DNA of 64,000 bases, taken from NCBI GenBank assembly GCA_030684575.1, contig JAUXVD010000008.1:868001-932000 (forward strand), in the 5' to 3' direction. Positions 1-64,000 of this stretch are shown here, piece by piece. This DNA comes from Nitrospirota bacterium. Lineage in GTDB: Bacteria > Nitrospirota > Nitrospiria > Nitrospirales > Nitrospiraceae. The notes beneath the pieces are model-generated. The model searched no databases and had not been told where the DNA came from. It saw only the letters and a program-made list of their open reading frames with translations. Numbering within the stretch: the stretch's first letter is position 1; every line of letters begins with the position of its first letter. A program made the position numbers and the translations under genes.

Positions 1-2
1 TC

Positions 3-434
3 GCCGTGCAGAAAGGCAGTACCATCGGACAGGCCGGCTGGTTGCAGCCTGCCGGCCCGCGTGTAGTGGTGCTCGATTCACGTGGGGAATTAGCAGCGAT
101 TTATCGGGAAGCGGTCGTGGCGTTTGTCGGAGGCACACTTGTCCCGATCGGCGGGCACAATTTGCTGGAGCCGGCTCAATGGGCGAAGCCCGTGTTGTTC
201 GGTCCCTATACCGACCATTGTGCAGAAATTGCAGATTTTTTGATTCAGGCGGGAGGGGGACGTCGGGTTCTCCAGGCGGAGGATCTTACGAAACAGGTCG
301 TGGCTCTGTTCTCTGATGACAAGGGACGGAGGCGGATGGGCCAATCAGCGCGGCAGGTGGTTGAGCAGAACCAGGGGGCCTTGCAACGGACGTTGGAGGC
401 GATCGATCAGCTGCTGATACCGCAATGCAGGTAG
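3..434 (+). CDS. waaA: Kdo transferase WaaA/KdtA, C-terminal part (5' truncated by window edge)
   Basis: The frame is open from the window start, so this is the last 143 residues or so of a protein normally about 420 residues long. WaaA is a GT30 enzyme of the inner membrane that moves Kdo from CMP-Kdo to the lipid A precursor. The visible part carries the family hallmark GGHNLLEPA (about residues 55-63 of the fragment) preceded by FVGGTLVPI, and then FGPYTDHCAEIA, as in the C-terminal Rossmann domain of KdtA. The TAG stop lies inside a short hairpin repeat that recurs after gmhB. The next gene is lpxK, so lipid A and core genes sit together. Confidence 0.93.
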   Translation, partial: AVQKGSTIGQAGWLQPAGPRVVVLDSRGELAAIYREAVVAFVGGTLVPIGGHNLLEPAQWAKPVLFGPYTDHCAEIADFLIQAGGGRRVLQAEDLTKQVVALFSDDKGRRRMGQSARQVVEQNQGALQRTLEAIDQLLIPQCR

Positions 435-475
435 ATCGGCTGAAGGCCTTGAGTCTTCAGCCTGAACAACTGAGT
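431..475 (+). repeat. Short hairpin repeat, copy 1
   Basis: The arms GGCTGAAG (438-445) and CTTCAGCC (455-462) form an 8-bp stem. The copy begins AGGTAGAT and supplies the waaA stop codon. The same order of blocks (AGGTAGAT, GGCTGAAG, AGTCTTCAGCC, TGAAC) recurs at 3253-3304. No T tract follows, so it is not a typical intrinsic terminator. Confidence 0.7.
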
Positions 476-486
476 AGGTACGAAAA

Positions 487-1551
487 TTGTTGAATCCTGG
501 GACAAAGGTCAGATGGTGGCTGTTGTGGGCTGCAATCCCATACGGGGCCGTTGCGCGGCTGCGCGCGCTCCTGTACTACTGGGGCTGGTTTGCACAGCGA
601 AGATTACCGGTTCCCGTGGTGAGTGTCGGGAATCTCACGCTGGGTGGGACCGGCAAAACGCCGGTGGTCATTCAGCTGGTCGAATGGCTCCTGGCGCAGG
701 GGAGCAGGGTGGCGATTCTCAGCCGGGGCTATCGAAGGACCAGTACGGATCCGTATCTGCTCGTATCGAATGGCGAGCAGCTGCTGGTCGGTCCGAACGA
801 GGCAGGCGATGAGCCATTCTTGATGGCGCAACGTTGCCCCAGGGCGATCGTGGCTGTCGGCGCGGATCGCTACGAACTCGGGCGCTGGGTCTTGGATCGA
901 TTTCCGGTCGATTGTCTGATCCTCGACGATGGATTTCAGCATCTGGGGATATATCGCGACGTGAACCTCTTATTGGTCGATGCGACGGATGCAGCGGGAC
1001 TGGCGGCTCTAGTGCCGGCCGGTCGACTCCGGGAGCCGCTTCAGGCGGCCGGACGGGCGACGGCGATTGTGATCACAAGAGCGGATGCGCAGGCGCGGGT
1101 GACCGAGGTGTGCCGGCGGCTGCAGGACGTGATCGATCCGATGCCAGACCCGATCCAGGTGGTATTTCGTCCGGAGCGTCTCTGGTCGGTGGTCAGCGGC
1201 GCATCGCAGCCGCTCTCCTGGTCTAAGGGAAAGACCGCGTTGCTCTGTAGTGCGGTGGGACATGCGGGATCCTTTCGTGCGCTTGTCGAGTCGGTCGGGA
1301 TCACGGTGCTCGACGAAGTGGTATTTATCGATCACCATGCCTATACGAGACAGGACGTCGAGCAGCTTCGAGCGAGAGCGACAGAGCTTCAGGCGGAACT
1401 CGTGGTGACGACGGAGAAAGATGCCTGCAAGCTGGCTGTGTTGCTCCAACCCACCGATCCCTGGTGGGCTGTCCGATTGGCCACGGACGTGACCGTCGGG
1501 GAAGATCAACTGCGGCAGGCAGTGCTTGGAAAGCTGAAGGTCGAAGGCTGA
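487..1551 (+). CDS. lpxK: Tetraacyldisaccharide 4'-kinase LpxK
   Basis: LpxK phosphorylates the 4' position of tetraacyldisaccharide-1-phosphate to give lipid IVA at the inner face of the inner membrane. The 354-residue product is slightly long for the family (about 330). The P-loop NLTLGGTGKTP lies near residues 49-59, followed by SRGYRR (about 79-84). The motif DCLILDDGFQH and the late VTTEKDACKL also fit. The start chosen is TTG at 487, because the N-terminal hydrophobic helix with RLRALLYYWG follows at the usual distance; a weak AGG lies about 8 bases upstream. The last codons and TGA fall inside a GCTGAAG-type repeat. Confidence 0.95.
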   Translation: MLNPGTKVRWWLLWAAIPYGAVARLRALLYYWGWFAQRRLPVPVVSVGNLTLGGTGKTPVVIQLVEWLLAQGSRVAILSRGYRRTSTDPYLLVSNGEQLLVGPNEAGDEPFLMAQRCPRAIVAVGADRYELGRWVLDRFPVDCLILDDGFQHLGIYRDVNLLLVDATDAAGLAALVPAGRLREPLQAAGRATAIVITRADAQARVTEVCRRLQDVIDPMPDPIQVVFRPERLWSVVSGASQPLSWSKGKTALLCSAVGHAGSFRALVESVGITVLDEVVFIDHHAYTRQDVEQLRARATELQAELVVTTEKDACKLAVLLQPTDPWWAVRLATDVTVGEDQLRQAVLGKLKVEG

Positions 1552-1553
1552 AG
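1533..1553 (+). repeat. GCTGAAG-type repeat overlapping the lpxK stop
   Basis: GCTGAAGGTCGAAGGCT at 1533-1549 differs at only two positions from GCTGAAGACCGAAGGCT at 3264-3280. The lpxK TGA (1549-1551) lies inside it. Together with the copies at 431 and 3254, three consecutive genes end in members of one repeat family. Confidence 0.6.
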
Positions 1554-1566
1554 TTTTTGGAGGATT

Positions 1567-3258
1567 GTGGAGAAAGAACGCATTAAAAGAATTCTCGTGC
1601 GAGGACCTAATTGGCTTGGCGATGCCGTGATGTGTGAGCCGGCATTGCGTGGATTGCGGAGTCTGTTCCCGGACGCGCAAATCGCGCTGTTGGTCAAGCC
1701 GGGGGTGGCCGACTTGTTTGCCGGCCATCCAGCCTTGACGCGTGTGCTGACCTACGATACGAACGGCCGGCATGCGGGGCTCTCGGGTAAGTGGGCGCTG
1801 GCCGGTCAATTGAGACGGCAGGATTTCGATATGGCCGTATTGTTTCAGAATGCGTTTGAGGCGGCCTTTCTCTCCTTTCTGGCTGGTGTGCCTCGGCGCT
1901 ATGGCTATGCGACGGATGCACGAAGCCTGTTGCTGACCGATCCAGTCGCGGCGCCGGATCGCCGTACGCTGGTTCATCAAGTCCGTTATTATTGGGATCT
2001 CCTGAAGCCGCTGGGCCTCACAGGTGATCCCCCTGCACCGGAACTTGTCGTCTTTGCTGAGGAGGAACAGGCCATGGCGGGCCGATTCGCTCAGGGCGGC
2101 GTCACCCCCACCGATGCTGTGGTGGGGATCAATCCTGGTTCGACCTATGGCGGGGCGAAGCGCTGGTTGCCAGAACGATTTGCCGAGGTCACGGACCGGC
2201 TCTGTCATACGATTCGTCTGTCTCGTGGACAAGAGGTCAGCGTGGTCATTTTTGGCGCTAAAGGGGAAGAGCGGTTGGGCCAGGAAATTGCGGAGAATCT
2301 GTCGTCGAAAGCGTTGGTCTTGTCCGGGGCGACGACCATCCGTGAATTGATGGCGGCGGTGAAACGCTGTGAAGTGCTGGTCACGAACGACACCGGTCCT
2401 ATGCATATTGCGTCTGCGCTTCAAGTGCCGGTCGTGGCGATTTTTGGGCCGACCGATTGGCGGACCACGTCGCCGTTTGGGAGCGCCCATGCCATTGTGC
2501 GGCAACCGGTCGATTGCGCGCCGTGCCTGTTGCGTGAATGTCCCATCGACCATCGATGCATGACCAGGGTGACGGTGGACCAGGTCTATGATGAGACGAT
2601 GCAACTGATGGAGCCTGGACGAGTGGCGAGTGGCGAGCGGCAAGAGGCAGTGGCTCCTCCCCTGGCCCATAGCCCTTTGCCCCTTGCCCCCTTGGAGGGC
2701 GTGACCGTCTTTCTGGATCGAGATGGAACATTGAACTACGATCCTGGCTACCTGAGCGTTGCCGCTGAGTTGAAGTTGTTGGCAGGGGTTGGGCCGGCAT
2801 TGGCACGGTTGAAACGGGCTGGTGCGAAATTAGTGGTCGTGACGAACCAATCCGGTGTCGGTCGTGGAATCTTTAGCCTCAAGGATTTGGAAGCCATCCA
2901 TGCCAGATTGGAGGGTCTGTTGGAGCAGGAAGAGGTGGCGCTCGATGCGATCTATTTCTGTCCGCACCATCCTGACGATGGCTGCCGCTGCCGCAAACCG
3001 AATATCGGAATGGTGGAACGGGCCCAGACGGAGTTGCAACTCGATCTTCGGCGCTCCTATTTAATCGGCGATCACGCACGCGATATCCAATTGGCGAAGC
3101 GGGTAGGCGCCAAGGGGATTCTTCTGACGATCGATCTCGTAGACGCTCAGGCGCTCGATGCCCTGCAAGCAGCAGAGGCGATGCCGGATGCCGTGGCGAC
3201 GTCCATGACTGAGGCAGTTGACTGGATATTGGAAGACGCAAAGACCGTACTGAGGTAG
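1567..3258 (+). CDS. waaF-gmhB: Fusion of heptosyltransferase II (WaaF) and heptose 1,7-bisphosphate phosphatase (GmhB)
   Basis: Residues 1 to about 345 form a GT9 ADP-heptose:LPS heptosyltransferase II: LVRGPNWLGDAVMCEPALRG at the N terminus, NPGSTYGGAKRW in mid-protein and NDTGPMHIASAL near the UDP-sugar-binding site. From about residue 379 a HAD phosphatase begins with FLDRDGTLNYD (nucleophile about D384), VVTNQSGVGRG and the GmhB zinc loop CPHHPDDGCRCRKP. GmhB makes heptose-1-phosphate for ADP-heptose, so one chain carries a donor-synthesis step and a transfer step. The linker (about 347-378) is low-complexity and encoded by spacer-like DNA at 2621-2700. The GTG start follows GGAGG at 1559-1563 with short spacing. 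Both halves are usually separate proteins. Confidence 0.92.
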   Translation: MEKERIKRILVRGPNWLGDAVMCEPALRGLRSLFPDAQIALLVKPGVADLFAGHPALTRVLTYDTNGRHAGLSGKWALAGQLRRQDFDMAVLFQNAFEAAFLSFLAGVPRRYGYATDARSLLLTDPVAAPDRRTLVHQVRYYWDLLKPLGLTGDPPAPELVVFAEEEQAMAGRFAQGGVTPTDAVVGINPGSTYGGAKRWLPERFAEVTDRLCHTIRLSRGQEVSVVIFGAKGEERLGQEIAENLSSKALVLSGATTIRELMAAVKRCEVLVTNDTGPMHIASALQVPVVAIFGPTDWRTTSPFGSAHAIVRQPVDCAPCLLRECPIDHRCMTRVTVDQVYDETMQLMEPGRVASGERQEAVAPPLAHSPLPLAPLEGVTVFLDRDGTLNYDPGYLSVAAELKLLAGVGPALARLKRAGAKLVVVTNQSGVGRGIFSLKDLEAIHARLEGLLEQEEVALDAIYFCPHHPDDGCRCRKPNIGMVERAQTELQLDLRRSYLIGDHARDIQLAKRVGAKGILLTIDLVDAQALDALQAAEAMPDAVATSMTEAVDWILEDAKTVLR

Positions 3259-3307
3259 ATAGGCTGAAGACCGAAGGCTCTTAGTCTTCAGCCGTTAGCC
3301 TGAACCC
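3254..3307 (+). repeat. Short hairpin repeat, copy 2
   Basis: A perfect 10-bp stem is formed by GGCTGAAGAC (3262-3271) and GTCTTCAGCC (3284-3293), with a 12-base loop. It begins with the AGGTAGAT block that provides the gmhB stop and ends TGAAC, as in copy 1, but has two extra 7-8 base blocks. There is no T tract. Confidence 0.75.
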
Positions 3308-3315
3308 CTACTCTT

Positions 3316-4356
3316 ATGCCAGACTATCGTAATATCCTGTTGATTAAGCCAAGCTCATTGGGCGACATCGTACATGCGATGCCGACCTGTGCGGCCATCC
3401 GCAAGGCCTACCCCAAGGCTCGTCTGACTTGGCTGGTGAAGCGACAATGGGCCGGTCTCGTCGAGCGGATCGACGGGGTGGATCGAGTCTGGTCGGTGGA
3501 ACCCACGCTACAAGGGTGGCTTTCCCAGGTGGCCCCTCTTCGTGCCGAGCGGTTTGATCTCGTCGTGGATCTGCAGGGTCTTTTTCGGAGCGCGGCCATC
3601 GGGTGGCTTAGCGGATCTCCTCTGCGCCTGGGATTCGCCAATGGGCGGGAGGGGAGTCCCTTGTTCTATTCGGAGCGCGTGACCGTCCCGCAAGCAGACA
3701 TGCATGCAGTTGATCGCTACCTGCTTGTGGCCAAGGCCCTGGGAGCGGTGGGATCCGGTACGCCGGAGTTCCGGTTTCGTATCCCGCAAACCGATGAAGA
3801 TGAGGTCGATCGCCTGTTGAGCCGATCCGGTGTGATGCCTGGAGTGAGTTGGGTGGCAATGAATGTTTCCGCTCGATGGCGGACCAAGCGGTGGCCAGCT
3901 GCCTCATTTGCCGAAGTTGCTGATCGGCTGCAGCAAGAAGGGTGCGGAACGGTGGTGATGATCGGTGGCCCTGACGAACGAGCAGATATTGCAGCGGTGA
4001 AGGGTGAGATGAAGACCCCCGCCATCGATTTGGCCGGAGCGACAACCGTGGGGTTGCTGCCGGCACTTTTGAGCAGGGCATCAATGCTGATTACAAACGA
4101 TTCAGGCCCCATGCATATCGCGGCGGCGGTCGGGACGCCGGTAGTGGCTCTGTTCGGGCCGACGAGTGAAGTCCTGACCGGTCCCTACGGGGTTGGACAT
4201 CGCGTATTGGCCAGCGGGATATCCTGCCGCCCCTGCCTGAGCCGGACCTGTGAGAACCCGGTTCAGTTGGAATGTCTCACTCGTATTACTCCTGCGCAGG
4301 TCTTCGCCTCGGCGCAAGACCTGTTGGCACTTCATTCGGTGCAGGAACATCCATGA
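3316..4356 (+). CDS. waaC: ADP-heptose:LPS heptosyltransferase I (WaaC-like)
   Basis: This GT9 glycosyltransferase is predicted to add the first heptose to Kdo2-lipid A at the cytoplasmic face of the inner membrane. The N terminus has ILLIKPSSLGDIVHAMPTC, typical of WaaC. The C-terminal domain has NDSGPMHIAAAVGTPVVALFGPT (about residues 259-281). Length 346 is normal for the family. It follows the waaF-gmhB fusion after a 57-bp repeat-containing spacer, and its TGA overlaps the ATG of the next gene by ATGA, so the two are probably translationally coupled. WaaC rather than WaaF or WaaQ is chosen from the N-terminal wording and the position in a core cluster. Confidence 0.88.
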   Translation: MPDYRNILLIKPSSLGDIVHAMPTCAAIRKAYPKARLTWLVKRQWAGLVERIDGVDRVWSVEPTLQGWLSQVAPLRAERFDLVVDLQGLFRSAAIGWLSGSPLRLGFANGREGSPLFYSERVTVPQADMHAVDRYLLVAKALGAVGSGTPEFRFRIPQTDEDEVDRLLSRSGVMPGVSWVAMNVSARWRTKRWPAASFAEVADRLQQEGCGTVVMIGGPDERADIAAVKGEMKTPAIDLAGATTVGLLPALLSRASMLITNDSGPMHIAAAVGTPVVALFGPTSEVLTGPYGVGHRVLASGISCRPCLSRTCENPVQLECLTRITPAQVFASAQDLLALHSVQEHP

Positions 4357-5465
4357 AAATTTTCATTTCTGAATCCAGCACCGCCGTTGGGGGACAGGAG
4401 CTTGCTGTTCTGCTCCATGCGGAGGGGTTGATCAAGCGAGGGCATGAGCTCCAATTGATCCTTGAGCCTGGGAGTCCCATCTACGCGATGGCCTTGGCGA
4501 AGGGGCTGCCGGTCCGGCAGGTCCCGATGAAGCGGTCGCAATATCCCTCCGCCATCCGTACGTTCAGGCGCATGTTTCAGTCTGAGCAGCCGGCAATACT
4601 CCAAGTCAACAGCTCGCGGGACAGTTGGATTGGAAGTATCGCCGCCAAGCTCGTGAGCGTGAGGCCGAAAGTCATTCGTATTCGCCACATCTCCACCCCG
4701 CTGAACAGGAATCTGACGACGCGTCTACTCTATCGCTGGTTGGTCGATATGGTGGTTGTGACGGGAGGGGAACGGACCAGGCGAGGGCTCATCGATCGAG
4801 ACGGGCTGGCCGCCGATCGGGTCGCCGCTTTTCCGATCGGTCTCGATGTGGCACATTTTCATCCTGCCCCGGCCGATCCCGACCTCCGGCCGGAATTGGG
4901 TCTGCCCAATGAGCAGCTCCTGGTCGGCTTGATTTCGTACCTGAGAACGTACAAAGGGCATGAATATTTTATCGAAGCGGCCAGGCAGATCGCGGCGAAG
5001 CGCGATGACGTCACGTTCATCATTGTGGGGGAAGGTCCGGAAGAGCAGCCGATTCGCAAGCTTATTGAGCAGCTCGGCCTGACCTCACGGATCAGAATGC
5101 TGGGATTCCGCGACGATTTGTTGAACGTGTTTCGCTCGCTGGACGTCTTTGTCATCCCGTCAGTGGAAGGGGATACCATTCCTCAAGTGCTCATGCAGGC
5201 GCTGGCGATGGGGCTACCAGTGGTTTCAACGACAGTCGGTTCGATTCCTGACGTCGTCATTGAGGGGGAGACCGGGTTTGTCGTTCCTCCGCGCGATGCA
5301 CCGGCGCTCGCCGATCGCACGCAGGTCTTACTGGCCGATGCTTTGCTTCGAGCCCGTATGGGAGTGAAAGGCCGGACATTGGTCGAGCAATCGTATTCGA
5401 TCGACAAAATGCTGGACCGGATGGAAACGGTGTATCGCGGCCTGGCGCAGTCCCGGCAGGCCTAG
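4353..5465 (+). CDS. GT4 family glycosyltransferase (LPS core)
   Basis: A GT-B-fold retaining glycosyltransferase of family GT4, predicted cytoplasmic or peripheral at the inner membrane. Start at 4353 is chosen because ATGA overlaps the waaC stop and the protein then begins MKIFISESSTAVGGQELAV, the usual first strand and glycine-rich loop. An upstream ATG at 4272 would overlap waaC by 85 bases. The C-terminal domain shows GLISYLRTYKGHEYFIEAA and the nucleotide-sugar motif around PSVEGDTIPQVLMQALAMG. Donor and acceptor cannot be read from sequence; its place right after waaC suggests outer-core extension. Confidence 0.85.
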   Translation: MKIFISESSTAVGGQELAVLLHAEGLIKRGHELQLILEPGSPIYAMALAKGLPVRQVPMKRSQYPSAIRTFRRMFQSEQPAILQVNSSRDSWIGSIAAKLVSVRPKVIRIRHISTPLNRNLTTRLLYRWLVDMVVVTGGERTRRGLIDRDGLAADRVAAFPIGLDVAHFHPAPADPDLRPELGLPNEQLLVGLISYLRTYKGHEYFIEAARQIAAKRDDVTFIIVGEGPEEQPIRKLIEQLGLTSRIRMLGFRDDLLNVFRSLDVFVIPSVEGDTIPQVLMQALAMGLPVVSTTVGSIPDVVIEGETGFVVPPRDAPALADRTQVLLADALLRARMGVKGRTLVEQSYSIDKMLDRMETVYRGLAQSRQA

Positions 5466-5466
5466 C

Positions 5467-6240
5467 ATGATGAAGCTCTCGGTCTATGTCATTGCGTACA
5501 ACGACGAGCCCAATATGCGGGCTTGCCTGGAGTCTGTGGCAGGCTGGGGCGATGAGTTGATCGTCGTGGATTCTCACAGTACCGATCAGACCGCGGTGAT
5601 CAGTCGTGAGTTCACGGACAAGGTTTATCAAGTCGATTTCACAGGGTTCGGCGATCTGCGCAATCAAGCCGTCGCCCATACGACCCATGAGTGGGTGTTC
5701 AGTCTGGATAGCGATGAGCGGATGACGCCTGAGCTCAAGGAAGAGATCCGGCTGTTGCTCGACCGCGGGCCGGAGGCGGATGCCTACTTTGTCCCACGAA
5801 AGAATTATTTTCTTGGCCGGTGGATTAAACATTGTGGCTGGTATCCGGACTATCGGCAACCGCAGCTGTTTCGAAAGGCACGGTTCCGGTATCGCGAAGA
5901 GCTGGTTCATGAAAGTTTCGATTGTGAGGGGCCGGTCGGACATCTCACGCACCCCGCCTTGCAGTATCCCTTCCGCGACATCGATCATTATGTGGCGAAA
6001 CAGGATCGCTATTCGGATTTGATGGCCCGTCGCATGGTGGAGCGGGGGAAGCGGTTTTCTTCTCATCAGCTGATCACCCATCCACTCGGAGCGTTTCTCA
6101 AGATGTATGTGCAGCGTGTGGGTTTTCTCGACGGGATGCCCGGCTTGATTCTTTCCGGACTCTATGCCTATTACACCTTCATGAAGTATGCGAAATTCTG
6201 GGAGTTGGATCGAGACCGTGATGTGGCGGTGAAGCCATAA
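5467..6240 (+). CDS. GT2 glycosyltransferase, WaaE/KdtX-like
   Basis: A 257-residue inverting GT-A enzyme. It begins LSVYVIAYNDEPNMRACLES, has VDSHSTDQT for nucleotide binding and the metal-binding SLDSDE near residues 79-84. Overall pattern and length match the WaaE/KdtX-type core glucosyltransferases, with the C-terminal region HYVAKQDRYSDLMARRMVERG followed by an aromatic tail. It starts one base after the TAG of the previous gene and is probably co-translated. A second member of the same type lies at 8140. The WaaE-like role (a hexose added to an inner-core heptose) is inference from family and neighbourhood. Confidence 0.82.
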   Translation: MMKLSVYVIAYNDEPNMRACLESVAGWGDELIVVDSHSTDQTAVISREFTDKVYQVDFTGFGDLRNQAVAHTTHEWVFSLDSDERMTPELKEEIRLLLDRGPEADAYFVPRKNYFLGRWIKHCGWYPDYRQPQLFRKARFRYREELVHESFDCEGPVGHLTHPALQYPFRDIDHYVAKQDRYSDLMARRMVERGKRFSSHQLITHPLGAFLKMYVQRVGFLDGMPGLILSGLYAYYTFMKYAKFWELDRDRDVAVKP

Positions 6241-6265
6241 GGCTAGCGGTAGAGAGACAGGCGCG

Positions 6266-7111
6266 ATGAAGGTCAGTGGATTTACATTCGTGCGGAACGT
6301 GGTCAAGTACGACTATCCGGTCGTGGAGTCCATCCGTTCAGTCCTGCCCGTCGTCGACGAGTTCATTGTGAACGTCGGGCGGTGCGAGGATGGCACGCTG
6401 GAGCTGATTCGCTCGATTGATGACCCCAAGATCAAAATCGTGGAGTCAGTCTGGGACGAGACGCTGCGAAAAGATGGCCTGATCTATGCGCAACAGACCA
6501 ATATTGCGTTGTCACATTGTACCGGGGATTGGGCGTTCTACATTCAAGCTGACGAGGTCGTCCATGAGGACGACTTGCCTGCTATCCAAGAGGCGATGCG
6601 CCGTCATCTCGGCAATCCCAATGTGAAAGGGCTCTTGTTCCGGTATCTGCATTTCATTGCGGACTATTGGACGACGAACCCCTGGTTCTATCACAAGGCC
6701 GTGCGGATCATTCGGAACAACAGTGAGGTCGAATCGTGCGGCGATGCGGTGGGGTTCCATCTCAAGTCGACACAGCAGTATCTCCAGAGCGGACCGAAGG
6801 AATGGATTGCCCCATCGGGCGGGCGCGTTTTTCACTATGGGTGGGTGAAGGACCCTCAAACGATGACGGAGAAAAAACGGGAGCAAGTGGCGGTCTATCA
6901 TGGTGGCCAGGTTCCTGCCGCAGAGGCCAAGCAGTTAACGCATGACAGCTTTCAGTTCGAGGACTATGCCATGTTGAAGGAATTCGCTGGGAGCCACCCG
7001 CTCGTCATGCGGGCACGTATTGGGGCAGCCAAGCGTTGGGCGCCGAGGCGGAGCCGGTGGCTGAACTGGAATTTCTATCGGGAAGTCGCTCGCCGGGGGT
7101 TCCGTGGATAA
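6266..7111 (+). CDS. GT2-like glycosyltransferase
   Basis: A GT-A-like protein of 281 residues starting VSGFTFVRNVVKYDYPVVESIRS, with DEFIVNVGRCEDGT in place of the usual VDDGSTD. AFYIQADEVVHEDD supplies the acidic metal site. This variant GT2 group (bounded by FVRN at the front and a REVARRG tail) is seen in LPS and capsule clusters, but its substrates are not defined. It lies 25 bases after the preceding gene and 6 before the next, consistent with one transcript. Confidence 0.75.
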   Translation: MKVSGFTFVRNVVKYDYPVVESIRSVLPVVDEFIVNVGRCEDGTLELIRSIDDPKIKIVESVWDETLRKDGLIYAQQTNIALSHCTGDWAFYIQADEVVHEDDLPAIQEAMRRHLGNPNVKGLLFRYLHFIADYWTTNPWFYHKAVRIIRNNSEVESCGDAVGFHLKSTQQYLQSGPKEWIAPSGGRVFHYGWVKDPQTMTEKKREQVAVYHGGQVPAAEAKQLTHDSFQFEDYAMLKEFAGSHPLVMRARIGAAKRWAPRRSRWLNWNFYREVARRGFRG

Positions 7112-7117
7112 TAAAAA

Positions 7118-8143
7118 ATGGCGGGCGAGTCTTCAGACATGCTGAGTATCATTGTCGCGATTCATAATCAGCTCGGGCATAATCAGCTTTTTCTCGAAGG
7201 AATTAGCCGGTATACGACTGGTCCGTACGAAGTAATCGTCATCGACAATCATTCGACGGACGGCTCGGCGGAGTTCTTCGAGGAGAACGGATGCCGGGTG
7301 ATCCGCAACGATAGAAACCTCTGCTACCCCGAATCGATGAACCTTGGTTCCAGCTTGGCGAGAGGAGAGTTCCTCTGTCACATCAACAACGATTTGTACG
7401 TTGCGCCAAACTGGAATGGTTTTTTGATCGAGGCGATGGAGCGACATGGTTTGGATGCCGTGTCTCCGCTGGGGCTGGAAATGATGCCGACTGCCGCCTT
7501 GACTGATTGGATGCAGGGCCGATGGGCGGCGATCGGACAAGGGCGGCTTTCTAGTGGGAAAGGCATCGAGCAGTTGCGAACGATGATTCAGGCAATGTAC
7601 GGCGATTGGGAGCGCTATTGCGGAGAAGCCCATCGGGCGTTTGCGGGCACGATGTTCGAGGGGATTGTCGGGTCCTGTGTGATGATCAGACGCTCCGCTT
7701 ACGACGCACTCGGCGGTTTGGACGAACGGATTCAAGCCGCGGATTGGGACTTGTACTACACCCTGCGACAGCGCGAGCAGACCGATGGTGATATGAAGCG
7801 ATGTATGGTGGTGGGAGATTCGTTTGTGCATCACTTTATCCGGGCAACCATGAAGAGTAAGCGGGAGCCCTTTGCCTGCACTCACGAGCGATGGACGATC
7901 GACCGGAAGTGGAGCCAGGCAGAACAGTCCGAGTTGTGGTGTAAGCCGGCGGAGTTTTTATCTGTATCTCTTGGTGAGCGGCTTGTCCGCCGTGTGGTGA
8001 AACCTGTGAAGAAGTTGGTGCAGGAACTGGATCGAGCCACAGCCTGGCGCCGGCACTGGAGCCATCCCGATCGAGTTGTCGGTCAGTACCGCAAACAATT
8101 TGAACTGGCGGCCAGAGTATTGTCCGCTCGAGCGCCGTCATGA
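7118..8143 (+). CDS. GT2 family glycosyltransferase
   Basis: The GT-A domain begins MLSIIVAIHNQLGHNQLFLEG, followed by VIDNHSTDGSAEFFE and the metal site HINNDLYVAPNW (NND in place of DxD, as in rhamnosyl/galactofuranosyl-type GT2 proteins). GSCVMIRRSAYDALGGLDER and the later WDLYYTLRQRE give the acceptor-side motif. The start may be 7118 or the internal ATG at 7139, which directly precedes the first strand. The TGA overlaps the next ATG by four bases. The sugar specificity is unknown. Confidence 0.8.
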   Translation: MAGESSDMLSIIVAIHNQLGHNQLFLEGISRYTTGPYEVIVIDNHSTDGSAEFFEENGCRVIRNDRNLCYPESMNLGSSLARGEFLCHINNDLYVAPNWNGFLIEAMERHGLDAVSPLGLEMMPTAALTDWMQGRWAAIGQGRLSSGKGIEQLRTMIQAMYGDWERYCGEAHRAFAGTMFEGIVGSCVMIRRSAYDALGGLDERIQAADWDLYYTLRQREQTDGDMKRCMVVGDSFVHHFIRATMKSKREPFACTHERWTIDRKWSQAEQSELWCKPAEFLSVSLGERLVRRVVKPVKKLVQELDRATAWRRHWSHPDRVVGQYRKQFELAARVLSARAPS

Positions 8144-8934
8144 CTAGTATCCCGGGTCCGCCGACGTTGGCGTGCGTGGTGATCACCAAGAACGAAGAAG
8201 CTAACATCCTGGACTGCTTGCGGTCGGCTCAGTGGGCCAATGAGCTGATCGTGGTCGATGCGGAAAGCCGTGATCGGACCGTGGAGCTGGCTCGTGGAGC
8301 TGGCGCTCAGGTGTTTGTGCGTCCCTGGCCCGGCTTTGGCCTACAGAAGAATTTCGGGATGGCACAGGCGTCGTCTGGGTGGGTGCTGATCCTTGATGCC
8401 GATGAACGAGTGACCGAGGAGCTTTGTGCAGAGGTGAAGGTCTGCCTCGAACGATGGAGGACCGGCGCTCCCGTAGCCTATCGAATTCCCAGGCGAAACT
8501 TTTTTTATGGTGCATGGGTGCGATGGGGCGGCGTCTACCCCGACTATCAAGTGCGTCTGTTTCGTCGGGGGCTGGCTCAGTATAACGATGTCGCGGTGCA
8601 TGAAAATCTTCTCGTCGAGGGAGAGGTCGGCACATTGGTCGGGCACCTCGATCATTACACGGAGCGGCGCATTCAGGATCACTTCAAAAAATTCGGCCTC
8701 TATACCACGCTCGCGGCACAGGAGAAGGCTAAGAAGGTTCGACTCGTTCGTTGGGTTGATCTGGTCTTCCGTCCCCTGGTGGTCTTGGGCAAAACCTATG
8801 TATTGAAACAGGGGTTCCGCGATGGGGTGCGCGGGCTCATTGTCTGTGTGTTTGCCAGCATGTACACCTTCGTGAAGTATGCCAAGCTGTGGGATGTCAC
8901 CAGGCAGGCGGCCTCTCACCCGGATGCCAGGTAG
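8140..8934 (+). CDS. GT2 glycosyltransferase, WaaE/KdtX-like (second copy)
   Basis: A 264-residue GT-A enzyme resembling the product at 5467: TLACVVITKNEEANILDCLRS, VVDAESRDRT, LILDADERVTEEL and the RRNFFYGAWVRWGGVYPDYQ segment that matches RKNYFLGRWIKHCGWYPDYR of the other copy. The shared blocks argue for an old duplication with divergence. ATGA overlap with the upstream gene and a one-base overlap with the next GT4 gene place it in the core operon. Inferred role: transfer of a hexose to the LPS core. Confidence 0.82.
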   Translation: MTSIPGPPTLACVVITKNEEANILDCLRSAQWANELIVVDAESRDRTVELARGAGAQVFVRPWPGFGLQKNFGMAQASSGWVLILDADERVTEELCAEVKVCLERWRTGAPVAYRIPRRNFFYGAWVRWGGVYPDYQVRLFRRGLAQYNDVAVHENLLVEGEVGTLVGHLDHYTERRIQDHFKKFGLYTTLAAQEKAKKVRLVRWVDLVFRPLVVLGKTYVLKQGFRDGVRGLIVCVFASMYTFVKYAKLWDVTRQAASHPDAR

Positions 8935-10052
8935 TGGCCACGCGAATTCTGTACGTGCATGGGGTTGAGGCCATCGGCGGGGCGGAGCGCGATCTGACGG
9001 CCTTGCTGAAGACTCTTGATCGACAACAGTGGGAGCCGCATGTGGCCTGTCCAGGGACAGGTCCCTTCCAAGATCAGCTCCATGCGATTGCAGTTCCTAC
9101 TCATGCGCTCAGTCTCCCTCCCTGGAGAAAGTTCCGTTCATTCTTTCAGCGCCGATCGGCGGTTCGGCGCCTGGAGGTTCTCGTGCATCAGCTCGATCCC
9201 GCCATGATCCATGTGAACGATATCTGGTGGGTGCCCCATACTGTGAGGGCGGTACGTGGTCTGTCGAAATCCCTGTCGATCGTGGCGCATGTGCGGCAGG
9301 AAATCGAGCCGGCGAAGGTACGACGGTATCAGCTTGATCGAGTCGAGTCTGTCATCGCCATCTCTCGGCAGATTGAACAGTCACTGGTCGCTGGCGGAGT
9401 ATCGGCGAGTAAGGTGCGAACTATTTACAGCGGCATCGATCTCTCGGAGCAACCACTCGCGCGCGATGATCAGTCGATACGTCGGATGATCGGGGTTTCG
9501 GAGGGAGCGGTTCTGCTCGGCACCGTCGCCAATCTGTTCCCACGAAAAGGCTATGAGGTCATGCTTCGGGCCATTCCGGCTATCATCCGTGCGGTTCCAA
9601 CGGTGCATTACGTGATCGTGGGCAGTGACGATCACGACTATGCCGATCGGCTGAAACGACTCTCGCAGGAGCTGGATATCGCCGACCGCATACACATCGT
9701 TGGCTTTCAAGACCAGGTTAGGCCCATCCTGGCCTGCCTCGAGCTGTATGTGCACCCGGCTCTTATGGAGGGGTTTGGGATCGCCGTGGTCGAAGCGATG
9801 GCCATGGGGAAGGCCGTGGTTGCGACCTCGACTGGGGGGCTTCCCGAAGTCGTGGCGCAGGGAGAGACGGGGCTACTTGTTCCTCCTGGGGATGTCGAAT
9901 CTTTAGCCGCAACCGTGGTCTCGCTCCTTGAAGACAAGGTCCGACGTGAGCAGATGGGCCGTAACGGAAGGGCTCGCGCGCAGGAACGATTTAGCCTCGA
10001 TGCCTCAGTGCGGCAGGTCGAACAGCTGTATGGGGAAGTATTGGGCATCTAG
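8934..10052 (+). CDS. GT4 family glycosyltransferase
   Basis: GTG at 8934 overlaps the last base of the preceding TAG and gives VATRILYVHGVEAIGGAERD, a typical GT4 N terminus with the glycine-rich GGAERD acceptor loop. An ATG at 8889 would overlap the previous gene by 46 bases and adds nonhomologous residues. The C-terminal domain has LGTVANLFPRKGYEVMLRA and the donor-binding segment HPALMEGFGIAVVEAMAMGK. At 372 residues it has ordinary GT4 length. It is the last gene before the spacer with the palindromic element at 10130. Confidence 0.85.
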   Translation: MATRILYVHGVEAIGGAERDLTALLKTLDRQQWEPHVACPGTGPFQDQLHAIAVPTHALSLPPWRKFRSFFQRRSAVRRLEVLVHQLDPAMIHVNDIWWVPHTVRAVRGLSKSLSIVAHVRQEIEPAKVRRYQLDRVESVIAISRQIEQSLVAGGVSASKVRTIYSGIDLSEQPLARDDQSIRRMIGVSEGAVLLGTVANLFPRKGYEVMLRAIPAIIRAVPTVHYVIVGSDDHDYADRLKRLSQELDIADRIHIVGFQDQVRPILACLELYVHPALMEGFGIAVVEAMAMGKAVVATSTGGLPEVVAQGETGLLVPPGDVESLAATVVSLLEDKVRREQMGRNGRARAQERFSLDASVRQVEQLYGEVLGI

Positions 10053-10129
10053 AAAGCAGTGGGAATGTTCTATCGTAATCTAGGGTTTTTGGTGTTCACA
10101 TGGGTAGGATGTTTGAACGCGTGATGCAC

Positions 10130-10251
10130 GGGATACTCAAAATGGCCATCCAGCAAGGCCGCAGCGAGCGAAGGGGCGAGGCGTACCCTTGGGGATACGT
10201 TGAGGCCCTGAACGATGCGAGAACGACGCTGGTGGACTTTTTCAGTATCCC
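10130..10251 (+). repeat. MITE-like palindromic element with terminal inverted repeats
   Basis: GGGATACTCAAAATGGCC at 10130-10147 is matched in inverse orientation by GGACTTTTTCAGTATCCC at 10234-10251, and the pairing continues imperfectly inwards (CCATCCAGC against GCTGGTGG). The whole 122 bp could fold into a long hairpin. It contains no gene, sits between two GT4 genes and ends 16 bases before the next ATG. This is the layout of a non-autonomous mobile or REP-type element. It resembles spacer repeats I associate with Nitrospira, but only a genome search can confirm copy number. Confidence 0.7.
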
Positions 10252-10267
10252 GTGAGAAGGGGCGTGA

Positions 10268-11380
10268 ATGAGAATCGGTTTTGATGCCAATCCGATGGTG
10301 GGCGATATGGGTGGGGTTGGGTGGCACAGCTACCACTTGCTTCGTGCGATGTTGGCACGGCAAGAAGACCTCGACGTTGTGGCTTATGCCAAACCAGGCG
10401 CCGAACGGCCTGATTCGTTGGCTACATGGCCTGGCGTTGAGCGGCTTCAGTGGGTGAACTCGAGTCGTTGGGGAATGGCGAAGCGGGGTTCATCCGATCT
10501 ATTGGATCTGTACCATGGAACCAATTTCCGGATGCAGACGGTCGGGCGGTATGGCGGGCTTGTTACGATCCACGATCTCTGGTTGGATCGCCACCCTGAG
10601 TTCTCGAAGAAGATGTTGGGACAGTGGCCGTCGTCGTTTAAAACAAGGCAAACGGCGTTGCGAGCCAGAAAAACGATCACGGTGTCCGAGTTTTCCGCGA
10701 GAGAACTCGTGGAGCTCTATGGATTGAAGCGCGAGCATATCAGGGTCATTCCCAACGGCGTGTCGGATGATTTTGTGCCACGTCGGGATGAACAGGCGAT
10801 GGCGGAGTTGCGGAAACGGATCGGTCTGAAGGCTGAACGGTTTGTCTTATTTGTCGGAGGGGCGGACCCGCGTAAGAATCATCAGACGTTTCTTGAAGGC
10901 GCCGAGATGGTGCGGAGAAAGTTGGGGGCGAGAATGCTGGTTCTGGTCGGCTCGCCCATCCATCCGTTCGGGAACTACGAAGAGACGGCTCGACGGCGTA
11001 GCTTGCAGGAAAAGGCGCTCTGTCCAGGGAGGCTGTCCACGAGCGATCTGCAGTTGTTGTATTCTTTTGCCGACTTGTTTGTATTCCCCTCGCTGTACGA
11101 AGGGTTTGGGATGCCGGTGTTAGAAGCGATGGCCTGTGGGGCGCCGGTGCTCACGTCTAATTCGACCGCGTTGGTAGAAGTCGCGGGCGATGCGGCGGTG
11201 TTGGCAGACCCTCAGGATCCTCGGGCGCTTGGAGAGGCCATGATCCGTGTGCTGGAGGATGAGTCGCTTCGAGCCACGTTGAAGGTCAAAGGATTTGAGC
11301 GCGCCAAACAGTATTCCTGGGAGCAAGCGGGGGCCAAGACCGTCGCGCTGTACCGGGAGTTGTGCGAAGGGAAAAGCTAG
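10268..11380 (+). CDS. GT4 family glycosyltransferase
   Basis: A 370-residue GT-B enzyme: [23 protein letters not shown] at the N terminus (GGVG acceptor loop), [53 protein letters not shown] and the donor motif [28 protein letters not shown] upstream of the ATG is a good ribosome-binding site, needed because the palindromic element separates this gene from the operon upstream. The pattern resembles mannosyl/rhamnosyl GT4 enzymes, but the substrate is not defined. Confidence 0.85.
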
Positions 11381-11381
11381 G

Positions 11382-11431
11382 GGCCATGAGCAATCAGTTT
11401 CTATTTTTTTCATCGGCCATTAAGCTATCAG
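11382..11431 (+). repeat. Imperfect direct repeat in spacer
   Basis: GGCCATGAGCAATCAG at 11382-11397 is repeated as GGCCATTAAGCTATCAG at 11415-11431. A T-rich run lies between the copies. The repeats fill the 61-bp gap between a GT4 gene and the next GT9 gene. No function is evident. Confidence 0.4.
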
Positions 11432-11441
11432 CTCTTTTTCC

Positions 11442-12494
11442 ATGACAAACGTCCTGATCATCAAGCTTCGCTACATCGGTGACGTCTTATTGGCGACGCC
11501 GACGATTCGTGCCATCAAAGCGGCAAGACCGGATGTCCGGGTCACGATGATGGTGAATCGCGGGACCGAGGACCTGTTGTTCGAGAACCCAGACGTCGAC
11601 GAAATCGTTATCGTGGACAAAGGATCTTTGCTGGCGCAATGGCGGTTCATCGTCGGGCTGCGTCGTCGGCGATTCGATACGGTGATCGATTTGACGGATG
11701 GAGACCGGTCTGCGTTTCTAAGCTGGGTCAGCGGGGCGCCGGTTCGGATTGGATTCGACGACGACCACCGTTGGCGAGGAAACTGTTACACGCAAGTGGT
11801 TCAACCTGCCTCTGGCCCGCGACATCGGATTGATCGGGATCTGGAAACCCTCAAGCCCATAGGTGTCCAATCCAGCGTCACAGATCCTCATCTGTCGCTC
11901 ACGCCGGAAGAGGGGAGAGATGCGGATCACCTCTTAGATCAACTTGGGGTTCAGCGGTCGCAGCCGATGGTGATACTACAGCCTGGCGCCCGTTACTGGT
12001 TTAAGGCTTGGCCTCCTGAGCGGTTCGCAGAGCTGGCCGATCGTGTGGTGACTGAGTATGGCTGTCAGGTATTGATCGGGGGCAGCCACCAGGACGGAGA
12101 GCTCGCACAACAGATTCGGCAGATGGCGAAACGTAGCCCCATCATCATGGCTGGCCGTACAACCATTAGACAGTTCGCGGCCATCGCCAAGAAGTCAGTG
12201 CTCTTCGTGGGAAACGATAGCGGCGCAATGCATATCGCCTCCGCGGTGGGTACTCCGGTGGTGGCGTTGTTTGGCCCGTCGAATCCTTGCGAGTGGGGGC
12301 CTCGCGGCGGCCCTGTGGTGGTGCTTTATAAGGGACTCGACTGCCGAAGTTGCTTTCATCCAACCTGTACCAGAGGCGAGGAGAATTGTATGAGACTCAT
12401 TACGGTCCAGGAGGTGTTTGCTGCGGCCCAGCAGCTTCTCGCCGTCGAGAAACTCGGGCATGGGACGGCCTCGCGAGACTGTTCAGCGTACTGA
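11442..12494 (+). CDS. GT9 heptosyltransferase, WaaQ-like
   Basis: Third GT9 member in the window. The N terminus VLIIKLRYIGDVLLATPTIRAI and the internal VILQPGARYWFKAWPPERFAELADR resemble heptosyltransferase III (WaaQ-type) more than WaaC or WaaF. The C-terminal NDSGAMHIASAVGTPVVALFGPS holds the ADP-heptose-binding residues. WaaQ adds a side-branch heptose to HepII of the inner core. Length 350 is normal. No strong ribosome-binding site is seen before ATG 11442; the spacer carries a short direct repeat. Confidence 0.8.
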   Translation: MTNVLIIKLRYIGDVLLATPTIRAIKAARPDVRVTMMVNRGTEDLLFENPDVDEIVIVDKGSLLAQWRFIVGLRRRRFDTVIDLTDGDRSAFLSWVSGAPVRIGFDDDHRWRGNCYTQVVQPASGPRHRIDRDLETLKPIGVQSSVTDPHLSLTPEEGRDADHLLDQLGVQRSQPMVILQPGARYWFKAWPPERFAELADRVVTEYGCQVLIGGSHQDGELAQQIRQMAKRSPIIMAGRTTIRQFAAIAKKSVLFVGNDSGAMHIASAVGTPVVALFGPSNPCEWGPRGGPVVVLYKGLDCRSCFHPTCTRGEENCMRLITVQEVFAAAQQLLAVEKLGHGTASRDCSAY

Positions 12495-12508
12495 TCTAAG
12501 GGTGTGCA

Positions 12509-13420
12509 ATGCCATTGGTAAGTGTCGTGATCCCGGTCTATAACGGCGAGCGATTTCTCCGGGAATCGCTGGAGAGCGTGTTTGCGCAAACCTTTCGCGA
12601 TTATGAAGTTGTGTGCGTGGATGACGGATCTACGGATGGATCATACGCGCTCCTGAAACAATTTGGAGCGCGACTGAGAGTGATTCAGCAGGCGAACGCA
12701 GGGCAAAGTGCCGCGCGCAATGCAGGTGTGGAAGCCGCCGACGGGCGGTTTGTGGCGTTTCTCGATCAGGACGACCGGTGGTATCCAACGAAATTGGCAC
12801 AGCAGGTGGCGGAACTGACTGCGAGACCCGATGTGACGATGGTGCATTGTAACTACGATAGGATGGACGGCGATGGACGAGTGCTGGTGGCGGGGGCCGC
12901 GCTAGTTGAGCGGGTATCGGCTTTGGCATCACCGCTTGGACGTTTGATCGGGGAAGCGCTCGTTTTTCCTTCGGCGATGATGGTCCGGCGCGACGTCTTC
13001 CAACGGGTGGGTGGATTCGACCCTGAGTTGCGAGGATTCGAAGATTTCGATCTCATCGCCAGACTGAAACAGCAGGGTTACTTTGTGTTATTGAAGGAGC
13101 CTGGGATGGCCTACAGGCTTCATGCGGGAGGATTCACCAGGGCAGGCGGGATGGGCATCATTCGAAGCCGTGAGCGCTTCCTGCTTCGAATGAGGGCGCT
13201 CTATGTGGGTGATCGAGTTAAGGCCGCCCTCATTGATCGCATGCTCGCGGAGTGCTACTCGGATTGGGGCATACATGCCGCAAGGGACGGACAGCCGCGC
13301 AAGGGGTGGGTGAAGCTTATTCAAGCCCTGAAGCAGGATCCATGGAAGTTCCGCACCTATTCCAGACTCGTTCGGGTCTCGTGGCAAGCGGTGGTCTCCA
13401 TTCAACGTTCGAGAGCGTAG
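12509..13420 (+). CDS. GT2 family glycosyltransferase
   Basis: A canonical GT2 protein of 303 residues: PLVSVVIPVYNGERFLRESLESV, VDDGSTDGS, FLDQDDRWYPTK (metal site) and the acceptor-side GFEDFDLIARLKQQG. AAGGG lies 7 bases before the ATG. It closes the LPS-core part of the window; the next 220 bases hold a new promoter and operator, so it is likely the last gene of its transcript. Specificity is unknown. Confidence 0.82.
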   Translation: MPLVSVVIPVYNGERFLRESLESVFAQTFRDYEVVCVDDGSTDGSYALLKQFGARLRVIQQANAGQSAARNAGVEAADGRFVAFLDQDDRWYPTKLAQQVAELTARPDVTMVHCNYDRMDGDGRVLVAGAALVERVSALASPLGRLIGEALVFPSAMMVRRDVFQRVGGFDPELRGFEDFDLIARLKQQGYFVLLKEPGMAYRLHAGGFTRAGGMGIIRSRERFLLRMRALYVGDRVKAALIDRMLAECYSDWGIHAARDGQPRKGWVKLIQALKQDPWKFRTYSRLVRVSWQAVVSIQRSRA

Positions 13421-13581
13421 ATGACGGCGGTGAGCTGGATGCTGAACCCTTCGCCATTGGTTATCGGCTTTGGCGCGTGAAGCGCATGGGTCGGTTGGTC
13501 TTTCTTGATTATTTGCCCCTCTTCCTCCTTGTCTCACCGCAGCCCTTAATCATAGATGGGCAGGGGCATCAGATTTCCTGC

Positions 13582-13615
13582 TTGACAGGTTTTCACAATG
13601 TGTTCATATTGTGAA
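13582..13615 (+). promoter_or_regulatory. Sigma-70-type promoter overlapped by a perfect palindromic operator
   Basis: TTGACA (13582-13587), a 17-base spacer and CATATT (13605-13610, 4 of 6 to TATAAT) make a good promoter. The palindrome TTCACAAT (13592-13599), 8 bases, ATTGTGAA (13608-13615) covers the spacer and the -10 box. Centre-to-centre spacing of the arms is 16 bases, which suits a winged-helix dimer. It lies just upstream of the regulator at 13643, so autorepression is the simplest reading. Confidence 0.65.
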
Positions 13616-13642
13616 CTCAATTTCAATTTGCCCGTATAATTC

Positions 13643-14230
13643 ATGGATTTACAGGGTCAACGAGACCTTCTCCTCCTCAACGAACTCGATCGAGATGGCG
13701 GGGCCACGCAGCGTACCCTTGCCACTAAACTAGGTGTTGCGCTCGGCCTGACCAATCTGTATCTCAAACGTTTGGCTCATAAGGGCTACATCAAGGTTAC
13801 GACCATCCCGCGGAATCGAATCAGGTACCTCCTGACGCCACAGGGCTTCACCGAGAAATCACGTCTGACGTATCTCTACATGCAGCACTCCCTTTCGTAT
13901 TACCGTGACATGCGGGCTCGCCTCAAAGAGATGATGTCGATATTCGGCGGCTCTCATGGCCAGCGAGTGGTGATTTATGGGACGAGTGAGTTGGCAGAAT
14001 TGGCCTACCTGTCGCTTCGAGAGATGAACATCGACTGTGTGGGATTCATTGATGGGAGCTCGCGTGAGTCGTTTCTTTCCTGTCCGGTATCTTCTCCGGA
14101 CAGAATTGCCAGCTGGCAGTTCGATCGAGTGTTGATTGCAGATCTTGAGCATGCGGATGCCTGTGAGGAGCAGTTGGTACAGTCGGGAGTTTCGCGCGAG
14201 AAAGTGATGAGGCTCGGGTTACGTCGGTAG
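13643..14230 (+). CDS. Winged-helix (MarR/EPS-type) regulator with C-terminal Rossmann-like domain
   Basis: Residues 1-75 form a winged helix: NELDRDGGATQRTLATKLGV (recognition region), LTNLYLKRLAHKGYIKVTTI and the wing NRIRYLLTPQGF. This resembles the exopolysaccharide-associated MarR-type regulators found at the front of EPS clusters. Residues of about 105-195 look like a Rossmann domain, RVVIYGTSELAELAYLSLREM, then CVGFIDGS, similar to the N-terminal part of PglD-type and CoA-binding-like sensor domains. That could let it read a nucleotide, sugar nucleotide or CoA ligand (inference). It is the first gene after a new promoter, followed by an ops-like site and a NusG paralogue, and probably controls the glycan genes downstream. 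Confidence 0.72.
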   Translation: MDLQGQRDLLLLNELDRDGGATQRTLATKLGVALGLTNLYLKRLAHKGYIKVTTIPRNRIRYLLTPQGFTEKSRLTYLYMQHSLSYYRDMRARLKEMMSIFGGSHGQRVVIYGTSELAELAYLSLREMNIDCVGFIDGSSRESFLSCPVSSPDRIASWQFDRVLIADLEHADACEEQLVQSGVSREKVMRLGLRR

Positions 14231-14250
14231 TGCAGGTTGTGCAGCAGTCG

Positions 14251-14263
14251 GGCGGTAGCTCAT
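14251..14263 (+). promoter_or_regulatory. ops-like sequence
   Basis: GGCGGTAGCTCAT shares its first nine bases with the E. coli ops element that recruits RfaH. It lies in the transcribed region after the regulator and upstream of the NusG-type paralogue. A nine-base match can occur by chance in 64 kb, so this is tentative. Confidence 0.3.
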
Positions 14264-14313
14264 AGACGGTTTTCGCTTGTAACTGTAAGTGAAAGGGCGG
14301 AGCTCCGCCAAAT

Positions 14314-14418
14314 TGGTCTATCTGGTCAATGAGGTCTGTCTAGTCTGTCTGGTTAGTTGACCGAATAGGCAGAATAGATCTCTTTGGCCAGACAGACCAG
14401 ATCGATGGGATAGACCAG
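14314..14418 (+). repeat. GACCAG/CTGGTC inverted repeat tract, left of the four-helix-bundle gene
   Basis: GGTCTATC (14315-14322) pairs with GATAGACC (14410-14417), and GTCTGTCTGG (14343-14352) pairs with CCAGACAGAC (14388-14397), giving a nested palindrome of about 100 bp. The same GACCAGACAGACC units appear again at 14791-14840 on the other side of the gene. Confidence 0.65.
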
Positions 14419-14422
14419 CCCA

Positions 14423-14812
14423 ATGAAACTCTCTAGATTTGAGGACCTCGATTGTTGGAAAGAAGCCAGGCAGTTGACACGGCAGATCTACGAAGCGATA
14501 GGCCTGAACCAGACTTGGCAAAAGGACTTTCGTCTTTGTGGACAAATTCAGGGAGCGGCTGTTTCCGTCATGGCCAATATTGCAGAAGGATTCGCTCGGC
14601 ATTCCGACAAGGAGTTTGTTCAGTTCTTATTTGTAGCCATGGCATCTGCAGCCGAGGTTCAAAGCCATCTTTATGTGGCCGTAGATCAGGGATATCTTTC
14701 CAAAGAGATGTTCGACTCAATCTATGAGCAAGTGGGGAAAACTAGCAGGATCGTTTCCGGTTTCATTAAGTATCTTAGAACACAAGCCAAGCAGACCAGA
14801 CAGACGAAATAG
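14423..14812 (+). CDS. Four-helix-bundle protein (23S rRNA IVP-like family)
   Basis: A 129-residue protein of the small helical family (TIGR02436) first met as proteins encoded in 23S rRNA intervening sequences. Visible signatures are RFEDLDCWKEARQLTRQIYEAI at the start, DFRLCGQIQGAAVSVMANIAEGF in the middle (the most conserved part) and a last helix IVSGFIKYL. The C-terminal tail KQTRQTK is encoded by the GACCAGACAGAC repeat itself. No ribosome-binding site is evident. Family members are scattered and often lie among low-complexity repeats; their function is unresolved. Here it interrupts the regulator-NusG gene pair. Confidence 0.85.
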   Translation: MKLSRFEDLDCWKEARQLTRQIYEAIGLNQTWQKDFRLCGQIQGAAVSVMANIAEGFARHSDKEFVQFLFVAMASAAEVQSHLYVAVDQGYLSKEMFDSIYEQVGKTSRIVSGFIKYLRTQAKQTRQTK

Positions 14813-14840
14813 AAAATAGACCAGATGGACCAGACAGACC
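14791..14840 (+). repeat. GACCAG repeat tract, right of the four-helix-bundle gene
   Basis: Tandem imperfect units GACCAGACAGAC, ATAGACCAGATG and GACCAGACAGACC. The tract contains the stop of the four-helix-bundle gene (TAG 14810-14812) and the ATG (14825) and first codons of the NusG-like gene. Confidence 0.65.
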
Positions 14841-15331
14841 ATCCGTTGCGCTGGTACGCCCTTCGGACCCGATCACGCCATGAAAAGATTGTGCGCGACC
14901 AGCTTGCGAATCAGGGGATTGAGCCGTTATTGCCGACGGTCAAGCGATTGAGCCAATGGAAGGATCGGAAAAAAGAGGTCGAGGTTCCGCTCTTTTCAGG
15001 CTATTGCTTCGTCCGTTTTGCAGCGGAGCAAAAGCTGCCGGTGCTGAAGACGATCGGTGTGGTCGATATTGTCGGGGCCAGCCATTGCCCTGAACCGATC
15101 GCGGACGAGGAGATTGCGGCGCTCAGAACTCTCATGACCAGTGTGTTGCCGTACGATTCGCATCCGTATCTGCACGAAGGCATACAGGTGGAGGTCATTC
15201 GAGGTCCGTTGCAAGGGATTCGCGGGATTCTCTTGCGCAAAGAAAAACACCATCGCTTGGTATTGGGTGTTCGCCTGATTCAGCAAGCTGCAGCAGTAGA
15301 GATCGATGTGAACGATGTGGTGGCGGCCTAG
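14825..15331 (+). CDS. NusG-family elongation factor paralogue (RfaH/UpxY-like)
   Basis: A 168-residue NusG paralogue: RWYALRTRSRHEKIVRDQL and VEVPLFSGYCFVRF form the NGN domain that binds RNA polymerase, and GIQVEVIRGPLQGIRGILLRKEKHHRLVLGVRLI is the KOW motif. Housekeeping NusG sits with rplK; copies at the head of surface-polysaccharide operons (RfaH, UpxY, LoaP types) suppress premature termination in the long operon below. About 48 kb of co-directional glycan genes follow. The N terminus MDQTDHP is encoded by the repeat tract, so the insertion event may have replaced the original 5' end. The target site is unknown; an ops-like sequence lies at 14251. Confidence 0.85.
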   Translation: MDQTDHPLRWYALRTRSRHEKIVRDQLANQGIEPLLPTVKRLSQWKDRKKEVEVPLFSGYCFVRFAAEQKLPVLKTIGVVDIVGASHCPEPIADEEIAALRTLMTSVLPYDSHPYLHEGIQVEVIRGPLQGIRGILLRKEKHHRLVLGVRLIQQAAAVEIDVNDVVAA

Positions 15332-15378
15332 GCGGCTGCCCACGATCATATGCTCCTTTTGCGACATGTGAACTTTGC

Positions 15379-16851
15379 ATGATGAACCCAGTCCCTGTAT
15401 CCCCGCAGCCTTCCCCTTCACCGTCTCTTGGCCAGAGAGCGCTGCTCAAGAAGCAAGCCATTCGGGATCGATTCGACCGGCTAGCGTCGGAACGAGAATC
15501 GTGGCAACGGCGGGCCTCATGCTATTACAGCGACCAGCGACGCTACCTACGGTTTTTGATGCCGGAAGGCCTGAGGGTGTTGGAAATTGGATGTGGGTTG
15601 GGGGACCAGCTTGCGGCGCTTAAGCCACAGCGGGGATTAGGTATTGATCTCAGTGAGGCCATGGTCAAGGAAGCTTCCAGGCGCCATCCTGAATTGGAAT
15701 TTCTGGTCGGAGATGGAGAAACCCTGGCACTCGATGAGACCTTCGATGTTATCCTGCTCGTCGATCTCGTTGGGCATATGCTCGATGTTGAGGCGACATT
15801 GAAGCAGCTTCGTCACTGTTGCACGCCCACGACCCGTATTGTTATTGCCTACTACAACTTCTTATGGGAGCCTGCCCTAAGACTCTTGGAACTGGTGGGC
15901 CTGAAAATGCCGCAAGAGGAGCAGAACTGGCTTTCGCCGGCAGATATCAGAAATCTTCTCCGGTTGGCCGACTTTGAGGTTGTGAAGGCGGAACGGCGTC
16001 TATTGATGCCTCTGAGCATTCCGATTCTTTCGAACATCGTGAACCGATTCCTGGCCTATCTTCCAGGACTGACCTATCTGTGTCTCTGCCACTATATGGT
16101 GGCCCGGATGCGCACCACGTCTCCCCAAGAATCTCAGACGGTGACGGTCGTCATCCCCTGCCGCAATGAAAAGGGAAACATCGAGGCGGCCATCGCGCGC
16201 CTCCCCTCTTTTGGCCGTCATCAAGAGGTCATCTTCGTCGACGGCCATTCCACTGATGGAACTCCCGATGAAATTCAGCGGGTCACCACGCAATACCCTG
16301 AGAAGGATATTAAGTTTCTAGTCCAGGACGGGAAGGGTAAGGGGGATGCCGTGCGCAAGGGCTTCGCGCATGCCACGGGGGACATTCTCATGATTCTCGA
16401 TGCGGATCTCACGATGCCTCCAGAAGACCTCCCTAAATTCTATGAGGCGATTACGAGCGGCAAGGGGGAGTTCATCAATGGAAGCCGACTGGTTTATCCA
16501 ATGGAACACGAAGCCATGCGTTATCTGAATCTATTGGGGAATAAGTTCTTCAGCATGGCGTTTTCCTGGTTACTCGGTGAGCGGATCAAGGACACGCTCT
16601 GTGGAACGAAAGTATTGTTCCGAAGAGATTATGAACGCATTGTCGCGAATCGATCATATTTCGGCGAGTTCGATCCCTTCGGTGATTTCGATCTGCTGTT
16701 CGGGGCGTCCAAACTCAATCTCAAGATTCTCGAAGTGCCCATCCGTTACCAGGAGCGAACCTACGGGACCACCAATATTCATCGCTTTACGCATGGGTGG
16801 CTTCTGCTGAAGATGACGGTGTATGGTTTCTTCCGGCTGAAGGCTGTGTAA
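15379..16851 (+). CDS. Fusion of a SAM methyltransferase and a GT2 (dolichyl-phosphate-mannose-synthase-like) transferase
   Basis: Residues of about 50-190 form a class I methyltransferase: VLEIGCGLGDQLAALKP, GIDLSEAMVKEA and VGDGETLALDETFDVILLVD. From about residue 250 a GT-A domain begins, VTVVIPCRNEKGNIEAAIARLP, with VDGHSTDGT, LMILDADLTMPPEDL and NGSRLVYPMEHEAMRYLNLLGN, the pattern of DPM1-type transferases that load a sugar onto a polyprenyl phosphate. ATG 15379 and 15382 are both possible. The next gene is another methyltransferase overlapping by one base. Methyl acceptor and sugar are unknown; the fusion suggests one pathway uses both activities. Confidence 0.82.
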   Translation: MMNPVPVSPQPSPSPSLGQRALLKKQAIRDRFDRLASERESWQRRASCYYSDQRRYLRFLMPEGLRVLEIGCGLGDQLAALKPQRGLGIDLSEAMVKEASRRHPELEFLVGDGETLALDETFDVILLVDLVGHMLDVEATLKQLRHCCTPTTRIVIAYYNFLWEPALRLLELVGLKMPQEEQNWLSPADIRNLLRLADFEVVKAERRLLMPLSIPILSNIVNRFLAYLPGLTYLCLCHYMVARMRTTSPQESQTVTVVIPCRNEKGNIEAAIARLPSFGRHQEVIFVDGHSTDGTPDEIQRVTTQYPEKDIKFLVQDGKGKGDAVRKGFAHATGDILMILDADLTMPPEDLPKFYEAITSGKGEFINGSRLVYPMEHEAMRYLNLLGNKFFSMAFSWLLGERIKDTLCGTKVLFRRDYERIVANRSYFGEFDPFGDFDLLFGASKLNLKILEVPIRYQERTYGTTNIHRFTHGWLLLKMTVYGFFRLKAV

Positions 16852-17579
16852 TGTCCGATGAGATTTTACGGCGACACCAGATGGTCTGGCAGGAGAAGCC
16901 CGTGCTCCGGATGCTCTACGGGGAATGGTATCGAGAGATCGCCGGATGGCTTCAGCCGGGGCCGACGCTCGAAGTCGGTGGTGGGACAGGGAATCTCAAG
17001 GAATGTGTGCCGTCCGTGGTCTGTACAGATTTCGTCAGGTTGCCGTGGTTAGACGCTGTCGTGGATGCGCAGCGGCTCCCATTCACAAACGGGAGTTTTG
17101 CCAATATCGTGCTCTTTGACACCTTGCACCATCTCGAAAACGTTCGGTACTTCTTCGATGAGGCGATTCGGGTGCTGCAGCCTGGAGGGCGCGTCATCAT
17201 CATGGATCCCTACATCTCAGTCTGTTCTTGGCCTGTCTATCGTTTTTTGCATCCAGAACCGGTGGATTTTGAGCAAGATCCCCTCACTTTGAGCCCTATG
17301 CAGCCTGGCCGAAAACCATTTGATGCGAACCAGGCAATCTCGACGATTCTTTTCGAGCGATCGAGTGGACGATTTCATGAGCTGTACCCAACCTTGAAGA
17401 AGCGTCGCCACCATCGATTGGCCTTCTTCGCCTATCCGCTCAGCGGAGGTTTTGAGCATCCTTCTTTGATGTCGATGTGGATGGTCCGTCCCATTTTAGC
17501 GCTTGAGCGCTTCTTGGGCGTATTGAGTCGATACTTTGCCTTTCGCATCCTCGTCGTGCTGGAGAAGGCATCTTCCTGA
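16851..17579 (+). CDS. Class I SAM-dependent methyltransferase
   Basis: ATG at 16851 shares a base with the stop of the fusion gene and gives a 242-residue product. TLEVGGGTGNLKECVPSVV is motif I, VVDAQRLPFTNGSFANIVLFDTLHHLENV covers motifs II-III (UbiE/Methyltransf_11 type) and IRVLQPGGRVIIMDPYIS is the post-strand-4 block. The target is not deducible; with the fused methyltransferase-GT2 upstream it likely methylates a lipid-linked sugar or its donor. It is the last gene before a 191-bp spacer in which I recognise nothing and after which the pse genes start. Confidence 0.82.
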   Translation: MSDEILRRHQMVWQEKPVLRMLYGEWYREIAGWLQPGPTLEVGGGTGNLKECVPSVVCTDFVRLPWLDAVVDAQRLPFTNGSFANIVLFDTLHHLENVRYFFDEAIRVLQPGGRVIIMDPYISVCSWPVYRFLHPEPVDFEQDPLTLSPMQPGRKPFDANQAISTILFERSSGRFHELYPTLKKRRHHRLAFFAYPLSGGFEHPSLMSMWMVRPILALERFLGVLSRYFAFRILVVLEKASS

Positions 17580-17770
17580 TAGAACCTACGCAATCACGCC
17601 AAGACGAGCAGAACCATCGATTCGTCACAGGGCGATCACGGGGTTCTCATGCGCAATAAGAGATGCCACATGCTGGCGCTGGGTATGTGCCTTACTTTGT
17701 AGGCCGAGTCGGGCGGAATCGATATCAGTGGGGGCGTTAAATCGTTAACAGTTGATTGGATGGAAATGTC

Positions 17771-18769
17771 ATGCTGAATGACAAGTCAATTTTAGTAACA
17801 GGTGGTACCGGCTCCTTTGGGCACACTTTTGTGCCCATGACGTTGGCCAAATATAATCCTCGCAGGCTTGTCATATTCTCGCGTGATGAGATGAAGCAGT
17901 GGGAGATGGCCAAACTGTTCAATGCCGACGAGCGGGTGCGGTTTTTCATCGGTGATGTGCGCGATAAAGAGCGTCTCTTGCGTGCTCTCGACGGCATTGA
18001 TTACGTGATTCATGCCGCAGCTACCAAGATTGTGCCTACGGCCGAGTACAACCCATTTGAGTGCGTGAAGACCAACGTGCTGGGTGCGATGAATCTGATC
18101 GATGCTTGCATCGATCGAAAGGTAAAGCGAGTCGTCGCACTTTCGACCGATAAAGCGAGTAGCCCAGCCAATCTTTATGGTGCAACAAAACTGACCTCCG
18201 ATAAGCTATTCGTTGCAGGCAACTCTTACGCCGGACACCACGACTCCCGATTTGGAGTGGTTCGTTACGGCAATGTGATGGGTTCGCGGGGCTCAGTAAT
18301 CCCATTTTTCCTTTCCATCGTTGACAAAGGGGTACTGCCAATTACGGATGAGCGCATGACTCGTTTCATGATTACGCTTGAGCAGGGAGTGGATCTCGTC
18401 TGGCATGCGCTTGAGGACATGGTCGGCGGGGAGATCTATGTGAAGAAGATCCCTTCGATGAAGGTAACCGACATTGCCCGTGCAGTTGCGTCGGATGTAC
18501 GACAAGAGATTGTCGGAATCCGGCCCGGCGAAAAGCTTCACGAGCAGATGATTGGTTCTGAGGACGCGCTGTATACATATGAATACGCGGATCACTACAA
18601 GATTCTTCCGGCGATTTATAAGTGGAGCGAAGATCCCGAGCGAATCAACGGCGGGAAAAAGGTCGCGCCAGAATTTACATACTGCTCGGATAACAACACC
18701 GACTGGATGAGCATCGAGACTTTGCGGACCTGGATTGCGCAGAATCGCGACAAGCTCGGTAAGTTCTGA
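17771..18769 (+). CDS. pseB: UDP-GlcNAc 4,6-dehydratase (5-inverting), PseB
   Basis: First step of CMP-pseudaminic acid synthesis: UDP-GlcNAc to UDP-2-acetamido-2,6-dideoxy-L-arabino-hexos-4-ulose. The SDR fold begins ILVTGGTGSFGHTFVPMTLA (NADP site, GGTGSFG), and STDKASSPANLYGATK carries the catalytic D127, K128 and Y136 counted from ATG 17771. These correspond to D132, K133 and Y141 of H. pylori FlaA1. A TTG at 17756 is in frame but ATG 17771 matches family N termini (MLNDKSILVTGG) and has an A/G-rich stretch upstream. The 332-residue length is typical. pseC starts two bases after the stop. Confidence 0.95.
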   Translation: MLNDKSILVTGGTGSFGHTFVPMTLAKYNPRRLVIFSRDEMKQWEMAKLFNADERVRFFIGDVRDKERLLRALDGIDYVIHAAATKIVPTAEYNPFECVKTNVLGAMNLIDACIDRKVKRVVALSTDKASSPANLYGATKLTSDKLFVAGNSYAGHHDSRFGVVRYGNVMGSRGSVIPFFLSIVDKGVLPITDERMTRFMITLEQGVDLVWHALEDMVGGEIYVKKIPSMKVTDIARAVASDVRQEIVGIRPGEKLHEQMIGSEDALYTYEYADHYKILPAIYKWSEDPERINGGKKVAPEFTYCSDNNTDWMSIETLRTWIAQNRDKLGKF

Positions 18770-18771
18770 AG

Positions 18772-19935
18772 ATGACGATCCCCTACGGACGCCAAGACAT
18801 TTCCGAAGCCGACATCCAGGCGGTAGTGGATGTGTTGCGTTCGGAATTCCTTACTCAAGGCCCTGCCGTACCAGCGTTTGAAAAAGCTATTGCTGGTTAC
18901 TGCGGCGCGCAGTATGCGGTAGCGGTTAACAGTGCTACTAGTGCATTGCATATTGCCTGCCTTGCGCTGGGCGTGGGGGCAAGTGATTGGGTATGGACCA
19001 GCCCCATCACCTTTGTGGCCAGTGCGAACTGTGCGCGCTATTGTGGTGCGCGGGTCGATTTTGTGGATATCGATCCGCTCACGTACGACCTCAGCGTAGA
19101 ACGATTGGCGGAGAAATTGGCGCAAGCAGAGCAGTCAGGTTGCTTGCCTAAAGTGGTGATCCCTGTTCACTTATGTGGGCAACCCTGTGACATGGCGGAT
19201 ATCCGTGCTCTGGGTCAGCGCTACGGCTTTAAGATCATCGAAGATGCATCGCATGCCATCGGCGGAAAATATCGGGGTGAGCCCATCGGCAATAGTCGCT
19301 ATAGTGATGTCACCGTATTCAGTTTTCACCCGGTCAAGATCATCACGACCGGTGAGGGTGGCATGGCGCTCACCAATGACTCGGAACTGGCCAAGCGCAT
19401 GGTGAAGCTGCGCAGCCATGGCATCACTCGGGATGCAGCTGAGATGCTCCACGCTCCCGACGGTCCCTGGTACTACCAGCAGCTCGAACTAGGTTTCAAT
19501 TACCGGATGACAGATTTTCAGGCAGCGCTGGGCTTGAGTCAATTGCAGCGCCTGGATCAACTTATAGCAACGCGGCATGTCTTGGCAGGGCGCTACGACA
19601 AGCTGCTAAAAGACCTGCCCGTCACTACACCGTGGCAACATGCGGATAGTTACTCCGCCGTACATCTATATGTTATCCGTTTACAGTTGGATGGCATGAA
19701 GGGCAGCCACCGTGAGGTGTTTGAATGTATGCGGACGGCTGGTATCGGCGTGAATCTGCACTACATCCCGGTATATCGGCAGCCCTACTATGCGCGCTTC
19801 GGGTTCAAGTCGAGCGATTATCCACAGGCCGAAAATTATTACGCGGAAGCGATCAGTTTACCGATGTACTCGGGGCTGACGGAAGCACAACAGGACCTGG
19901 TTGTGGCTGCGTTGCGACTGGCGACAAGAGCATGA
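18772..19935 (+). CDS. pseC: UDP-4-keto-6-deoxy-AltNAc 4-aminotransferase, PseC
   Basis: A PLP enzyme of the DegT/DnrJ/EryC1/StrS family that aminates C4 of the PseB product with glutamate. It starts IPYGRQDISEADIQAVVDVL as PseC proteins do. NSATSALHIACLALG forms the phosphate-binding region, IIEDASHAIGG binds the cofactor ring, and FSFHPVKIITTGEGG holds the Schiff-base lysine K189. At 387 residues it is full length. The TGA overlaps the pseF ATG. A diverged second copy of the last 34 codons of such a gene survives at 20843-20959. Confidence 0.95.
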   Translation: MTIPYGRQDISEADIQAVVDVLRSEFLTQGPAVPAFEKAIAGYCGAQYAVAVNSATSALHIACLALGVGASDWVWTSPITFVASANCARYCGARVDFVDIDPLTYDLSVERLAEKLAQAEQSGCLPKVVIPVHLCGQPCDMADIRALGQRYGFKIIEDASHAIGGKYRGEPIGNSRYSDVTVFSFHPVKIITTGEGGMALTNDSELAKRMVKLRSHGITRDAAEMLHAPDGPWYYQQLELGFNYRMTDFQAALGLSQLQRLDQLIATRHVLAGRYDKLLKDLPVTTPWQHADSYSAVHLYVIRLQLDGMKGSHREVFECMRTAGIGVNLHYIPVYRQPYYARFGFKSSDYPQAENYYAEAISLPMYSGLTEAQQDLVVAALRLATRA

Positions 19936-20630
19936 AAATAGCCGTCATCCCCGCTCGTGGTGGATCCAAGCGCATTCCGCGCAAGAACATCAAGCCCTTT
20001 GCAGGAAAGCCTATGATTGCTCATTCCATTGCAGCAGCTTGCGAGAGCAATTTGTTCGACCGCATCCTTGTTTCCACGGACGATTGCGAAATCGCCGAAG
20101 TGGCCAAAGCCCTTGGAGCCGAGGTGCCCTTTCTGCGGCCAGTGGAGTTATCCAATGACTTCGCAGGCACGACTGACGTGATCGCCCATGCCACCCAATG
20201 GATGCTTGACCGACAGTGGCCGGTCGAAGCCGTCTGCTGTCTCTATGCCACTGCACCCTTTGTGCGTGTCGAGGATCTCACCCGTGGTCTTGTGGCGCTG
20301 CAGTCTGGTCCCTGGGCCTATGCGTTTACCGTCACAGAGTTTGCTGCGCCCATTTTCCGTTCTTTCCATCTCCACCCTGACGGCGGGCTTGAAATGTTCT
20401 TTCCGGATCAGTTCTCCACCCGTTCGCAGGATCTTCCTATGGCGCTGCACGATGCCGGGCAGTTCTACTGGGGAGGGCCTACTGCCTGGGTAGAGCGCAA
20501 ACGAATTTTCGATCGGCATTCTTTCCCGGTCATCATTCCACGCTGGCGGGTACAGGATATCGACACCGAGGCAGATTGGCGGCGAGCCGAGTTGATGATG
20601 AAGGCCATTTCTCAGATCCAGGATGACTGA
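19932..20630 (+). CDS. pseF: Pseudaminic acid cytidylyltransferase, PseF
   Basis: PseF activates pseudaminic acid with CTP to give CMP-Pse. ATG 19932 overlaps the pseC stop (ATGA) and yields 232 residues. IAVIPARGGSKRIPRKNIKPFAGKPMI is the CTP-binding motif of the family, STDDCEIAEVAKALGAEVPFLRPVELS continues it, and AWVERKRIF with IDTEADWRRAELM closes the domain. An in-frame start at 19725 lies deep inside pseC and is not used. The 36-bp gap to the following pseG fragment breaks the otherwise overlapping gene chain. Confidence 0.94.
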   Translation: MKIAVIPARGGSKRIPRKNIKPFAGKPMIAHSIAAACESNLFDRILVSTDDCEIAEVAKALGAEVPFLRPVELSNDFAGTTDVIAHATQWMLDRQWPVEAVCCLYATAPFVRVEDLTRGLVALQSGPWAYAFTVTEFAAPIFRSFHLHPDGGLEMFFPDQFSTRSQDLPMALHDAGQFYWGGPTAWVERKRIFDRHSFPVIIPRWRVQDIDTEADWRRAELMMKAISQIQDD

Positions 20631-20666
20631 ATCCGCACGGAGCATTTCTGCTTTAAGACTTGGCGC

Positions 20667-20834
20667 ATGAGAAAAGTCATCTTTCGCGTCGATGCCTCAC
20701 GTCAAATCGGCACCGGTCATTTCATGCGTTGCCTGACCTTAGCTGATGCACTGAAACGACGCGGCACACAGGCGATCTCAGACGATCTGGCTCAGTCCCA
20801 CTGGCTTGGCACCAGCCAGCACGTCGATGCGCTG
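20667..20834 (+). pseudogene. Remnant of a classical pseG (N-terminal fragment with internal deletion)
   Basis: The reading frame starts MRKVIFRVDASRQIGTGHFM with the PseG hallmark GTGH (catalytic His at about residue 18) and RCLTLADALKRRG. It then jumps to DDLAQSHWLGTSQHVDAL, which in PseG proteins lies some 40 residues further on. After about residue 56 the similarity stops, so roughly 80% of the gene is lost. It is in the correct position for pseG after pseF. The full hydrolase at 20956 is a different, more SpsG-like gene. I infer that this fragment came in with pseB-pseC-pseF and was cut by recombination. Confidence 0.75.
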
Positions 20835-20842
20835 TCCGATAA

Positions 20843-20959
20843 GAAGGGCGAGTGGCCGAACGGAAGATCAGTCTGCCGATCTTTCCCGTGATGACGGATG
20901 GAGATGTGAAAGACGTCACTGCCGCCGTGATGAAGGTGGTCGGTCACTTCAGAAAATGA
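20843..20959 (+). pseudogene. Remnant of a DegT/PseC-type aminotransferase (C-terminal end)
   Basis: The frame opens after a TAA at 20840 and reads AERKISLPIFPVMTDGDVKD (from 20855), then VTAAVMKVVGHFRK and TGA (20957-20959). This is the C-terminal signature of DegT/PseC enzymes and parallels AEAISLPMYSGLTEAQQD of the intact pseC. The TGA overlaps the ATG of the next gene as ATGA, which is how an intact aminotransferase gene would have been coupled to it. There is no start and only the last 38 or so codons remain. Confidence 0.72.
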
Positions 20960-21990
20960 CACAAGTTGTGCGTGTGGCATTTCGCACAGGTGGCGGGCGC
21001 CGTATCGGGCTGGGCCATGTCCGCCGCTGCCTCTCGTTGGCTCTGGCGCTTCGAGCACAAGGGGCGCACAGCCTGTTCCTGTTGGACGGAGATTCCGAAG
21101 TATGTAGGTTCGCGGCGATTGAAGGGTTTGATGCGATTCGCATTAGGCCTGAGCATGATTTGCAAGAGACCATTTGCCAGTGCAGGGATTTGAATGTGGA
21201 CGCGATTGTGGCTGATTCCTATGCGTTCTCCCCGGCGTACTTCCAACTATTGGGTGAAGCGGCGCGTGTGGTAGCGGTCCTCGATGATCTGGCGGATCGG
21301 GAGTTGCGAGTGACTCTTGTCGTCAATGGGTCGGCCAGCGCCGAGCAATTGCGCTATCGTGGTGCCTCTGAGACGGCGTACTTGTTGGGGCCGCAATTTA
21401 TCCTCCTCCGCCCCGAGTTTGCGGGGATACCCACGAGGGTTATTGCGGATCGTATCGGGCGCGTGCTGATTACCGTGGGAGGCAGCGATCCGAATAACTT
21501 GACGGTGCGGCTGATGCAATGGATTACACGTGCACTAGGTTCGGTTAAGCAAGATGTGGTCGTTGGCCCCCTCTTTGAAAATTTGGAGGTCCTTCAGGAT
21601 GAAGCGTCGAGGGTGGCTGGGTCGATTGTTTTGCACAGAGACCCCATCGATATGCGTGGCCTGATGCTGGCCGCTGACCTCGCGCTGTGCGGAGGTGGGC
21701 AGACAACCTATGAACTTGCTGCTACCGGCACGCCGGCAATTGCCGTTCGAACAGCGGAGAACCAGACGGGCAATCTGAAGGGACTTGTGAAGGCCGGTTC
21801 GCTCGTGTGGGGCGGCGATGTGCGAGACAGTGATCTTGAGTCGAAGGTGACGCACGAACTCAAGTCGTTGGGTGACGATGCTTCCAGGCGAGCTATGATG
21901 AGCCGTCAAGGAAGAGGGCTGGTTGATGGGCAGGGTGCAAGCCGTGTGGCGCGAACGATTCTGGAACTGACAGAGGCGCGGTTATCATGA
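20956..21990 (+). CDS. pseG: UDP-2,4-diacetamido-2,4,6-trideoxy-L-altropyranose hydrolase, PseG/SpsG-like
   Basis: PseG removes UDP from the diacetamido sugar before condensation by PseI. The GT-B-like fold begins VVRVAFRTGGGRRIGLGHVRRCL; GLGH holds the catalytic His (H21). VLITVGGSDPNNLTVRLMQW and LALCGGGQTTYELAATGTPAIAV form the UDP site. The GGGRRIGLGH wording is closer to SpsG-type members than to the pseG fragment just upstream. ATG 20956 is chosen because it starts at the homologous N terminus and overlaps the TGA of the aminotransferase remnant; a frame extension to 20806 runs through non-homologous sequence. 344 residues. Confidence 0.88.
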   Translation: MTQVVRVAFRTGGGRRIGLGHVRRCLSLALALRAQGAHSLFLLDGDSEVCRFAAIEGFDAIRIRPEHDLQETICQCRDLNVDAIVADSYAFSPAYFQLLGEAARVVAVLDDLADRELRVTLVVNGSASAEQLRYRGASETAYLLGPQFILLRPEFAGIPTRVIADRIGRVLITVGGSDPNNLTVRLMQWITRALGSVKQDVVVGPLFENLEVLQDEASRVAGSIVLHRDPIDMRGLMLAADLALCGGGQTTYELAATGTPAIAVRTAENQTGNLKGLVKAGSLVWGGDVRDSDLESKVTHELKSLGDDASRRAMMSRQGRGLVDGQGASRVARTILELTEARLS

Positions 21991-23033
21991 CCCGAATTCA
22001 GATCGGGGGACATTGGGTCGGCGACGGGGAGCCCGTCTACCTCGTGGCGGAAGCCGGAAGCAACCACAACGGTAATTTTGAACAGGCCCTGCGGCTGATC
22101 GATGTGGCGGCCGAAGCGGGGGTGAACGCTGTCAAGTTTCAACATTTCAAGGCTGCCACACTCTACCCGAGATTTGCAGGGGAGAGCGACTACCTGAAAA
22201 CATCCCGGCCGATCTATGACATCATCAAGGAAATGGAGACGCCCGACGAGTGGGTGCCGCGTCTGGCCGATTATTGCAGGATGAAAAGGCTGGCGTTTCT
22301 ATCCTCCCCCTTTGACGAGGCTTCCGCCGACCTCTTAGATCCCTACGTCCCGGCTTTCAAGATCGCATCCTACGAGATGACACATGCACCGCTCTTGCGT
22401 CATATCGCCAGGAAACGCAAACCCATGATCATTTCGACCGGGACCGCGTCGCTGGTAGAGGTCATGCAAGCAGTAGAGGTCATTCGGTTGGAAGGCAATG
22501 AGCGCATCATTGTGCTCCAATGCACGGCAAAGTATCCGACGCCGCTCGAGGCCGTAAACGCACGGGCACTTGTTTCTTTGCGAGACGCGACGGGGCTCCC
22601 GACCGGCCTGTCCGATCATTCGCGGGATCCGATCCTGGCGCCTGTGGTAGCCGTGGCACTCGGCGCCTGTCTCATCGAGAAACATGTGACTCTCGACAAC
22701 CGGATGCCGGGGCCGGATCACGCGTTTGCAATCGAACCGCATGAACTCAAAATGTTGGTCCAACGTGTACGCGACGCCGAACGCGCGCTGGGTCATGGGC
22801 GCAAAGAGCCGCTTCCAGAAGAGCAGGAGTTGCGTGCTTTCGCCCGCCGCAGCATCTTTGCGATTCGCGACATCTGGGTCGGAGAGCAACTGAACCATGA
22901 TAATGTGGCAGTACTGCGTTGTGGGAAGCTGGGGTTCGGTTTGGCGCCGGATTCGCTGGAGAAGGTGATCGGCCGGACCGCGGCCAAGCTGATTTTGGCC
23001 GAGGCGCTGATTCGAATGGAAGATTTGGAATGA
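21987..23033 (+). CDS. pseI: Pseudaminic acid synthase, PseI
   Basis: PseI condenses 6-deoxy-AltdiNAc with phosphoenolpyruvate to give pseudaminic acid. The NeuB-type TIM barrel shows VYLVAEAGSNHNGNFEQALRL, VKFQHFKAATLYPRFAG, FKIASYEMTHAPLLRHIA, GLSDHSRDP and the second metal His in LIEKHVTLD, followed by MPGPDHAFAIEP. A C-terminal SAF/antifreeze-like domain (about 285-348) has AFARRSIFAIRDIWVGEQL. The SYEMTH wording is PseI-like rather than NeuB-like. ATGA overlap with pseG and with the next gene indicates one tightly coupled operon. Confidence 0.93.
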   Translation: MTRIQIGGHWVGDGEPVYLVAEAGSNHNGNFEQALRLIDVAAEAGVNAVKFQHFKAATLYPRFAGESDYLKTSRPIYDIIKEMETPDEWVPRLADYCRMKRLAFLSSPFDEASADLLDPYVPAFKIASYEMTHAPLLRHIARKRKPMIISTGTASLVEVMQAVEVIRLEGNERIIVLQCTAKYPTPLEAVNARALVSLRDATGLPTGLSDHSRDPILAPVVAVALGACLIEKHVTLDNRMPGPDHAFAIEPHELKMLVQRVRDAERALGHGRKEPLPEEQELRAFARRSIFAIRDIWVGEQLNHDNVAVLRCGKLGFGLAPDSLEKVIGRTAAKLILAEALIRMEDLE

Positions 23034-23560
23034 TGCAAGGCGATCGCGTGATGTTGCGACCCATGGAACCGGCGGATACGGACGATGTCATACGCATGCG
23101 GAACAATCCCGACGTTCTGGCTCAGTTGTTCAGCGATAAACCTCTGACCAGGGAGGAGCATCTACAGTGGCTCGATCAGATCCGGGCCCAGGGAATCCGC
23201 CAGGAATTTTTAATTGTCGAGCGCGCGTCGGGTTTGAGTGCTGGCACCATCGGTCTCAATCACATCGATTCCAAACATCGTCGGGCCGAGTTCGGTATTT
23301 TGATTGGCGATACGGAGGCGCGTGGGAAAGGTCTGGCGTCAGAGGCGAGCCGACTACTACTCGACTATGCCTTTAACAAGCTAGGGCTGCACCGCATATA
23401 TCTGTACGCGTTTCCCGACAATAACCAGGCCTTGCACCTCTACCGCAAACTCGGTTTTGTCCAGGAGGGGCTTCTGCAGGGGCACGTAGTCAAAAACAGT
23501 GAGCATCGGGATGTGATTGTCATGGCCATAATTCACCCTAGTTATATTGGTAAGCAATAA
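23030..23560 (+). CDS. pseH: UDP-4-amino-4,6-dideoxy-AltNAc N4-acetyltransferase, PseH
   Basis: A GNAT-fold enzyme of 176 residues transferring acetyl from acetyl-CoA to the C4 amine made by PseC. It reads VMLRPMEPADTDDVIRMRNN at the start, GRAEFGILIGD-type strand (RRAEFGILIGDTEARGKG with the CoA pyrophosphate loop), LLLDYAFNKLGLHRIYLYAF and NQALHLYRKLGFVQEG. The start is ATG 23030 or 23033, overlapping the pseI stop. It completes the set pseB, C, H, G, I, F, so the CMP-Pse pathway looks whole despite the scar upstream. Confidence 0.9.
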   Translation: MMQGDRVMLRPMEPADTDDVIRMRNNPDVLAQLFSDKPLTREEHLQWLDQIRAQGIRQEFLIVERASGLSAGTIGLNHIDSKHRRAEFGILIGDTEARGKGLASEASRLLLDYAFNKLGLHRIYLYAFPDNNQALHLYRKLGFVQEGLLQGHVVKNSEHRDVIVMAIIHPSYIGKQ

Positions 23561-23632
23561 TATCCTTATTGTTCTTCGAGTTTTCTATTTGAGACCAATG
23601 ATGAGAGGCAGCACGGCTCGTGTCGAGCATTC

Positions 23633-25009
23633 ATGAATATTGCAAAAACGTTTAATCGCTTTCTCACGGTGTTGTTGATCGCTCTTGCGATTTCATATTT
23701 ATTGTTTCGCTATTTTTCCGCGCTGCCCCTGATCACTGTCATGTCCACAATGGTTGTTGTGGGAATGCTTGCGGGAGGTATGCTCTTTGGTATTGTGGGG
23801 CTTTTCAGGTCCGAGGACCAGAATCGCAATCTGCTGCTCGTGCTCTGTGCGTGCATCTTTGCGGTTGGAATGGTTGAAGTCCTCGCACAACTTCGTCAGG
23901 CATGGGCGGTACCAAAAACAGCGGCACGGCTGCCGAGCGAGAGCTTTGATATGCGCTCGCTGGCTGAAGTTATAAGAGATAAACGAAAGGCGGGGGAACT
24001 TGTCTATGGGTATGTGAACCCAGTGGGTTTCGGAATAGAGGGGCTGACTCCTATAAGCGATGCAAGGAGCTTCTGGTGCAACGAAAGCGGAGCCTATGAC
24101 GGATTCCGGACTGATACGTTTGGTTTTAGGAATCCTCCAGGTCTTCTGAACGATCCAGAATTTAGGCCACGACTGGTGGCTTTAGGAGATTCGATTACGG
24201 CGGGGTGCGGTGTAAAAGATGGAGAGTTAATGGTGGATCTGCTGCGAGCAGAGTTTGAGCCTGCCACGATAAATGCAGCAGTTGGCGGAAGCGGGCCATT
24301 GCAGCAGTATGCGATTTTCAAAGAATATATGGCGGTGTTCAAGCCCAAGTTGGTGTTGTGGTTTTATTTTGAGGGTAACGATCTTGGAAATCTTGAGAAC
24401 GAACTCAACGAAAGCTACCTCAAATTCTATCTTGAAAGGGACGAAACGAGGCAACTGTCACAGCAGCAGCAGCGTTTGAGGGAAGAACTGGTGCGATGGC
24501 ATGAGAAGTCCTTGGCCGAGACCGAACTCCCCCTCCGTGTCGGCCTTCAAAAACCGGTCAGTTCTATCCTTCCATGGGAGAACATTACAGCCTTTCTCAT
24601 GCGCTCAATAATTCTGAATCGCGCACACTATTTGGCCAAACAGGGCACACGGCCTAGGGCAAAGCTCATCTCGGTATATTCAGAATTGCTTAGTCAGGCT
24701 AGAGATACTGTTGCTAACTGGGGTGGTCAAATCATTGTTGTTTATGTTCCTGAACAAGCTCGATATTCCGAATGGATAAGCCTTCAGCCATTGAGCCACA
24801 GGGATGCCAAGCAAGAATTGCTGGAAATGTTTCAACGAATGAATTTTCAGGTTATCGATTTGGAGAGAGAATTTCAGAAACAAGTGGAAGATCCGAAAAC
24901 CCTGTATCCCACAGGGATTGGGACTGACGTTCATTTGAACGCGGGGGGCAACAGACTTGCGGCAAGTATCATTATTAAAGACCTTCGAGAGAGAACTTTG
25001 TGGAAATAA
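23633..25009 (+). CDS. Membrane-anchored SGNH/GDSL hydrolase
   Basis: Three hydrophobic segments (about residues 10-29, 33-57 and 67-87) anchor the protein, followed by a periplasmic or cytoplasmic SGNH domain. VALGDSITAGCGV carries the nucleophile Ser (about S187), AAVGGSGPLQQY the block II glycine, FYFEGNDL the block III Asn, and TDVHLNAGGN the Asp-His pair near 432-434. Such enzymes remove or transfer O-acetyl groups on glycans. Lying straight after pseH, it could act on pseudaminic acid acetyl groups (inference). Codons are visibly more AT-rich than in neighbouring genes, hinting at separate acquisition. Length is 458. Confidence 0.8.
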   Translation: MNIAKTFNRFLTVLLIALAISYLLFRYFSALPLITVMSTMVVVGMLAGGMLFGIVGLFRSEDQNRNLLLVLCACIFAVGMVEVLAQLRQAWAVPKTAARLPSESFDMRSLAEVIRDKRKAGELVYGYVNPVGFGIEGLTPISDARSFWCNESGAYDGFRTDTFGFRNPPGLLNDPEFRPRLVALGDSITAGCGVKDGELMVDLLRAEFEPATINAAVGGSGPLQQYAIFKEYMAVFKPKLVLWFYFEGNDLGNLENELNESYLKFYLERDETRQLSQQQQRLREELVRWHEKSLAETELPLRVGLQKPVSSILPWENITAFLMRSIILNRAHYLAKQGTRPRAKLISVYSELLSQARDTVANWGGQIIVVYVPEQARYSEWISLQPLSHRDAKQELLEMFQRMNFQVIDLEREFQKQVEDPKTLYPTGIGTDVHLNAGGNRLAASIIIKDLRERTLWK

Positions 25010-25020
25010 CGGCGATGGCA

Positions 25021-25584
25021 ATGAATAAGAAGGTCATGAGATTAGTGGCGATCATACAAGGAATCCATGCTCGAAATCATGATTGAGCGGCTTAGGCGAG
25101 TCAAATAGATCGATGCTGTGGTCGTCGCAAGGACAACTGATCAAGGCTGCGAGGTCATTGAGAGGTTGGCAGTCGTTTAGGTGTTGGCTGCTATCGGGGA
25201 AGTGATGAGGATGTCCTTAACAGGCCCTGCAAGCTTCTCGGGCGGCTAAAGCCGATTTGATCGTGGAAACGACGGGAGATTGTCCGGTGATCGACCCGGA
25301 AGCGATTCGATCTCATAAATGATACGTTTCCTGTCCTACACGTGGACTATTGCACGAATGTTTTAGAGCGGACCTACCCGCGCGGTATGGATGTCCAAGT
25401 GTTTCCTCCCGCTAAGTTGAAGCTGGCGAAACTGACTCAAGACCCTGCCGATCACGAGCATGGGTCGCTGTATATCTACCGGCACCCCGAACGGTTTCGG
25501 CTGCTCAATGCCCGCCATCCTGATTTATCGATGCTAAATCAGCATATACAGCAAAAGATGGTCGGAAAGGTTTGCGTGCTGTGA
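25021..25584 (+). pseudogene. Decayed spsF-type cytidylyltransferase gene
   Basis: Pieces of an SpsF-like protein can be followed through several frames. LVAIIQ follows ATG 25021; MLEIMIERLRRVK, a stop, then IDAVVVARTTDQ follow at 25067; CYRGSDEDVL, KADLIVETTGDCPVIDPEAI and a stop come next. The last piece is NVLERTYPRGMDVQVF to SLYIYRHPERFRLLNARHPD (25360-25530), after which similarity stops. The segment with RMGSTRLPGK is deleted near 25055. At least three in-frame stops or shifts make it non-functional. SpsF enzymes activate nonulosonic-type sugars; with pseF present upstream this one was probably redundant. This explains most of the 795-bp gap between 25009 and 25805. Confidence 0.78.
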
Positions 25585-25766
25585 AGGTGCTGGTCGGTCT
25601 CACTGACTATGGCATGAGCGTCACATTACTGTGGAATGCGTTCCAGGCGCTTGGAACGGAAGTATTCGTTACAGAACGCCCTAACATTTTTGAGCAAGTG
25701 CTGGGAAGATCGGTTCGCAAGGATGTGCAGCGAGGAACGGCGCTTTGGTGGGAGTTGTTAGGGTGA
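25581..25766 (+). pseudogene. Probable hisH N-terminal remnant
   Basis: A 61-codon frame beginning at GTG 25581, which overlaps the end of the spsF remnant. It contains LTDYGMSVTLLWNAFQALG then TEVFVTERPNIFEQ, resembling the start of HisH-type glutaminases (usually DYGMGN... NAxxxLGxEVxVTxxP). After that the sequence diverges and ends, without the Cys-His-Glu triad. An intact HisH-like gene lies at 30729. Similarity is short, so this call is tentative; otherwise it is an unrecognised small ORF. Confidence 0.42.
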
Positions 25767-25804
25767 AAATCAGACGAAGACGCCGGGAGATGAAGTAAAC
25801 AGCC

Positions 25805-26806
25805 ATGCCGATTGCCACGGGTTCTGATCCTCTCGCCGTTCTGGTCATTGGTTGCGGCAATATTGCCGGCGGCTTTGACGCTGCTCGTGCACCAGATGCC
25901 GCACCATGCACCCATGCGGGTGCATTCAGACGTCATGGGCGGTATCGGTTGTCCGCCTGTGTAGATCCCGACGAGACACGTCGTAGGGAGTTCATGCGCC
26001 ATTGGGGTGTGGCTAGTGGATATTCCTCAATGGATGCTCTGGTCGAGTCCGGTTCCCGTTTCGATGTGGTCAGTATCTGTTCGCCGACGGACTGTCATGC
26101 CAGTGATGTTCTTGCTGCACTTCGCCTGGAGCCTCGCATAATTTTTTGCGAAAAGCCGGTCACGCCAAATGCTGCGACGACGGCCGAGTTGGTTCAGTCC
26201 TGCGAAGCGGCCGGCGTACCCCTGGTGATAAACCACACGCGTCGTTGGGACCCGGAGATCACGCGTATTCGCGGCGAACTGGCCAGCGGTGTTTGGGGGG
26301 CGGTTCGCACAGTCGTGGGTCTGTACAATAAGGGGGTTCTCAATAACGGATCCCACATGATCGACTTGCTCCATCATCTGCTAGGTCCTGTGAGTGTCGT
26401 GGCAACAGGGACTCCGGTATGGGATGGCCTGCCCGATGATCCGTCAGTTCCTGCAATTCTCTCCGGGGTCAAGACCATACCAATTCACCTGGTTTGTGGC
26501 CATGCAAGCGACTTCGCTTTGTTCGAGTTGCAGATTGTTACGGAGCGGGGGGTGCTGACCATGGAGGAGGGGGGCGTGGCATGGCGGATACGCCGCACGA
26601 ATGAGAGTCCGCATTTTCGGGGGTATCGAACCCTTGACGCAGGCGAGCGGCATGCAGGGGGCTACCTCTTAGCCATGCTAGGCGCTGTTAGCAACATTCA
26701 CGAGGCATTAAGCAGTGGGGCCGAGTTGGCAAGTACGGGTCGGTCAGCCCTCGCGGTGCAAGAGATTTGCGAACGAATCAAGGAGAAGTCCGGCCTTGTC
26801 CGCTGA
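25805..26806 (+). CDS. Gfo/Idh/MocA family oxidoreductase
   Basis: An NAD(P)-dependent sugar dehydrogenase of 333 residues. The Rossmann N terminus has AVLVIGCGNIAGGFD (about 11-25), and FCEKPVTPN (E116, K117, P118) is the family's nicotinamide/catalytic motif. VGLYNKGVLNNGSHMIDLLHHLLG matches the substrate-side GxxxDxxxH-like segment. It precedes a DegT aminotransferase and a GNAT, the usual trio for oxidation, amination and N-acetylation of a sugar nucleotide. A C3 3-oxo intermediate as in WbpB-type pathways is possible but no WbpA-like 6-dehydrogenase is in the window. GGAGATGAAG upstream could be its ribosome-binding site. Confidence 0.85.
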   Translation: MPIATGSDPLAVLVIGCGNIAGGFDAARAPDAAPCTHAGAFRRHGRYRLSACVDPDETRRREFMRHWGVASGYSSMDALVESGSRFDVVSICSPTDCHASDVLAALRLEPRIIFCEKPVTPNAATTAELVQSCEAAGVPLVINHTRRWDPEITRIRGELASGVWGAVRTVVGLYNKGVLNNGSHMIDLLHHLLGPVSVVATGTPVWDGLPDDPSVPAILSGVKTIPIHLVCGHASDFALFELQIVTERGVLTMEEGGVAWRIRRTNESPHFRGYRTLDAGERHAGGYLLAMLGAVSNIHEALSSGAELASTGRSALAVQEICERIKEKSGLVR

Positions 26807-26863
26807 GCTGCTATTGGGTGCATCCTGCACCTTGGGTCGTGATATCAATGTAAAGGTTCTCTC

Positions 26864-28159
26864 ATGAGCAACAGCCCGATCGACGAACCGCTGGCACTGT
26901 TTGGCGGGCCCAAGACTATAGAGAGCCCGTTCAAGCGCTACAATTCGATTGGTCCGGAAGAAGTAGCGGCTGCCAAACAGGTGGTGGAGAGTGGCGTATT
27001 GTCTCAATACCTTGGTTGCTGGACCCCGGACTTCTACGGCGGTCCAAAGGTGCAGGAATTCGAACGGGCCTGTGAGGCGTATTTCGGCGTCAAGCATGTA
27101 GTCACTGTCAATTCCTGGACTTCGGGGTTGATCGCCGCTATCGGCGCCATAGGTATCGAGCCGGGCGACGAGGTGATCGTAAGCCCCTGGACGATGTGTG
27201 CCAGCGCGACGGCCATCCTGCACTGGAATGCCATTCCGGTCTTTGCCGACATAGAGTCTGAAACATTTTGTCTTGATCCCGTGGCAGTCGAATCCGCCAT
27301 CTCGCCCTATACCAAGGCCATCATGGCGGTCGATATCTTCGGCCACTCAGCCAATACGGATGTCCTGATGGCCATCGCCCGCAAGCATGGGCTCAAGGTC
27401 ATTACCGATGCCGCGCAGGCGCCAGGCGCGATGGTCAAGGGTGAATATGCCGGAACCCTTTCGGATGTCGGCGGGTACAGTCTGAACTTCCACAAGCATA
27501 TCCATACCGGCGAAGGTGGAATCCTTGTGACCAATGACGACGAGATTGCCGAGCGCCTGCAATTGATCAGAAACCATGCGGAAGCTGTGGTGGGCGACAA
27601 GGGCGTGACCAACCTTAGCAATATGATCGGATATAATTTTCGTCTTGGCGAAATTGAGTGCGCGATTGGCATCGAACAACTGAAAAAGCTGAAGGAGCTC
27701 GTGGGTACCCGCCAGCATGCGGCGGAACGCCTTACCTCCGGTCTGCATGGTCTGGCTGGTCTTCGCCCCCCGGTGATCAGGCCAGGATGCACCCATGCCT
27801 ACTATATCTATCCCATGGTGCTGGATGAGGGGTTACTGCGGGTCAGCCGCGGTCGCATCTATGAGGCGTTGCAGGCAGAGGGGGTTCCCATTGGGAAGGG
27901 TTATCAAAATCTTCACCTTTTGCCAATGTATCAGCAAAAGATGGCCTATGGCACCAAGGGATTCCCGTGGACATCTGAGATCTGTAAGCGCGATGTTGAT
28001 TATCGCAAAGGCATCTGCCCGGTCGCCGAGAAACTTCAGGACCATAGCTATCTCAGCATTGGGATGTGTGTGTATGATTTTTCAAACGAGGACATTGATC
28101 GTATTGTCACGGCGTTTCACAAGGTGTGGGGTCGGATGAGTAGTCTGGTGGATAAATAG
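26864..28159 (+). CDS. DegT/DnrJ/EryC1/StrS sugar aminotransferase
   Basis: A PLP-dependent aminotransferase of 431 residues. GGPKTIESPFKRYNSIGPEE at the N terminus, TVNSWTSGLIAAIGAIGIEP, ITDAAQAPGAM, and YSLNFHKHIHTGEGG with the PLP lysine K211 are all present. AAAGG precedes the ATG. It is longer than PseC and differs in the active-site wording (NFHKHIHTGEGG), so it acts on another keto sugar, probably the product of the oxidoreductase upstream. A truncated paralogue starting with a similar YNSIG motif is at 34557. Confidence 0.86.
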   Translation: MSNSPIDEPLALFGGPKTIESPFKRYNSIGPEEVAAAKQVVESGVLSQYLGCWTPDFYGGPKVQEFERACEAYFGVKHVVTVNSWTSGLIAAIGAIGIEPGDEVIVSPWTMCASATAILHWNAIPVFADIESETFCLDPVAVESAISPYTKAIMAVDIFGHSANTDVLMAIARKHGLKVITDAAQAPGAMVKGEYAGTLSDVGGYSLNFHKHIHTGEGGILVTNDDEIAERLQLIRNHAEAVVGDKGVTNLSNMIGYNFRLGEIECAIGIEQLKKLKELVGTRQHAAERLTSGLHGLAGLRPPVIRPGCTHAYYIYPMVLDEGLLRVSRGRIYEALQAEGVPIGKGYQNLHLLPMYQQKMAYGTKGFPWTSEICKRDVDYRKGICPVAEKLQDHSYLSIGMCVYDFSNEDIDRIVTAFHKVWGRMSSLVDK

Positions 28160-28171
28160 CCCATAGGCAGG

Positions 28172-28714
28172 ATGACTGTAGTGACCAACAATCTTTGCGA
28201 GCTGACGGGGGCGCGGACGATACTCACTTCTTTTGCTGAGTCGGACATTACCGAGGAGTATCTTGGCTGGTTGCGCGATCCTGAGGTTGTGCGGTTCAGC
28301 AACCAACGTTTACATCAGCATGATTCAAACACCTGCCTGAAATACCTGCGCTCCTTTGACGGGACGGAGAACATGTTTCTTGCGGTCCGTGTGCGAGGGG
28401 GCGGGAAAGTTGTTGGCACGATTACGGCGTATGTTTCGCCGACCCATAGCACTGCTGACTTGGGGATTCTGCTCGGCGATCAAGCGTATTGGGGACGAGG
28501 TCTTGGCCTCGATGCGTGGATGACCCTGATGTCATTTCTGTTTGAAAAGAGGGGACTTCGGAAAGTCACTGGGGGAACGGTCAGGTGTAATGTGGGCATG
28601 ATCAAGATTCTGGAACGCTCAGGGATGCATCTTGAGGCAGTGAGGGTGCGGCAGGAGATTATTGAGGGGGAAGCTCAGGACATTCTCTACTTTGCAAAGT
28701 TCAGAGATGACTAG
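28172..28714 (+). CDS. GNAT-family N-acetyltransferase
   Basis: A 180-residue RimJ/RimL-type GNAT. ILTSFAESDITEEYLGWLRDPEVVRFSNQR starts the fold; ADLGILLGDQAYWGRGLGLDAW is the acetyl-CoA binding strand and loop; VRCNVGMIKILERSGM is the late helix. By position after oxidoreductase and aminotransferase genes it probably acetylates the new amine of a nucleotide sugar. It overlaps the next gene by 8 bases. It is not closely alike to PseH at 23030 beyond the fold. Confidence 0.82.
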   Translation: MTVVTNNLCELTGARTILTSFAESDITEEYLGWLRDPEVVRFSNQRLHQHDSNTCLKYLRSFDGTENMFLAVRVRGGGKVVGTITAYVSPTHSTADLGILLGDQAYWGRGLGLDAWMTLMSFLFEKRGLRKVTGGTVRCNVGMIKILERSGMHLEAVRVRQEIIEGEAQDILYFAKFRDD

Positions 28715-29591
28715 CCTGTCTTCTCCTCTCGCAGTTGTTGCCCATGATGCAGGCGCCACTAATCTTATTCTCGGATGGGTTAAGAATCAGTCCAATGTAA
28801 CGGTCCGAACCTGTCTGCAGGGCCCGGCCATGGCGTTGTGGTCTGCCACCTTTCCAAATTGGAAAAATGAATCGTTGTCCGACGCACTTGATGATGCGGC
28901 CATGTTGCTGAGTGGCACGGGCTGGGCAAGTGACTTGGAGCATGAGGCACGCCGTATGGCACGAGCGCTAGGCATCTTTAGTATTGGGGTGATCGATCAT
29001 TGGGTCAATTACCGTGAGCGTTTTATTCGTAATGGGGAGGAGGTCCTGCCCGATGAACTGTTTGTTGCGGATGAAGATGCCCAAACTGAAGCAGTGCGGT
29101 GTTTTCCTAATCTGCCGGTAATGTTGTTGCCCAATCGCTATTTGGAGGGATTGGTTGCTCAGATTAATGCGCTGTCGCCCGAGCCAAACGAAAGACCAGG
29201 CAGCCATATCTTGTATGTGCTGGAGCCTATTCGGCAGCCTTGGGGGAATAATGAAGAGCCGGGAGAATTTCAAGCCCTCGACTTTTTCTTGGAGCGAGTT
29301 GGCGCCCTGGGTTTGGGCCACACCCCTGAAGTTCGCTTGCGTTCCCACCCGTCAGATCCTCCCGGGAAATACGCTTCATGGCTAAGTCGTTCGGGCGAAC
29401 TCAATCTGACCATCGATACGTCTAGTTCCCTCGCTGAGGCGATTGCCTGGGCCGACTGGGTCGTCGGCTGTCAATCATTTGCCATGGTCGTTGCTCTTCA
29501 CGCAAATCGGCGCGTAATTTCAACCAATCCACCCTGGGCGCCCCGCTGCGCATTGCCGCAGCGGGGAATTCAGCATCTGCGTGATTTGTGA
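28707..29591 (+). CDS. Uncharacterised protein of the modified-sugar cluster
   Basis: I do not recognise the family. ATG 28707 gives 294 residues. The N terminus SPLAVVAHDAGATNLILGWV looks like a first strand with a glycine-containing loop, and ADWVVGCQSFAMVVALHANRRVIST near the C terminus resembles the end of GT-B-like folds where a conserved Ser or Asn contacts a sugar phosphate. LRSHPSDPPGKYASWL recalls the RxHP motif of CDP-glycerol and polysialyl-type transferases. A GT-B-like enzyme or UDP-sugar-processing protein is therefore possible. It lies between GNAT and amidotransferase genes, overlapping the former. Confidence 0.6.
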   Translation: MTSLSSPLAVVAHDAGATNLILGWVKNQSNVTVRTCLQGPAMALWSATFPNWKNESLSDALDDAAMLLSGTGWASDLEHEARRMARALGIFSIGVIDHWVNYRERFIRNGEEVLPDELFVADEDAQTEAVRCFPNLPVMLLPNRYLEGLVAQINALSPEPNERPGSHILYVLEPIRQPWGNNEEPGEFQALDFFLERVGALGLGHTPEVRLRSHPSDPPGKYASWLSRSGELNLTIDTSSSLAEAIAWADWVVGCQSFAMVVALHANRRVISTNPPWAPRCALPQRGIQHLRDL

Positions 29592-29601
29592 CGAGCGCTG
29601 T

Positions 29602-30732
29602 ATGAAGTACTGCAAGGTCTGCATCCAGCCGGATACTCGGCCCAACGCGCAATTCACCGACGAAGGCATTTGCCCGGCCTGTCATTATTTCCGTCAGCTC
29701 CAATACGTTGATTGGCAGGAACGCTACGAGATACTGGAAGATCTTCTTCGTCAATATCGCCGCAGATCTGGGCAGTTTTTCGATTGCATTATCGGAGTGA
29801 GCGGAGGAAAGGACAGTACGCGCCAAGCACTTTGGGTCAGGGATAAGCTCGGCCTCAGGCCATTGCTGGCTTGTCTGAGTTACCCTCCACAGCAAGTCAC
29901 TCAGCGTGGGGTGGACAATATCTCGAATTTGATCGAGCTGGGATTCGATGTCGTGCTGTCGGCACCCGCGCCGGGTACATGGCAACGTCTCATGCGCGAA
30001 TCCTTTGCCCGGTTTACCAATTGGGCGAGATCTACCGAGTTGACGTTGTTCAGCTCGGTGCCCCAACTGGCGATTCGGTATGGCATTCCGCTGATCCTGT
30101 GGGGCGAGAACCCGGGCCTGCAGTTGGGTGACCTGAAGACGCTGGGGCGTACCGGTTACGATGGTAACAACCTGCGCTACATGAATACCCTGTCTGGTGC
30201 CGCTGCCGACTGGATGATTGATGCCGGCATGCGTCCGGAAGATCTGATTCCCTATCGGTATCCCTCGCCGGAGGAGTTCGACGCCCATGGCCTGCAGATC
30301 GTGTATCTAGGCTGGTTTCTTGGAGACTGGTCTCTTGTCAACAACGGAATGTATTCTGCTTCCAATGGCTTGCAAATCCGCGAGGATACCGTTGAGAACA
30401 CAGGAGATCTTTTTGGTGTCACCGCGCTGGATGAGGACTGGGTCACACTGAATCAAATGATCAAGTACTACAAGTTTGGTTTTGGCCGGGTGACAGATTA
30501 TGCCAATGAGGCAATTCGCCAGGGCCGCATGACGCGTGAGCGGGGAATCGAACTTGTCGAGCGTTACGACGACTCATGCAGTGACGAATATATCGGAAGT
30601 TTTTGCGCCTATATCGACATTCCTGTCACCGAGTTCTGGAAGCAAGTGCATTCATCCGTCAACAAAGACTTGTTCTGCATAGAAGAGAATGGCTCCATTC
30701 ATCGAAAATACAAGGTAGGAGTCGGCTTGTGA
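29602..30732 (+). CDS. N-acetyl sugar amidotransferase (WbpG/PseA type), intact PP-loop
   Basis: This family, with HisH- and HisF-like partners, converts a sugar acetamido group to acetamidino using ammonia from glutamine (WbpG in P. aeruginosa O5; PseA in Campylobacter). A zinc-ribbon-like start, CKVC and CPAC (C4, C7, C24, C27), is followed by the ATP-binding PP-loop VSGGKDS at 66-72. PLILWGENPGLQLGD and IPYRYPSPEEFDAHGLQIVYLG are family blocks. ATG 29602 is chosen over GTG 29581 because it begins at the ribbon. 376 residues is normal. GTG of the HisH-like gene overlaps the stop. Confidence 0.88.
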   Translation: MKYCKVCIQPDTRPNAQFTDEGICPACHYFRQLQYVDWQERYEILEDLLRQYRRRSGQFFDCIIGVSGGKDSTRQALWVRDKLGLRPLLACLSYPPQQVTQRGVDNISNLIELGFDVVLSAPAPGTWQRLMRESFARFTNWARSTELTLFSSVPQLAIRYGIPLILWGENPGLQLGDLKTLGRTGYDGNNLRYMNTLSGAAADWMIDAGMRPEDLIPYRYPSPEEFDAHGLQIVYLGWFLGDWSLVNNGMYSASNGLQIREDTVENTGDLFGVTALDEDWVTLNQMIKYYKFGFGRVTDYANEAIRQGRMTRERGIELVERYDDSCSDEYIGSFCAYIDIPVTEFWKQVHSSVNKDLFCIEENGSIHRKYKVGVGL

Positions 30733-31340
30733 GTTCGAGGACTGTCTGCGTTGTGGATTATCACATGGGCAACCACGCTTCTGTGGTTCATAGTTTACGT
30801 GAACTGAATTATCGTGTGCGTGTCAGCAACGATCAGGCCGTCTTAAATGAAGCGGATGTGCTGGTGCTTCCGGGAGTCGGTGCCTTCCCAAGTGGAATGA
30901 AAGCGCTTCACAGCCTCAGTTTGGTTAGTTATCTGCAGGAGCAAGCCCGCTTGCAGCGCCCAATCATCGGCTTCTGCCTGGGGATGCAACTCCTGGCTGA
31001 TGCTTCGTACGAGCATCAGTACACTATGGGGCTTGGATTGATCCCGGGCGAGGTGGTGCCGCTGATCAACCCGCAATGGCATATCGGTTGGAATTCCATC
31101 GAATGTGTCCTGCAGGACCCGTTGTTCCAAGCCAGTGATGGACAAGTGTTTTATTTCAATCACTCCTTTGCTTACCGAGGGCCATCGGAATATCAGATTG
31201 GTCTATCGAGGCATCACAAGGCTTTTCCTTCTGTTGTGCGCCGGGGTAGTGTAGTGGGATTGCAGTTTCATCCTGAAAAGAGTCAGGGGCCAGGAAAAGA
31301 ACTGTTGAAAAGTCTGATATCAGGATTGTGTCATGCTTAA
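30729..31340 (+). CDS. hisH: HisH-like glutamine amidotransferase (sugar amidation)
   Basis: A class I glutaminase of 203 residues, starting at GTG 30729 overlapping the upstream stop. The triad is C83 in GFCLGMQLLAD, H181 and E183 in LQFHPEKSQG. VLPGVGAFPSGM is the oxyanion-strand block. No other histidine genes are near and it sits between two amidotransferases, so it very likely feeds ammonia to sugar modification rather than to histidine synthesis. The DYHMGNHASV start deviates from the usual DYGMGN. Confidence 0.88.
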   Translation: MSSRTVCVVDYHMGNHASVVHSLRELNYRVRVSNDQAVLNEADVLVLPGVGAFPSGMKALHSLSLVSYLQEQARLQRPIIGFCLGMQLLADASYEHQYTMGLGLIPGEVVPLINPQWHIGWNSIECVLQDPLFQASDGQVFYFNHSFAYRGPSEYQIGLSRHHKAFPSVVRRGSVVGLQFHPEKSQGPGKELLKSLISGLCHA

Positions 31341-32121
31341 GAAACGTTTGATCGGAACAGTCATTGTGAGAAATGGCTGGGCGGTTCAGTCATTTGGCTA
31401 TCGGCGCTATTTGCCGTTGGGAAAGCCAGAATGCCTGGTCCAAAATCTGGACCGATGGGGTGCGGATGAAATCTTCGTTCTGAGCATTGATCGATCCTCC
31501 GATAGGCTAGGGCCAGACTTCAAGCTCCTGGAGCGACTGGGGCAATTGGGTCTGGGAACACCGCTGATATATGGTGGCGGAATCCGATCAGTGGAGGATG
31601 GTTTGCAAGTGATTAGGCTAGGCGCGGACCGCCTCTGTGTCGATGCCATTCTGCACGATGATATTGAAACTGTGCGGGGGTTGTCACGCCAACTTGGGGC
31701 GCAGGCGGTGATTGCCGCCTTGCCGCTCTCCTATCGCGATCAGCGTATCGAATGGCTGGATTACCGTACTAAAGTTTCAACTCAAGTTTCGGCTAAAGAT
31801 CTGGATGCCATCACATTGGGCATAGTCTCGGAGCTACTCGTCATTGATTGGGAGCATGAAGGGCAGCCCGGAGGCTTTGACCACAGGTTGATTGCCCATG
31901 CTTCACTTCCGGCTGAAATCCCTCTAATCGCTTTTGGCGGACTGAGCGAGCCTGGTCAGCTGATTGAGCTCCTCTCGCAGCCGCCCATGGCTGCCGTGGC
32001 TGTGGGAAACTTTCTGAGCTACAGGGAGCATGCCATTCAGAAGATCAAGACGAAATTGATAGGCATGCCAGTGCGCCTTCCAAGTTACGAATCAATGTAT
32101 TCTCTCACGGCTGATGTCTAA
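31333..32121 (+). CDS. hisF: HisF-like TIM-barrel partner (sugar amidation)
   Basis: A 262-residue HisF homologue overlapping the HisH-like gene by 8 bases. IYGGGIRSVEDGLQVIRLGADRLCVDA and IAFGGLSEPGQLIELL are the two phosphate-binding halves. The first strand reads LIGTVIVRNGWAVQS, so the catalytic Asp of biosynthetic HisF (Asp11 in the CLDV motif) is absent, as in O-antigen-cluster HisF proteins. It presumably channels ammonia from the HisH-like subunit to an amidotransferase instead of making imidazole glycerol phosphate. Confidence 0.85.
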   Translation: MLKKRLIGTVIVRNGWAVQSFGYRRYLPLGKPECLVQNLDRWGADEIFVLSIDRSSDRLGPDFKLLERLGQLGLGTPLIYGGGIRSVEDGLQVIRLGADRLCVDAILHDDIETVRGLSRQLGAQAVIAALPLSYRDQRIEWLDYRTKVSTQVSAKDLDAITLGIVSELLVIDWEHEGQPGGFDHRLIAHASLPAEIPLIAFGGLSEPGQLIELLSQPPMAAVAVGNFLSYREHAIQKIKTKLIGMPVRLPSYESMYSLTADV

Positions 32122-33361
32122 TCCACAGGTTTGTCGTCGTTGTTTTTATTCTGCGGACCACCCGCTCGGACTGATGCTGGATGAACAAGGCATCTGCTCC
32201 GGATGCCTCATTCATGAAGAAAAGGATAATCTCGATTGGGCAGCTCGGTGGGAGAAGTTGACCCAGCTTGTGGCGCCATATCGAAGTGCTGACGGCCTAA
32301 ACTACGATTGTATCGTTCCTGTAACCGGCGCCCAGGATTCTTACTACATCGTTTACTTGGTGAAGGAGCGGTTGGGCCTGAATCCATTGTTAGTGACCTA
32401 TAATAAATATTTCAATACGCCGCTCGGTATCCGCAACCTTTCGAATCTTCGCATTCGATTCAACTGCGACATCCTTTGTCAGAACGTCAATCCCGTTTCG
32501 GTAAAGAATATTACCCGGAGCACTCTGCGGCAGTTCGGCAGTATGTATTGGCCTATTTTAGCGGGCCAAACGGTATTCCCGGTTCAGACGGCTGTTCGAT
32601 ATAAGGTCCCATTAATTATCTGGGGTGCTCACCAGGGTCTTGAACAGGTTGGCATGTTTTCCCATGAGCATGAGGTCGAGATGACCCGTCGCTACCGGAA
32701 GGATCATGATTTGATGGGACATGAGGCCGATGATCTATTGTCCATCTTCGATACTCTCAAGGAAGAAGACATCTGGCAGTATCGCTATCCTGACGATCGC
32801 GATCTGAACGCAGTAGGCGTACGGGGTATCTACTTGGGCAACTACGTAAGGTGGGATCCCAAGGCGCAGCATGAGCAGATGATGCGCGAGTATGGGTACA
32901 AAACCTCTGTCTTCAATCGTACCTTTGACTGCTATGATTTTATCGACTGCTTTAACTATATGGATTTGCATGATCAGCTAAAGCTCTACAAACATGGTTA
33001 TTCAAAAGTCACCGATCATGCCAGCCGAGAAATTCGATTCGGCAGGATTAGCCGCGAGAAGGGATTACGCCTCATTCGTATGCACGAACAAGCGCCGCTC
33101 AAATATCATGGACAGTTTTGCGCGTGGCTAGGCATAGCGCCAAAGTCGTTGCAGTTTATGCTCGACCAGCATCGCAATCCAAAGTTCTGGATACAGACTG
33201 AGGTCGGAAAGTGGGAGTTTAACGGATGGAGCGCCGGGCATGAGCTAAGAGAAATAAGCGATCATCAAGCGCCTGGATTGTCTGGCAGTTTTGAGGCGAC
33301 AGATACGCTCGAATACGATCGCAGTGCAGAGTACATCACAATTGGAAAGGGATGGCCATAG
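32114..33361 (+). CDS. Second N-acetyl sugar amidotransferase paralogue with altered PP-loop
   Basis: A paralogue of the protein at 29602: C7-C10 and C28-C31 ribbon pairs, LIIWGAHQGLEQVG, QYRYPDDRDLNAVGVRGIYLGNYVRW and FGRISREKGLRLI. In place of VSGGKDS it has VTGAQDS (T71-S76), losing two residues of the ATP PP-loop but keeping D75 and S76. At 415 residues it is about 40 longer, with an extra tail. It overlaps the HisF-like gene by 8 bases. It may act as a diverged enzyme with another substrate or as a non-catalytic partner of the first copy; both are inference. Confidence 0.82.
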   Translation: MSNPQVCRRCFYSADHPLGLMLDEQGICSGCLIHEEKDNLDWAARWEKLTQLVAPYRSADGLNYDCIVPVTGAQDSYYIVYLVKERLGLNPLLVTYNKYFNTPLGIRNLSNLRIRFNCDILCQNVNPVSVKNITRSTLRQFGSMYWPILAGQTVFPVQTAVRYKVPLIIWGAHQGLEQVGMFSHEHEVEMTRRYRKDHDLMGHEADDLLSIFDTLKEEDIWQYRYPDDRDLNAVGVRGIYLGNYVRWDPKAQHEQMMREYGYKTSVFNRTFDCYDFIDCFNYMDLHDQLKLYKHGYSKVTDHASREIRFGRISREKGLRLIRMHEQAPLKYHGQFCAWLGIAPKSLQFMLDQHRNPKFWIQTEVGKWEFNGWSAGHELREISDHQAPGLSGSFEATDTLEYDRSAEYITIGKGWP

Positions 33362-33618
33362 TGGCTCCTCGTTCGGCTCCTGGTATGACCAGTCTCACCG
33401 GAATGGAGGGAGCTGCGCCGTGCGTGAGCGGTCGGTTCCCAATGGAGCATTGGAGCCAGAACTCTTCGATCTCTAAAACTAAAATGATTCGGCAGGATCG
33501 AGTGAGGCGGTGGTCATTCCAAAAAGAGCAACAGCACCTGCTCTCAAATTATTGGAACACGTCGTTCATGTCCATAAAGGTGCGGCCGGCTAGGATTGGT
33601 TAACCAAGGAGCCAGCAA
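33362..33618 (+). other. 257-bp spacer, no supported gene
   Basis: Short frames exist but none shows a family motif or a good start. One frame reads VVIPKRATAPALKLLEHVVH between stops and could be decayed coding sequence, but I cannot identify it. AAGGAG at 33605-33610 is the ribosome-binding site of the next gene. Confidence 0.5.
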
Positions 33619-34557
33619 ATGAGCGTGTCCATTTTTCGAAAATTCAAAGATACGGTGGGGGATTACCTGAGCCTACGGTCCATTGAGAAGCATCGCTCAC
33701 GATTGGGGTGGAGGCAAGCGTATCGCTATTCCAACTATCTTGACCATTGTCGCCAAGGCTTTACGGAGCGAGTGGAGAGTTCCCCTGAGGTGAAAAAAGC
33801 GGTGCAGGATTTTCAGGCTAAGAATGTTGCCTCTTTCTGGACTCAAGAGAATCAACAATTGGCTCAGTCAATTTTCAGGAAAATCCAAGATGAAGAACGG
33901 GCCGGCCTTGAAATTTGGAATGAACGAGGGCAATACCTGAAGGAGATATACACGACATTCCCCGAAATCGAACAACTATTCAAGCGAATGTTGGAGTCGT
34001 TTTTAAAGGAGATATTCAAAGCCAACTTCAAAATATTTTACGGCATGCTCTACAAATCAGAAAATCGCAGAGGAGATCCGGCAGGTTCCGAGTTGTGGCA
34101 CGCCGATGGAGGCCCCGGGACTTGTGTCATTGTGATGCTCTACTTGAAGGATGTTGAGAAAGAGGATGGGGCCCTTGAATGTCTGCCATGGGACTATTCG
34201 TTGGCCACGTACCGAGGCGAGCCCGCGGTGTTCAGGATAGGTTTGGAGCAGGCAGCCAAAAACAAGAAGGAACTTTCTCGAGAAGAAGTCAGGAAAATTA
34301 AATGCGACTATTTTGAGGAAGTGATCGGAAGGTTTTATGGTAAATTCGTTGAGCAACCAACCGGTCCGGCCGGACTTGTTGCGGCTTTTGGAAATAATAT
34401 ATTGCATAAAGGGGGGTATCCCGCTGCAGGAAGGGCTCGCTATGTGTGTTTGTTTCACTGCTATCCGGCTGATCAGCCTACGCCGTTTGAGCGATATCGG
34501 AAGCATGGAATAAAGAAGGTGGAGTCCTATCCTAAGGATCCTGCTGCAGATTTCTGA
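33619..34557 (+). CDS. Putative Fe(II)/2-oxoglutarate-dependent dioxygenase (phytanoyl-CoA dioxygenase-like)
   Basis: 312 residues, with a strong AAGGAG 9 bases before the ATG. The C-terminal half looks like a double-stranded beta-helix: SELWHADGGPGTCVIVMLYL gives the HxD iron ligands (H161, D163), ALECLPWDYS follows as in PhyH proteins, and AFGNNILHKGGYPAAGRARYV supplies the distal His (H263) and an Arg (R272 or R274) for the co-substrate. The N-terminal half is helical and charged. A hydroxylation of a sugar or lipid is possible. The iron site is read from pattern only, so the family assignment is moderate. Confidence 0.55.
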   Translation: MSVSIFRKFKDTVGDYLSLRSIEKHRSRLGWRQAYRYSNYLDHCRQGFTERVESSPEVKKAVQDFQAKNVASFWTQENQQLAQSIFRKIQDEERAGLEIWNERGQYLKEIYTTFPEIEQLFKRMLESFLKEIFKANFKIFYGMLYKSENRRGDPAGSELWHADGGPGTCVIVMLYLKDVEKEDGALECLPWDYSLATYRGEPAVFRIGLEQAAKNKKELSREEVRKIKCDYFEEVIGRFYGKFVEQPTGPAGLVAAFGNNILHKGGYPAAGRARYVCLFHCYPADQPTPFERYRKHGIKKVESYPKDPAADF

Positions 34558-34700
34558 TGAAAGATTCTCAACTTGCCATTCGAGGTGGAACACCTGTCCG
34601 AACCGCTCCATTCTCTTGGTACAACTCGATCGGACAGGGAGAGAAGCAAGCAGCAGTGGAAGTGTTCCAGGGTGTCCGTTGCAGAATCCTTGTATTTTGA
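34557..34700 (+). pseudogene. N-terminal remnant of a DegT-type aminotransferase
   Basis: ATG 34557 overlaps the previous TGA by one base (TGATG) and reads SQLAIRGGTPVRTAPFSWYN, then SIGQGEKQAAVEVFQG, the standard N terminus of DegT aminotransferases and parallel to LALFGGPKTIESPFKRYNSIG of the protein at 26864. After residue 40 or so the similarity stops and a TGA ends the frame at 47 residues. The PLP lysine region is missing, so only about a tenth of the gene survives. Confidence 0.7.
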
Positions 34701-35055
34701 ACGGCTCATCCATGCCAGTTCGATCCATTCGGATCTTGGGCCTTCCGATCTCGAAAGAGTGCTATTCACTGTGGAAACGGTGGCGGAGCTTCCGAGAAAC
34801 TTGCCGGTCGATGGTGCGGCTTGTGAGGGGAACTCCATCAGGCGCCTTCGAAGTTATTTCTCTTAAAGAGTTAACTTGGTTCAGGGGGATGTTGTAATGT
34901 TTCGTCGCGTTTCTGGTGCCTCGTATCGTTCGCTGCGAACACCGTCGGTAAGGCATAGAGGATTTGTTCGACCGGTGCTACTCCAGGCGCGGATACCTAC
35001 GTTGACTTCATCAACTCCAGCCTTTGACGGGACTCGATGGTAGGGTGTCATTAAG
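34701..35055 (+). other. 355-bp degraded or non-coding stretch
   Basis: No supported gene. It follows the aminotransferase remnant and is probably the deletion endpoint of that gene. Several short frames are open on both strands without recognisable motifs. I see no inverted repeat that would mark an insertion sequence. Confidence 0.5.
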
Positions 35056-36678
35056 ATGATCGACCTTAATATTCTCCGCCGTTGGTGCAGTCACCTTGTG
35101 GCGCGGGTAAGCCTTGCCAGATTAGAAAAGGCTCGTGCGTATGCTCGGCAGCGGGTTTCTGCAGAGAACATGCTGGCCGAGTTCAGCCACGGGCAAGAAG
35201 CGGATTTCTTTTTCGGCACCGTGTTAGTGGATGGCACATGGGACAATCCAAACCATTGGGCGCGTTATGCGCTTTTGCGCAGGGCGTTGGGCCTGTCACG
35301 TGCACGGGAGATAGGGTTGGTCGGGCCTTTCAGATCGAAAGAGTGCAGCCAGACATTTACGAGACTGGGCATCAAAGAGATCGTCTCATTTGACGTCTCA
35401 AGGAAAGCACAAGATTGCCAAGATGTTGCTCGGGGCTTGCTGTCCAACGTTAAGTCGCCGCGTGATATTTTATCCTGGAAGCTGCCTCATGGGTTTCCGC
35501 CGGAGTTTCTCTATGATGGCCTGCTCAAGCGTCAACGTGCCGCTTGTGTGAACCTTGCCGACCCGAGGCTTTTAGGTTATGTCTCTGAATTGCTGGGGTG
35601 CCTAGCGGTGGCAGAGCATTTATTGAAGACGTATGATTTTAAGCTGCTCGTGATGAGTCACGTGATTAACTTTCAATATGCGGCCCTTGCGTGGATGGCA
35701 GTCGTGCGTGGTATCCCTGTTGTAGCGTCATATGGTGAATTCGGGGTGTTGCGATTTGTCAAAATCAACCGACCTGAAGAGATGTGGGAAGCGACAAACC
35801 GTCCCACGAAATTCGACTTTGAACATTTGTCTCCAGAATGTGTTGCTTCAATGGCCACTGCAGGAAGAGCGTACATTCAGAAGCGGCGCGTTGGGAACAC
35901 GAAGGAACTGGCCGCTATTTATTCTTATCAGAAGAGGCAGCAGCTGATTAGCAGACAGGATATCTGTGCACAGTTTGAGTGGGATCCAAAGCGTCCCATC
36001 ATTGCCGTATATGCGTCTAATTGGTTCGACTACCCTCATATGTATGGCATGAGCCATTTTGTCGATTTTCTAGACTGGCTGAAAGCCACCATTGATGCAG
36101 CGAACATGAATCAATCCGTGAATTGGCTATTTAAGGCCCATCCCTGTGATGATTGGTATGGCGGCGTGACGTTGAGCGATCTGATGCCCGCGCACCTCTT
36201 GGGGCATATTCAACAGGTTCCCAAGGAATGGAATGGTGCGGCTCTGATGGACGCGGTCGATGGGCTGGTTACCTATCACGGAACTGCGGGGATTGAGTTC
36301 GCGGCAGTGGGGAAGCCGGTTCTGATAGCAGACAAAGGTTGGTATCATGAACTGGGGATTGCCAAATGGCCACGATCGAGAGAAGAGTATCTTCAAAGTC
36401 TTGCCACTGAATGGTGGAAAGACGTGGATATTTCAGAAACATCGAGGCGAGCGCAAATTCTTGCCGGGTGGCATTTTTGTCGTCCCTCGTGGCAGGGGGG
36501 CTTCATTCTTGAGGATGATCCCGTGCAGAGTCCGATTTATGAAACGCTCCCTGATCTTTGGTCCAAGAATCAGGAAGTCATTGCAAGGGAATTAAGGACC
36601 ATCCGTGATTGGGTTGCTTCCCCTCATAGGCATTACCACACATATAAGATGGGTCTCGCCAAAGAATTTTCCGCATGA
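35056..36678 (+). CDS. GT-B-like surface polysaccharide protein (capsule synthesis type)
   Basis: A 540-residue protein with no signal peptide. The C-terminal half resembles CDP-glycerol glycerophosphotransferase and KpsS/KpsC-like capsule enzymes: WLFKAHPCDDWYGG (the KxHP motif that contacts a sugar phosphate) and GLVTYHGTAGIEFAAVGKPVLIADKG (the HGTAGxE motif). The N-terminal half has SHVINFQYAALAWMAVVRGIPVVASYGEFG. A glycosyl- or phosphoglycosyltransferase using a charged donor is likely, but the donor is unknown. A similar type of protein is at 41857. It is followed at 117 bp by a methyltransferase. Confidence 0.65.
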   Translation: MIDLNILRRWCSHLVARVSLARLEKARAYARQRVSAENMLAEFSHGQEADFFFGTVLVDGTWDNPNHWARYALLRRALGLSRAREIGLVGPFRSKECSQTFTRLGIKEIVSFDVSRKAQDCQDVARGLLSNVKSPRDILSWKLPHGFPPEFLYDGLLKRQRAACVNLADPRLLGYVSELLGCLAVAEHLLKTYDFKLLVMSHVINFQYAALAWMAVVRGIPVVASYGEFGVLRFVKINRPEEMWEATNRPTKFDFEHLSPECVASMATAGRAYIQKRRVGNTKELAAIYSYQKRQQLISRQDICAQFEWDPKRPIIAVYASNWFDYPHMYGMSHFVDFLDWLKATIDAANMNQSVNWLFKAHPCDDWYGGVTLSDLMPAHLLGHIQQVPKEWNGAALMDAVDGLVTYHGTAGIEFAAVGKPVLIADKGWYHELGIAKWPRSREEYLQSLATEWWKDVDISETSRRAQILAGWHFCRPSWQGGFILEDDPVQSPIYETLPDLWSKNQEVIARELRTIRDWVASPHRHYHTYKMGLAKEFSA

Positions 36679-36795
36679 CATGCGCTGTGAGCAAATCTGG
36701 GGGAAGCCCTGTATTGCCGGTATCTTCAGCTGGTAGAGACGGACACAGTCGTGGTCGATGCAAGGTAACTCGAAACTATAAAGGTATATACCAGG

Positions 36796-37749
36796 ATGGC
36801 CGTGAGAATTGAATCGCTCCCCCAGAAACGCCTTATCGAGGCGGTTTCGCCATATCTGAAGGCTATAATTCCCCAGGCAAGTTTGGAAGGGCGTGCACTC
36901 TGTCGTTCACGTCGCCGCGGAACATTGGTGTCAACAATTCAGCTAGGACTTCAGCAAATCATTCGCTTCAAGAGGGAACGGTCTCAGGAGTCTACCGAGA
37001 GGCACTATTCTGATTCCTATGCCGACACCGGGGTAGAGGCCTTTGATGCTTGTCTGGCATCCACGGCTCGCTCAAACCCCTTCAAGCTAGGCAACGAAAG
37101 CTTATTGGTCTTACCTCCCAGTGGGCTTTACGCCGCCTATCTTGCAACTCTTTCGGATGTCGTCGGTCAGCTCAAGCCATCTTCGGTCTGTGAGGTAGGA
37201 TTCGGCTCTGGCAAGAACCTCATTTATCTGGCGCCGCGTTTCCCTGACATACCGTTCTGCGGGTACGAGCTGACCCATGAGGGAGTTGCTGTGGCCAAGA
37301 GTCTCCAGGAGAGACAAAGCCTTCCGCCGAATTTGGCAAAGCTTGTTGGCCAGAATGATGTGACGGCGATGGAGGCAGTTCGTCGGATTGATTTTCGTCA
37401 GGGCAACGCGAAGTGTTTATCGGCTCCGGACAAATCGTTCGATCTCACATTTACCGTGTTGGCACTTGAGCAAATGTGGCCAATTCTCCCTCAGGTGCTC
37501 GCAGAGATTCGAAGAGTCACTTGTCGATACGTCGTGTTTCTTGAAGCCTTCCGTGAAGCCAATGACTGGCTGGGCTACTTGAATCTTTTGGTCCGAAACT
37601 ACTTTCGGGCGGACCTGAGGATGATGCAAGCAGCCGGATTTGCTCCCATCGCGCTTTTTCGACAGCTGCCACTTAAGCACACACATGGTGTGGCAATGTT
37701 AGTTGCCGAAGTGGTGCCCGCCCCATCCCCAAATGCCAAAGTCCATTGA
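36796..37749 (+). CDS. SAM-dependent methyltransferase
   Basis: A 317-residue class I methyltransferase with a basic N-terminal extension. SSVCEVGFGSGKNLIYLAPRFPD is motif I, FCGYELTHEGVAVAKSLQ motif II, RQGNAKCLSAPDKSFDLTFTVLALEQMW motif III, and RRVTCRYVVFLEAF the post-strand-4 element. YSDSYADTGVEAFDACLAS before the domain may form a lid. It ends one base before the ABC exporter gene and forms a GT-MT pair with the gene upstream. Confidence 0.75.
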   Translation: MAVRIESLPQKRLIEAVSPYLKAIIPQASLEGRALCRSRRRGTLVSTIQLGLQQIIRFKRERSQESTERHYSDSYADTGVEAFDACLASTARSNPFKLGNESLLVLPPSGLYAAYLATLSDVVGQLKPSSVCEVGFGSGKNLIYLAPRFPDIPFCGYELTHEGVAVAKSLQERQSLPPNLAKLVGQNDVTAMEAVRRIDFRQGNAKCLSAPDKSFDLTFTVLALEQMWPILPQVLAEIRRVTCRYVVFLEAFREANDWLGYLNLLVRNYFRADLRMMQAAGFAPIALFRQLPLKHTHGVAMLVAEVVPAPSPNAKVH

Positions 37750-37750
37750 T

Positions 37751-39562
37751 ATGCCGAACGGACCTCATTTCCAGGGGAAGCTCCTTGAAATTCTTCCTCG
37801 GGGGCTGCGACTCCTGACAGAGCCTGAGCGCAGGAGGGCTATCCTGCTCAGTCTGCTCGTTTCCCTGACGGAAGTTGTGCAGGTTGTGGCCATGCTTCTG
37901 GTTTTGCCGGTTGTCGGAATTGTTGTGGAGCCTGATCTGTTGCAGAGTCATAGGGCCATGCAGCTCTTGCACGAAATCTTAGGTAGTCTGCCGGTAGAGC
38001 AATTCGTTTTTCTGCTTAGTGGTACTGCGCTCTTCTGTATAGCCGTTGGGCAGGCTGGGAATCTTTCCGTTCAGTCTGCGATCGAAGTTTTTGTATCCCG
38101 CATCCAGACGCGACTGGCACACGAGTTGTTAGGCGAAACGATCGCGGCTCCATACCCGTGGTTTCTTGAGAGAAATGCGGCCCAATTGGTTCGGCTGTTC
38201 CACAATGACATTGCCCTCTGGGGCCGAGATTGTATTGGGAATATGCTGCGAGTGCTGACCCATGGACTCACCATCCTTGCTGGGGTGGTCGTGGTGATGG
38301 CCACGGCTCCAGTAGGAGGCATTATCGCGCTTGCCATGGTCGCTGTGCTCGCGTATGGGATTCTATGGGTCATACGACCATCGATTATCAAGTGGACAAA
38401 TACAAAACGACAGGCAGCCGATCAGGCGATGATCATGGAAACCCAGATTCTGTCCGGTGTGAAAGATATCAAGGTCAATGGTGGAGAAGGATATTTCCTC
38501 CAATTATTTAAAGACTCTTATGGCCTAATGAGCCATGCCTCTGCTCGGGGGGTGATTCTAGGGCAGTTACCGACCTCCCTCTTGCTGCTTGTGGGGCAGT
38601 CCAGTCTCTTGCTCGTGGTGCTTATTCTCTGGAAGTCAGGCAGCCGGGGAGGGGAGATCGCCTCCCAGATGGCTCTCATCGTCTTGGTCACCTCACGTGT
38701 GGTGCCGGCAGTCACTCGACTTTCCGCGACGATGACCTCGCTACTCAATGCGATACCGTGGGTCGAGGGTATTCTTACCTTACGGCACAGCATTCTGGAA
38801 GCTTCTCGGACTGTGACACCTGTCGGTAGAGTGATGCCCGTTCCTCTAGCTTGGCAGGATATCCGCTTCGACAGTGTGAGTTTTAGTTACACCGGCACTG
38901 AACGACCGGTGCTGGCAGATTTGTCGATCGCTCTGGAACGCGGGCGATCCTATGGGTTGATCGGGGCATCGGGTGCGGGGAAAAGCACGTTCGTCGACCT
39001 CTTGCTGGGGTTACAGACGCCGATCAGGGGAGACATTCTGATCGATGGGCAGCCGCTCAGATCACTTGATACTCGAACCTGGCAGCGACGAATTGGTTAT
39101 GTGTCCCAGTCGCCCTATTTCACAGACGACACGATCATGGCAAATGTTGCCTTCGGGGTCACAGATGCCATGATTGATGAGCCTTGGGTTGAGGAATGTC
39201 TAAGGATGGCGGGTTTGCAAGACTTTGTTGCCGGGTTGCCGGAGAGAGTGCGGACCAGGCTGGGGGATCGTGCCGTGAGAATCTCCGGCGGGGAGCGGCA
39301 GCGGATCGCTATCGCACGCGCTCTGTACCGGCGGCCTGACATATTGCTGCTGGATGAAGCCACTGGCGCGCTAGATTCTTCGACTGAGCAGGTGATCATT
39401 CGTTCGTTGGAAGAACTTCGAGGCCGGATTACTATGGTCATTATCTCCCATAGAATGAGTGCCGTGTCGACCTGTGATCAGGTGTTGTTGCTCGATGCCG
39501 GTCGCTTAACCATGCACGGGACTTATTCCGACGTGTTGCGGCAACATCCGGCCAGCGCATGA
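37751..39562 (+). CDS. ABC half-exporter, lipid-linked glycan flippase type (MsbA/PglK-like)
   Basis: A 603-residue half-transporter: six predicted membrane helices in residues of about 30-340, then an ATPase domain with Walker A GASGAGKS (405-412), signature ISGGERQR (511-518), Walker B ILLLDEA (531-537) and the switch His in VIISHR. ATG 37751 follows the methyltransferase stop directly; a frame extension to 37703 runs back into that gene. Exporters of this shape flip lipid A-core (MsbA) or lipid-linked oligosaccharides (PglK, Wzk). No Wzx is visible in the window, so this is the best flippase candidate for the glycan made here. Confidence 0.85.
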   Translation: MPNGPHFQGKLLEILPRGLRLLTEPERRRAILLSLLVSLTEVVQVVAMLLVLPVVGIVVEPDLLQSHRAMQLLHEILGSLPVEQFVFLLSGTALFCIAVGQAGNLSVQSAIEVFVSRIQTRLAHELLGETIAAPYPWFLERNAAQLVRLFHNDIALWGRDCIGNMLRVLTHGLTILAGVVVVMATAPVGGIIALAMVAVLAYGILWVIRPSIIKWTNTKRQAADQAMIMETQILSGVKDIKVNGGEGYFLQLFKDSYGLMSHASARGVILGQLPTSLLLLVGQSSLLLVVLILWKSGSRGGEIASQMALIVLVTSRVVPAVTRLSATMTSLLNAIPWVEGILTLRHSILEASRTVTPVGRVMPVPLAWQDIRFDSVSFSYTGTERPVLADLSIALERGRSYGLIGASGAGKSTFVDLLLGLQTPIRGDILIDGQPLRSLDTRTWQRRIGYVSQSPYFTDDTIMANVAFGVTDAMIDEPWVEECLRMAGLQDFVAGLPERVRTRLGDRAVRISGGERQRIAIARALYRRPDILLLDEATGALDSSTEQVIIRSLEELRGRITMVIISHRMSAVSTCDQVLLLDAGRLTMHGTYSDVLRQHPASA

Positions 39563-39592
39563 TCCGATCTCACCACGTGAAAGGTGTGGAGT

Positions 39593-40624
39593 ATGTCGTT
39601 TTGTACGTCGTTCAGAATTGATGCCCGGGAGGTCGGCGACGGTGCTCCTGTGTTTATCATTGCAGAAGGGGGACTCTCCCATTTTGGCGACATGGAACTT
39701 GCCCGCCAACTGGTTAATCTGGCAGCAGATGGTGGAGCCGATGCGTTCAAGACACAGTTCTTCGATGTAGAGGCGTTGATTGCGCGACGTGCACAGGATT
39801 GGCGGGAGCGTCTGCGCCCGCGCAATCTGACATTTGTGCAAGCGCGGGAACTAAAGGATTTGTGTAGCCGGCGCGGGCTTACTTTCCTTGCAACGGCGCA
39901 CGATGAAACCCGTATCCGTTGGCTTCAAGATCTCGACGTGCCCGCGGTGAAGGTGGGCTCTGGAGAACGGAACAACCCGGCCTTTCTCTCGAAGCTGGCT
40001 TCATTAGGCAAGCCCATGATCGTTTCAACCGGAATGTACGGCGAATCGGACGTGCAAGAGGCTATCGAGGCATGTGCGGTTGCAGGTTGCCAGGAACTCG
40101 CGCTATTACATTGCGTGACGTCCTATCCCACCCCTTCCGATCAGGTGAATTTGGCTGCCATGGGCCGATTGAGCGAGATCTTTCTGGGGCCAGTCGGATA
40201 CTCGGATCACACGGAGGATAACTTGGCTGTCTTGGCGGCCGTTGCCCGAGGAGCGGCGATTATTGAAAAGCATATTACGATTCTGCGCAATGTGCCAAAT
40301 GCGCAAGACTGGAAAGTTTCTGCCGGGCCGGAGAATTTTGCTCAATTGGTGTCTGACATCCGACGCGTAAAGGGAATGATCGGACATGGGAGAAAAGAAC
40401 CTGCTCCCTGCGAGCGAGAGGGAGCCAAATGGGCACTTAAATCATTGGTGCCTTCAAAGGATCTCCCCGCCGGACACAAATTAACAGCCGAGGACTTGTG
40501 TTGTAAGCGGCCTGGCGATGGCATTCCTCCTAATCAACTCCAGCAGATTCTGGGAGGCCAGCTTAAGAGGAATGTACAGGCTGATGAGTTGATAGCGATT
40601 GATGATATTGCAAACGCCAACTGA
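39593..40624 (+). CDS. neuB: NeuB-family nonulosonate synthase, divergent
   Basis: Condensation of PEP with a hexosamine is the family reaction. The barrel is recognisable: PVFIIAEGGLSHFGDMELA, DAFKTQFFDVEALIAR, VKVGSGERNNPAFLS, HCVTSYPTP, GYSDHTEDN and IIEKHIT. The two metal His (SDHT and EKHI) are kept at the spacing of N. meningitidis NeuB. However, the NHNG loop is SHFG and the PGPD region after EKH reads LRNVPNAQDWKVS, unlike NeuB and PseI. A C-terminal SAF domain (about 275-343) is present. AAGG at 39581 suits ATG 39593. It belongs with neuC and neuA below, but the substrate may differ. Confidence 0.82.
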   Translation: MSFCTSFRIDAREVGDGAPVFIIAEGGLSHFGDMELARQLVNLAADGGADAFKTQFFDVEALIARRAQDWRERLRPRNLTFVQARELKDLCSRRGLTFLATAHDETRIRWLQDLDVPAVKVGSGERNNPAFLSKLASLGKPMIVSTGMYGESDVQEAIEACAVAGCQELALLHCVTSYPTPSDQVNLAAMGRLSEIFLGPVGYSDHTEDNLAVLAAVARGAAIIEKHITILRNVPNAQDWKVSAGPENFAQLVSDIRRVKGMIGHGRKEPAPCEREGAKWALKSLVPSKDLPAGHKLTAEDLCCKRPGDGIPPNQLQQILGGQLKRNVQADELIAIDDIANAN

Positions 40625-40663
40625 GAAATTTAACGTGTTGCCCAGACTGGAAAAGGAGAGTCC

Positions 40664-41821
40664 ATGCGAATCATAATTCTTGGCGGTGATGGCTACTTAG
40701 GATGGCCGACGGCTCTTCACTTCTCGTCTCGCGGAGACGAGGTGGTGGTGGTTGACAATTTTTCGAAGCGCCGTTGGGAGTTAGAGGATGGGATTGAGCC
40801 GCTCATTCCTGTTCCTACCCTGCATCGTCGAATTCTCAAGTGGAAAGAGAAGACCGGGGCGGATATCCAGTTGCAAGTCGGCGATATCTGCAATCATCGT
40901 TTCCTTTACAAGGTGCTGGAAAAATTTCGTCCCGATGCGATTATCCATTATGGCGAACAGCCATCCGCACCCTATTCGATGCAGAGCCGGGAGAACGCTG
41001 TCTACACGCAAATCAATAACGTGAGTGGTACTCTCAACCTTCTGTTTGCCATGCGTCGATATTGTCCGGAGGCTCATCTCGTTAAGCTTGGCACGATGGG
41101 GGAGTACGGCACGCCCAATATTGATATCGAAGAAGGTTGGCTGACTGTGACCCATAATGGCCGTCAGGATACGGTCCTTTACCCGAAACGGCCAGGGAGC
41201 TTCTACCATCTGTCCAAAGTGCATGACAGTAATAATATAGAATTTGCATGCCGGATCTGGGATCTCGCAGCAACGGATTTGAATCAGGGGGTCGTGTACG
41301 GACTTGGCACTGACCATTCGGACATTGACTCGGAACTCCACACCTCTTTTCACTATGATCATGTTTTCGGAACGGTACTGAACCGTTTTCTCGTGCAGGC
41401 CGCCATCGGAATGCCACTTACCGTTTATGGGCAAGGCGGTCAAACCAGAGGGTTTCTTAACATCACGGACACGATCCAATGTGTTGCGCTAGCCGTAGAT
41501 AAACCTGCGAAGCCCAAAGAGTTTCGTGTGATGAACCAGTTTACCGAGCAATTTTCGGTCGCCATGTTGGCAGCCAAGGTTCAAGCAGCAGGTTCCAGAG
41601 TGGGGTTGAACGTGAAGCTCGACCACATTGAGAATCCCCGCATTGAGATGGAAAGCCACTACTTCAACGCCAAACATTCCAAGCTCGTCGATCTTGGGCT
41701 AAAGCCGCATTTGCTGACAGACGAGACGCTGGACTCAATGCTATCGGTGGCACTGCGATACCGAGACAACGTCAAGGCAGATACGATCATGCCGACAGTC
41801 ACCTGGGCGCAAAAAAAGTAA
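40664..41821 (+). CDS. sqd1: UDP-sulfoquinovose synthase (SQD1-like)
   Basis: Strong resemblance to plant and cyanobacterial SQD1/SqdB, which turns UDP-glucose plus sulfite into UDP-sulfoquinovose. An extended SDR fold starts IIILGGDGYLGWPTALHFSS; HYGEQPSAPYSMQSRENAVYTQ, VKLGTMGEYGTPNIDIEEGW (T144, M145), FYHLSKVHDSNNIEF (Y181, K185), DLNQGVVYG and MNQFTEQFSV are SQD1 blocks, and T144, Y181 and K185 align with T145, Y182 and K186 of Arabidopsis SQD1. Length 385 fits the mature enzyme. AAGGAG precedes the ATG. It sits between neuB and neuC, so a sulfonated sugar may be part of the surface glycan. Confidence 0.88.
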   Translation: MRIIILGGDGYLGWPTALHFSSRGDEVVVVDNFSKRRWELEDGIEPLIPVPTLHRRILKWKEKTGADIQLQVGDICNHRFLYKVLEKFRPDAIIHYGEQPSAPYSMQSRENAVYTQINNVSGTLNLLFAMRRYCPEAHLVKLGTMGEYGTPNIDIEEGWLTVTHNGRQDTVLYPKRPGSFYHLSKVHDSNNIEFACRIWDLAATDLNQGVVYGLGTDHSDIDSELHTSFHYDHVFGTVLNRFLVQAAIGMPLTVYGQGGQTRGFLNITDTIQCVALAVDKPAKPKEFRVMNQFTEQFSVAMLAAKVQAAGSRVGLNVKLDHIENPRIEMESHYFNAKHSKLVDLGLKPHLLTDETLDSMLSVALRYRDNVKADTIMPTVTWAQKK

Positions 41822-41856
41822 TTGTTCCTCATTCTCCTTACACCCGGACTTTCATC

Positions 41857-43281
41857 GTGAAAAGAAAAGCGCTGGTCTTCCTGGACTACGATATGCTCAT
41901 CCGCCATTTTATCTTGAGCGGTGTTTTTCATGAGCTTGAGCAGAGGTATGAGGTTGTCTATGTTTTTCATCAGGATCAGACATCGGAGAAACAAGGGATC
42001 TATGCCGATATCGAGAAGCTGGGGTTGAAAAACTGGACTCGATTTGCAGTGCCGAGAGTGCGCATGGGGAGCTGGGATAAGCTATATTCCATCACTGCAT
42101 TAAATGCTCAGCGTGGCACTCCTAACTTCAAGCCCCGAAAAGAGATTATGGCAGTGGTGAGAGGGAAGTGGCGAACAAACTATTATCATTTCCTTTCATT
42201 GCCAGGGCTTTTCCCGCTTGTCCAAGCTAGGTTGCAGAGACAAATGGGTGTCTATGAACCGTTGCTGGACTTTGTGCGCGATCAAAATCCTGACGTTATT
42301 ATCCATCCGTCACTTTTAGCCGGGTACTTTATCAATGAGCTCCTGATAATTTCCCGGCGGCGTTCGATCCCGCTCGTGATCATGATGAACTCATGGGACA
42401 ATCCAAGCACCAAGGCTATGAACACCGGCCATCCTGACAGGCTAATTGTCTGGGGACCACAAAGTAAGCAGCACGCGATTCAGTATCTCGGTATGTCGCC
42501 TGAGAGCATTGAGGAATTCGGGGCAGCGCAGTTTCAGCTCTACCGTGACCCTCTGAAAGAGTCGGAAGCCGCACTGAGAAAAGAATTTCACGTTCTAAAC
42601 AATCTTCCGGTCCTCCTTTATGGAGGTGGCTGCAAGGGTGTGAATGAGTCGGCACACTTGAAGATGATCGATGAGAAAATTGACTCAGGCGAAATCTCTC
42701 CCTGCCATGTGCTGTATCGACCGCATCCCTGGCGTGGAGGGTTGGCACCAGGTGAGCAGAGTTTCTTCGACATGCGATTGCGCCATGTCACGATGGATCC
42801 CCATCTGGAGGATTACTATTGTCGGACCGCTGACGCGCATTGCGCCGGGTTTGATCTGGCTGACTATCAGGTGACGAAGAGGTTGCTCAGTCTTGTCAGT
42901 GGTGTGATCTCGCCTCTTTCCACAATCCTGTTGGAGTCCATCATTTTTGGAAAGCCTGTGCTCGTATATTTTTCAAAGACCGACCAGTGCAGTTTGGCGA
43001 GTACAGTGTATGGGATTGGCATCCGCCTTGCACACTTCAAAGACTTTTGGGGAGAACCCGGGATTGAGGTCTGTAATGATGATGCGCAGTTGCCTGCGGC
43101 CTGTAACAGGCTACTGGTAAACAGTCAGGATGAATCGATAAGGACAGGTCTGCGGGCACATGCTGAGAAGTTTGTCGTTATGAATGGACCGACCTACGGA
43201 GAGCGGTTGGTGACGCTGGTTGATCAATTGACACACCGGCGCGCACCTGCCGCAGCGAAACAGGAGTCAGTGGCGTCGTGA
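41857..43281 (+). CDS. GT-B-like transferase, capsule/CDP-glycerol-transferase-like
   Basis: A 474-residue protein starting at GTG 41857 (KRKALVFLDYDMLIRHF). The C-terminal half has VLYRPHPWRGG (the RPHP phosphate-contact motif), then LLSLVSGVISPLSTILLESIIFGKPVLVYF, which resembles the donor end of GT-B polysaccharide transferases and surface carbohydrate biosynthesis proteins. Placed between sqd1 and neuC with an overlap to neuC (GTG 43278), it could transfer the nonulosonate or the sulfosugar. Specificity cannot be read. Confidence 0.6.
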   Translation: MKRKALVFLDYDMLIRHFILSGVFHELEQRYEVVYVFHQDQTSEKQGIYADIEKLGLKNWTRFAVPRVRMGSWDKLYSITALNAQRGTPNFKPRKEIMAVVRGKWRTNYYHFLSLPGLFPLVQARLQRQMGVYEPLLDFVRDQNPDVIIHPSLLAGYFINELLIISRRRSIPLVIMMNSWDNPSTKAMNTGHPDRLIVWGPQSKQHAIQYLGMSPESIEEFGAAQFQLYRDPLKESEAALRKEFHVLNNLPVLLYGGGCKGVNESAHLKMIDEKIDSGEISPCHVLYRPHPWRGGLAPGEQSFFDMRLRHVTMDPHLEDYYCRTADAHCAGFDLADYQVTKRLLSLVSGVISPLSTILLESIIFGKPVLVYFSKTDQCSLASTVYGIGIRLAHFKDFWGEPGIEVCNDDAQLPAACNRLLVNSQDESIRTGLRAHAEKFVVMNGPTYGERLVTLVDQLTHRRAPAAAKQESVAS

Positions 43282-44426
43282 AGCGAAGAGTAGCGATCGT
43301 TCTGACAACTCGCGGCAATTACGCCAAGATGAAATCCACGATGCGGGCTGTGCTGAACCATCCTGCGCTGGAACTCCAGGTAGTCGTCGGGGGGGGCATT
43401 TTGCTAGCCCGCTACGGAAACTACGCGGGCATCATTGAAGCGGACGGGTTTCGGATTGATCGGCGTGTGCCATTCTTGTCCGATGGGGACACGTTGGGAG
43501 AGATGGCCAGGTCGGCCGGGCAGGCCACAAAAGGGATGGCAGAGGCATTTGAGGAACTTAGACCGGATGTTGTTATCGTTATCGCAGATCGCTATGAGGC
43601 GTTATCTGTCGCGCATGCTGCCCTATGCATGAACATTCCTATCGCTCACTTAGAAGGCGGAGAAGTATCTGGATCAATCGACGAAAGTATTCGCCATGCG
43701 ATTACTAAGCTGGCGCATATACATTTCCCTGCCACGTCTTCGGCAGCCGATCGAATTATCCGGATGGGAGAATCCTCTGAATCCGTTATTGTCGTTGGGT
43801 CCCCGAGTCTGGATTTGCTCTCCGGATTGGATTTGTCGGACGTTTCATCTCTCAATGCCATCCATTGGATTGACGGTGGAGATAAGTCACCGGATTTTCA
43901 GAAGGACTATATTGTCGTGTCTCAGCACCCGGTTGTGACGGAGTATGACGACCGGAGCGAAAACATGGACGAAACGGCACTGGCGGTTCGAGAGCTTGGC
44001 CTGCCGGCGATCTGGGTGTGGCCAAACATGGATGCAGGTTCGGCCGAGGTGACTGCAGGTATTTGGAAGTTCCGTACGGATCTCGCGGACATTCATCATG
44101 TGGCGAGTCTCCCTATGGAGCTCTATGCGATCCTGCTGAAGAATGCACGCTGCCTAGTGGGTAATTCCAGTAGCGGTATTCGAGAATGTGAGTTCCTCGG
44201 TGTGCCAGTGGTGAACATTGGAACCCGTCAGCAAGGACGACAACGGGGTGCGAACGTGATAGACGTTCCGTATGACCGGCGCGCTATTATCCGCACGATT
44301 CATACTCAGTTGGCGCATGGGCCCTATCAGTCCGCTCACCTATATGGTGATGGGAGGGCCGGCGAAAAAATTGCCAATGCGTTGGCCCAGCACGACTTTA
44401 AAATTCAGAAGATGATTGCCTACTAA
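43278..44426 (+). CDS. neuC: UDP-GlcNAc 2-epimerase (hydrolysing), NeuC
   Basis: NeuC converts UDP-GlcNAc (or a derivative) to the free ManNAc-type sugar used by NeuB. The GT-B-like fold starts VAIVLTTRGNYAKMKSTMRA; DRYEALSVAHAALCMNIPIAHLEGGEVSGSIDESIRHAITKLAH is the family signature with catalytic acidic residues and His; SQHPVVTEYDD and CLVGNSSSGIRECEFLGVPVVNIGTRQ bind UDP. 382 residues is the usual length. GTG overlaps the upstream stop, indicating coupling. Confidence 0.92.
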   Translation: MKRRVAIVLTTRGNYAKMKSTMRAVLNHPALELQVVVGGGILLARYGNYAGIIEADGFRIDRRVPFLSDGDTLGEMARSAGQATKGMAEAFEELRPDVVIVIADRYEALSVAHAALCMNIPIAHLEGGEVSGSIDESIRHAITKLAHIHFPATSSAADRIIRMGESSESVIVVGSPSLDLLSGLDLSDVSSLNAIHWIDGGDKSPDFQKDYIVVSQHPVVTEYDDRSENMDETALAVRELGLPAIWVWPNMDAGSAEVTAGIWKFRTDLADIHHVASLPMELYAILLKNARCLVGNSSSGIRECEFLGVPVVNIGTRQQGRQRGANVIDVPYDRRAIIRTIHTQLAHGPYQSAHLYGDGRAGEKIANALAQHDFKIQKMIAY

Positions 44427-44460
44427 TGCCGAGCAAGATCAAGGGCCGAAACGGAAGCCC

Positions 44461-45162
44461 ATGTTGACTTTGGCAATCATTCCGGCACGTGGTGGATCAA
44501 AAGGTGTCAAACGAAAGAATCTCCGGTGTGTGGGAGGAAAGTCGCTCGTTCAGCGTGCCATCGAGTCCGCCTTCGATTCCGGAGTTGTGGATCGAGTACT
44601 CGTGTCGACAGAAGATCTTGATATCCAAAGTGAGGGCCTACGCTGTGGAGCAGAGGTTCCCTTTCTGAGGCCGGCTAGCCTGGCAACCGATGAAGCCTCA
44701 ACGATCGATGTCGTCGTGCACGCGATTAAGGAATATGAGAAGGTCGCCCGACAGCAAGTGGAAACAATCGTGTTGCTTGAACCTACATCCCCGTTTCGGC
44801 GAGGCTCACACGTCAAGGAAGCCCTGTTGCGGTATCGACGTGGAGGGGTCAAGTCAGTGGTATCCGTGTGTCCGTTGGAGCGAAAGCCTCAAAATATCTT
44901 TCTCAAGGCAGCTCCTGCCGAACTGCTGGAGCGATACATCAAAGAGCCTCACCATCAATTTACTCGACGGCAGGAGATGAGTCACCTGTGTCGGTTGAAC
45001 AGCGCGGTGTATGTATGTGGGCGTGACGAATTCCTCGCCAAGCGGACATTAGTAGTGGCGCCAGTTGGCTATGTGGAGATGAGTCATCAGGAATCACTCA
45101 ACATTGATGACGAACTGGATCTGACATTCGCTGAGCTGATCGCGGGGGAATACGGGTTGTGA
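44461..45162 (+). CDS. neuA: CMP-nonulosonate (acylneuraminate) cytidylyltransferase, NeuA-like
   Basis: The enzyme transfers CMP from CTP to the nonulosonic acid. LAIIPARGGSKGVKRKNLRCVGGKSLV is the CTP site; TEDLDIQSEGLRCGAEVPFLRPASLATD, LLEPTSPFRRGSHVKEAL and LNIDDELDLTFAEL complete the domain. ATG 44461 gives 233 residues; a TTG at 44416 would overlap neuC and add a non-homologous leader. It differs from pseF at 19932, so the locus has two separate CMP-sugar activating enzymes. A 96-bp spacer follows. Confidence 0.88.
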   Translation: MLTLAIIPARGGSKGVKRKNLRCVGGKSLVQRAIESAFDSGVVDRVLVSTEDLDIQSEGLRCGAEVPFLRPASLATDEASTIDVVVHAIKEYEKVARQQVETIVLLEPTSPFRRGSHVKEALLRYRRGGVKSVVSVCPLERKPQNIFLKAAPAELLERYIKEPHHQFTRRQEMSHLCRLNSAVYVCGRDEFLAKRTLVVAPVGYVEMSHQESLNIDDELDLTFAELIAGEYGL

Positions 45163-45258
45163 TGTTACTAGGGGGAGGTTCGTTTGGGGAGTTTAACGAA
45201 GATACAGGGCACCCAATGCCACAGCAGGACTCTTTAATGATCAGCTGGAAGGTCTGAG

Positions 45259-46296
45259 ATGCTCGTTCGTGATTTGCTCAAGAAAATCTATCGCTACCTG
45301 AGGCCCCCTCAGGACCATTGGGCGCACTTTGTTTCGATTCTCGATCGCCCCACCCTAACCCATGATCCATCTCTTGATGAGGTCGGCAAACGGGCGCTGT
45401 TCAAACGAAACATTACGCTCGTGGAGCTCGAACCCCATGCCTATTGCAATCGAACCTGCTCATTTTGTCCCAATAGTACGATTGACCGTCTGACCGTGAA
45501 GACTATGCTGAATCGGTCGCTGTACGAGGGGGTCCTCGGTGATCTGCGATCTATCGACTACGATAAGGTGCTCCGTTTTGCGCGCTATTCGGAGCCGATG
45601 GCCGACGATCATATTTATGAGATGGTGGCGTTGGCACGACAGCATCTTCCCAAGGCCGTCATAGACATTGTGACGAATGGCGATTACCTCGATGCGGAAT
45701 CCTTAAATCGCCTACGGGAAATGGGACTCTCGGTGTTGCGCATCAGTGTATATATGCGAAAGGGTGTGGCGTGGAGTGCTGCAAATGCTGAGGGGGAGAT
45801 CAATCGGCTCGCCAAGCGAATCGAAATTATGCCGGTATGGGACCAGCCAACTGCCACCACAGTAGGAGCAGTGTTCCCTTACTCCGGCATGAAGGTTGTC
45901 GTGTATTCTCACAATTTTGACGAGACCGGCTACGATCGAGGACAACTGATTGAGAGCCTGGTCGATCATGCCTACGTGCGACGATCTCCCTGCTTTCTGG
46001 TGTTCTCGAATTTCACGGTGGATTTCAACGGCAAGATCATGCCTTGTTGCAATCTTCGTAGCGACCATCCCGACCACCAGGCGTTTGTGCTTGGAGATCT
46101 CTCAGACAGGCGGCAGTCCATATTTGATGTGTATGCCGACCAACGTTATACAGAATGGCGTTGTGGTCTGGCCACGGTCGGCGAGAAGCAGTCTCCTTGC
46201 AACACCTGCAAGCAAAAGACGCTTGAGGGACCAGCTTTGGACCAATTGAGGTTGGCAGTTGATGCCAAGCTGGACTCTCTTGGTGTACAAATTTAA
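45259..46296 (+). CDS. Radical SAM/SPASM protein of the glycan cluster
   Basis: A 345-residue radical SAM enzyme. The cluster motif YCNRTCSFC (C63, C67, C70) follows LVELEPHAYCN; IVTNGDYLDAESLNRLREMG and LRISVYMRKG are barrel elements. The C-terminal half has IMPCCNLRSD and SPCNTCK, a SPASM-like auxiliary cluster region. GGAAGG precedes the ATG. Similar proteins in LPS and capsule loci are thought to modify sugars or lipid carriers (for example epimerisation or C-methylation), but no role is proven. It heads the GT/MT run: the next ATG overlaps its TAA. Confidence 0.8.
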   Translation: MLVRDLLKKIYRYLRPPQDHWAHFVSILDRPTLTHDPSLDEVGKRALFKRNITLVELEPHAYCNRTCSFCPNSTIDRLTVKTMLNRSLYEGVLGDLRSIDYDKVLRFARYSEPMADDHIYEMVALARQHLPKAVIDIVTNGDYLDAESLNRLREMGLSVLRISVYMRKGVAWSAANAEGEINRLAKRIEIMPVWDQPTATTVGAVFPYSGMKVVVYSHNFDETGYDRGQLIESLVDHAYVRRSPCFLVFSNFTVDFNGKIMPCCNLRSDHPDHQAFVLGDLSDRRQSIFDVYADQRYTEWRCGLATVGEKQSPCNTCKQKTLEGPALDQLRLAVDAKLDSLGVQI

Positions 46297-47441
46297 TGGT
46301 CTCCTCCCGTGTTAGTTCACCCGCAGCTCACCTATTCCGCGTGCTGTTCATCCTGCCCGATGGCCGTGCTAAACGGTTACAGTTTGACCACGGTGCGTTT
46401 CCCGATGAATTTTTTTACGGATATTGCCAGTTGGCTCGCCGTGAAGGTTGGCAAGTAGACCTCTTGGCTCGTGGCTTTCATTCATCTCTGGGGTTCTATG
46501 CGCAAAAACTGATCCACTGGTTTACGCATTTAAGCCCAGACTTTAGTGATGCAGCGGGTCTGAACGTGCATCTGCTTGAGCGCAATGACGCCATTGTCAG
46601 TATGAGTGAGCCGGTCCTGTTCATGTTGGCACTTCGCCAACTGCAGCGAGCTGACGGGGCAAAGCTTGTGCTCATCTTGATGGGGGCGGAGAAACGTCTT
46701 GAGCGTAGTCGTGCCCGTTGGGCCACTCATCGTATTCTTCGCTGGCTACTGCACAGATTAGCCGCAATCATTGTGATCGGGGAAGGCGAACGCGACTACC
46801 TCATAACCCAGCAGTTGGCTAGCCCTGCACGTGTGCATCTGGTTCAGTTTGGCGTAGATACAAAATTCTGGGTTCCGGCAGGAAACGATAGTATTGGGGA
46901 CTCTGTATTGGCGATCGGCAATGATGATGGGCGCGACTATGATGTGCTTCTGCAGGCGATCGGCTCCCATCGTCTCCGACTTCACACAGTCCGTCGGGTT
47001 ACCGGTGCCGCGCTTCCTCCTAACGTGACTTTGACCAGAGGGGATTGGACCGGGCAAGCGTTGTCTGATCTCGACCTCCGCGCCCTGTACCAAGGTAGTC
47101 GCTTCGTTGTTACACCGCTGAAAGACTCTACGCAACCGCAGGGACAAAGCGTGACACTCCAGGCTATGGCGTGCGGGAAGGCGGTCATCCTCTCGCAAAC
47201 CAGGGGGCTCTGGAGCCGGTCGCTGATGCGGCATTTGGAGAATTGCTACTTGGTTCCGTCCGGAGATGTTCCATCGCTGCGTGCGGCGATTGACCGCCTT
47301 GCCGCGGACCCCGGTTTATGCGCACAAATTGGGGCGGAGGCTAGACGGAGTGTTGAACGGCATTTTTCCAGTGATTTAATGGGTGATCGGATCGGGGCAA
47401 TTCTGCAGGACGTCTGTGTACCCGTGAGGCAGGCATGCTGA
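46296..47441 (+). CDS. GT4-like glycosyltransferase (run position 1)
   Basis: A GT-B protein of 381 residues. FRVLFILPDGRAKRLQFDHG at the N terminus, IIVIGEGERDYLITQQL, VQFGVDTKFWVP (the GVD motif that precedes the C-terminal domain), and TPLKDSTQPQGQSVTLQAMACGKAV in the donor site, where QSVTLQAMACGK replaces the more usual ExGFxxxxLEAMACG. VDTKFW is typical of GT4. It overlaps the radical SAM gene by one base and the next methyltransferase by seven. Confidence 0.8.
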   Translation: MVSSRVSSPAAHLFRVLFILPDGRAKRLQFDHGAFPDEFFYGYCQLARREGWQVDLLARGFHSSLGFYAQKLIHWFTHLSPDFSDAAGLNVHLLERNDAIVSMSEPVLFMLALRQLQRADGAKLVLILMGAEKRLERSRARWATHRILRWLLHRLAAIIVIGEGERDYLITQQLASPARVHLVQFGVDTKFWVPAGNDSIGDSVLAIGNDDGRDYDVLLQAIGSHRLRLHTVRRVTGAALPPNVTLTRGDWTGQALSDLDLRALYQGSRFVVTPLKDSTQPQGQSVTLQAMACGKAVILSQTRGLWSRSLMRHLENCYLVPSGDVPSLRAAIDRLAADPGLCAQIGAEARRSVERHFSSDLMGDRIGAILQDVCVPVRQAC

Positions 47442-48259
47442 AGGAGTATGTCGCGGCTTCCTCTGCCTCTGCTCAAACTGCGGACGAGTTTGTTGCCTCA
47501 TTCTGGGATCAGCGGTGGCGGGATCTCAAAGATGGTCGGCGCCTGCAGAGGCTACGGTTGAGAGAAGAGTACCGCTTTCTGAAGAAAGTCATTCCTAATT
47601 TTGGCGATCGGCCATTGGACATTCTTGACTGCGGATGCGGGCTTGGAGAATGGACGCTGTTGTTTCATCTGGATGGGCACAGGGCTGTGGGTATCGACAT
47701 CGCCGGTGAGACCATTCGTCAGCTCCATGCCAAGCATGGCGATGCGTTTCGGTTCGGTGATTTCCGCAAGGTTGAGTGTCTCGACAAGTCCTATGATGTG
47801 GCAATTAATTGGGGCGGCATTGAACATTTCGAAGAAGGGCCGACGCCGGCTATTCTGGAGGCGAAACGGGTTTTGCGCCCGGGAGGCCTGTTTGTGGCGA
47901 CGACGCCCTGCCATAACTTCCGTCTCTTTCTGCTCGATGCGTTATTTAGTCGAGGCATAGGGCCGGCTTACCCGATCGAGGGACATCGGTTCTACCAGTA
48001 TCGCTTCAGCCGAACCGAGCTCGAGAGCTACTTTCGTGCCTGCGGATTCACGCATGTGCGCTCACACATCATTGGCGGTGCCCAAGGGGTACAGCGATGC
48101 CTGCAGCACGAGCTCGGCTGGCTGGGGAAGCACCTTCCGCGTATGGTTCGGGTGGGATTGGAACAGGTGGGTGGGCTGTTATTGCGCCCCTTCCTTGGCC
48201 ATATGGTTATTTGCAGCGGCCGTGTACCTGAGGTGAATCGTGCCCGCATTGGCGAGTAA
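47435..48259 (+). CDS. SAM-dependent methyltransferase (run position 2)
   Basis: 274 residues. LDILDCGCGLGEWTLLFHLDGH is motif I, AVGIDIAGETIRQLHAKHGD motif II, and YDVAINWGGIEHFEEGP with AKRVLRPGGLFVATTP the later blocks, as in UbiG-type enzymes. C-terminal hydrophobic stretch LLLRPFLGHMVIC may sit at the membrane. Overlaps with both neighbouring genes (7 and 20 bases) imply co-translation with the glycosyltransferases on each side. Confidence 0.82.
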   Translation: MLKEYVAASSASAQTADEFVASFWDQRWRDLKDGRRLQRLRLREEYRFLKKVIPNFGDRPLDILDCGCGLGEWTLLFHLDGHRAVGIDIAGETIRQLHAKHGDAFRFGDFRKVECLDKSYDVAINWGGIEHFEEGPTPAILEAKRVLRPGGLFVATTPCHNFRLFLLDALFSRGIGPAYPIEGHRFYQYRFSRTELESYFRACGFTHVRSHIIGGAQGVQRCLQHELGWLGKHLPRMVRVGLEQVGGLLLRPFLGHMVICSGRVPEVNRARIGE

Positions 48260-49295
48260 GACATTATCTGTCATGAGACGTTTGAGTGAAACGTTGGCTG
48301 CCATGCGATCCTATTGGCCTCAATCGCGTCGGCCTGCTGCTCGTATTGCTATCAATATGGCGCCGCGGAAGTCTCCCTATGGAGGCGGCAACCAATTTGT
48401 TGCGCAACTGACCCGCTGCCTGAGGTTTTTCGGATACGAGGTTGTATTCCATCTTGATCGGACTGTTGATTGCATCGTGTTGGTTGACGGACGGGCCGCG
48501 TTGACGACCTTTGGCATAGCGGAGATCGCCGCCTGGAAGAAGCGGTATCCATCGGTTGTCTGTATCCATCGGATTAACGAGTGTGACCAACGTAAAGGCA
48601 GCGATTTTATGGATGCACTGCTGGCGCAGGCCAATGAGGTCGCAGACTACTCGGTGTTCATTTCCCGTTGGCTGCGAGACTATCATGCCACGCGCTGGTT
48701 CGATATCGCCAAACCGCATACGGTGATTCATAACGGGGCGGACCCGGGAATATTCCATCCGCTCGGGAGCCATGCTCCATCAATCGATGATGTTTTTCGG
48801 CTTGTGACACACCATTGGTCTGACAACCCTATGAAGGGGTTTGATGTGTATGCACAGGTCGACGCTGCGATTGCTGACGGATATTTGCCTGATACGGAGC
48901 TCTGGGTGATCGGTCGCTGGCCTGCATCCATCCGTTGGCGGGCTGCGCGGCTTTTCCCACCGTTAACCGGTAGCCAATTGGCCGACCAGTTACGTCAGTG
49001 TCATGGTTATGTCACCGGTTCTCGCTGGGAGCCTGGCGGAATGCACTTTATTGAGGGAGCGCAATGCGGCTTGCCCGTGTTGTTCCACACTGATGGCGGT
49101 GGCATTGTTGAGGTTGCCGAACGTTTCGGAATCGGTTTTCGGGACGATCTTATGGGGGCGGTAAAAACCATGCGTTCGCGGTATCGTGATCTGCGCGGGG
49201 AGGTATTGGACCATGGCCCGTCCGGGGACCATATGTGCACTGCCTATCGGCAGTTGATCCAAACCCTTCTTGTCGCGGACGGAAGGATCGGATGA
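48240..49295 (+). CDS. GT4-like glycosyltransferase (run position 3)
   Basis: 351 residues. ARIAINMAPRKSPYGGGNQFVAQL has the glycine-rich acceptor loop, TVIHNGADPGIFHPLG the GAD hinge motif, and SRWEPGGMHFIEGAQCGLPVLFHTDGGG the donor-site block (EPGGMxxxEGAxCGLP). GTG 48240 is preferred because GAGGTG lies five bases before it; ATG 48273 is possible. ATGA overlap with the next methyltransferase. The substrate is unknown. Confidence 0.78.
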   Translation: MPALASKTLSVMRRLSETLAAMRSYWPQSRRPAARIAINMAPRKSPYGGGNQFVAQLTRCLRFFGYEVVFHLDRTVDCIVLVDGRAALTTFGIAEIAAWKKRYPSVVCIHRINECDQRKGSDFMDALLAQANEVADYSVFISRWLRDYHATRWFDIAKPHTVIHNGADPGIFHPLGSHAPSIDDVFRLVTHHWSDNPMKGFDVYAQVDAAIADGYLPDTELWVIGRWPASIRWRAARLFPPLTGSQLADQLRQCHGYVTGSRWEPGGMHFIEGAQCGLPVLFHTDGGGIVEVAERFGIGFRDDLMGAVKTMRSRYRDLRGEVLDHGPSGDHMCTAYRQLIQTLLVADGRIG

Positions 49296-50011
49296 CACTC
49301 TCGTTGTTGGAGTACTATCAATCGCTCGGGTTGTCGGCATCGCAATGGCATGTTGGGCCGGAGCACCCGTATCTTGAAGAATATGTGATTCGTCTGTTGC
49401 GTACCCTGCCAGCAGTCAGAGTATTGGAGATCGGATACCAGTCTGGCGGGTTTGCTGTTCCTGTTATTCTAGCGATGCAGGGGCGTTCTGGGTTCGATTA
49501 TCTCGGAGTTGATTCGTTACGTTATGCGAATGCGGTCCATGGTGGCATCATTGCTGACTACCTTAAGACACAAGGGGTTACATCGGGCTTTCAGTTTATT
49601 GAATCGGATGCGTCGAAGTTTCTTTCTCGAAAGCATTCCGGTCAGTTTGACCTCATTCTCATCGACCACTACAAACCGCTTTATCCCCGCGAGCTCCTGG
49701 CTGTTTTTGCAAGTGATCGTCTGGGTCCGCAGGGGGTTGTGTTGCTGCATGATATCTCCGGTCGAGCGCGTGGCGTGGCGGTGCTCTGTGAGGCCATTGC
49801 AAGTGCCTATGGATACACATGGGCGGTAGTGGAGGAGGTCCCAGAGGGTCTTGCCGTGTTACGAAGTCGGGGCTGGGACAGTAGGGAATATCACAGGTTC
49901 TCGAGGAAGATTCGACGAGGAGTTGTCAGGGTTTTGGTCGGTATCCAACGTCTTGTCGGTCTGGCTCGCGAAGTTCTGCGGAGCGCTAAGCGAAAGGTTA
50001 CGTCGGCTTGA
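49292..50011 (+). CDS. SAM-dependent methyltransferase, Methyltransf_24-like (run position 4)
   Basis: ATG 49292 overlaps the previous TGA and gives 239 residues; a frame extension to 49235 is inside the glycosyltransferase. VRVLEIGYQSGGFAVPVILAM is motif I, LGVDSLRYANAVHGGIIADYL follows, and FDLILIDHYKPLYPRELLAVF with VVLLHDISGRARGVAV gives the D-H pattern of the cephalosporin-hydroxylase/Methyltransf_24-like O-methyltransferases. The last 40 residues are basic and amphipathic. 52 bases separate it from the next gene. Confidence 0.75.
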   Translation: MTLSLLEYYQSLGLSASQWHVGPEHPYLEEYVIRLLRTLPAVRVLEIGYQSGGFAVPVILAMQGRSGFDYLGVDSLRYANAVHGGIIADYLKTQGVTSGFQFIESDASKFLSRKHSGQFDLILIDHYKPLYPRELLAVFASDRLGPQGVVLLHDISGRARGVAVLCEAIASAYGYTWAVVEEVPEGLAVLRSRGWDSREYHRFSRKIRRGVVRVLVGIQRLVGLAREVLRSAKRKVTSA

Positions 50012-50063
50012 GTAAGGTGGATTTGGGGGGAAGTGACTCGAGCCATTGTCCTTGTTGCACGCA

Positions 50064-51188
50064 ATGAGATTATCTCGCCTCATACCGGTTCTTTGGCATC
50101 GAAGCCTTCAGCCAATTCAAGCCGCCGTCGGTTTGCCGTATAGCAAACCATATTCCTTTCTTTCGATTCATTCAGACCTTTCAGGCTGGGTTCTGGAAGA
50201 AGAAGCTGTCGAGTTTCGTCGTATTGCTGAGCGTTTAGGCATTCGAGCGAGATGTAATTATGGTTTGGGTGTCAATGCGGGACAATGTATTCACTATACC
50301 TCACAATTTGTGCTTCGCGATCCGCGATACTTCAATACCCGTAACAGAATATCGGTAGACTACTTTCACGGGCTCCCGTCAAGTGCACCTATATTTGCGG
50401 AAGTGGTCGCTGCTTTTCGCCGTCATCATCAGGCGCTCACGCGTGTGCGGGTATCCCATTCCCGCATGGAGGAAGTTGTCTTAGCGGCGGGGGTTGAGCC
50501 TTCGAAAGTGCATCGCATCCCGATCGGCATCAATCTGTCTTATTTCTCAGTTTCAACGTCGGATCAACGGGTTGCAGCTCGTGACCAGTTGCGATTGCCT
50601 GGTTCGGCGGTAGTTGTCGGTTCCTTCCAAAAGGATGGGGTGGGATGGGGCGAAGGAATGGAACCAAAGCTCATCAAAGGACCTGACGTATTTCTCAAGG
50701 TGATCGAACGACTGAAATCCAAAGTTCCAGAGCTCCATGTGGTGCTCTCAGGTCCCTCACGGGGCTATATGAAGGCCGGCCTGGAAAAGCTTGGGGTGCC
50801 GTACCGTCATCTCCAACTTAAACAGTATGCGGATGTGGGTTTGCTGTATCGGGCGTTGGATCTTTACTTGATAACGTCACGCGACGAAGGCGGACCTAAG
50901 GCTATCCTGGAGTCGATGGCCAGCGGTGTGCCCCTGGTCACATCGCAAGTTGGTCAGGCGATTGATCTTGTCCGGCATGGCGAGAACGCTTGGATGGTTG
51001 AGGTGGATGACGTGGAGGGGCTGACACATTGGGCTGAGTACGTTATCGCCCACCGTGGATCGCCGCAGGTCTCGCGAGTGCTGGAGTTGGCGCGGCAGAC
51101 TGCTGCGTCTAACAGCTATGAGCAGCAAATCCCATTGTGGCGCAAGTTCATGACAGGCTTTCTTGCGGGACCTTTGAAAGACAGCTAA
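50064..51188 (+). CDS. GT4 glycosyltransferase (run position 5)
   Basis: 374 residues from ATG 50064; TTG 50046 is an alternative start. VSHSRMEEVVLAAGVEPSKVHRIPIGINLSYFS is the interdomain hinge, VVGSFQKDGVGWGEGMEPKLIKGPDVFLKVIERL the start of the C-terminal domain, and ITSRDEGGPKAILESMASGVPLVTSQ the donor site with the two glutamates of GT4. The early part, SFLSIHSDLSGWVLEEEAVEFRRIAER, is typical of GT4 proteins acting on O-antigens. Confidence 0.82.
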   Translation: MRLSRLIPVLWHRSLQPIQAAVGLPYSKPYSFLSIHSDLSGWVLEEEAVEFRRIAERLGIRARCNYGLGVNAGQCIHYTSQFVLRDPRYFNTRNRISVDYFHGLPSSAPIFAEVVAAFRRHHQALTRVRVSHSRMEEVVLAAGVEPSKVHRIPIGINLSYFSVSTSDQRVAARDQLRLPGSAVVVGSFQKDGVGWGEGMEPKLIKGPDVFLKVIERLKSKVPELHVVLSGPSRGYMKAGLEKLGVPYRHLQLKQYADVGLLYRALDLYLITSRDEGGPKAILESMASGVPLVTSQVGQAIDLVRHGENAWMVEVDDVEGLTHWAEYVIAHRGSPQVSRVLELARQTAASNSYEQQIPLWRKFMTGFLAGPLKDS

Positions 51189-51217
51189 ATGGTTTCTTGC
51201 AAGGGGCACTATTCGTG

Positions 51218-52087
51218 ATGTTTCGACAATGGCCTGAGATCTGTGGAGATGTTCCCTTATCCCTGGCAAAGCAGGGGCGATATCTTGCCCATGGGTTCTG
51301 CGAGATTGTTCAATCTATGGGGCAGGGGATTCCAGTCGATCCGGCATCTCTGGACCTTGTGCGGGGAGATATACAAGCTAAGATGAGCGAGGGTGCCTCG
51401 CCACTGCGCGTGTATACGTACGCTGTGGCTAGGCAGGTTTTGGCGGATGTCCACGTTGTACCTGGTCCCGTCTGTGATCTTGGTTGTGGTTCTGGAGGAC
51501 AGAATCGGTTGTTTGAAATAGCAGGTAGGGACTCGTTTTACGTCGGTGTCGATATCGCGCGGCACGCAGCCTGGACATCACAGATGAGTTCGGCGCACTC
51601 GTGCCAGTTTATTCAGATGGCAGCAGAAGATCTTGGGCTGGCGTCGGATAGCCTTGCATTTACGTTTTCTTCCAGCGCGTTGGAGCACGTGCCTGACATT
51701 CACCGGACGAGTAGGGAGTTAGCCAGAACGATGCGGCCTGGTGCACAGGGACTCCATATCGTCCCCGGCGTGTGGTCGTTGATGTTGTACCTCTTCCATG
51801 GCTATCGTCGGTTTTCTGCCGGTGGATTAGTTGATCTGTTTCAGCGCGCCGGTTTGCAGGTCGAACATATTTGGTCACTTGGCGGAATTCCCTCGTTCCT
51901 ACTTCATGCGCTTTGGATCACCGGGGTAGAAACGATTCTTGTACAGCGGGTGTTTCATCTGAAGATTCAGCTGCGGAAAGGCCGCCCGCTTCGCTTCTAT
52001 CGCTGGCTGCTGGCCTGGGCTCTCCGCCTGGACCCTTTCCTGCCCTTTGCCCCAGCGGGGTATGCCGTTCTGGTGCGTAAATTGTGA
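51218..52087 (+). CDS. SAM-dependent methyltransferase (run position 6)
   Basis: 289 residues from ATG 51218, with AAGGGG about ten bases upstream; a GTG at 51137 would overlap the preceding gene by 52 bases. VCDLGCGSGGQNRLFEIAGRD is motif I, FYVGVDIARHAAW motif II, and LAFTFSSSALEHVPD with RTMRPGAQGLHIVPG the later blocks. The C-terminal third is hydrophobic and aromatic, suggesting membrane association near a lipid-linked substrate. Confidence 0.78.
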   Translation: MFRQWPEICGDVPLSLAKQGRYLAHGFCEIVQSMGQGIPVDPASLDLVRGDIQAKMSEGASPLRVYTYAVARQVLADVHVVPGPVCDLGCGSGGQNRLFEIAGRDSFYVGVDIARHAAWTSQMSSAHSCQFIQMAAEDLGLASDSLAFTFSSSALEHVPDIHRTSRELARTMRPGAQGLHIVPGVWSLMLYLFHGYRRFSAGGLVDLFQRAGLQVEHIWSLGGIPSFLLHALWITGVETILVQRVFHLKIQLRKGRPLRFYRWLLAWALRLDPFLPFAPAGYAVLVRKL

Positions 52088-52098
52088 GCATAAGCTGA

Positions 52099-53244
52099 AT
52101 GTCGTGGATTTCGATTCTTAAGAGGGTGATTCCCCCGGCCGTTCGACGTCGCTTAGATTGGTTGCTGCGGCCACTCTGGGCCCTGCCGCGGTGCATTGTT
52201 ATTCTCCTGGGGGAGTGTCCTCGGGGGGGAAGGGCTCAGGTCTTTTACGGGCATGGGCGAATCCCCGACCCGCACGACCAGATCCATGGCGGGTTAGTCA
52301 AGTTCCAGCGCATGCAGGATGAGTTTCCTAACTCTCCGCGCCGATTCAACGTCCTGTATATGGTGAGCAGTCGCATGCCCTATGGGGGCGAGTATGTGGC
52401 TTGGTGTGCGAGAAAGAAAGGCATGCGGATAGTGTGGAACCAGAATGGTGTGGCCTATCCCAGCTGGTATGGCCCTGGATGGGAACAGATCAATGCTCCG
52501 ATGGCTCGCCTGCATGCGGATGCGGATTACGTGTTTTACCAAAGCCAGTTCTGCAAGCTTAGCGCGGATCGTTTCCTTGGTGAGCGCCGGGGGCCATGGG
52601 AGATTCTCTATAACTCGGTGGATACGAAATTGTTTGCACCGGCTGCGTCGGACCCAGACCCTGACCAGTTGGTCTTGCTACTGGGCGGCACCCAGTATCA
52701 ATACTACCGGCTTGATTGTGCACTCCGCGTATTGGCGTCCCTTATTCGGCACGGAATAAAGGCGCGGCTACTAGTTACCGGTCGATTGAGTTGGATGCTG
52801 AATGAAGAGGAGGCAGGTCGTCAGGCGGAGGAGCTCGTCAAGCGCCTTGGATTGCAAGGGCGAGTCCGTTTTCTAGGTCCGTACACCCAGGTGGATGCGC
52901 CGTCAATTTTCAGGCAAGCTCATATCTTGCTGCACACCAAGGTCAACGATCCGTGCCCGGGGTTGGTGGTGGAGGCCATGGCCTGTGGGCTTCCGGTCGT
53001 CTATTCGAGTAGCGGTGGGCTCCCAGAGCTTGTGGGAGATCAAGCTGGGGTCGGTGTGTCGGCTGAGTTGGATTGGAATCGGGATGTTCCTCCAGATTCC
53101 GAGAGTATGGCCAACGCAGTTGTGCATGTTGTGCGAAATCGGGATCGCTATGCTCAAGCAGCGCGCCGACGGGCGATGGAGCGATTCGACCTGCAGCCGT
53201 GGCTGGCCCGCCATCGCGAAGTATTTGCTACGGTCCTCAGATGA
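52099..53244 (+). CDS. GT4 glycosyltransferase (run position 7)
   Basis: 381 residues. A hydrophobic N-terminal segment (LLRPLWALPRCIVILLG) precedes FNVLYMVSSRMPYGGEYVAW with the acceptor loop. NSVDTKLFAPA is the hinge, LLLGGTQYQYYRLDCALRVLASL starts the second domain, and HTKVNDPCPGLVVEAMACGLPVVYSSSGGLPELVG is the donor site. ATG 52099 is 11 bases after the methyltransferase; the TGA overlaps the next ATG. Confidence 0.83.
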   Translation: MSWISILKRVIPPAVRRRLDWLLRPLWALPRCIVILLGECPRGGRAQVFYGHGRIPDPHDQIHGGLVKFQRMQDEFPNSPRRFNVLYMVSSRMPYGGEYVAWCARKKGMRIVWNQNGVAYPSWYGPGWEQINAPMARLHADADYVFYQSQFCKLSADRFLGERRGPWEILYNSVDTKLFAPAASDPDPDQLVLLLGGTQYQYYRLDCALRVLASLIRHGIKARLLVTGRLSWMLNEEEAGRQAEELVKRLGLQGRVRFLGPYTQVDAPSIFRQAHILLHTKVNDPCPGLVVEAMACGLPVVYSSSGGLPELVGDQAGVGVSAELDWNRDVPPDSESMANAVVHVVRNRDRYAQAARRRAMERFDLQPWLARHREVFATVLR

Positions 53245-53918
53245 AGAAAATCACTCGAATCGCCATGCGCATCTTGTTGATGCTTGACAATGTTGTGAGT
53301 AAATTGATCAACCGTCTGGCAATTCCGTATGACGGCGGGGTACACGTGAAACATCGCTTGATGCGATATCATGACTTTTTCGTCAACAGGATTACACCGG
53401 GCGAGCGGGTCTTGGATATTGGCTGCGGATATGGAGCCGTAGCCTACTCTCTTGCAACGAGGGCCGGAGCTCTTGTCACGGGGATCGATCTCAATGAGGT
53501 AAATGTTGCGAAGGCCAAGGGCCGGTTCCATCATCCCAATCTTACGTTTGTTCACGGCGACGCCAGGACGAACTTGCCGTCTGGTCCGTGGGATGTCCTT
53601 GTGCTCTCTAACATTCTCGAGCATATCGATCAGAGGGTCTCTTTTCTGAGGGAATTGCAACAGGGGTTGCGCCCGAATCGAATGCTCATTCGCGTGCCGA
53701 TGATCGATCGGGACTGGCGGGTTCCGCTTCGAGAAGAACTCGGAATGTTTCACTTTGGTGACGCAACGCATTTCACTGAGTACACAGCTGAAAGTTTCGA
53801 GAAAGAAGTGATTGTGGCTGGGCTCTCAATTCATCATGTGCAATACAATTGGGGAGAGATTTGGGCTGAAGTTGTACCATCGACATTTCCCGATGCCCTT
53901 AGCTCGAGGCCAATCTGA
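53241..53918 (+). CDS. SAM-dependent methyltransferase (run position 8)
   Basis: 225 residues from ATG 53241, which overlaps the upstream stop as ATGA. RVLDIGCGYGAVAYSLATRAGALVTGIDLNEVNVAKA covers motifs I and II, DVLVLSNILEHIDQRVSFL motif III, and LQQGLRPNRMLIRVPMIDRDW motif IV. HFGDATHFTEYTAESFEKEV near the end resembles methyltransferases of glycan loci. A long in-frame extension to 53073 lies within the glycosyltransferase and is not used. Confidence 0.82.
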   Translation: MKKITRIAMRILLMLDNVVSKLINRLAIPYDGGVHVKHRLMRYHDFFVNRITPGERVLDIGCGYGAVAYSLATRAGALVTGIDLNEVNVAKAKGRFHHPNLTFVHGDARTNLPSGPWDVLVLSNILEHIDQRVSFLRELQQGLRPNRMLIRVPMIDRDWRVPLREELGMFHFGDATHFTEYTAESFEKEVIVAGLSIHHVQYNWGEIWAEVVPSTFPDALSSRPI

Positions 53919-55009
53919 TGCCCGGTGTGACAGTTCTTATGCCTGTTTATAATGGTGAACGTTTCCTCCGTGAGGCGATCGAGAGTATTCTCCGGCAAAC
54001 GCATCGGGACTTTGAATTGCTCATCATCAATGATGGTTCGACGGATCGGTCTCGAGAGATCGTTCTGAGTTATGACGATCCGCGAATCACTTTCGCTGAG
54101 AATGCCAAGAACCTTGGACTTGCGTTGACTTTGAATGTCGGGCTTGGGTTGGCTACGTATGAATTAGTTGCCCGGCAGGATGCCGATGATATTTCTCTTC
54201 CAGAGCGGCTTGCCGTGCAGGTCCATTTTCTCGAGAAGAACCCTGACGTGGTGCTAGTGGGAACACAAGCGATGATTATCGATCAGCAAGGTTTTCGCAA
54301 GGGGCGAGTGCTGGACCGTGCCTGCACGCATGATAGTATCCGGTGGGACTTGCTATTCGATAACAGTTTTACGCATTCCTCAGTTATGTTCAGGCGCTCG
54401 ACGATCGTCCAATTGGAGGGGTACGACAGTGCTTTCCGCTATTGCCAAGATTATGCGCTCTGGACGCAGGTCGCGCGCCATCACCGCGTCGCCAACATAG
54501 ACCGATGCTTAGTGCAGTATCGTGTCCATCCGTTCGACCGCATGTCCGACAAGTTGAGAGATTTGATCGCGGACGAGAATCGTCTCATTATGCGCGGGTA
54601 CATCGCCGATATCCTGGGCAATGGTTCGGTGTCAGAATTGGAGCTGGATGCCATGGTGAACATGCGGCTCGCCTTTGAGCGCCGATGGATTCGATCATTT
54701 CTCATTCTCATTGCGCGCTTTATCGATGCATATCAATCAATGAGCCCTTCTTCGAGCTTTAGCTCGGACTTTAAGCGGACGGTTGCGCGCCGGTATGTGA
54801 GGGCAGCCTACAAGGCGTGGGCTTCACGCCCCTGGTATGTCTTGGCCGTACTTGCGCCAGCATTGGGGCGATATCCTGTGATGAGGGTGACCGCCCGTTG
54901 GTTTGCCAATTTGCTGTGGAGTAAGGCAGGTGATGTTTGTAGGTATCTTGTAGGGAAGCCCCGCGTGGCATGCGTCCCTAATTGCAGACCGGGTGCGGTT
55001 GAGCTTTGA
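53918..55009 (+). CDS. GT2 glycosyltransferase (run position 9)
   Basis: 363 residues. GVTVLMPVYNGERFLREAIESIL, INDGSTDRSREI and ARQDADDISLPERLA (metal site) are the GT-A signatures, and YDSAFRYCQDYALWTQVARHHR is the acceptor side. Two C-terminal amphipathic segments (FLILIARFIDAYQ and YVLAVLAPALGRYP) may bind the membrane. ATG shares one base with the previous stop. It closes the alternating run. Confidence 0.84.
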   Translation: MPGVTVLMPVYNGERFLREAIESILRQTHRDFELLIINDGSTDRSREIVLSYDDPRITFAENAKNLGLALTLNVGLGLATYELVARQDADDISLPERLAVQVHFLEKNPDVVLVGTQAMIIDQQGFRKGRVLDRACTHDSIRWDLLFDNSFTHSSVMFRRSTIVQLEGYDSAFRYCQDYALWTQVARHHRVANIDRCLVQYRVHPFDRMSDKLRDLIADENRLIMRGYIADILGNGSVSELELDAMVNMRLAFERRWIRSFLILIARFIDAYQSMSPSSSFSSDFKRTVARRYVRAAYKAWASRPWYVLAVLAPALGRYPVMRVTARWFANLLWSKAGDVCRYLVGKPRVACVPNCRPGAVEL

Positions 55010-55052
55010 TAGGTGCAAGGAAATTTAGTCGAACGATTCAGGGACGTACTCT

Positions 55053-56042
55053 ATGATGAAAAGAGCGCTGATTACGGGGATCACCGGCCAGGATGGATCG
55101 TACTTAGCCGAACTTCTGCTTGATAAGGGATATGAAGTCCATGGCATCGTAAGGCGAGTTGCCATTGAGGATCCCGTTCACCGTCTGTGGCGGATTGCCC
55201 ACATTAAAGATCGCCTTCATCTTCATCCGGCATCGCTGGAAAGCCTGCCAAGTCTCTATCGAGCACTTGAGGAGGTTCAGCCTCACGAATGTTATCATCT
55301 CGCTGCACAAAGCTATGTGGCCTATTCGTTTGAGGACGAATTTTCAACGCTTAATGCCAATATCAATGGGACACACTATCTCTTATCTGCGATTCGTGAC
55401 CGAGTCCCGAGCTGTCGATTTTACTTTGCCGCTTCTAGTGAAATGTTTGGAAAGGTTCAGCAAACTCCGCAATCTGAGGACACACCGTTTTATCCTCGTT
55501 CGGCATACGGGATTTCAAAAGTTGCAGGGTTCCATCTGACGAGAAATTATCGAGAGGCCTACGGTATCCGTGCCTCTTGTGGAATTCTTTATAATCATGA
55601 ATCTCCGAGGAGGGGATTTGAGTTCGTCACGCGAAAAATCACCTCACATGCGGCGAGAATAAAGCTTGGTCTCGCCAAGGAATTGCACCTTGGGAATTTG
55701 GATGCCAGGCGCGATTGGGGGCATGCTCGGGAGTACGTGCGGGCCATGTGGCTGATGCTTCAGAGAGACGAACCCTCGGATTATGTGATTGCAACAGGTC
55801 AACAGCATTCAGTAAGAGAATTTGCTGAAATGGCTTTTGCTTTGGTAGGCCTCGATTATAGGGACTGTGTGAAAGTAGATCCTCAATTTCTTAGGCCGGT
55901 TGATGTGGAAACGCTTCTTGGAAATCCTGCAAAGGCCAAAAAAGACTTGGGCTGGTCTTCTGAGTGCTCTTTCCAGGAATTGGTTCGTGAGATGGTAGAG
56001 GCAGACGTTAAGTTGGTTCAACGGGAAGGTACAGCAATGTAG
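55053..56042 (+). CDS. gmd: GDP-mannose 4,6-dehydratase
   Basis: Gmd makes GDP-4-keto-6-deoxy-D-mannose, the precursor of fucose, rhamnose (D), colitose and perosamine. The SDR start ALITGITGQDGSYLAELLLDKG, YHLAAQSYVAYSFEDEFSTLNANINGT, FAASSEMFGKVQQTPQSE (S129, E130) and YGISKVAGFHL (Y152, K156) are the Gmd pattern. GILYNHESPRRGFEFVTRKIT is family-specific. 329 residues is short but normal for some bacteria. Neither the reductase (rmd/fcl) nor per is visible in the window, so the next enzyme is encoded elsewhere or beyond 64000. Confidence 0.92.
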   Translation: MMKRALITGITGQDGSYLAELLLDKGYEVHGIVRRVAIEDPVHRLWRIAHIKDRLHLHPASLESLPSLYRALEEVQPHECYHLAAQSYVAYSFEDEFSTLNANINGTHYLLSAIRDRVPSCRFYFAASSEMFGKVQQTPQSEDTPFYPRSAYGISKVAGFHLTRNYREAYGIRASCGILYNHESPRRGFEFVTRKITSHAARIKLGLAKELHLGNLDARRDWGHAREYVRAMWLMLQRDEPSDYVIATGQQHSVREFAEMAFALVGLDYRDCVKVDPQFLRPVDVETLLGNPAKAKKDLGWSSECSFQELVREMVEADVKLVQREGTAM

Positions 56043-56152
56043 GGTTTGTGTCCCACCGAGAGCTTCCGTTTTTGTTCGGGCGTTGAGCCCGATGCTCCCC
56101 CCCCATCATCCAATAGGATAATCCTCAGATACTTCATATTTCGCTGTTTATT

Positions 56153-58078
56153 ATGTGTGGAATAGTAGGAATAATTGGGCCGCCTTCTAGTAATCCAAAA
56201 TCTGCGGTGATTGGGATGAACAAAGTTATCCGGTATCGTGGGCCTAACGATGCCGGAGTCTGGTGCGATGCTGTCTGTGGTGTGGCACTTGGGCATGTAA
56301 GGCTCGCTGTCTTAGATTTGTCACCTGAGGGACGTCAACCGATGGTGTCTTCCAGCGGACGCTATGTCCTTTCCTACAATGGCGAGGTTTATAACTTCGC
56401 TACTCTACGGTTTGAGCTGGAGTTAGCCGGCTCGAAGTTTCGCGGACGTTCGGACACGGAAGTCATGCTCGCCGCTTTCGAGGAGTGGGGCCTTGAGAAG
56501 TCCTTACGGCGATTCGACGGCATGTTTGCCTTCGCCCTCTGGGACCGCGTTGATCGGCAACTGACCTTGGCGCGCGACCGTTTGGGCGAGAAGCCGCTGT
56601 ATTACGGCTGGTGCGGTGAATCCTTCCTGTTTGGATCAGAACTCAAGGCCCTGTGTGCTCATCCATCGTGGCGCGGGGATATCAACCGGGAGGTGCTTGC
56701 CAGCTACATGCGATATGGCTATGTGCCATTACCCCATTCAATTTACCTTGGAATCTCTAAACTATTACCGGGGACGTGGTTCAGAATTTCCGCTGATGAT
56801 CCGCCCGGGCATATGCCCTTGCCCGTAACGTATTGGTCGGCGCGTGAAGTCGCAATGCAGGAGCCGCTTGCTGATCTTTCTGATGCATCGGCAGCGGATG
56901 CGCTCGATGCCCTGCTGCGCCAGGCAGTGGGCAGACAGATGATTTCCGATGTGCCCATCGGGGCGTTCCTGTCTGGAGGGATTGACTCGTCTACCGTCGT
57001 CGCCTTGATGCAGTGCCAGTCTCCACGTCCTGTCCGGACATTCTCTATCGGGTTCAGTGCGTCTGATTATGACGAGGCGCGCTACGCGAAGTTGGTCGCG
57101 GCGCATCTGGGTACGGATCACACGGAGCTGTATCTGTCTGCAACAGAAGCGTTGGACGTGATTCCGCGACTGCCGGAAATCTACGATGAGCCGTTCGGCG
57201 ATTCATCTCAAATCCCGACTCATCTTGTGGCCGCGCTCGCACGCAAGCATGTGACCGTCGCTCTTTCTGGCGATGGCGGAGACGAACTATTCGGTGGCTA
57301 TAACCGCTACTTTTGGGGACGATCGATCTGGAACCGCATCGGTCCGGTGCCACAAGGCATGAGGTCCGGAGCCAGCAGGCTGATGACGACCTTGAGCCCT
57401 GTGGCATGGGATCGTGTCGGCAAGTTACTCCCGAGGGGCCTGCGACAACCGACGTTGGGGGACCGTATCCACAAGCTGGCGAGCGTGATGGATGTCGATG
57501 GCCCGGACGAGCTATATCGTCGACTCGTGTCCCTGCACCGGGAACCAGGCTCGTTGATCGTCGGTGCCAATGAGTCGCCAATTTGGGCTGATGCAGAGGC
57601 TGCCGCCTTCACCCGAGGCGACTTCACCGAGCGGATGATGTTTCACGACCTTGTGGGGTACCTCACCGACGACATACTGACCAAGGTGGATAGGGCTGCC
57701 ATGGCAGTGAGCCTGGAAACCCGCGTGCCAATGTTAGACCATCACCTTGTCGAGTTTGCGTGGCGTCTGCCGTTATCTATGAAGATTCGCGATGGACAGG
57801 GTAAGTGGCTACTACGCCAAGTGCTTGACCGTTATGTGCCGCGCGAGTTGATCGATCGGCCCAAACAGGGCTTCGGAGTTCCACTCGATGCATGGCTGCG
57901 CGGACCCTTGCGGGAGTGGGCCGAAGAATTGCTGGATGAGCACCGCCTGCGTCGCGAGGGGTACTTGCATCCTGCACCCATTCGAGAAAAGTGGAACGAG
58001 CATCTTTCAGGTAGACGGAATTGGCAGTATTGGCTATGGAACGTTCTGATGTTTCAGGCTTGGCTCCCCGCAAAGTAA
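56153..58078 (+). CDS. asnB: Asparagine synthase-like glutamine amidotransferase (AsnB/WbpS/exosortase-type)
   Basis: 641 residues. MCGIVGIIG begins at the Ntn nucleophile Cys2; RGPNDAGVW and SYNGEVYNFATLR complete the glutaminase. The synthetase half has the PP-loop FLSGGIDSSTVVAL, then LSGDGGDELFGGYNRYFWG and KVDRAAMAVSLETRVPMLDHHLVEFA. Copies in polysaccharide loci amidate sugar carboxylates or amino acids attached to sugars instead of making free asparagine. In this place a uronic acid or nonulosonate carboxyl is a possible target (inference). A 110-bp spacer precedes it. Confidence 0.88.
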   Translation: MCGIVGIIGPPSSNPKSAVIGMNKVIRYRGPNDAGVWCDAVCGVALGHVRLAVLDLSPEGRQPMVSSSGRYVLSYNGEVYNFATLRFELELAGSKFRGRSDTEVMLAAFEEWGLEKSLRRFDGMFAFALWDRVDRQLTLARDRLGEKPLYYGWCGESFLFGSELKALCAHPSWRGDINREVLASYMRYGYVPLPHSIYLGISKLLPGTWFRISADDPPGHMPLPVTYWSAREVAMQEPLADLSDASAADALDALLRQAVGRQMISDVPIGAFLSGGIDSSTVVALMQCQSPRPVRTFSIGFSASDYDEARYAKLVAAHLGTDHTELYLSATEALDVIPRLPEIYDEPFGDSSQIPTHLVAALARKHVTVALSGDGGDELFGGYNRYFWGRSIWNRIGPVPQGMRSGASRLMTTLSPVAWDRVGKLLPRGLRQPTLGDRIHKLASVMDVDGPDELYRRLVSLHREPGSLIVGANESPIWADAEAAAFTRGDFTERMMFHDLVGYLTDDILTKVDRAAMAVSLETRVPMLDHHLVEFAWRLPLSMKIRDGQGKWLLRQVLDRYVPRELIDRPKQGFGVPLDAWLRGPLREWAEELLDEHRLRREGYLHPAPIREKWNEHLSGRRNWQYWLWNVLMFQAWLPAK

Positions 58079-58083
58079 TCGTC

Positions 58084-60480
58084 GTGAATAATCTTTCTAT
58101 AAAAAGACAGCTGACGAAGTATCAGCGCCTGATCGTTATGGGCATGGTTTCAGCCCTGCTGCTGTTAATGGCCTTCTCGATGTCCGGCATCGAGAATGTC
58201 TTGCAGCGGCTGATCAGTATTTCTCCAGCGGCCTTAGCCGGCATCCTGGTCCTATTGATCGCCAACTTGTTTCAGGTGACCTTCCGGCTATGGAGGGTAC
58301 TGGCTCATTTTGGGTTTCCACTGTCCTGGAATGTCGCCTTCCGTGCCAGTATTTCTGGCCACCTGGCTGGGTTGTTCGTTATCTCGTTGTTCGGGCAGGT
58401 GTTGGGGCGTCAGGCAATATTGCGAAAATATGGTGTGCTGCCAGTAGTCATTGCCAGTTTGTCCGCTTACGAGCGTGCGTTGTTAGCCCTCATCAGCGGG
58501 ATCCTGGCAATGTTCGGAGAGACCTTCTTACTGGGGCCATCGGTTGTTGCTGATTTTTTTCGCCTGATGCCATTCGGTGAGATCGCTATTGTTGCAGTGG
58601 GTGGGGTGGCCCTGAGTTGGTGGCTTGGACGCTCAGGATTCGAGAGGAGGGTTGCCGCACGTATTCGGTCCTGGTCGGCATTCTCGTGTTTGTTGGAAAG
58701 TGCGGGGATAACGCTAATCAGTCAATCCCTGGTGCTGGGATCTTTTGTTGTTGGAATACAGGCGGTCCACCCAGGACTCGATATCCTGCCGTTGTTCGCC
58801 GCCGCTGCCGTGATCAGCTTTGCCGCCAGCATTCCCATCACCGTAAACGGCTGGGGGATACGGGAAGTGGCGGCCGTATACGTGCTTGGAGGGTTAGGGA
58901 TTTCTGCTGCCGATGCTGTCGCGGTTTCGGTATTAATTGGGCTTTGTTCCACCATAGTCATTGTTGCTGCCTCGCCCTTTGTCTTGAAGAAGAGGACCGA
59001 TACGGATTCAAGTGTCGCCGAGTCTTTGCCGATGATTGAGCCGGCGCATGAAGTCGAGAAAGCGTCTGCCTGGATTCTGGCTATGGCAACGGCGGTGTTG
59101 GTGTTCTTCCAGGTGCATGCTGAGCTTCCCGGATCGCTAGGACCCATCAATTTCAACTTAGCGGATCCTTTCGCAGTTCTTGCTCTGGCTGCCGTCAGCA
59201 TTCATGCCCTATTCGTTCGTCACGCTCCTGTGTGGCGGGTTCAGAGCTTCAACGTTATTCTGGTCTTAATCAGCGCAGCATTGCTCGTAGCTTTTCTGCG
59301 AGGGGCATTAGAAATCGGTGTGACGCAGTGGGCACTTGCCGGTCGGGTATTTGGCTGGCTGGTGTTGCTAGGCTATATTTCTGCAGGCTATTTGATGGTG
59401 GTGTATGCCGGTGCTCATGGATTGCGTCGCTTGAGCGAAACTATGATTGCAACAGGGGTTGTGGTCGTAGTGCTGCAAATCATCTTGCGTCTTCTGGTGC
59501 AGGGTGGCTGGCTTGAAAAAAATTCTTCCGCGGGAAATTTTGAAGGTTATGCTGCCAATCGTAATGCATTTGTTTTTCAGATGCTGGTATGCGTTGCGCT
59601 CGTTCTTGCATATTCGTCTGTGCGTGCCAGGCATCGAACTATAGGGTACGCCCCCCAATGTATATCTAGCCCTATGTGTAGGTGGTCCTTCTCACATCTG
59701 TTCCCCTCGCTTCTTGGCGTAGTACTGGTGGGTGTCATTTTGAGCGGTTCGCGGGCAGGATGGCTTGTCTGCGTGGTCATGCTTCTTGCTGCGTGGATTG
59801 GTCGGCTCGCAGACCGCCACGTGATGGTCTGGGGGCTGATATGCGCCATAGTCTTCTGGGGCATGATGTTGATCGGTGGCGCGATTCAGGGGGGAGCATT
59901 CATGGATATTATACTCAAGGGTAGTGCGATCCAAAGCGCGATCTCAAGTGAAGGCAGCGGGCAAGAGCACCGGGAGAGTATGGCTCGAGCATTGGAGTTG
60001 TGGCTACAGTCACCGGTTATGGGTGCAGGGTTGGGTATCTTTATTGAAAAGAGTCCCGTCTGGTTCGGGCATCCTCTTGTGGTCCATAGCACACCTCTCT
60101 GGATACTAGCCGAATTTGGGATGGTTGGCGCGTCGGTATTCGGTTGGGCGTTCTTTATGGTGGCGAGATCCGCCTTCAAATTTGATGCAAAGTCGTCTGC
60201 CCACCGGGCCTTAGGGCTGCTCCTGCTTAGTTTTGCCGGATTCTGTTTAGTGCATGAGATTTTCTACCAGAGAATATTCTGGTTGGTACTCGGAGCGATG
60301 CTGGCGTATCCAGGCAGGATGGGCGGATTGCCACAGGAGCTTAAACGTCAAGGAATTCATATTGGTACTCGAGAAGAGGCAGCTTTGTTTTCACCAGGTT
60401 TTGATGCTCAGGCGGGACGGGTTAGTGTCGGAGTGGACCAAGGAACTATTCTGCGAGAATCGTCTGTGCTCGAGGGTTAG
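58084..60480 (+). CDS. Fusion of a flippase-like (UPF0104/LPG_synthase_TM) domain and an O-antigen ligase-type domain
   Basis: A very hydrophobic 798-residue protein. Residues 1 to about 310 match the lysylphosphatidylglycerol-synthase transmembrane/AglD-like family: FAASIPITVNGWGIREVAAVYVLGGLGIS around 247-275 is its conserved proline-glycine-glutamate motif. From about 325 on a second set of membrane helices appears, with EGYAANRNAFVFQ at 487-499, ILSGSRAGWLVCVVMLLAAW, and the large-loop motif GAGLGIFIEKSPVW to HPLVVHSTPLWILAEFGMVG at about 663, as in Wzy/WaaL ligases. GTG 58084 is preferred because starts at 58021 or 58036 lie within asnB. A natural fusion of lipid-carrier and ligase functions would be new to me. 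Confidence 0.78.
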   Translation: MNNLSIKRQLTKYQRLIVMGMVSALLLLMAFSMSGIENVLQRLISISPAALAGILVLLIANLFQVTFRLWRVLAHFGFPLSWNVAFRASISGHLAGLFVISLFGQVLGRQAILRKYGVLPVVIASLSAYERALLALISGILAMFGETFLLGPSVVADFFRLMPFGEIAIVAVGGVALSWWLGRSGFERRVAARIRSWSAFSCLLESAGITLISQSLVLGSFVVGIQAVHPGLDILPLFAAAAVISFAASIPITVNGWGIREVAAVYVLGGLGISAADAVAVSVLIGLCSTIVIVAASPFVLKKRTDTDSSVAESLPMIEPAHEVEKASAWILAMATAVLVFFQVHAELPGSLGPINFNLADPFAVLALAAVSIHALFVRHAPVWRVQSFNVILVLISAALLVAFLRGALEIGVTQWALAGRVFGWLVLLGYISAGYLMVVYAGAHGLRRLSETMIATGVVVVVLQIILRLLVQGGWLEKNSSAGNFEGYAANRNAFVFQMLVCVALVLAYSSVRARHRTIGYAPQCISSPMCRWSFSHLFPSLLGVVLVGVILSGSRAGWLVCVVMLLAAWIGRLADRHVMVWGLICAIVFWGMMLIGGAIQGGAFMDIILKGSAIQSAISSEGSGQEHRESMARALELWLQSPVMGAGLGIFIEKSPVWFGHPLVVHSTPLWILAEFGMVGASVFGWAFFMVARSAFKFDAKSSAHRALGLLLLSFAGFCLVHEIFYQRIFWLVLGAMLAYPGRMGGLPQELKRQGIHIGTREEAALFSPGFDAQAGRVSVGVDQGTILRESSVLEG

Positions 60481-60589
60481 CTATACCTGGAACCAGTTTG
60501 CGAAATATGGAGCAAGAATTTCTGATGGCGGCGGAATTGAGAGTATCCGCTAGAGATCACTCCGATGCTTCAAGCGGGAACCGTCGCTA

Positions 60590-61738
60590 ATGTCACGCAC
60601 GACTCGTCTTTTATTTCTTGTTACAGAAGACTGGACCTTCTGGGAGATTCGTCGTGATCTCGCCCGCATCGCGCTCGATGCTGGGTACGAGGTGACGATT
60701 GCCACGCGCGTGACTGCCCATGCCGAGCGTATTCGACAAGAAGGCTTTTGCCTTGTCCCAATCAGAATGCTGAGGGAGAGTCGAAACCCGCTCAGGGAGT
60801 TGTTGACGTTTCTTGAATTGGTACGGATCTATCGCCGAGTCCGTCCGCAGATTGTCCAGCATGTAGCGATGAAGCCTGTGCTCTATGGCTCGTTCGCTGC
60901 GTGGGTGACTCGTATTCCCGCCGTGATCAATGTCTTTGGGGGGTTGGGCTACGCGTTTACCGATCGGCCACAGGAAACCTCCCTTCTTCGTTCCATCTTG
61001 CAGCGGGGACTCAGGTGGGCTATTGCACTGAGTCGATCCATCGTGATCGTGCAGAATCCTGACGATCGAGATATGTTGGTGCAGGAGAATGTTGTAACTT
61101 CGTCACAAGTTCGTCTGATAGTTGGGTCTGGCGTCGATGTTCAGCGATTTGTGCCGGTCGATCCCCCAGCCGGTGATCCCATTGTCATGCTGGTGGGGCG
61201 GATGTTGTGGGATAAGGGAGTCGGAGAGTTCGTCGACGCAGTGGTTAGGTTGAAACAGCAAGCCGTGCGGGCGCGCTTTGTGTTGGTCGGACGATGTGAT
61301 CAGGGGAATCCCACCGCGATTGCGGAGGCGCAGCTTTACCGATGGGCGCAGGATCACGGCATTGAATGGTGGGGGCATTGCGAGGATCTTCCAGATGTGA
61401 TCGGTCGTGCGACGTTGGTGGTCTTGCCGTCGTATCGCGAAGGCCTTCCCAAGGTATTATTGGAGGCGGCCGCATGCGGGAAAGCGGTCATCGCGACGGA
61501 TGTGCCAGGTTGTCGTGAGGTTGTTCAACATCAGAAAACTGGCCTGTTAGTCCCAGTGCGAGACCCTGTGGCGCTCGCGAACGCGATCGCGAGTCTTCTC
61601 ACCAACCACGAGCTACGAGCTGCCATGGGTGCCTCCGGGCGCGAATTCGTTGTGCGGGAGTTCTCGAATGAGAAAATCGGGCGACAGTTTCTTGATCTGT
61701 ATAAAGAATGTCTTGGCCTACAGGGGGCGCGTCAGTAA
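60590..61738 (+). CDS. GT4 glycosyltransferase, PglA/first-sugar type
   Basis: 382 residues. FLVTEDWTFWEIRRDLARIALDAGYEVTIATRV at the start, HVAMKPVLYGSFAAWVTRIPAVINVFGGLGYAF in the first domain, SGVDVQRFVP hinge, MLVGRMLWDKGVGEFVDAV and LPSYREGLPKVLLEAAACGKAVIATDVPGCREVV as the donor site. These blocks match GT4 enzymes that add the second sugar to a lipid-linked N-acetylhexosamine (PglA, WbpT and similar). It stands directly before the phosphoglycosyltransferase gene, agreeing with that role. Confidence 0.84.
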   Translation: MSRTTRLLFLVTEDWTFWEIRRDLARIALDAGYEVTIATRVTAHAERIRQEGFCLVPIRMLRESRNPLRELLTFLELVRIYRRVRPQIVQHVAMKPVLYGSFAAWVTRIPAVINVFGGLGYAFTDRPQETSLLRSILQRGLRWAIALSRSIVIVQNPDDRDMLVQENVVTSSQVRLIVGSGVDVQRFVPVDPPAGDPIVMLVGRMLWDKGVGEFVDAVVRLKQQAVRARFVLVGRCDQGNPTAIAEAQLYRWAQDHGIEWWGHCEDLPDVIGRATLVVLPSYREGLPKVLLEAAACGKAVIATDVPGCREVVQHQKTGLLVPVRDPVALANAIASLLTNHELRAAMGASGREFVVREFSNEKIGRQFLDLYKECLGLQGARQ

Positions 61739-61765
61739 TCCGGATGAAGAAATTTGTCTAATACA

Positions 61766-62836
61766 ATGATGATTGCATTTTTTTCTGTGACGGTGATCGT
61801 TGGTTTCTTTTCGTGGTGGTTGACCGGATGGCTTGCCGGGCCTGATTCCCCTATAGTGTCACTGGATCATCCAAACCAGCGGTCACTCCATCTGACGCCA
61901 ATACCAAGGACTGGCGGGGTCGCCATCATGGGGGCTCTCTACCTTGGGGTGCTGACTTTGGGACTATGGGGATGGATCCGCTCGTCACCCGACGAGTCTA
62001 TGCCGAGACTCGTCTCGACCGGGTGGCCTATCGTCATGACGACAGGTGTGATCAGCCTTGTGTCATTCATGGACGACCGGCGTGGTCTTCCGATTGTGAT
62101 ACGGCTTGGGGTTCACCTCCTGGTTGCAGCTCTCCTCGTGATCGGTGCAGGGTTGGTGATTCCCTCTATAGCCGTTCCCTCCCTCGGGTTCATCAAGCTG
62201 GGATGGATCGCAGCTCCCTTTACGGTTGTGTTTCTCGTCTGGATGGCTAATTTATACAACTTTATGGATGGAATGGACGGGTTTGCCGGCGGTATGACGG
62301 TGATCGGCTGTGGCTTACTCGGGTATTTGGGCTGGCAGGCCCACCATCCTTTGGTTTCTGTGCTTGCAACCGTGCATTCTGTGGCGGCGGCGGGATTTCT
62401 TGTCCATAATTTTCCTCCGGCGAAGATTTTCATGGGCGATGTCGGGAGTGTGTCCACAGGCTTTCTTGTGGCGGCATTGACTGTTCTCGGATGGCGCGAC
62501 GGAGTTTTTGATCTCTGGGTTCCGCTTATCGTATTCTCACCCTTTATCCTTGATGCTACCGTGACGTTGGTACGGCGGGCCCTTCGTCATGAAAAAGTAT
62601 GGGAGGCCCATCGGGATCACTATTATCAGCGATTGGTATTGATTGGGTGGGGCCATCGACGGACGGTCTTAGCAGAATATGGATTGATGGCTCTGTGCGG
62701 AGGCTTGGCGCTCTGCTATCAGTATGCATCGGAAGAGTGGCGGCTCGTCGTTTTGGGGTTCTGGGCGATGTTATTTTTCTCCCTAGCCCTTGCGGTGCAG
62801 GGCGTTGAGCAACGGAGACAACCGCTCGGATTTTGA
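61766..62836 (+). CDS. Undecaprenyl-phosphate N-acetylhexosaminyl-1-phosphate transferase (WecA/WbpL family)
   Basis: A polytopic enzyme of the MraY/WecA superfamily that attaches the first sugar phosphate to undecaprenyl phosphate. Conserved cytoplasmic loops are visible: HPNQRSLHLTPIPRTGG, SFMDDRRGLP (Asp-Asp for Mg), NLYNFMDGMDGFAGG, FMGDVGSVSTGF and the last-loop HRDHYYQRLV. About ten hydrophobic segments. ATG 61766 is preferred; TTG 61754 with GAAGA upstream is an alternative. It most resembles the WbpL branch (donor likely a UDP-N-acetyl-6-deoxyhexosamine or UDP-HexNAc, inference). Confidence 0.88.
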   Translation: MMIAFFSVTVIVGFFSWWLTGWLAGPDSPIVSLDHPNQRSLHLTPIPRTGGVAIMGALYLGVLTLGLWGWIRSSPDESMPRLVSTGWPIVMTTGVISLVSFMDDRRGLPIVIRLGVHLLVAALLVIGAGLVIPSIAVPSLGFIKLGWIAAPFTVVFLVWMANLYNFMDGMDGFAGGMTVIGCGLLGYLGWQAHHPLVSVLATVHSVAAAGFLVHNFPPAKIFMGDVGSVSTGFLVAALTVLGWRDGVFDLWVPLIVFSPFILDATVTLVRRALRHEKVWEAHRDHYYQRLVLIGWGHRRTVLAEYGLMALCGGLALCYQYASEEWRLVVLGFWAMLFFSLALAVQGVEQRRQPLGF

Positions 62837-62852
62837 AAGCATATCGGTGCTA

Positions 62853-64000
62853 GTGAATTCATTATTTGCCATGCCGGCATCCGGGCGCGTACCGAAGCTG
62901 GATGCCATTCTCCGTTTCGTGTTGGTCGTGTATATTGCAGTCCTTCCGTTCACGCCACTCTTCCGCGTGGAGCGAACCGGATTTCTTGTCCTCCTGGGTT
63001 TGCTGGTTTGGTGGTGTGTTACGAATCGGCATCTATTCTATTCCCGGACACCGTACGATATGCTCCTGCTCGCGTTTGTTGCCTGGGTCGGGCTTACGAT
63101 CCCGTTTTCCGTCTCTCCGTTTTATAGTGTGCAGGAGTACGGAAAGTTACTCCAGCAGATGCTGGTCTTTTACGCGGTGATCTATTTCTTCAAGGGGCGA
63201 TTCTATCGACAGGTTCTTTTAGGTCTGGTCGGGGTCATGGCCATCATTGTCGCCGGATATGGACTTTCTCAGTTCAATCTCAATGATGCTCAGTTGGTGC
63301 ATTCTTTTCTTCCTGCTGAAGTATGGCTGACCACATTTCTAATCATGGTCATTCCTTTTGGGTTAGCGCTGGCTTTAGGCGAGGGGCCTCCAGAAATACG
63401 AATAGGCAGTGCCGTTGTTGTCGGAATGATGACGGCCTGCTTGCTCGCCACTCAATCTCGCGCAGGGCTGGTTGCCTTTGTGGCTGAGCTTTGGGTCATT
63501 GTTTGGTTCATTCGATCGACTCCCGCCAAGGTCGTCACAGCGTTGACGACGGGTTGTGCGATTGCCGTTGTCCTGATAGTTTTCAACGCAAACACAATCC
63601 CCTCGGCCGATATAAGCGCCGATATCACAAGCTCGATTCCTGTTAAAAAAGGTTTTTCATCTGTGTTTCACCGGTTTGATATTTGGGGCTTCACCTTGTC
63701 TGAGATCGCCAAGAATTGGTTGGTTGGGATTGGATATGGGAACCATAGTTATCTTTTGCTCTATGGCCAAGACAACGAAGTTGTCCTGCCTGGGCATGCT
63801 GCCATCACACAGTCAGGGACACACAATATATTTCTTTATCTGGCGCTTCATGTCGGGCTCCCAGGGATGTTGCTGTTTGGGTGGTTCTTTGTTCGGGTCG
63901 TTCAGACGACTGCTGCAGAATACCGACAAGCTCAGGATTGGCTGTCGAAATCCATTCTTGTGGGGTCAGTTGTCAGTGGCCTGGGGTTGATTGTCCGTCT
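62853..64000 (+). CDS. O-antigen ligase/polymerase family protein, 3' part beyond the window
   Basis: The frame stays open to the end of the window, 382 codons from GTG 62853 (ATG 62871 is the main alternative start). It has many hydrophobic segments and the Wzy_C/WaaL features TQSRAGLVAFVAELWVIVW, VGIGYGNHSYLLLYGQ and the motif AITQSGTHNIFLYLALHVGLPGMLLFG with the loop His used by WaaL-type ligases. It starts 16 bases after the WecA-family stop and may link the finished chain to the lipid A core. A second ligase-type domain is in the fusion protein at 58084. Confidence 0.82.
   Translation, partial: MNSLFAMPASGRVPKLDAILRFVLVVYIAVLPFTPLFRVERTGFLVLLGLLVWWCVTNRHLFYSRTPYDMLLLAFVAWVGLTIPFSVSPFYSVQEYGKLLQQMLVFYAVIYFFKGRFYRQVLLGLVGVMAIIVAGYGLSQFNLNDAQLVHSFLPAEVWLTTFLIMVIPFGLALALGEGPPEIRIGSAVVVGMMTACLLATQSRAGLVAFVAELWVIVWFIRSTPAKVVTALTTGCAIAVVLIVFNANTIPSADISADITSSIPVKKGFSSVFHRFDIWGFTLSEIAKNWLVGIGYGNHSYLLLYGQDNEVVLPGHAAITQSGTHNIFLYLALHVGLPGMLLFGWFFVRVVQTTAAEYRQAQDWLSKSILVGSVVSGLGLIVR

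Follow-up and report, generated by a model that had tools for sequence, protein, structure and literature searches.

Nine genes of a predicted LPS/O-antigen biosynthesis locus in a Nitrospirota bacterium alternate strictly between glycosyltransferases (GTs) and methyltransferases (MTs). In other genomes, three of the four MTs (M1, M3 and M4) show adjacency specific to one GT partner each, and M4 and M1 also covary with their partners. The array, G1-M1-G2-M2-G3-M3-G4-M4-G5, occupies positions 46296–55009 of the window, by which we mean the whole 64,000-nucleotide stretch analysed, with all nine genes on the + strand. We put at about 0.62 the probability that it is the core of an LPS/O-antigen-type assembly system, in which a conserved GT backbone is accompanied by dedicated MTs that each act on their partner's sugar.

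Gene content of the array and its locus

The features of the locus are collected in Table 1. The gaps between successive array genes are −7, −20, −4, 52, 29, 11, −4 and −1 bases, where the −20 value (M1/G2) presumes the GTG start for G2. An earlier note, made from the sequence alone, had named the types and positions of the nine genes, a radical SAM/SPASM gene ahead of them and a tight spacing with 52 bases as the longest gap. Pfam searches, together with a structural model for G2, agreed with the gene types, and the positions and spacing also held.

Table 1. Features of the array and its surroundings (window positions)
Feature	Position	Strand	Evidence and remarks
UpxY/RfaH-like antiterminator, head of long glycan gene run	14825..15331	+	NF033644, 114 bits (cut-off 100)
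MsbA/PglK-type ABC exporter, likely flippase	37703..39562	+	PF00005 and PF00664; below cut-offs of MsbA/PglK models
Radical SAM/SPASM protein, directly 5′ of array	45259..46296	+	PF04055 and PF13186
G1, GT4-type glycosyltransferase (GT-B)	46296..47441	+	PF13692 3e-11; 22 genomes including source genome
M1, class I SAM methyltransferase	47435..48259	+	PF13489 4e-15; relatives partner G2
G2, GT4-type glycosyltransferase	48240..49295	+	GTG start, later starts possible; AlphaFold/Foldseek GT-B fold
M2, Methyltransf_24-type methyltransferase	49292..50011	+	PF13578 3e-7; stop-start overlap with G2
G3, GT4-type glycosyltransferase	50064..51188	+	PF00534 1e-18
M3, class I SAM methyltransferase (Methyltransf_11)	51218..52087	+	PF08241 2e-12; relatives partner G3
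G4, GT4-type glycosyltransferase	52099..53244	+	Pfam; well-defined ortholog family, mostly a single strong match in each genome
M4, class I SAM methyltransferase (Methyltransf_11)	53241..53918	+	PF08241 4e-17; relatives partner G4
G5, GT2-family (GT-A) glycosyltransferase	53918..55009	+	PF00535 4e-30
GDP-mannose 4,6-dehydratase	55053..56042	+	TIGR01472 399.5 bits, slightly below cut-off 415
AsnB-like amidotransferase of glycan loci	56153..58078	+	TIGR03108 584 bits (below cut-off), TIGR01536 483 bits
GT4-type glycosyltransferase 3′ of array	60590..61738	+	PF13692 2e-35; linked to AsnB in relatives
WecA/TagO-type initiating sugar-phosphate transferase	61754..62836	+	PF00953 4e-36

Judged by its Pfam matches, each of G1, G3 and G4 is a GT-B protein with GT4 similarity; for G2 the same assignment comes from a predicted structure. 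Pfam placed G2 among the GT4-type enzymes with a score below its cut-off. The AlphaFold model of G2, built with 18 homologues as input (pLDDT 90), matched the GT4-type GT-B enzymes SenB, PimA, BshA and MshA (Foldseek, E down to 5e-13), and the conserved glutamates E264 and E272 have E-x7-E spacing. This motif is conserved among G3 orthologues. In G4 an aspartate replaces the first glutamate, and G1 and its relatives have a glutamine; each change is kept within the respective ortholog set.

M1, M3 and M4 are assigned to the class I SAM-dependent methyltransferases by their Rossmann profiles and an intact, conserved glycine-rich SAM motif I. M2, a putative member, scored 31.6 bits against PF13578 (cut-off 26.3); its single-sequence AlphaFold model was poor (pLDDT 40) and a sequence search of the PDB returned no match to it. 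A D-glucose O-methyltransferase was among the PDB sequence neighbours of M4 at a weak nearness (5e-9). We regard the array MTs as putative sugar O-methyltransferases.

By its gene content, the locus is classed as a Gram-negative LPS/O-antigen biosynthesis locus. Genes for LpxB, LpxK and an MsbA-type protein lie 5′ of the array. The locus also holds a heptosyltransferase, core GTs, Pse and NeuC enzymes, WbuX, an ABC exporter, a WecA-type gene and two Wzy_C proteins, with ManC and PMM downstream. Flagellin or another protein may be the target of the glycan instead of LPS. Relatives of the GDP-mannose 4,6-dehydratase adjoin G3 in six genomes, and the linkage of the AsnB-like amidotransferase recurs in related loci. 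Among the further GT–MT pairings proposed elsewhere in the locus, a methyltransferase-GT2 fusion at 15379 and a methyltransferase at 36796 were recovered, but the supposed GT-B protein at 35056 had no Pfam match.

The alternation is real but not conserved

We shuffled the order of 43 genes, starting with the UpxY-type gene and ending with the last gene of the window, 200,000 times; no shuffle contained an alternating run of nine, and the longest run was seven. For a given block of five GTs and four MTs, the probability of perfect alternation is 1/126. The alternation in the array is real. Tandem duplication can be set aside as its source, as the earlier note had held: M1 to M4 are 23–28% identical to each other and the GT-B proteins 22–28%, which excludes recent duplication. 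A general excess of GT–MT neighbours is a weak explanation, with 77 such pairs in relatives against 63 ± 6 in shuffles.

As a conserved pattern the strict alternation did not hold up. The longest alternating run in about 80 related loci was four, and many homologous loci have no MTs. What recurs, in several phyla, is the order G1-G2-G3-G4-G5. The gaps between these genes in relatives are mostly free of MTs or hold other genes such as sulfotransferases, and direct adjacency was seen for G4>G5 in 20 genomes, G3>G4 in 15, G2>G3 in nine and G1>G2 in five. Since many homologous loci have the same GT order with no MT in between, methylation would not be a general requirement of these GTs.

Vertical inheritance within the genus is unsupported: 24 genomes of the same genus contained no close match to G4, and relatives at 40–62% identity are in other phyla. 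For G2, 24 loci in other phyla were found, with identities of up to 62%. Searches of 246–296 genomes of the phylum with G2 and G4 gave one other strong G4 (genome G185) and only distant relatives of G2.

Partner-specific adjacency and covariation

We compiled a matrix of adjacencies from tblastn hits, leaving out the window itself. M4 relatives adjoin G4 in 13/18 cases, M1 relatives adjoin G2 in 8/13 and M3 relatives adjoin G3 in 3/3. Outside the window, the M1/G2 and M3/G3 pairs are confined to a single order and represent few independent events. Non-partner combinations were adjacent in 4/95 cases, every one of them M4-G5. The difference between partners and non-partners is highly significant (Fisher 8e-14, ignoring kinship among the loci).

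Presence of the MTs is also associated with G4. M4 was present in 25 of the 52 genomes with G4 and in 1 of the 28 without; the corresponding counts were 15/52 and 0/28 for M1 and 12/52 and 0/28 for M3. The association is also significant inside one order. When distances were correlated over the same genomes, M4 followed G4 (r 0.92) more closely than G2 (r 0.65), and M1 followed G2 (r 0.63) more closely than G4 (r 0.50), with the partner correlation the higher in every jackknife. G3, the partner of M3, was left out of this comparison as there were too few genomes.

Adjacency and covariation both gave positive results: the M1-G2, M3-G3 and M4-G4 pairs recur outside the phylum, and M4-G4 and M1-G2 covary more than non-partners. 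The idea of an assembly line with one MT to each GT survived in part. M1, M3 and M4 have specific partners, but there is no uniform series of a GT followed by its MT: on the sequence comparisons the partner of M1 is G2 and not G1, the gene before it, and G1 and G5 are without a partner MT. For M2, one weak match outside its own genome was found among 246 genomes of the phylum, and none in any locus examined.

Proposed mechanism and alternative readings

In the reading we prefer, G1 to G5 would act in the cytoplasm to assemble an oligosaccharide on a lipid carrier, and the dedicated MTs would O-methylate particular residues in SAM-dependent reactions, each probably methylating the residue that its partner adds. 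M1 would thus target the sugar from G2, M3 that from G3 and M4 that from G4; M2 may play the same role at the G2/G3 step. Linked genes would supply 6-deoxyhexose and nonulosonic acid precursors and would serve in polymerisation and export of the glycan. With each MT beside its own GT and the pairs lined up in a compact operon, the array reads as a strict alternation. The gene types, the conserved GT order, the adjacency of M1, M3 and M4 to their partners and the covariation of M4 and M1 with theirs are observed directly; the acceptor (the residue added by the partner), the modification (O-methylation) and its timing are inferred.

It is unlikely that the array is a gated line in which a methyl group is required before the next GT can act, so that methylation fixes the order of sugars. 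The interleaving in the window does track the conserved GT order, and three further genomes (G325, G327 and G343) also have the order G4-M4-G5, but these GTs keep their order in loci that lack any intervening MT, and the order of reactions is not readable from the order of genes. Moreover, M1 lies 5′ of its partner in the window and 3′ of it in relatives, and mycobacterial ManT elongates its chain whatever the methylation state (PMC9883506), which calls for caution over any reading that places methylation before the next sugar. We likewise doubt strongly a wider version, where GT–MT partners move between phyla as portable two-gene units and are placed in a conserved GT order, each methylation licensing the next GT so that gene order spells the glycan.

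MTs might instead simply drop between the GTs of glycan operons, making neighbourhood independent of function. The mild overall excess of GT–MT neighbours and the presence of sulfotransferases and other genes in the same gaps would fit this, but partner adjacency in 23/33 cases against 4/95 for non-partners, together with the covariation, disfavours it, and we think it quite improbable. Alternatively, the MTs could act on nucleotide sugars or on the finished chain, with adjacency reflecting joint inheritance of the whole set. M3 lies directly beside M1, with neither partner adjacent, in four genomes, and a GDP-mannose dehydratase lies directly 3′ of M1 in two, making action on a nucleotide sugar possible. 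Co-inheritance alone, however, predicts similar adjacency with all of the GTs, which is not seen, and we judge this reading very unlikely. The dedicated-partner reading matters because most GTs and sugar MTs of uncultured bacteria are without an assigned substrate. If conserved adjacency and covariation suffice to identify partners, the methylated residue would become predictable and the assignment transferable across phyla. The locus provides a testable case of whether gene order in a glycan operon mirrors the order in which sugars are added and decorated.

Comparison with known systems

We found no description of a nine-gene GT/MT alternation or of cross-phylum GT–MT partners in the openly accessible literature, and the search returned no alternating GT/MT locus in LPS. 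The mycobacterial phenolic glycolipid (PGL-tb) genes Rv2954c-Rv2962c likewise combine several GTs and several O-methyltransferases in one locus, and each MT acts on a defined glycan residue (PMC3594219). Unlike the one MT per residue proposed here, three of the four act sequentially on the same terminal fucose, and the glycan is carried by a phenolic lipid, not by LPS. In the mycobacterial methylmannose polysaccharide cluster (MeT1, MmpH, pMeT3 and ManT), a mannosyltransferase stands beside its own sugar MTs, but there is a single GT and the product is a homopolymer. Alternating mannosylation and methylation was formerly proposed for this polysaccharide; later data indicated that short-chain mannosylation is independent of methylation (PMC9883506).

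A proven GT–MT partnership is found in Chlorella virus PBCV-1, where A064R has two GT domains fused to an MT that methylates the newly added sugar (PMC9614988). The A064R/A061L system differs in being built on one fused protein with unrelated GTs, and in producing one doubly methylated terminal residue. In overall plan and in its neighbours, the locus resembles O-antigen/EPS clusters with an AsnB-type amidotransferase (TIGR03108-like) and UpxY/RfaH control.

Array genes and their setting

All nine genes of the glycosyltransferase (GT; G1–G5) and methyltransferase (MT; M1–M4) array are present in this 3.79 Mb genome (window: contig C8:868001-932000), and the order, spacing, stop–start overlaps and short gaps reported in the earlier note were confirmed. 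The gene classes given there are backed by Pfam except for G2, which falls just under the GT4-domain cut-off. The predicted model of G2, which draws on 18 homologues, has high confidence (pLDDT 90), and the PDB entries that it matches best are GT-B enzymes, e.g. SenB, PimA, BshA and MshA. In G1 and all of its relatives shown, Q-A-M-x-C-G stands where the GT4 motif normally has its E, and this is conserved across phyla; G4 has D instead of the first E.

Positions of the array genes and other locus features in the window
Feature	Start	End
UpxY/RfaH-type antiterminator	14825
HisH/HisF-like genes with flanking WbuX-type genes	29581	33361
Protein A, zero Pfam matches	35056	36678
UDP-sulfoquinovose-synthase-like gene	40664	41821
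Protein B, zero Pfam matches	41857	43281
G1	46296	47441
M1	47435
G2	48240
M2	49292
G3	50064
M3	51218
G4	52099
M4	53241
G5	53918
LPG_synthase_TM + Wzy_C gene	58021	60480

When the 43 genes from 14825 to the window end were shuffled 200,000 times, an alternating run of nine never arose; given five GT and four MT genes side by side, the probability of perfect alternation is 1/126. Recent duplication of one GT–MT pair was rejected as the origin of the array because the four MTs are only 23–28% identical in pairwise comparison. Elsewhere in this genome, another glycan locus (L156, G000:C15:20000-39900) has MTs among its GTs, together with an AsnB-like gene, and its longest alternating run is three.

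The locus is of the LPS/O-antigen type, and its product is probably LPS-linked. The upstream genes encode LpxB, an MsbA-type ABC protein, LpxK and a heptosyltransferase, along with several core glycosyltransferases. The antiterminator then heads a gene run that starts with pseudaminic-acid-type genes (PseB, PseC-like, PseF-like, PseG and PseI/NeuB-like) and continues with two WbuX amidotransferases around HisH/HisF-like genes, a second NeuB, NeuC, a cytidylyltransferase and an ABC exporter before reaching the array. On the 3′ side are a GDP-mannose dehydratase, an AsnB-like amidotransferase, a WecA-type initiator and two Wzy_C proteins, followed further downstream by a PglF-like dehydratase, ManC and phosphomannomutase.

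The HisH- and HisF-like genes flanked by two WbuX-type N-acetyl sugar amidotransferases suggest an amidino-modified sugar. The UDP-sulfoquinovose-synthase-like protein matches NF041015 from end to end, scoring 462 bits against a cut-off of 575, and its gene adjoins the NeuB/NeuC/cytidylyltransferase genes inside an O-antigen-type locus; the same set recurs in locus L130 (68% identity), with a relative in L099 (55%), and sulfoquinovose in a surface glycan is possible. A single 819-residue open reading frame unusually combines two domains, the flippase-like LPG_synthase_TM and Wzy_C, and may couple flipping to polymerization or ligation. Proteins A and B have relatives in other such glycan loci (A in L134, 38%; B in L038, 30%, and L148, 39%) and are possibly unrecognized transferases.

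Distribution and order of the glycosyltransferases

Close relatives of G2, M2 and G4 are almost absent from the genus and phylum of this genome. Scanning the collection with G2 gave 24 loci in other phyla (36–62% identity), and G4, a well-defined family with typically one strong match per genome, was present in 14 of the 15 genomes of G2 loci tested. Strong G4 matches were found in 4/345 genomes of the phylum to which a Desulfobulbaceae genome belongs, 12/241 of that of a Chthoniobacteraceae genome (Verrucomicrobiota), 26/199 of the order that includes a Rhodospirillales genome and 2/246 of the home phylum, this genome being one of the two. Given this rarity at home and the relatives in other phyla, the array genes look horizontally acquired. 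For M2, there were no relatives in the loci compared and one weak match in the home phylum. Orthology was set by BLAST thresholds, many genomes being draft assemblies; the genomes searched came from groups in which relatives had already been seen, and loci were chosen around G2, G4 or MT matches.

Adjacency was defined as directly neighbouring on the same strand, with matches placed by tblastn. The neighbouring pairs in relatives were G4>G5 (20 genomes), G3>G4 (15), G2>G3 (9) and G1>G2 (5), all running as they do in the window. Reversed pairs were rare (G3>G2 and G3>G1, two genomes each). The majority of these loci have no MT between the GTs. Gaps in some hold other genes, including MBOAT acyltransferases and, 5′ of G4 in five Verrucomicrobia loci, sulfotransferases (two by Pfam, the rest by profile matches). 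Strict alternation is therefore not a conserved property, and the GTs do not need the array MTs. The sulfotransferases (L029–L033) occupy the slot held by M3 in the window, as if methylation were replaced by sulfation. A Methyltransf_24 protein follows G2 in L027, and FkbM-type methyltransferases lie close to G2 in L017 and L021.

Partner-specific methyltransferases

Among 80 genomes, including our own, strong relatives of M4 were found in 25/52 with G4 versus 1/28 without (Fisher 3e-5; one order alone, 2e-4), those of M1 in 15/52 versus 0/28 (8e-4; 5e-3) and those of M3 in 12/52 versus 0/28 (6e-3; 0.03). In the sole genome with M4 and without G4 (G335, locus L034), a different GT-B fills the slot before M4.

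Outside the window, M1 adjoined G2 in 8/13 cases (one genome being counted on two contigs), M3 adjoined G3 in 3/3 and M4 adjoined G4 in 13/18. The remaining combinations gave 0, save M4–G5 (4/7), which reflects the order G4–M4–G5, and the off-diagonal sum was 4/95 (Fisher 8e-14, treating as independent genomes that are not). M4–G4 adjacency spans three phyla; that of M1–G2 and M3–G3 is known, outside the window, from one order. The clearest case is L124, where one strand carries G2-M1-dehydratase-G3-M3-AsnB and the opposite strand G4-M4. In four genomes (L143, L144, L145 and L150), the M3 and M1 relatives adjoin each other, apart from G2 and G3.

M4 distances correlated with those of G4 (r 0.92; partial 0.86) versus G2 (0.65; 0.14) in the same 17 genomes, and M1 distances with those of G2 (0.63; 0.45) versus G4 (0.50; 0.10) in 13 genomes; the partner GT scored higher in every jackknife. 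The state 'M4 adjacent' requires nine changes on the G4 tree, so there have been repeated gains or losses of the pairing.

On these comparisons of sequence, the array is best read as a conserved GT backbone with partner MTs beside their GTs: G1 / M1.G2 / M2 / G3.M3 / G4.M4 / G5. The pairing idea of the earlier note was thus right, while the G1–M1 pair that it implied was wrong: M1 lies 5′ of G2 in the window and 3′ of G2 in relatives, and its partner is G2. The position of M2 and its four-base overlap with G2 suggest a role at the G2/G3 step. In the simplest mechanism, for which we infer acceptor, methyl position and timing, each partnered MT would O-methylate the residue that its partner GT adds to a lipid-linked chain.

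Comparison with known systems

The open literature searched held no description of a nine-gene GT/MT alternation or of GT–MT partners across phyla. Alternating mannosylation and methylation was proposed earlier for methylmannose polysaccharide, where the mannosyltransferase is active whatever the methylation state (PMC9883506). A stricter version of the array's action, with each methylation having to precede the next GT, is therefore unlikely. For partner MTs beside their GTs, the PGL-tb locus of Mycobacterium tuberculosis is comparable in combining several GTs and MTs with residue-specific methylation, but there three MTs act on one residue (PMC3594219). The chlorella-virus protein in which two glycosyltransferases are fused to an MT modifying the last sugar added is a proven GT–MT partnership of the kind proposed for the array (PMC9614988).
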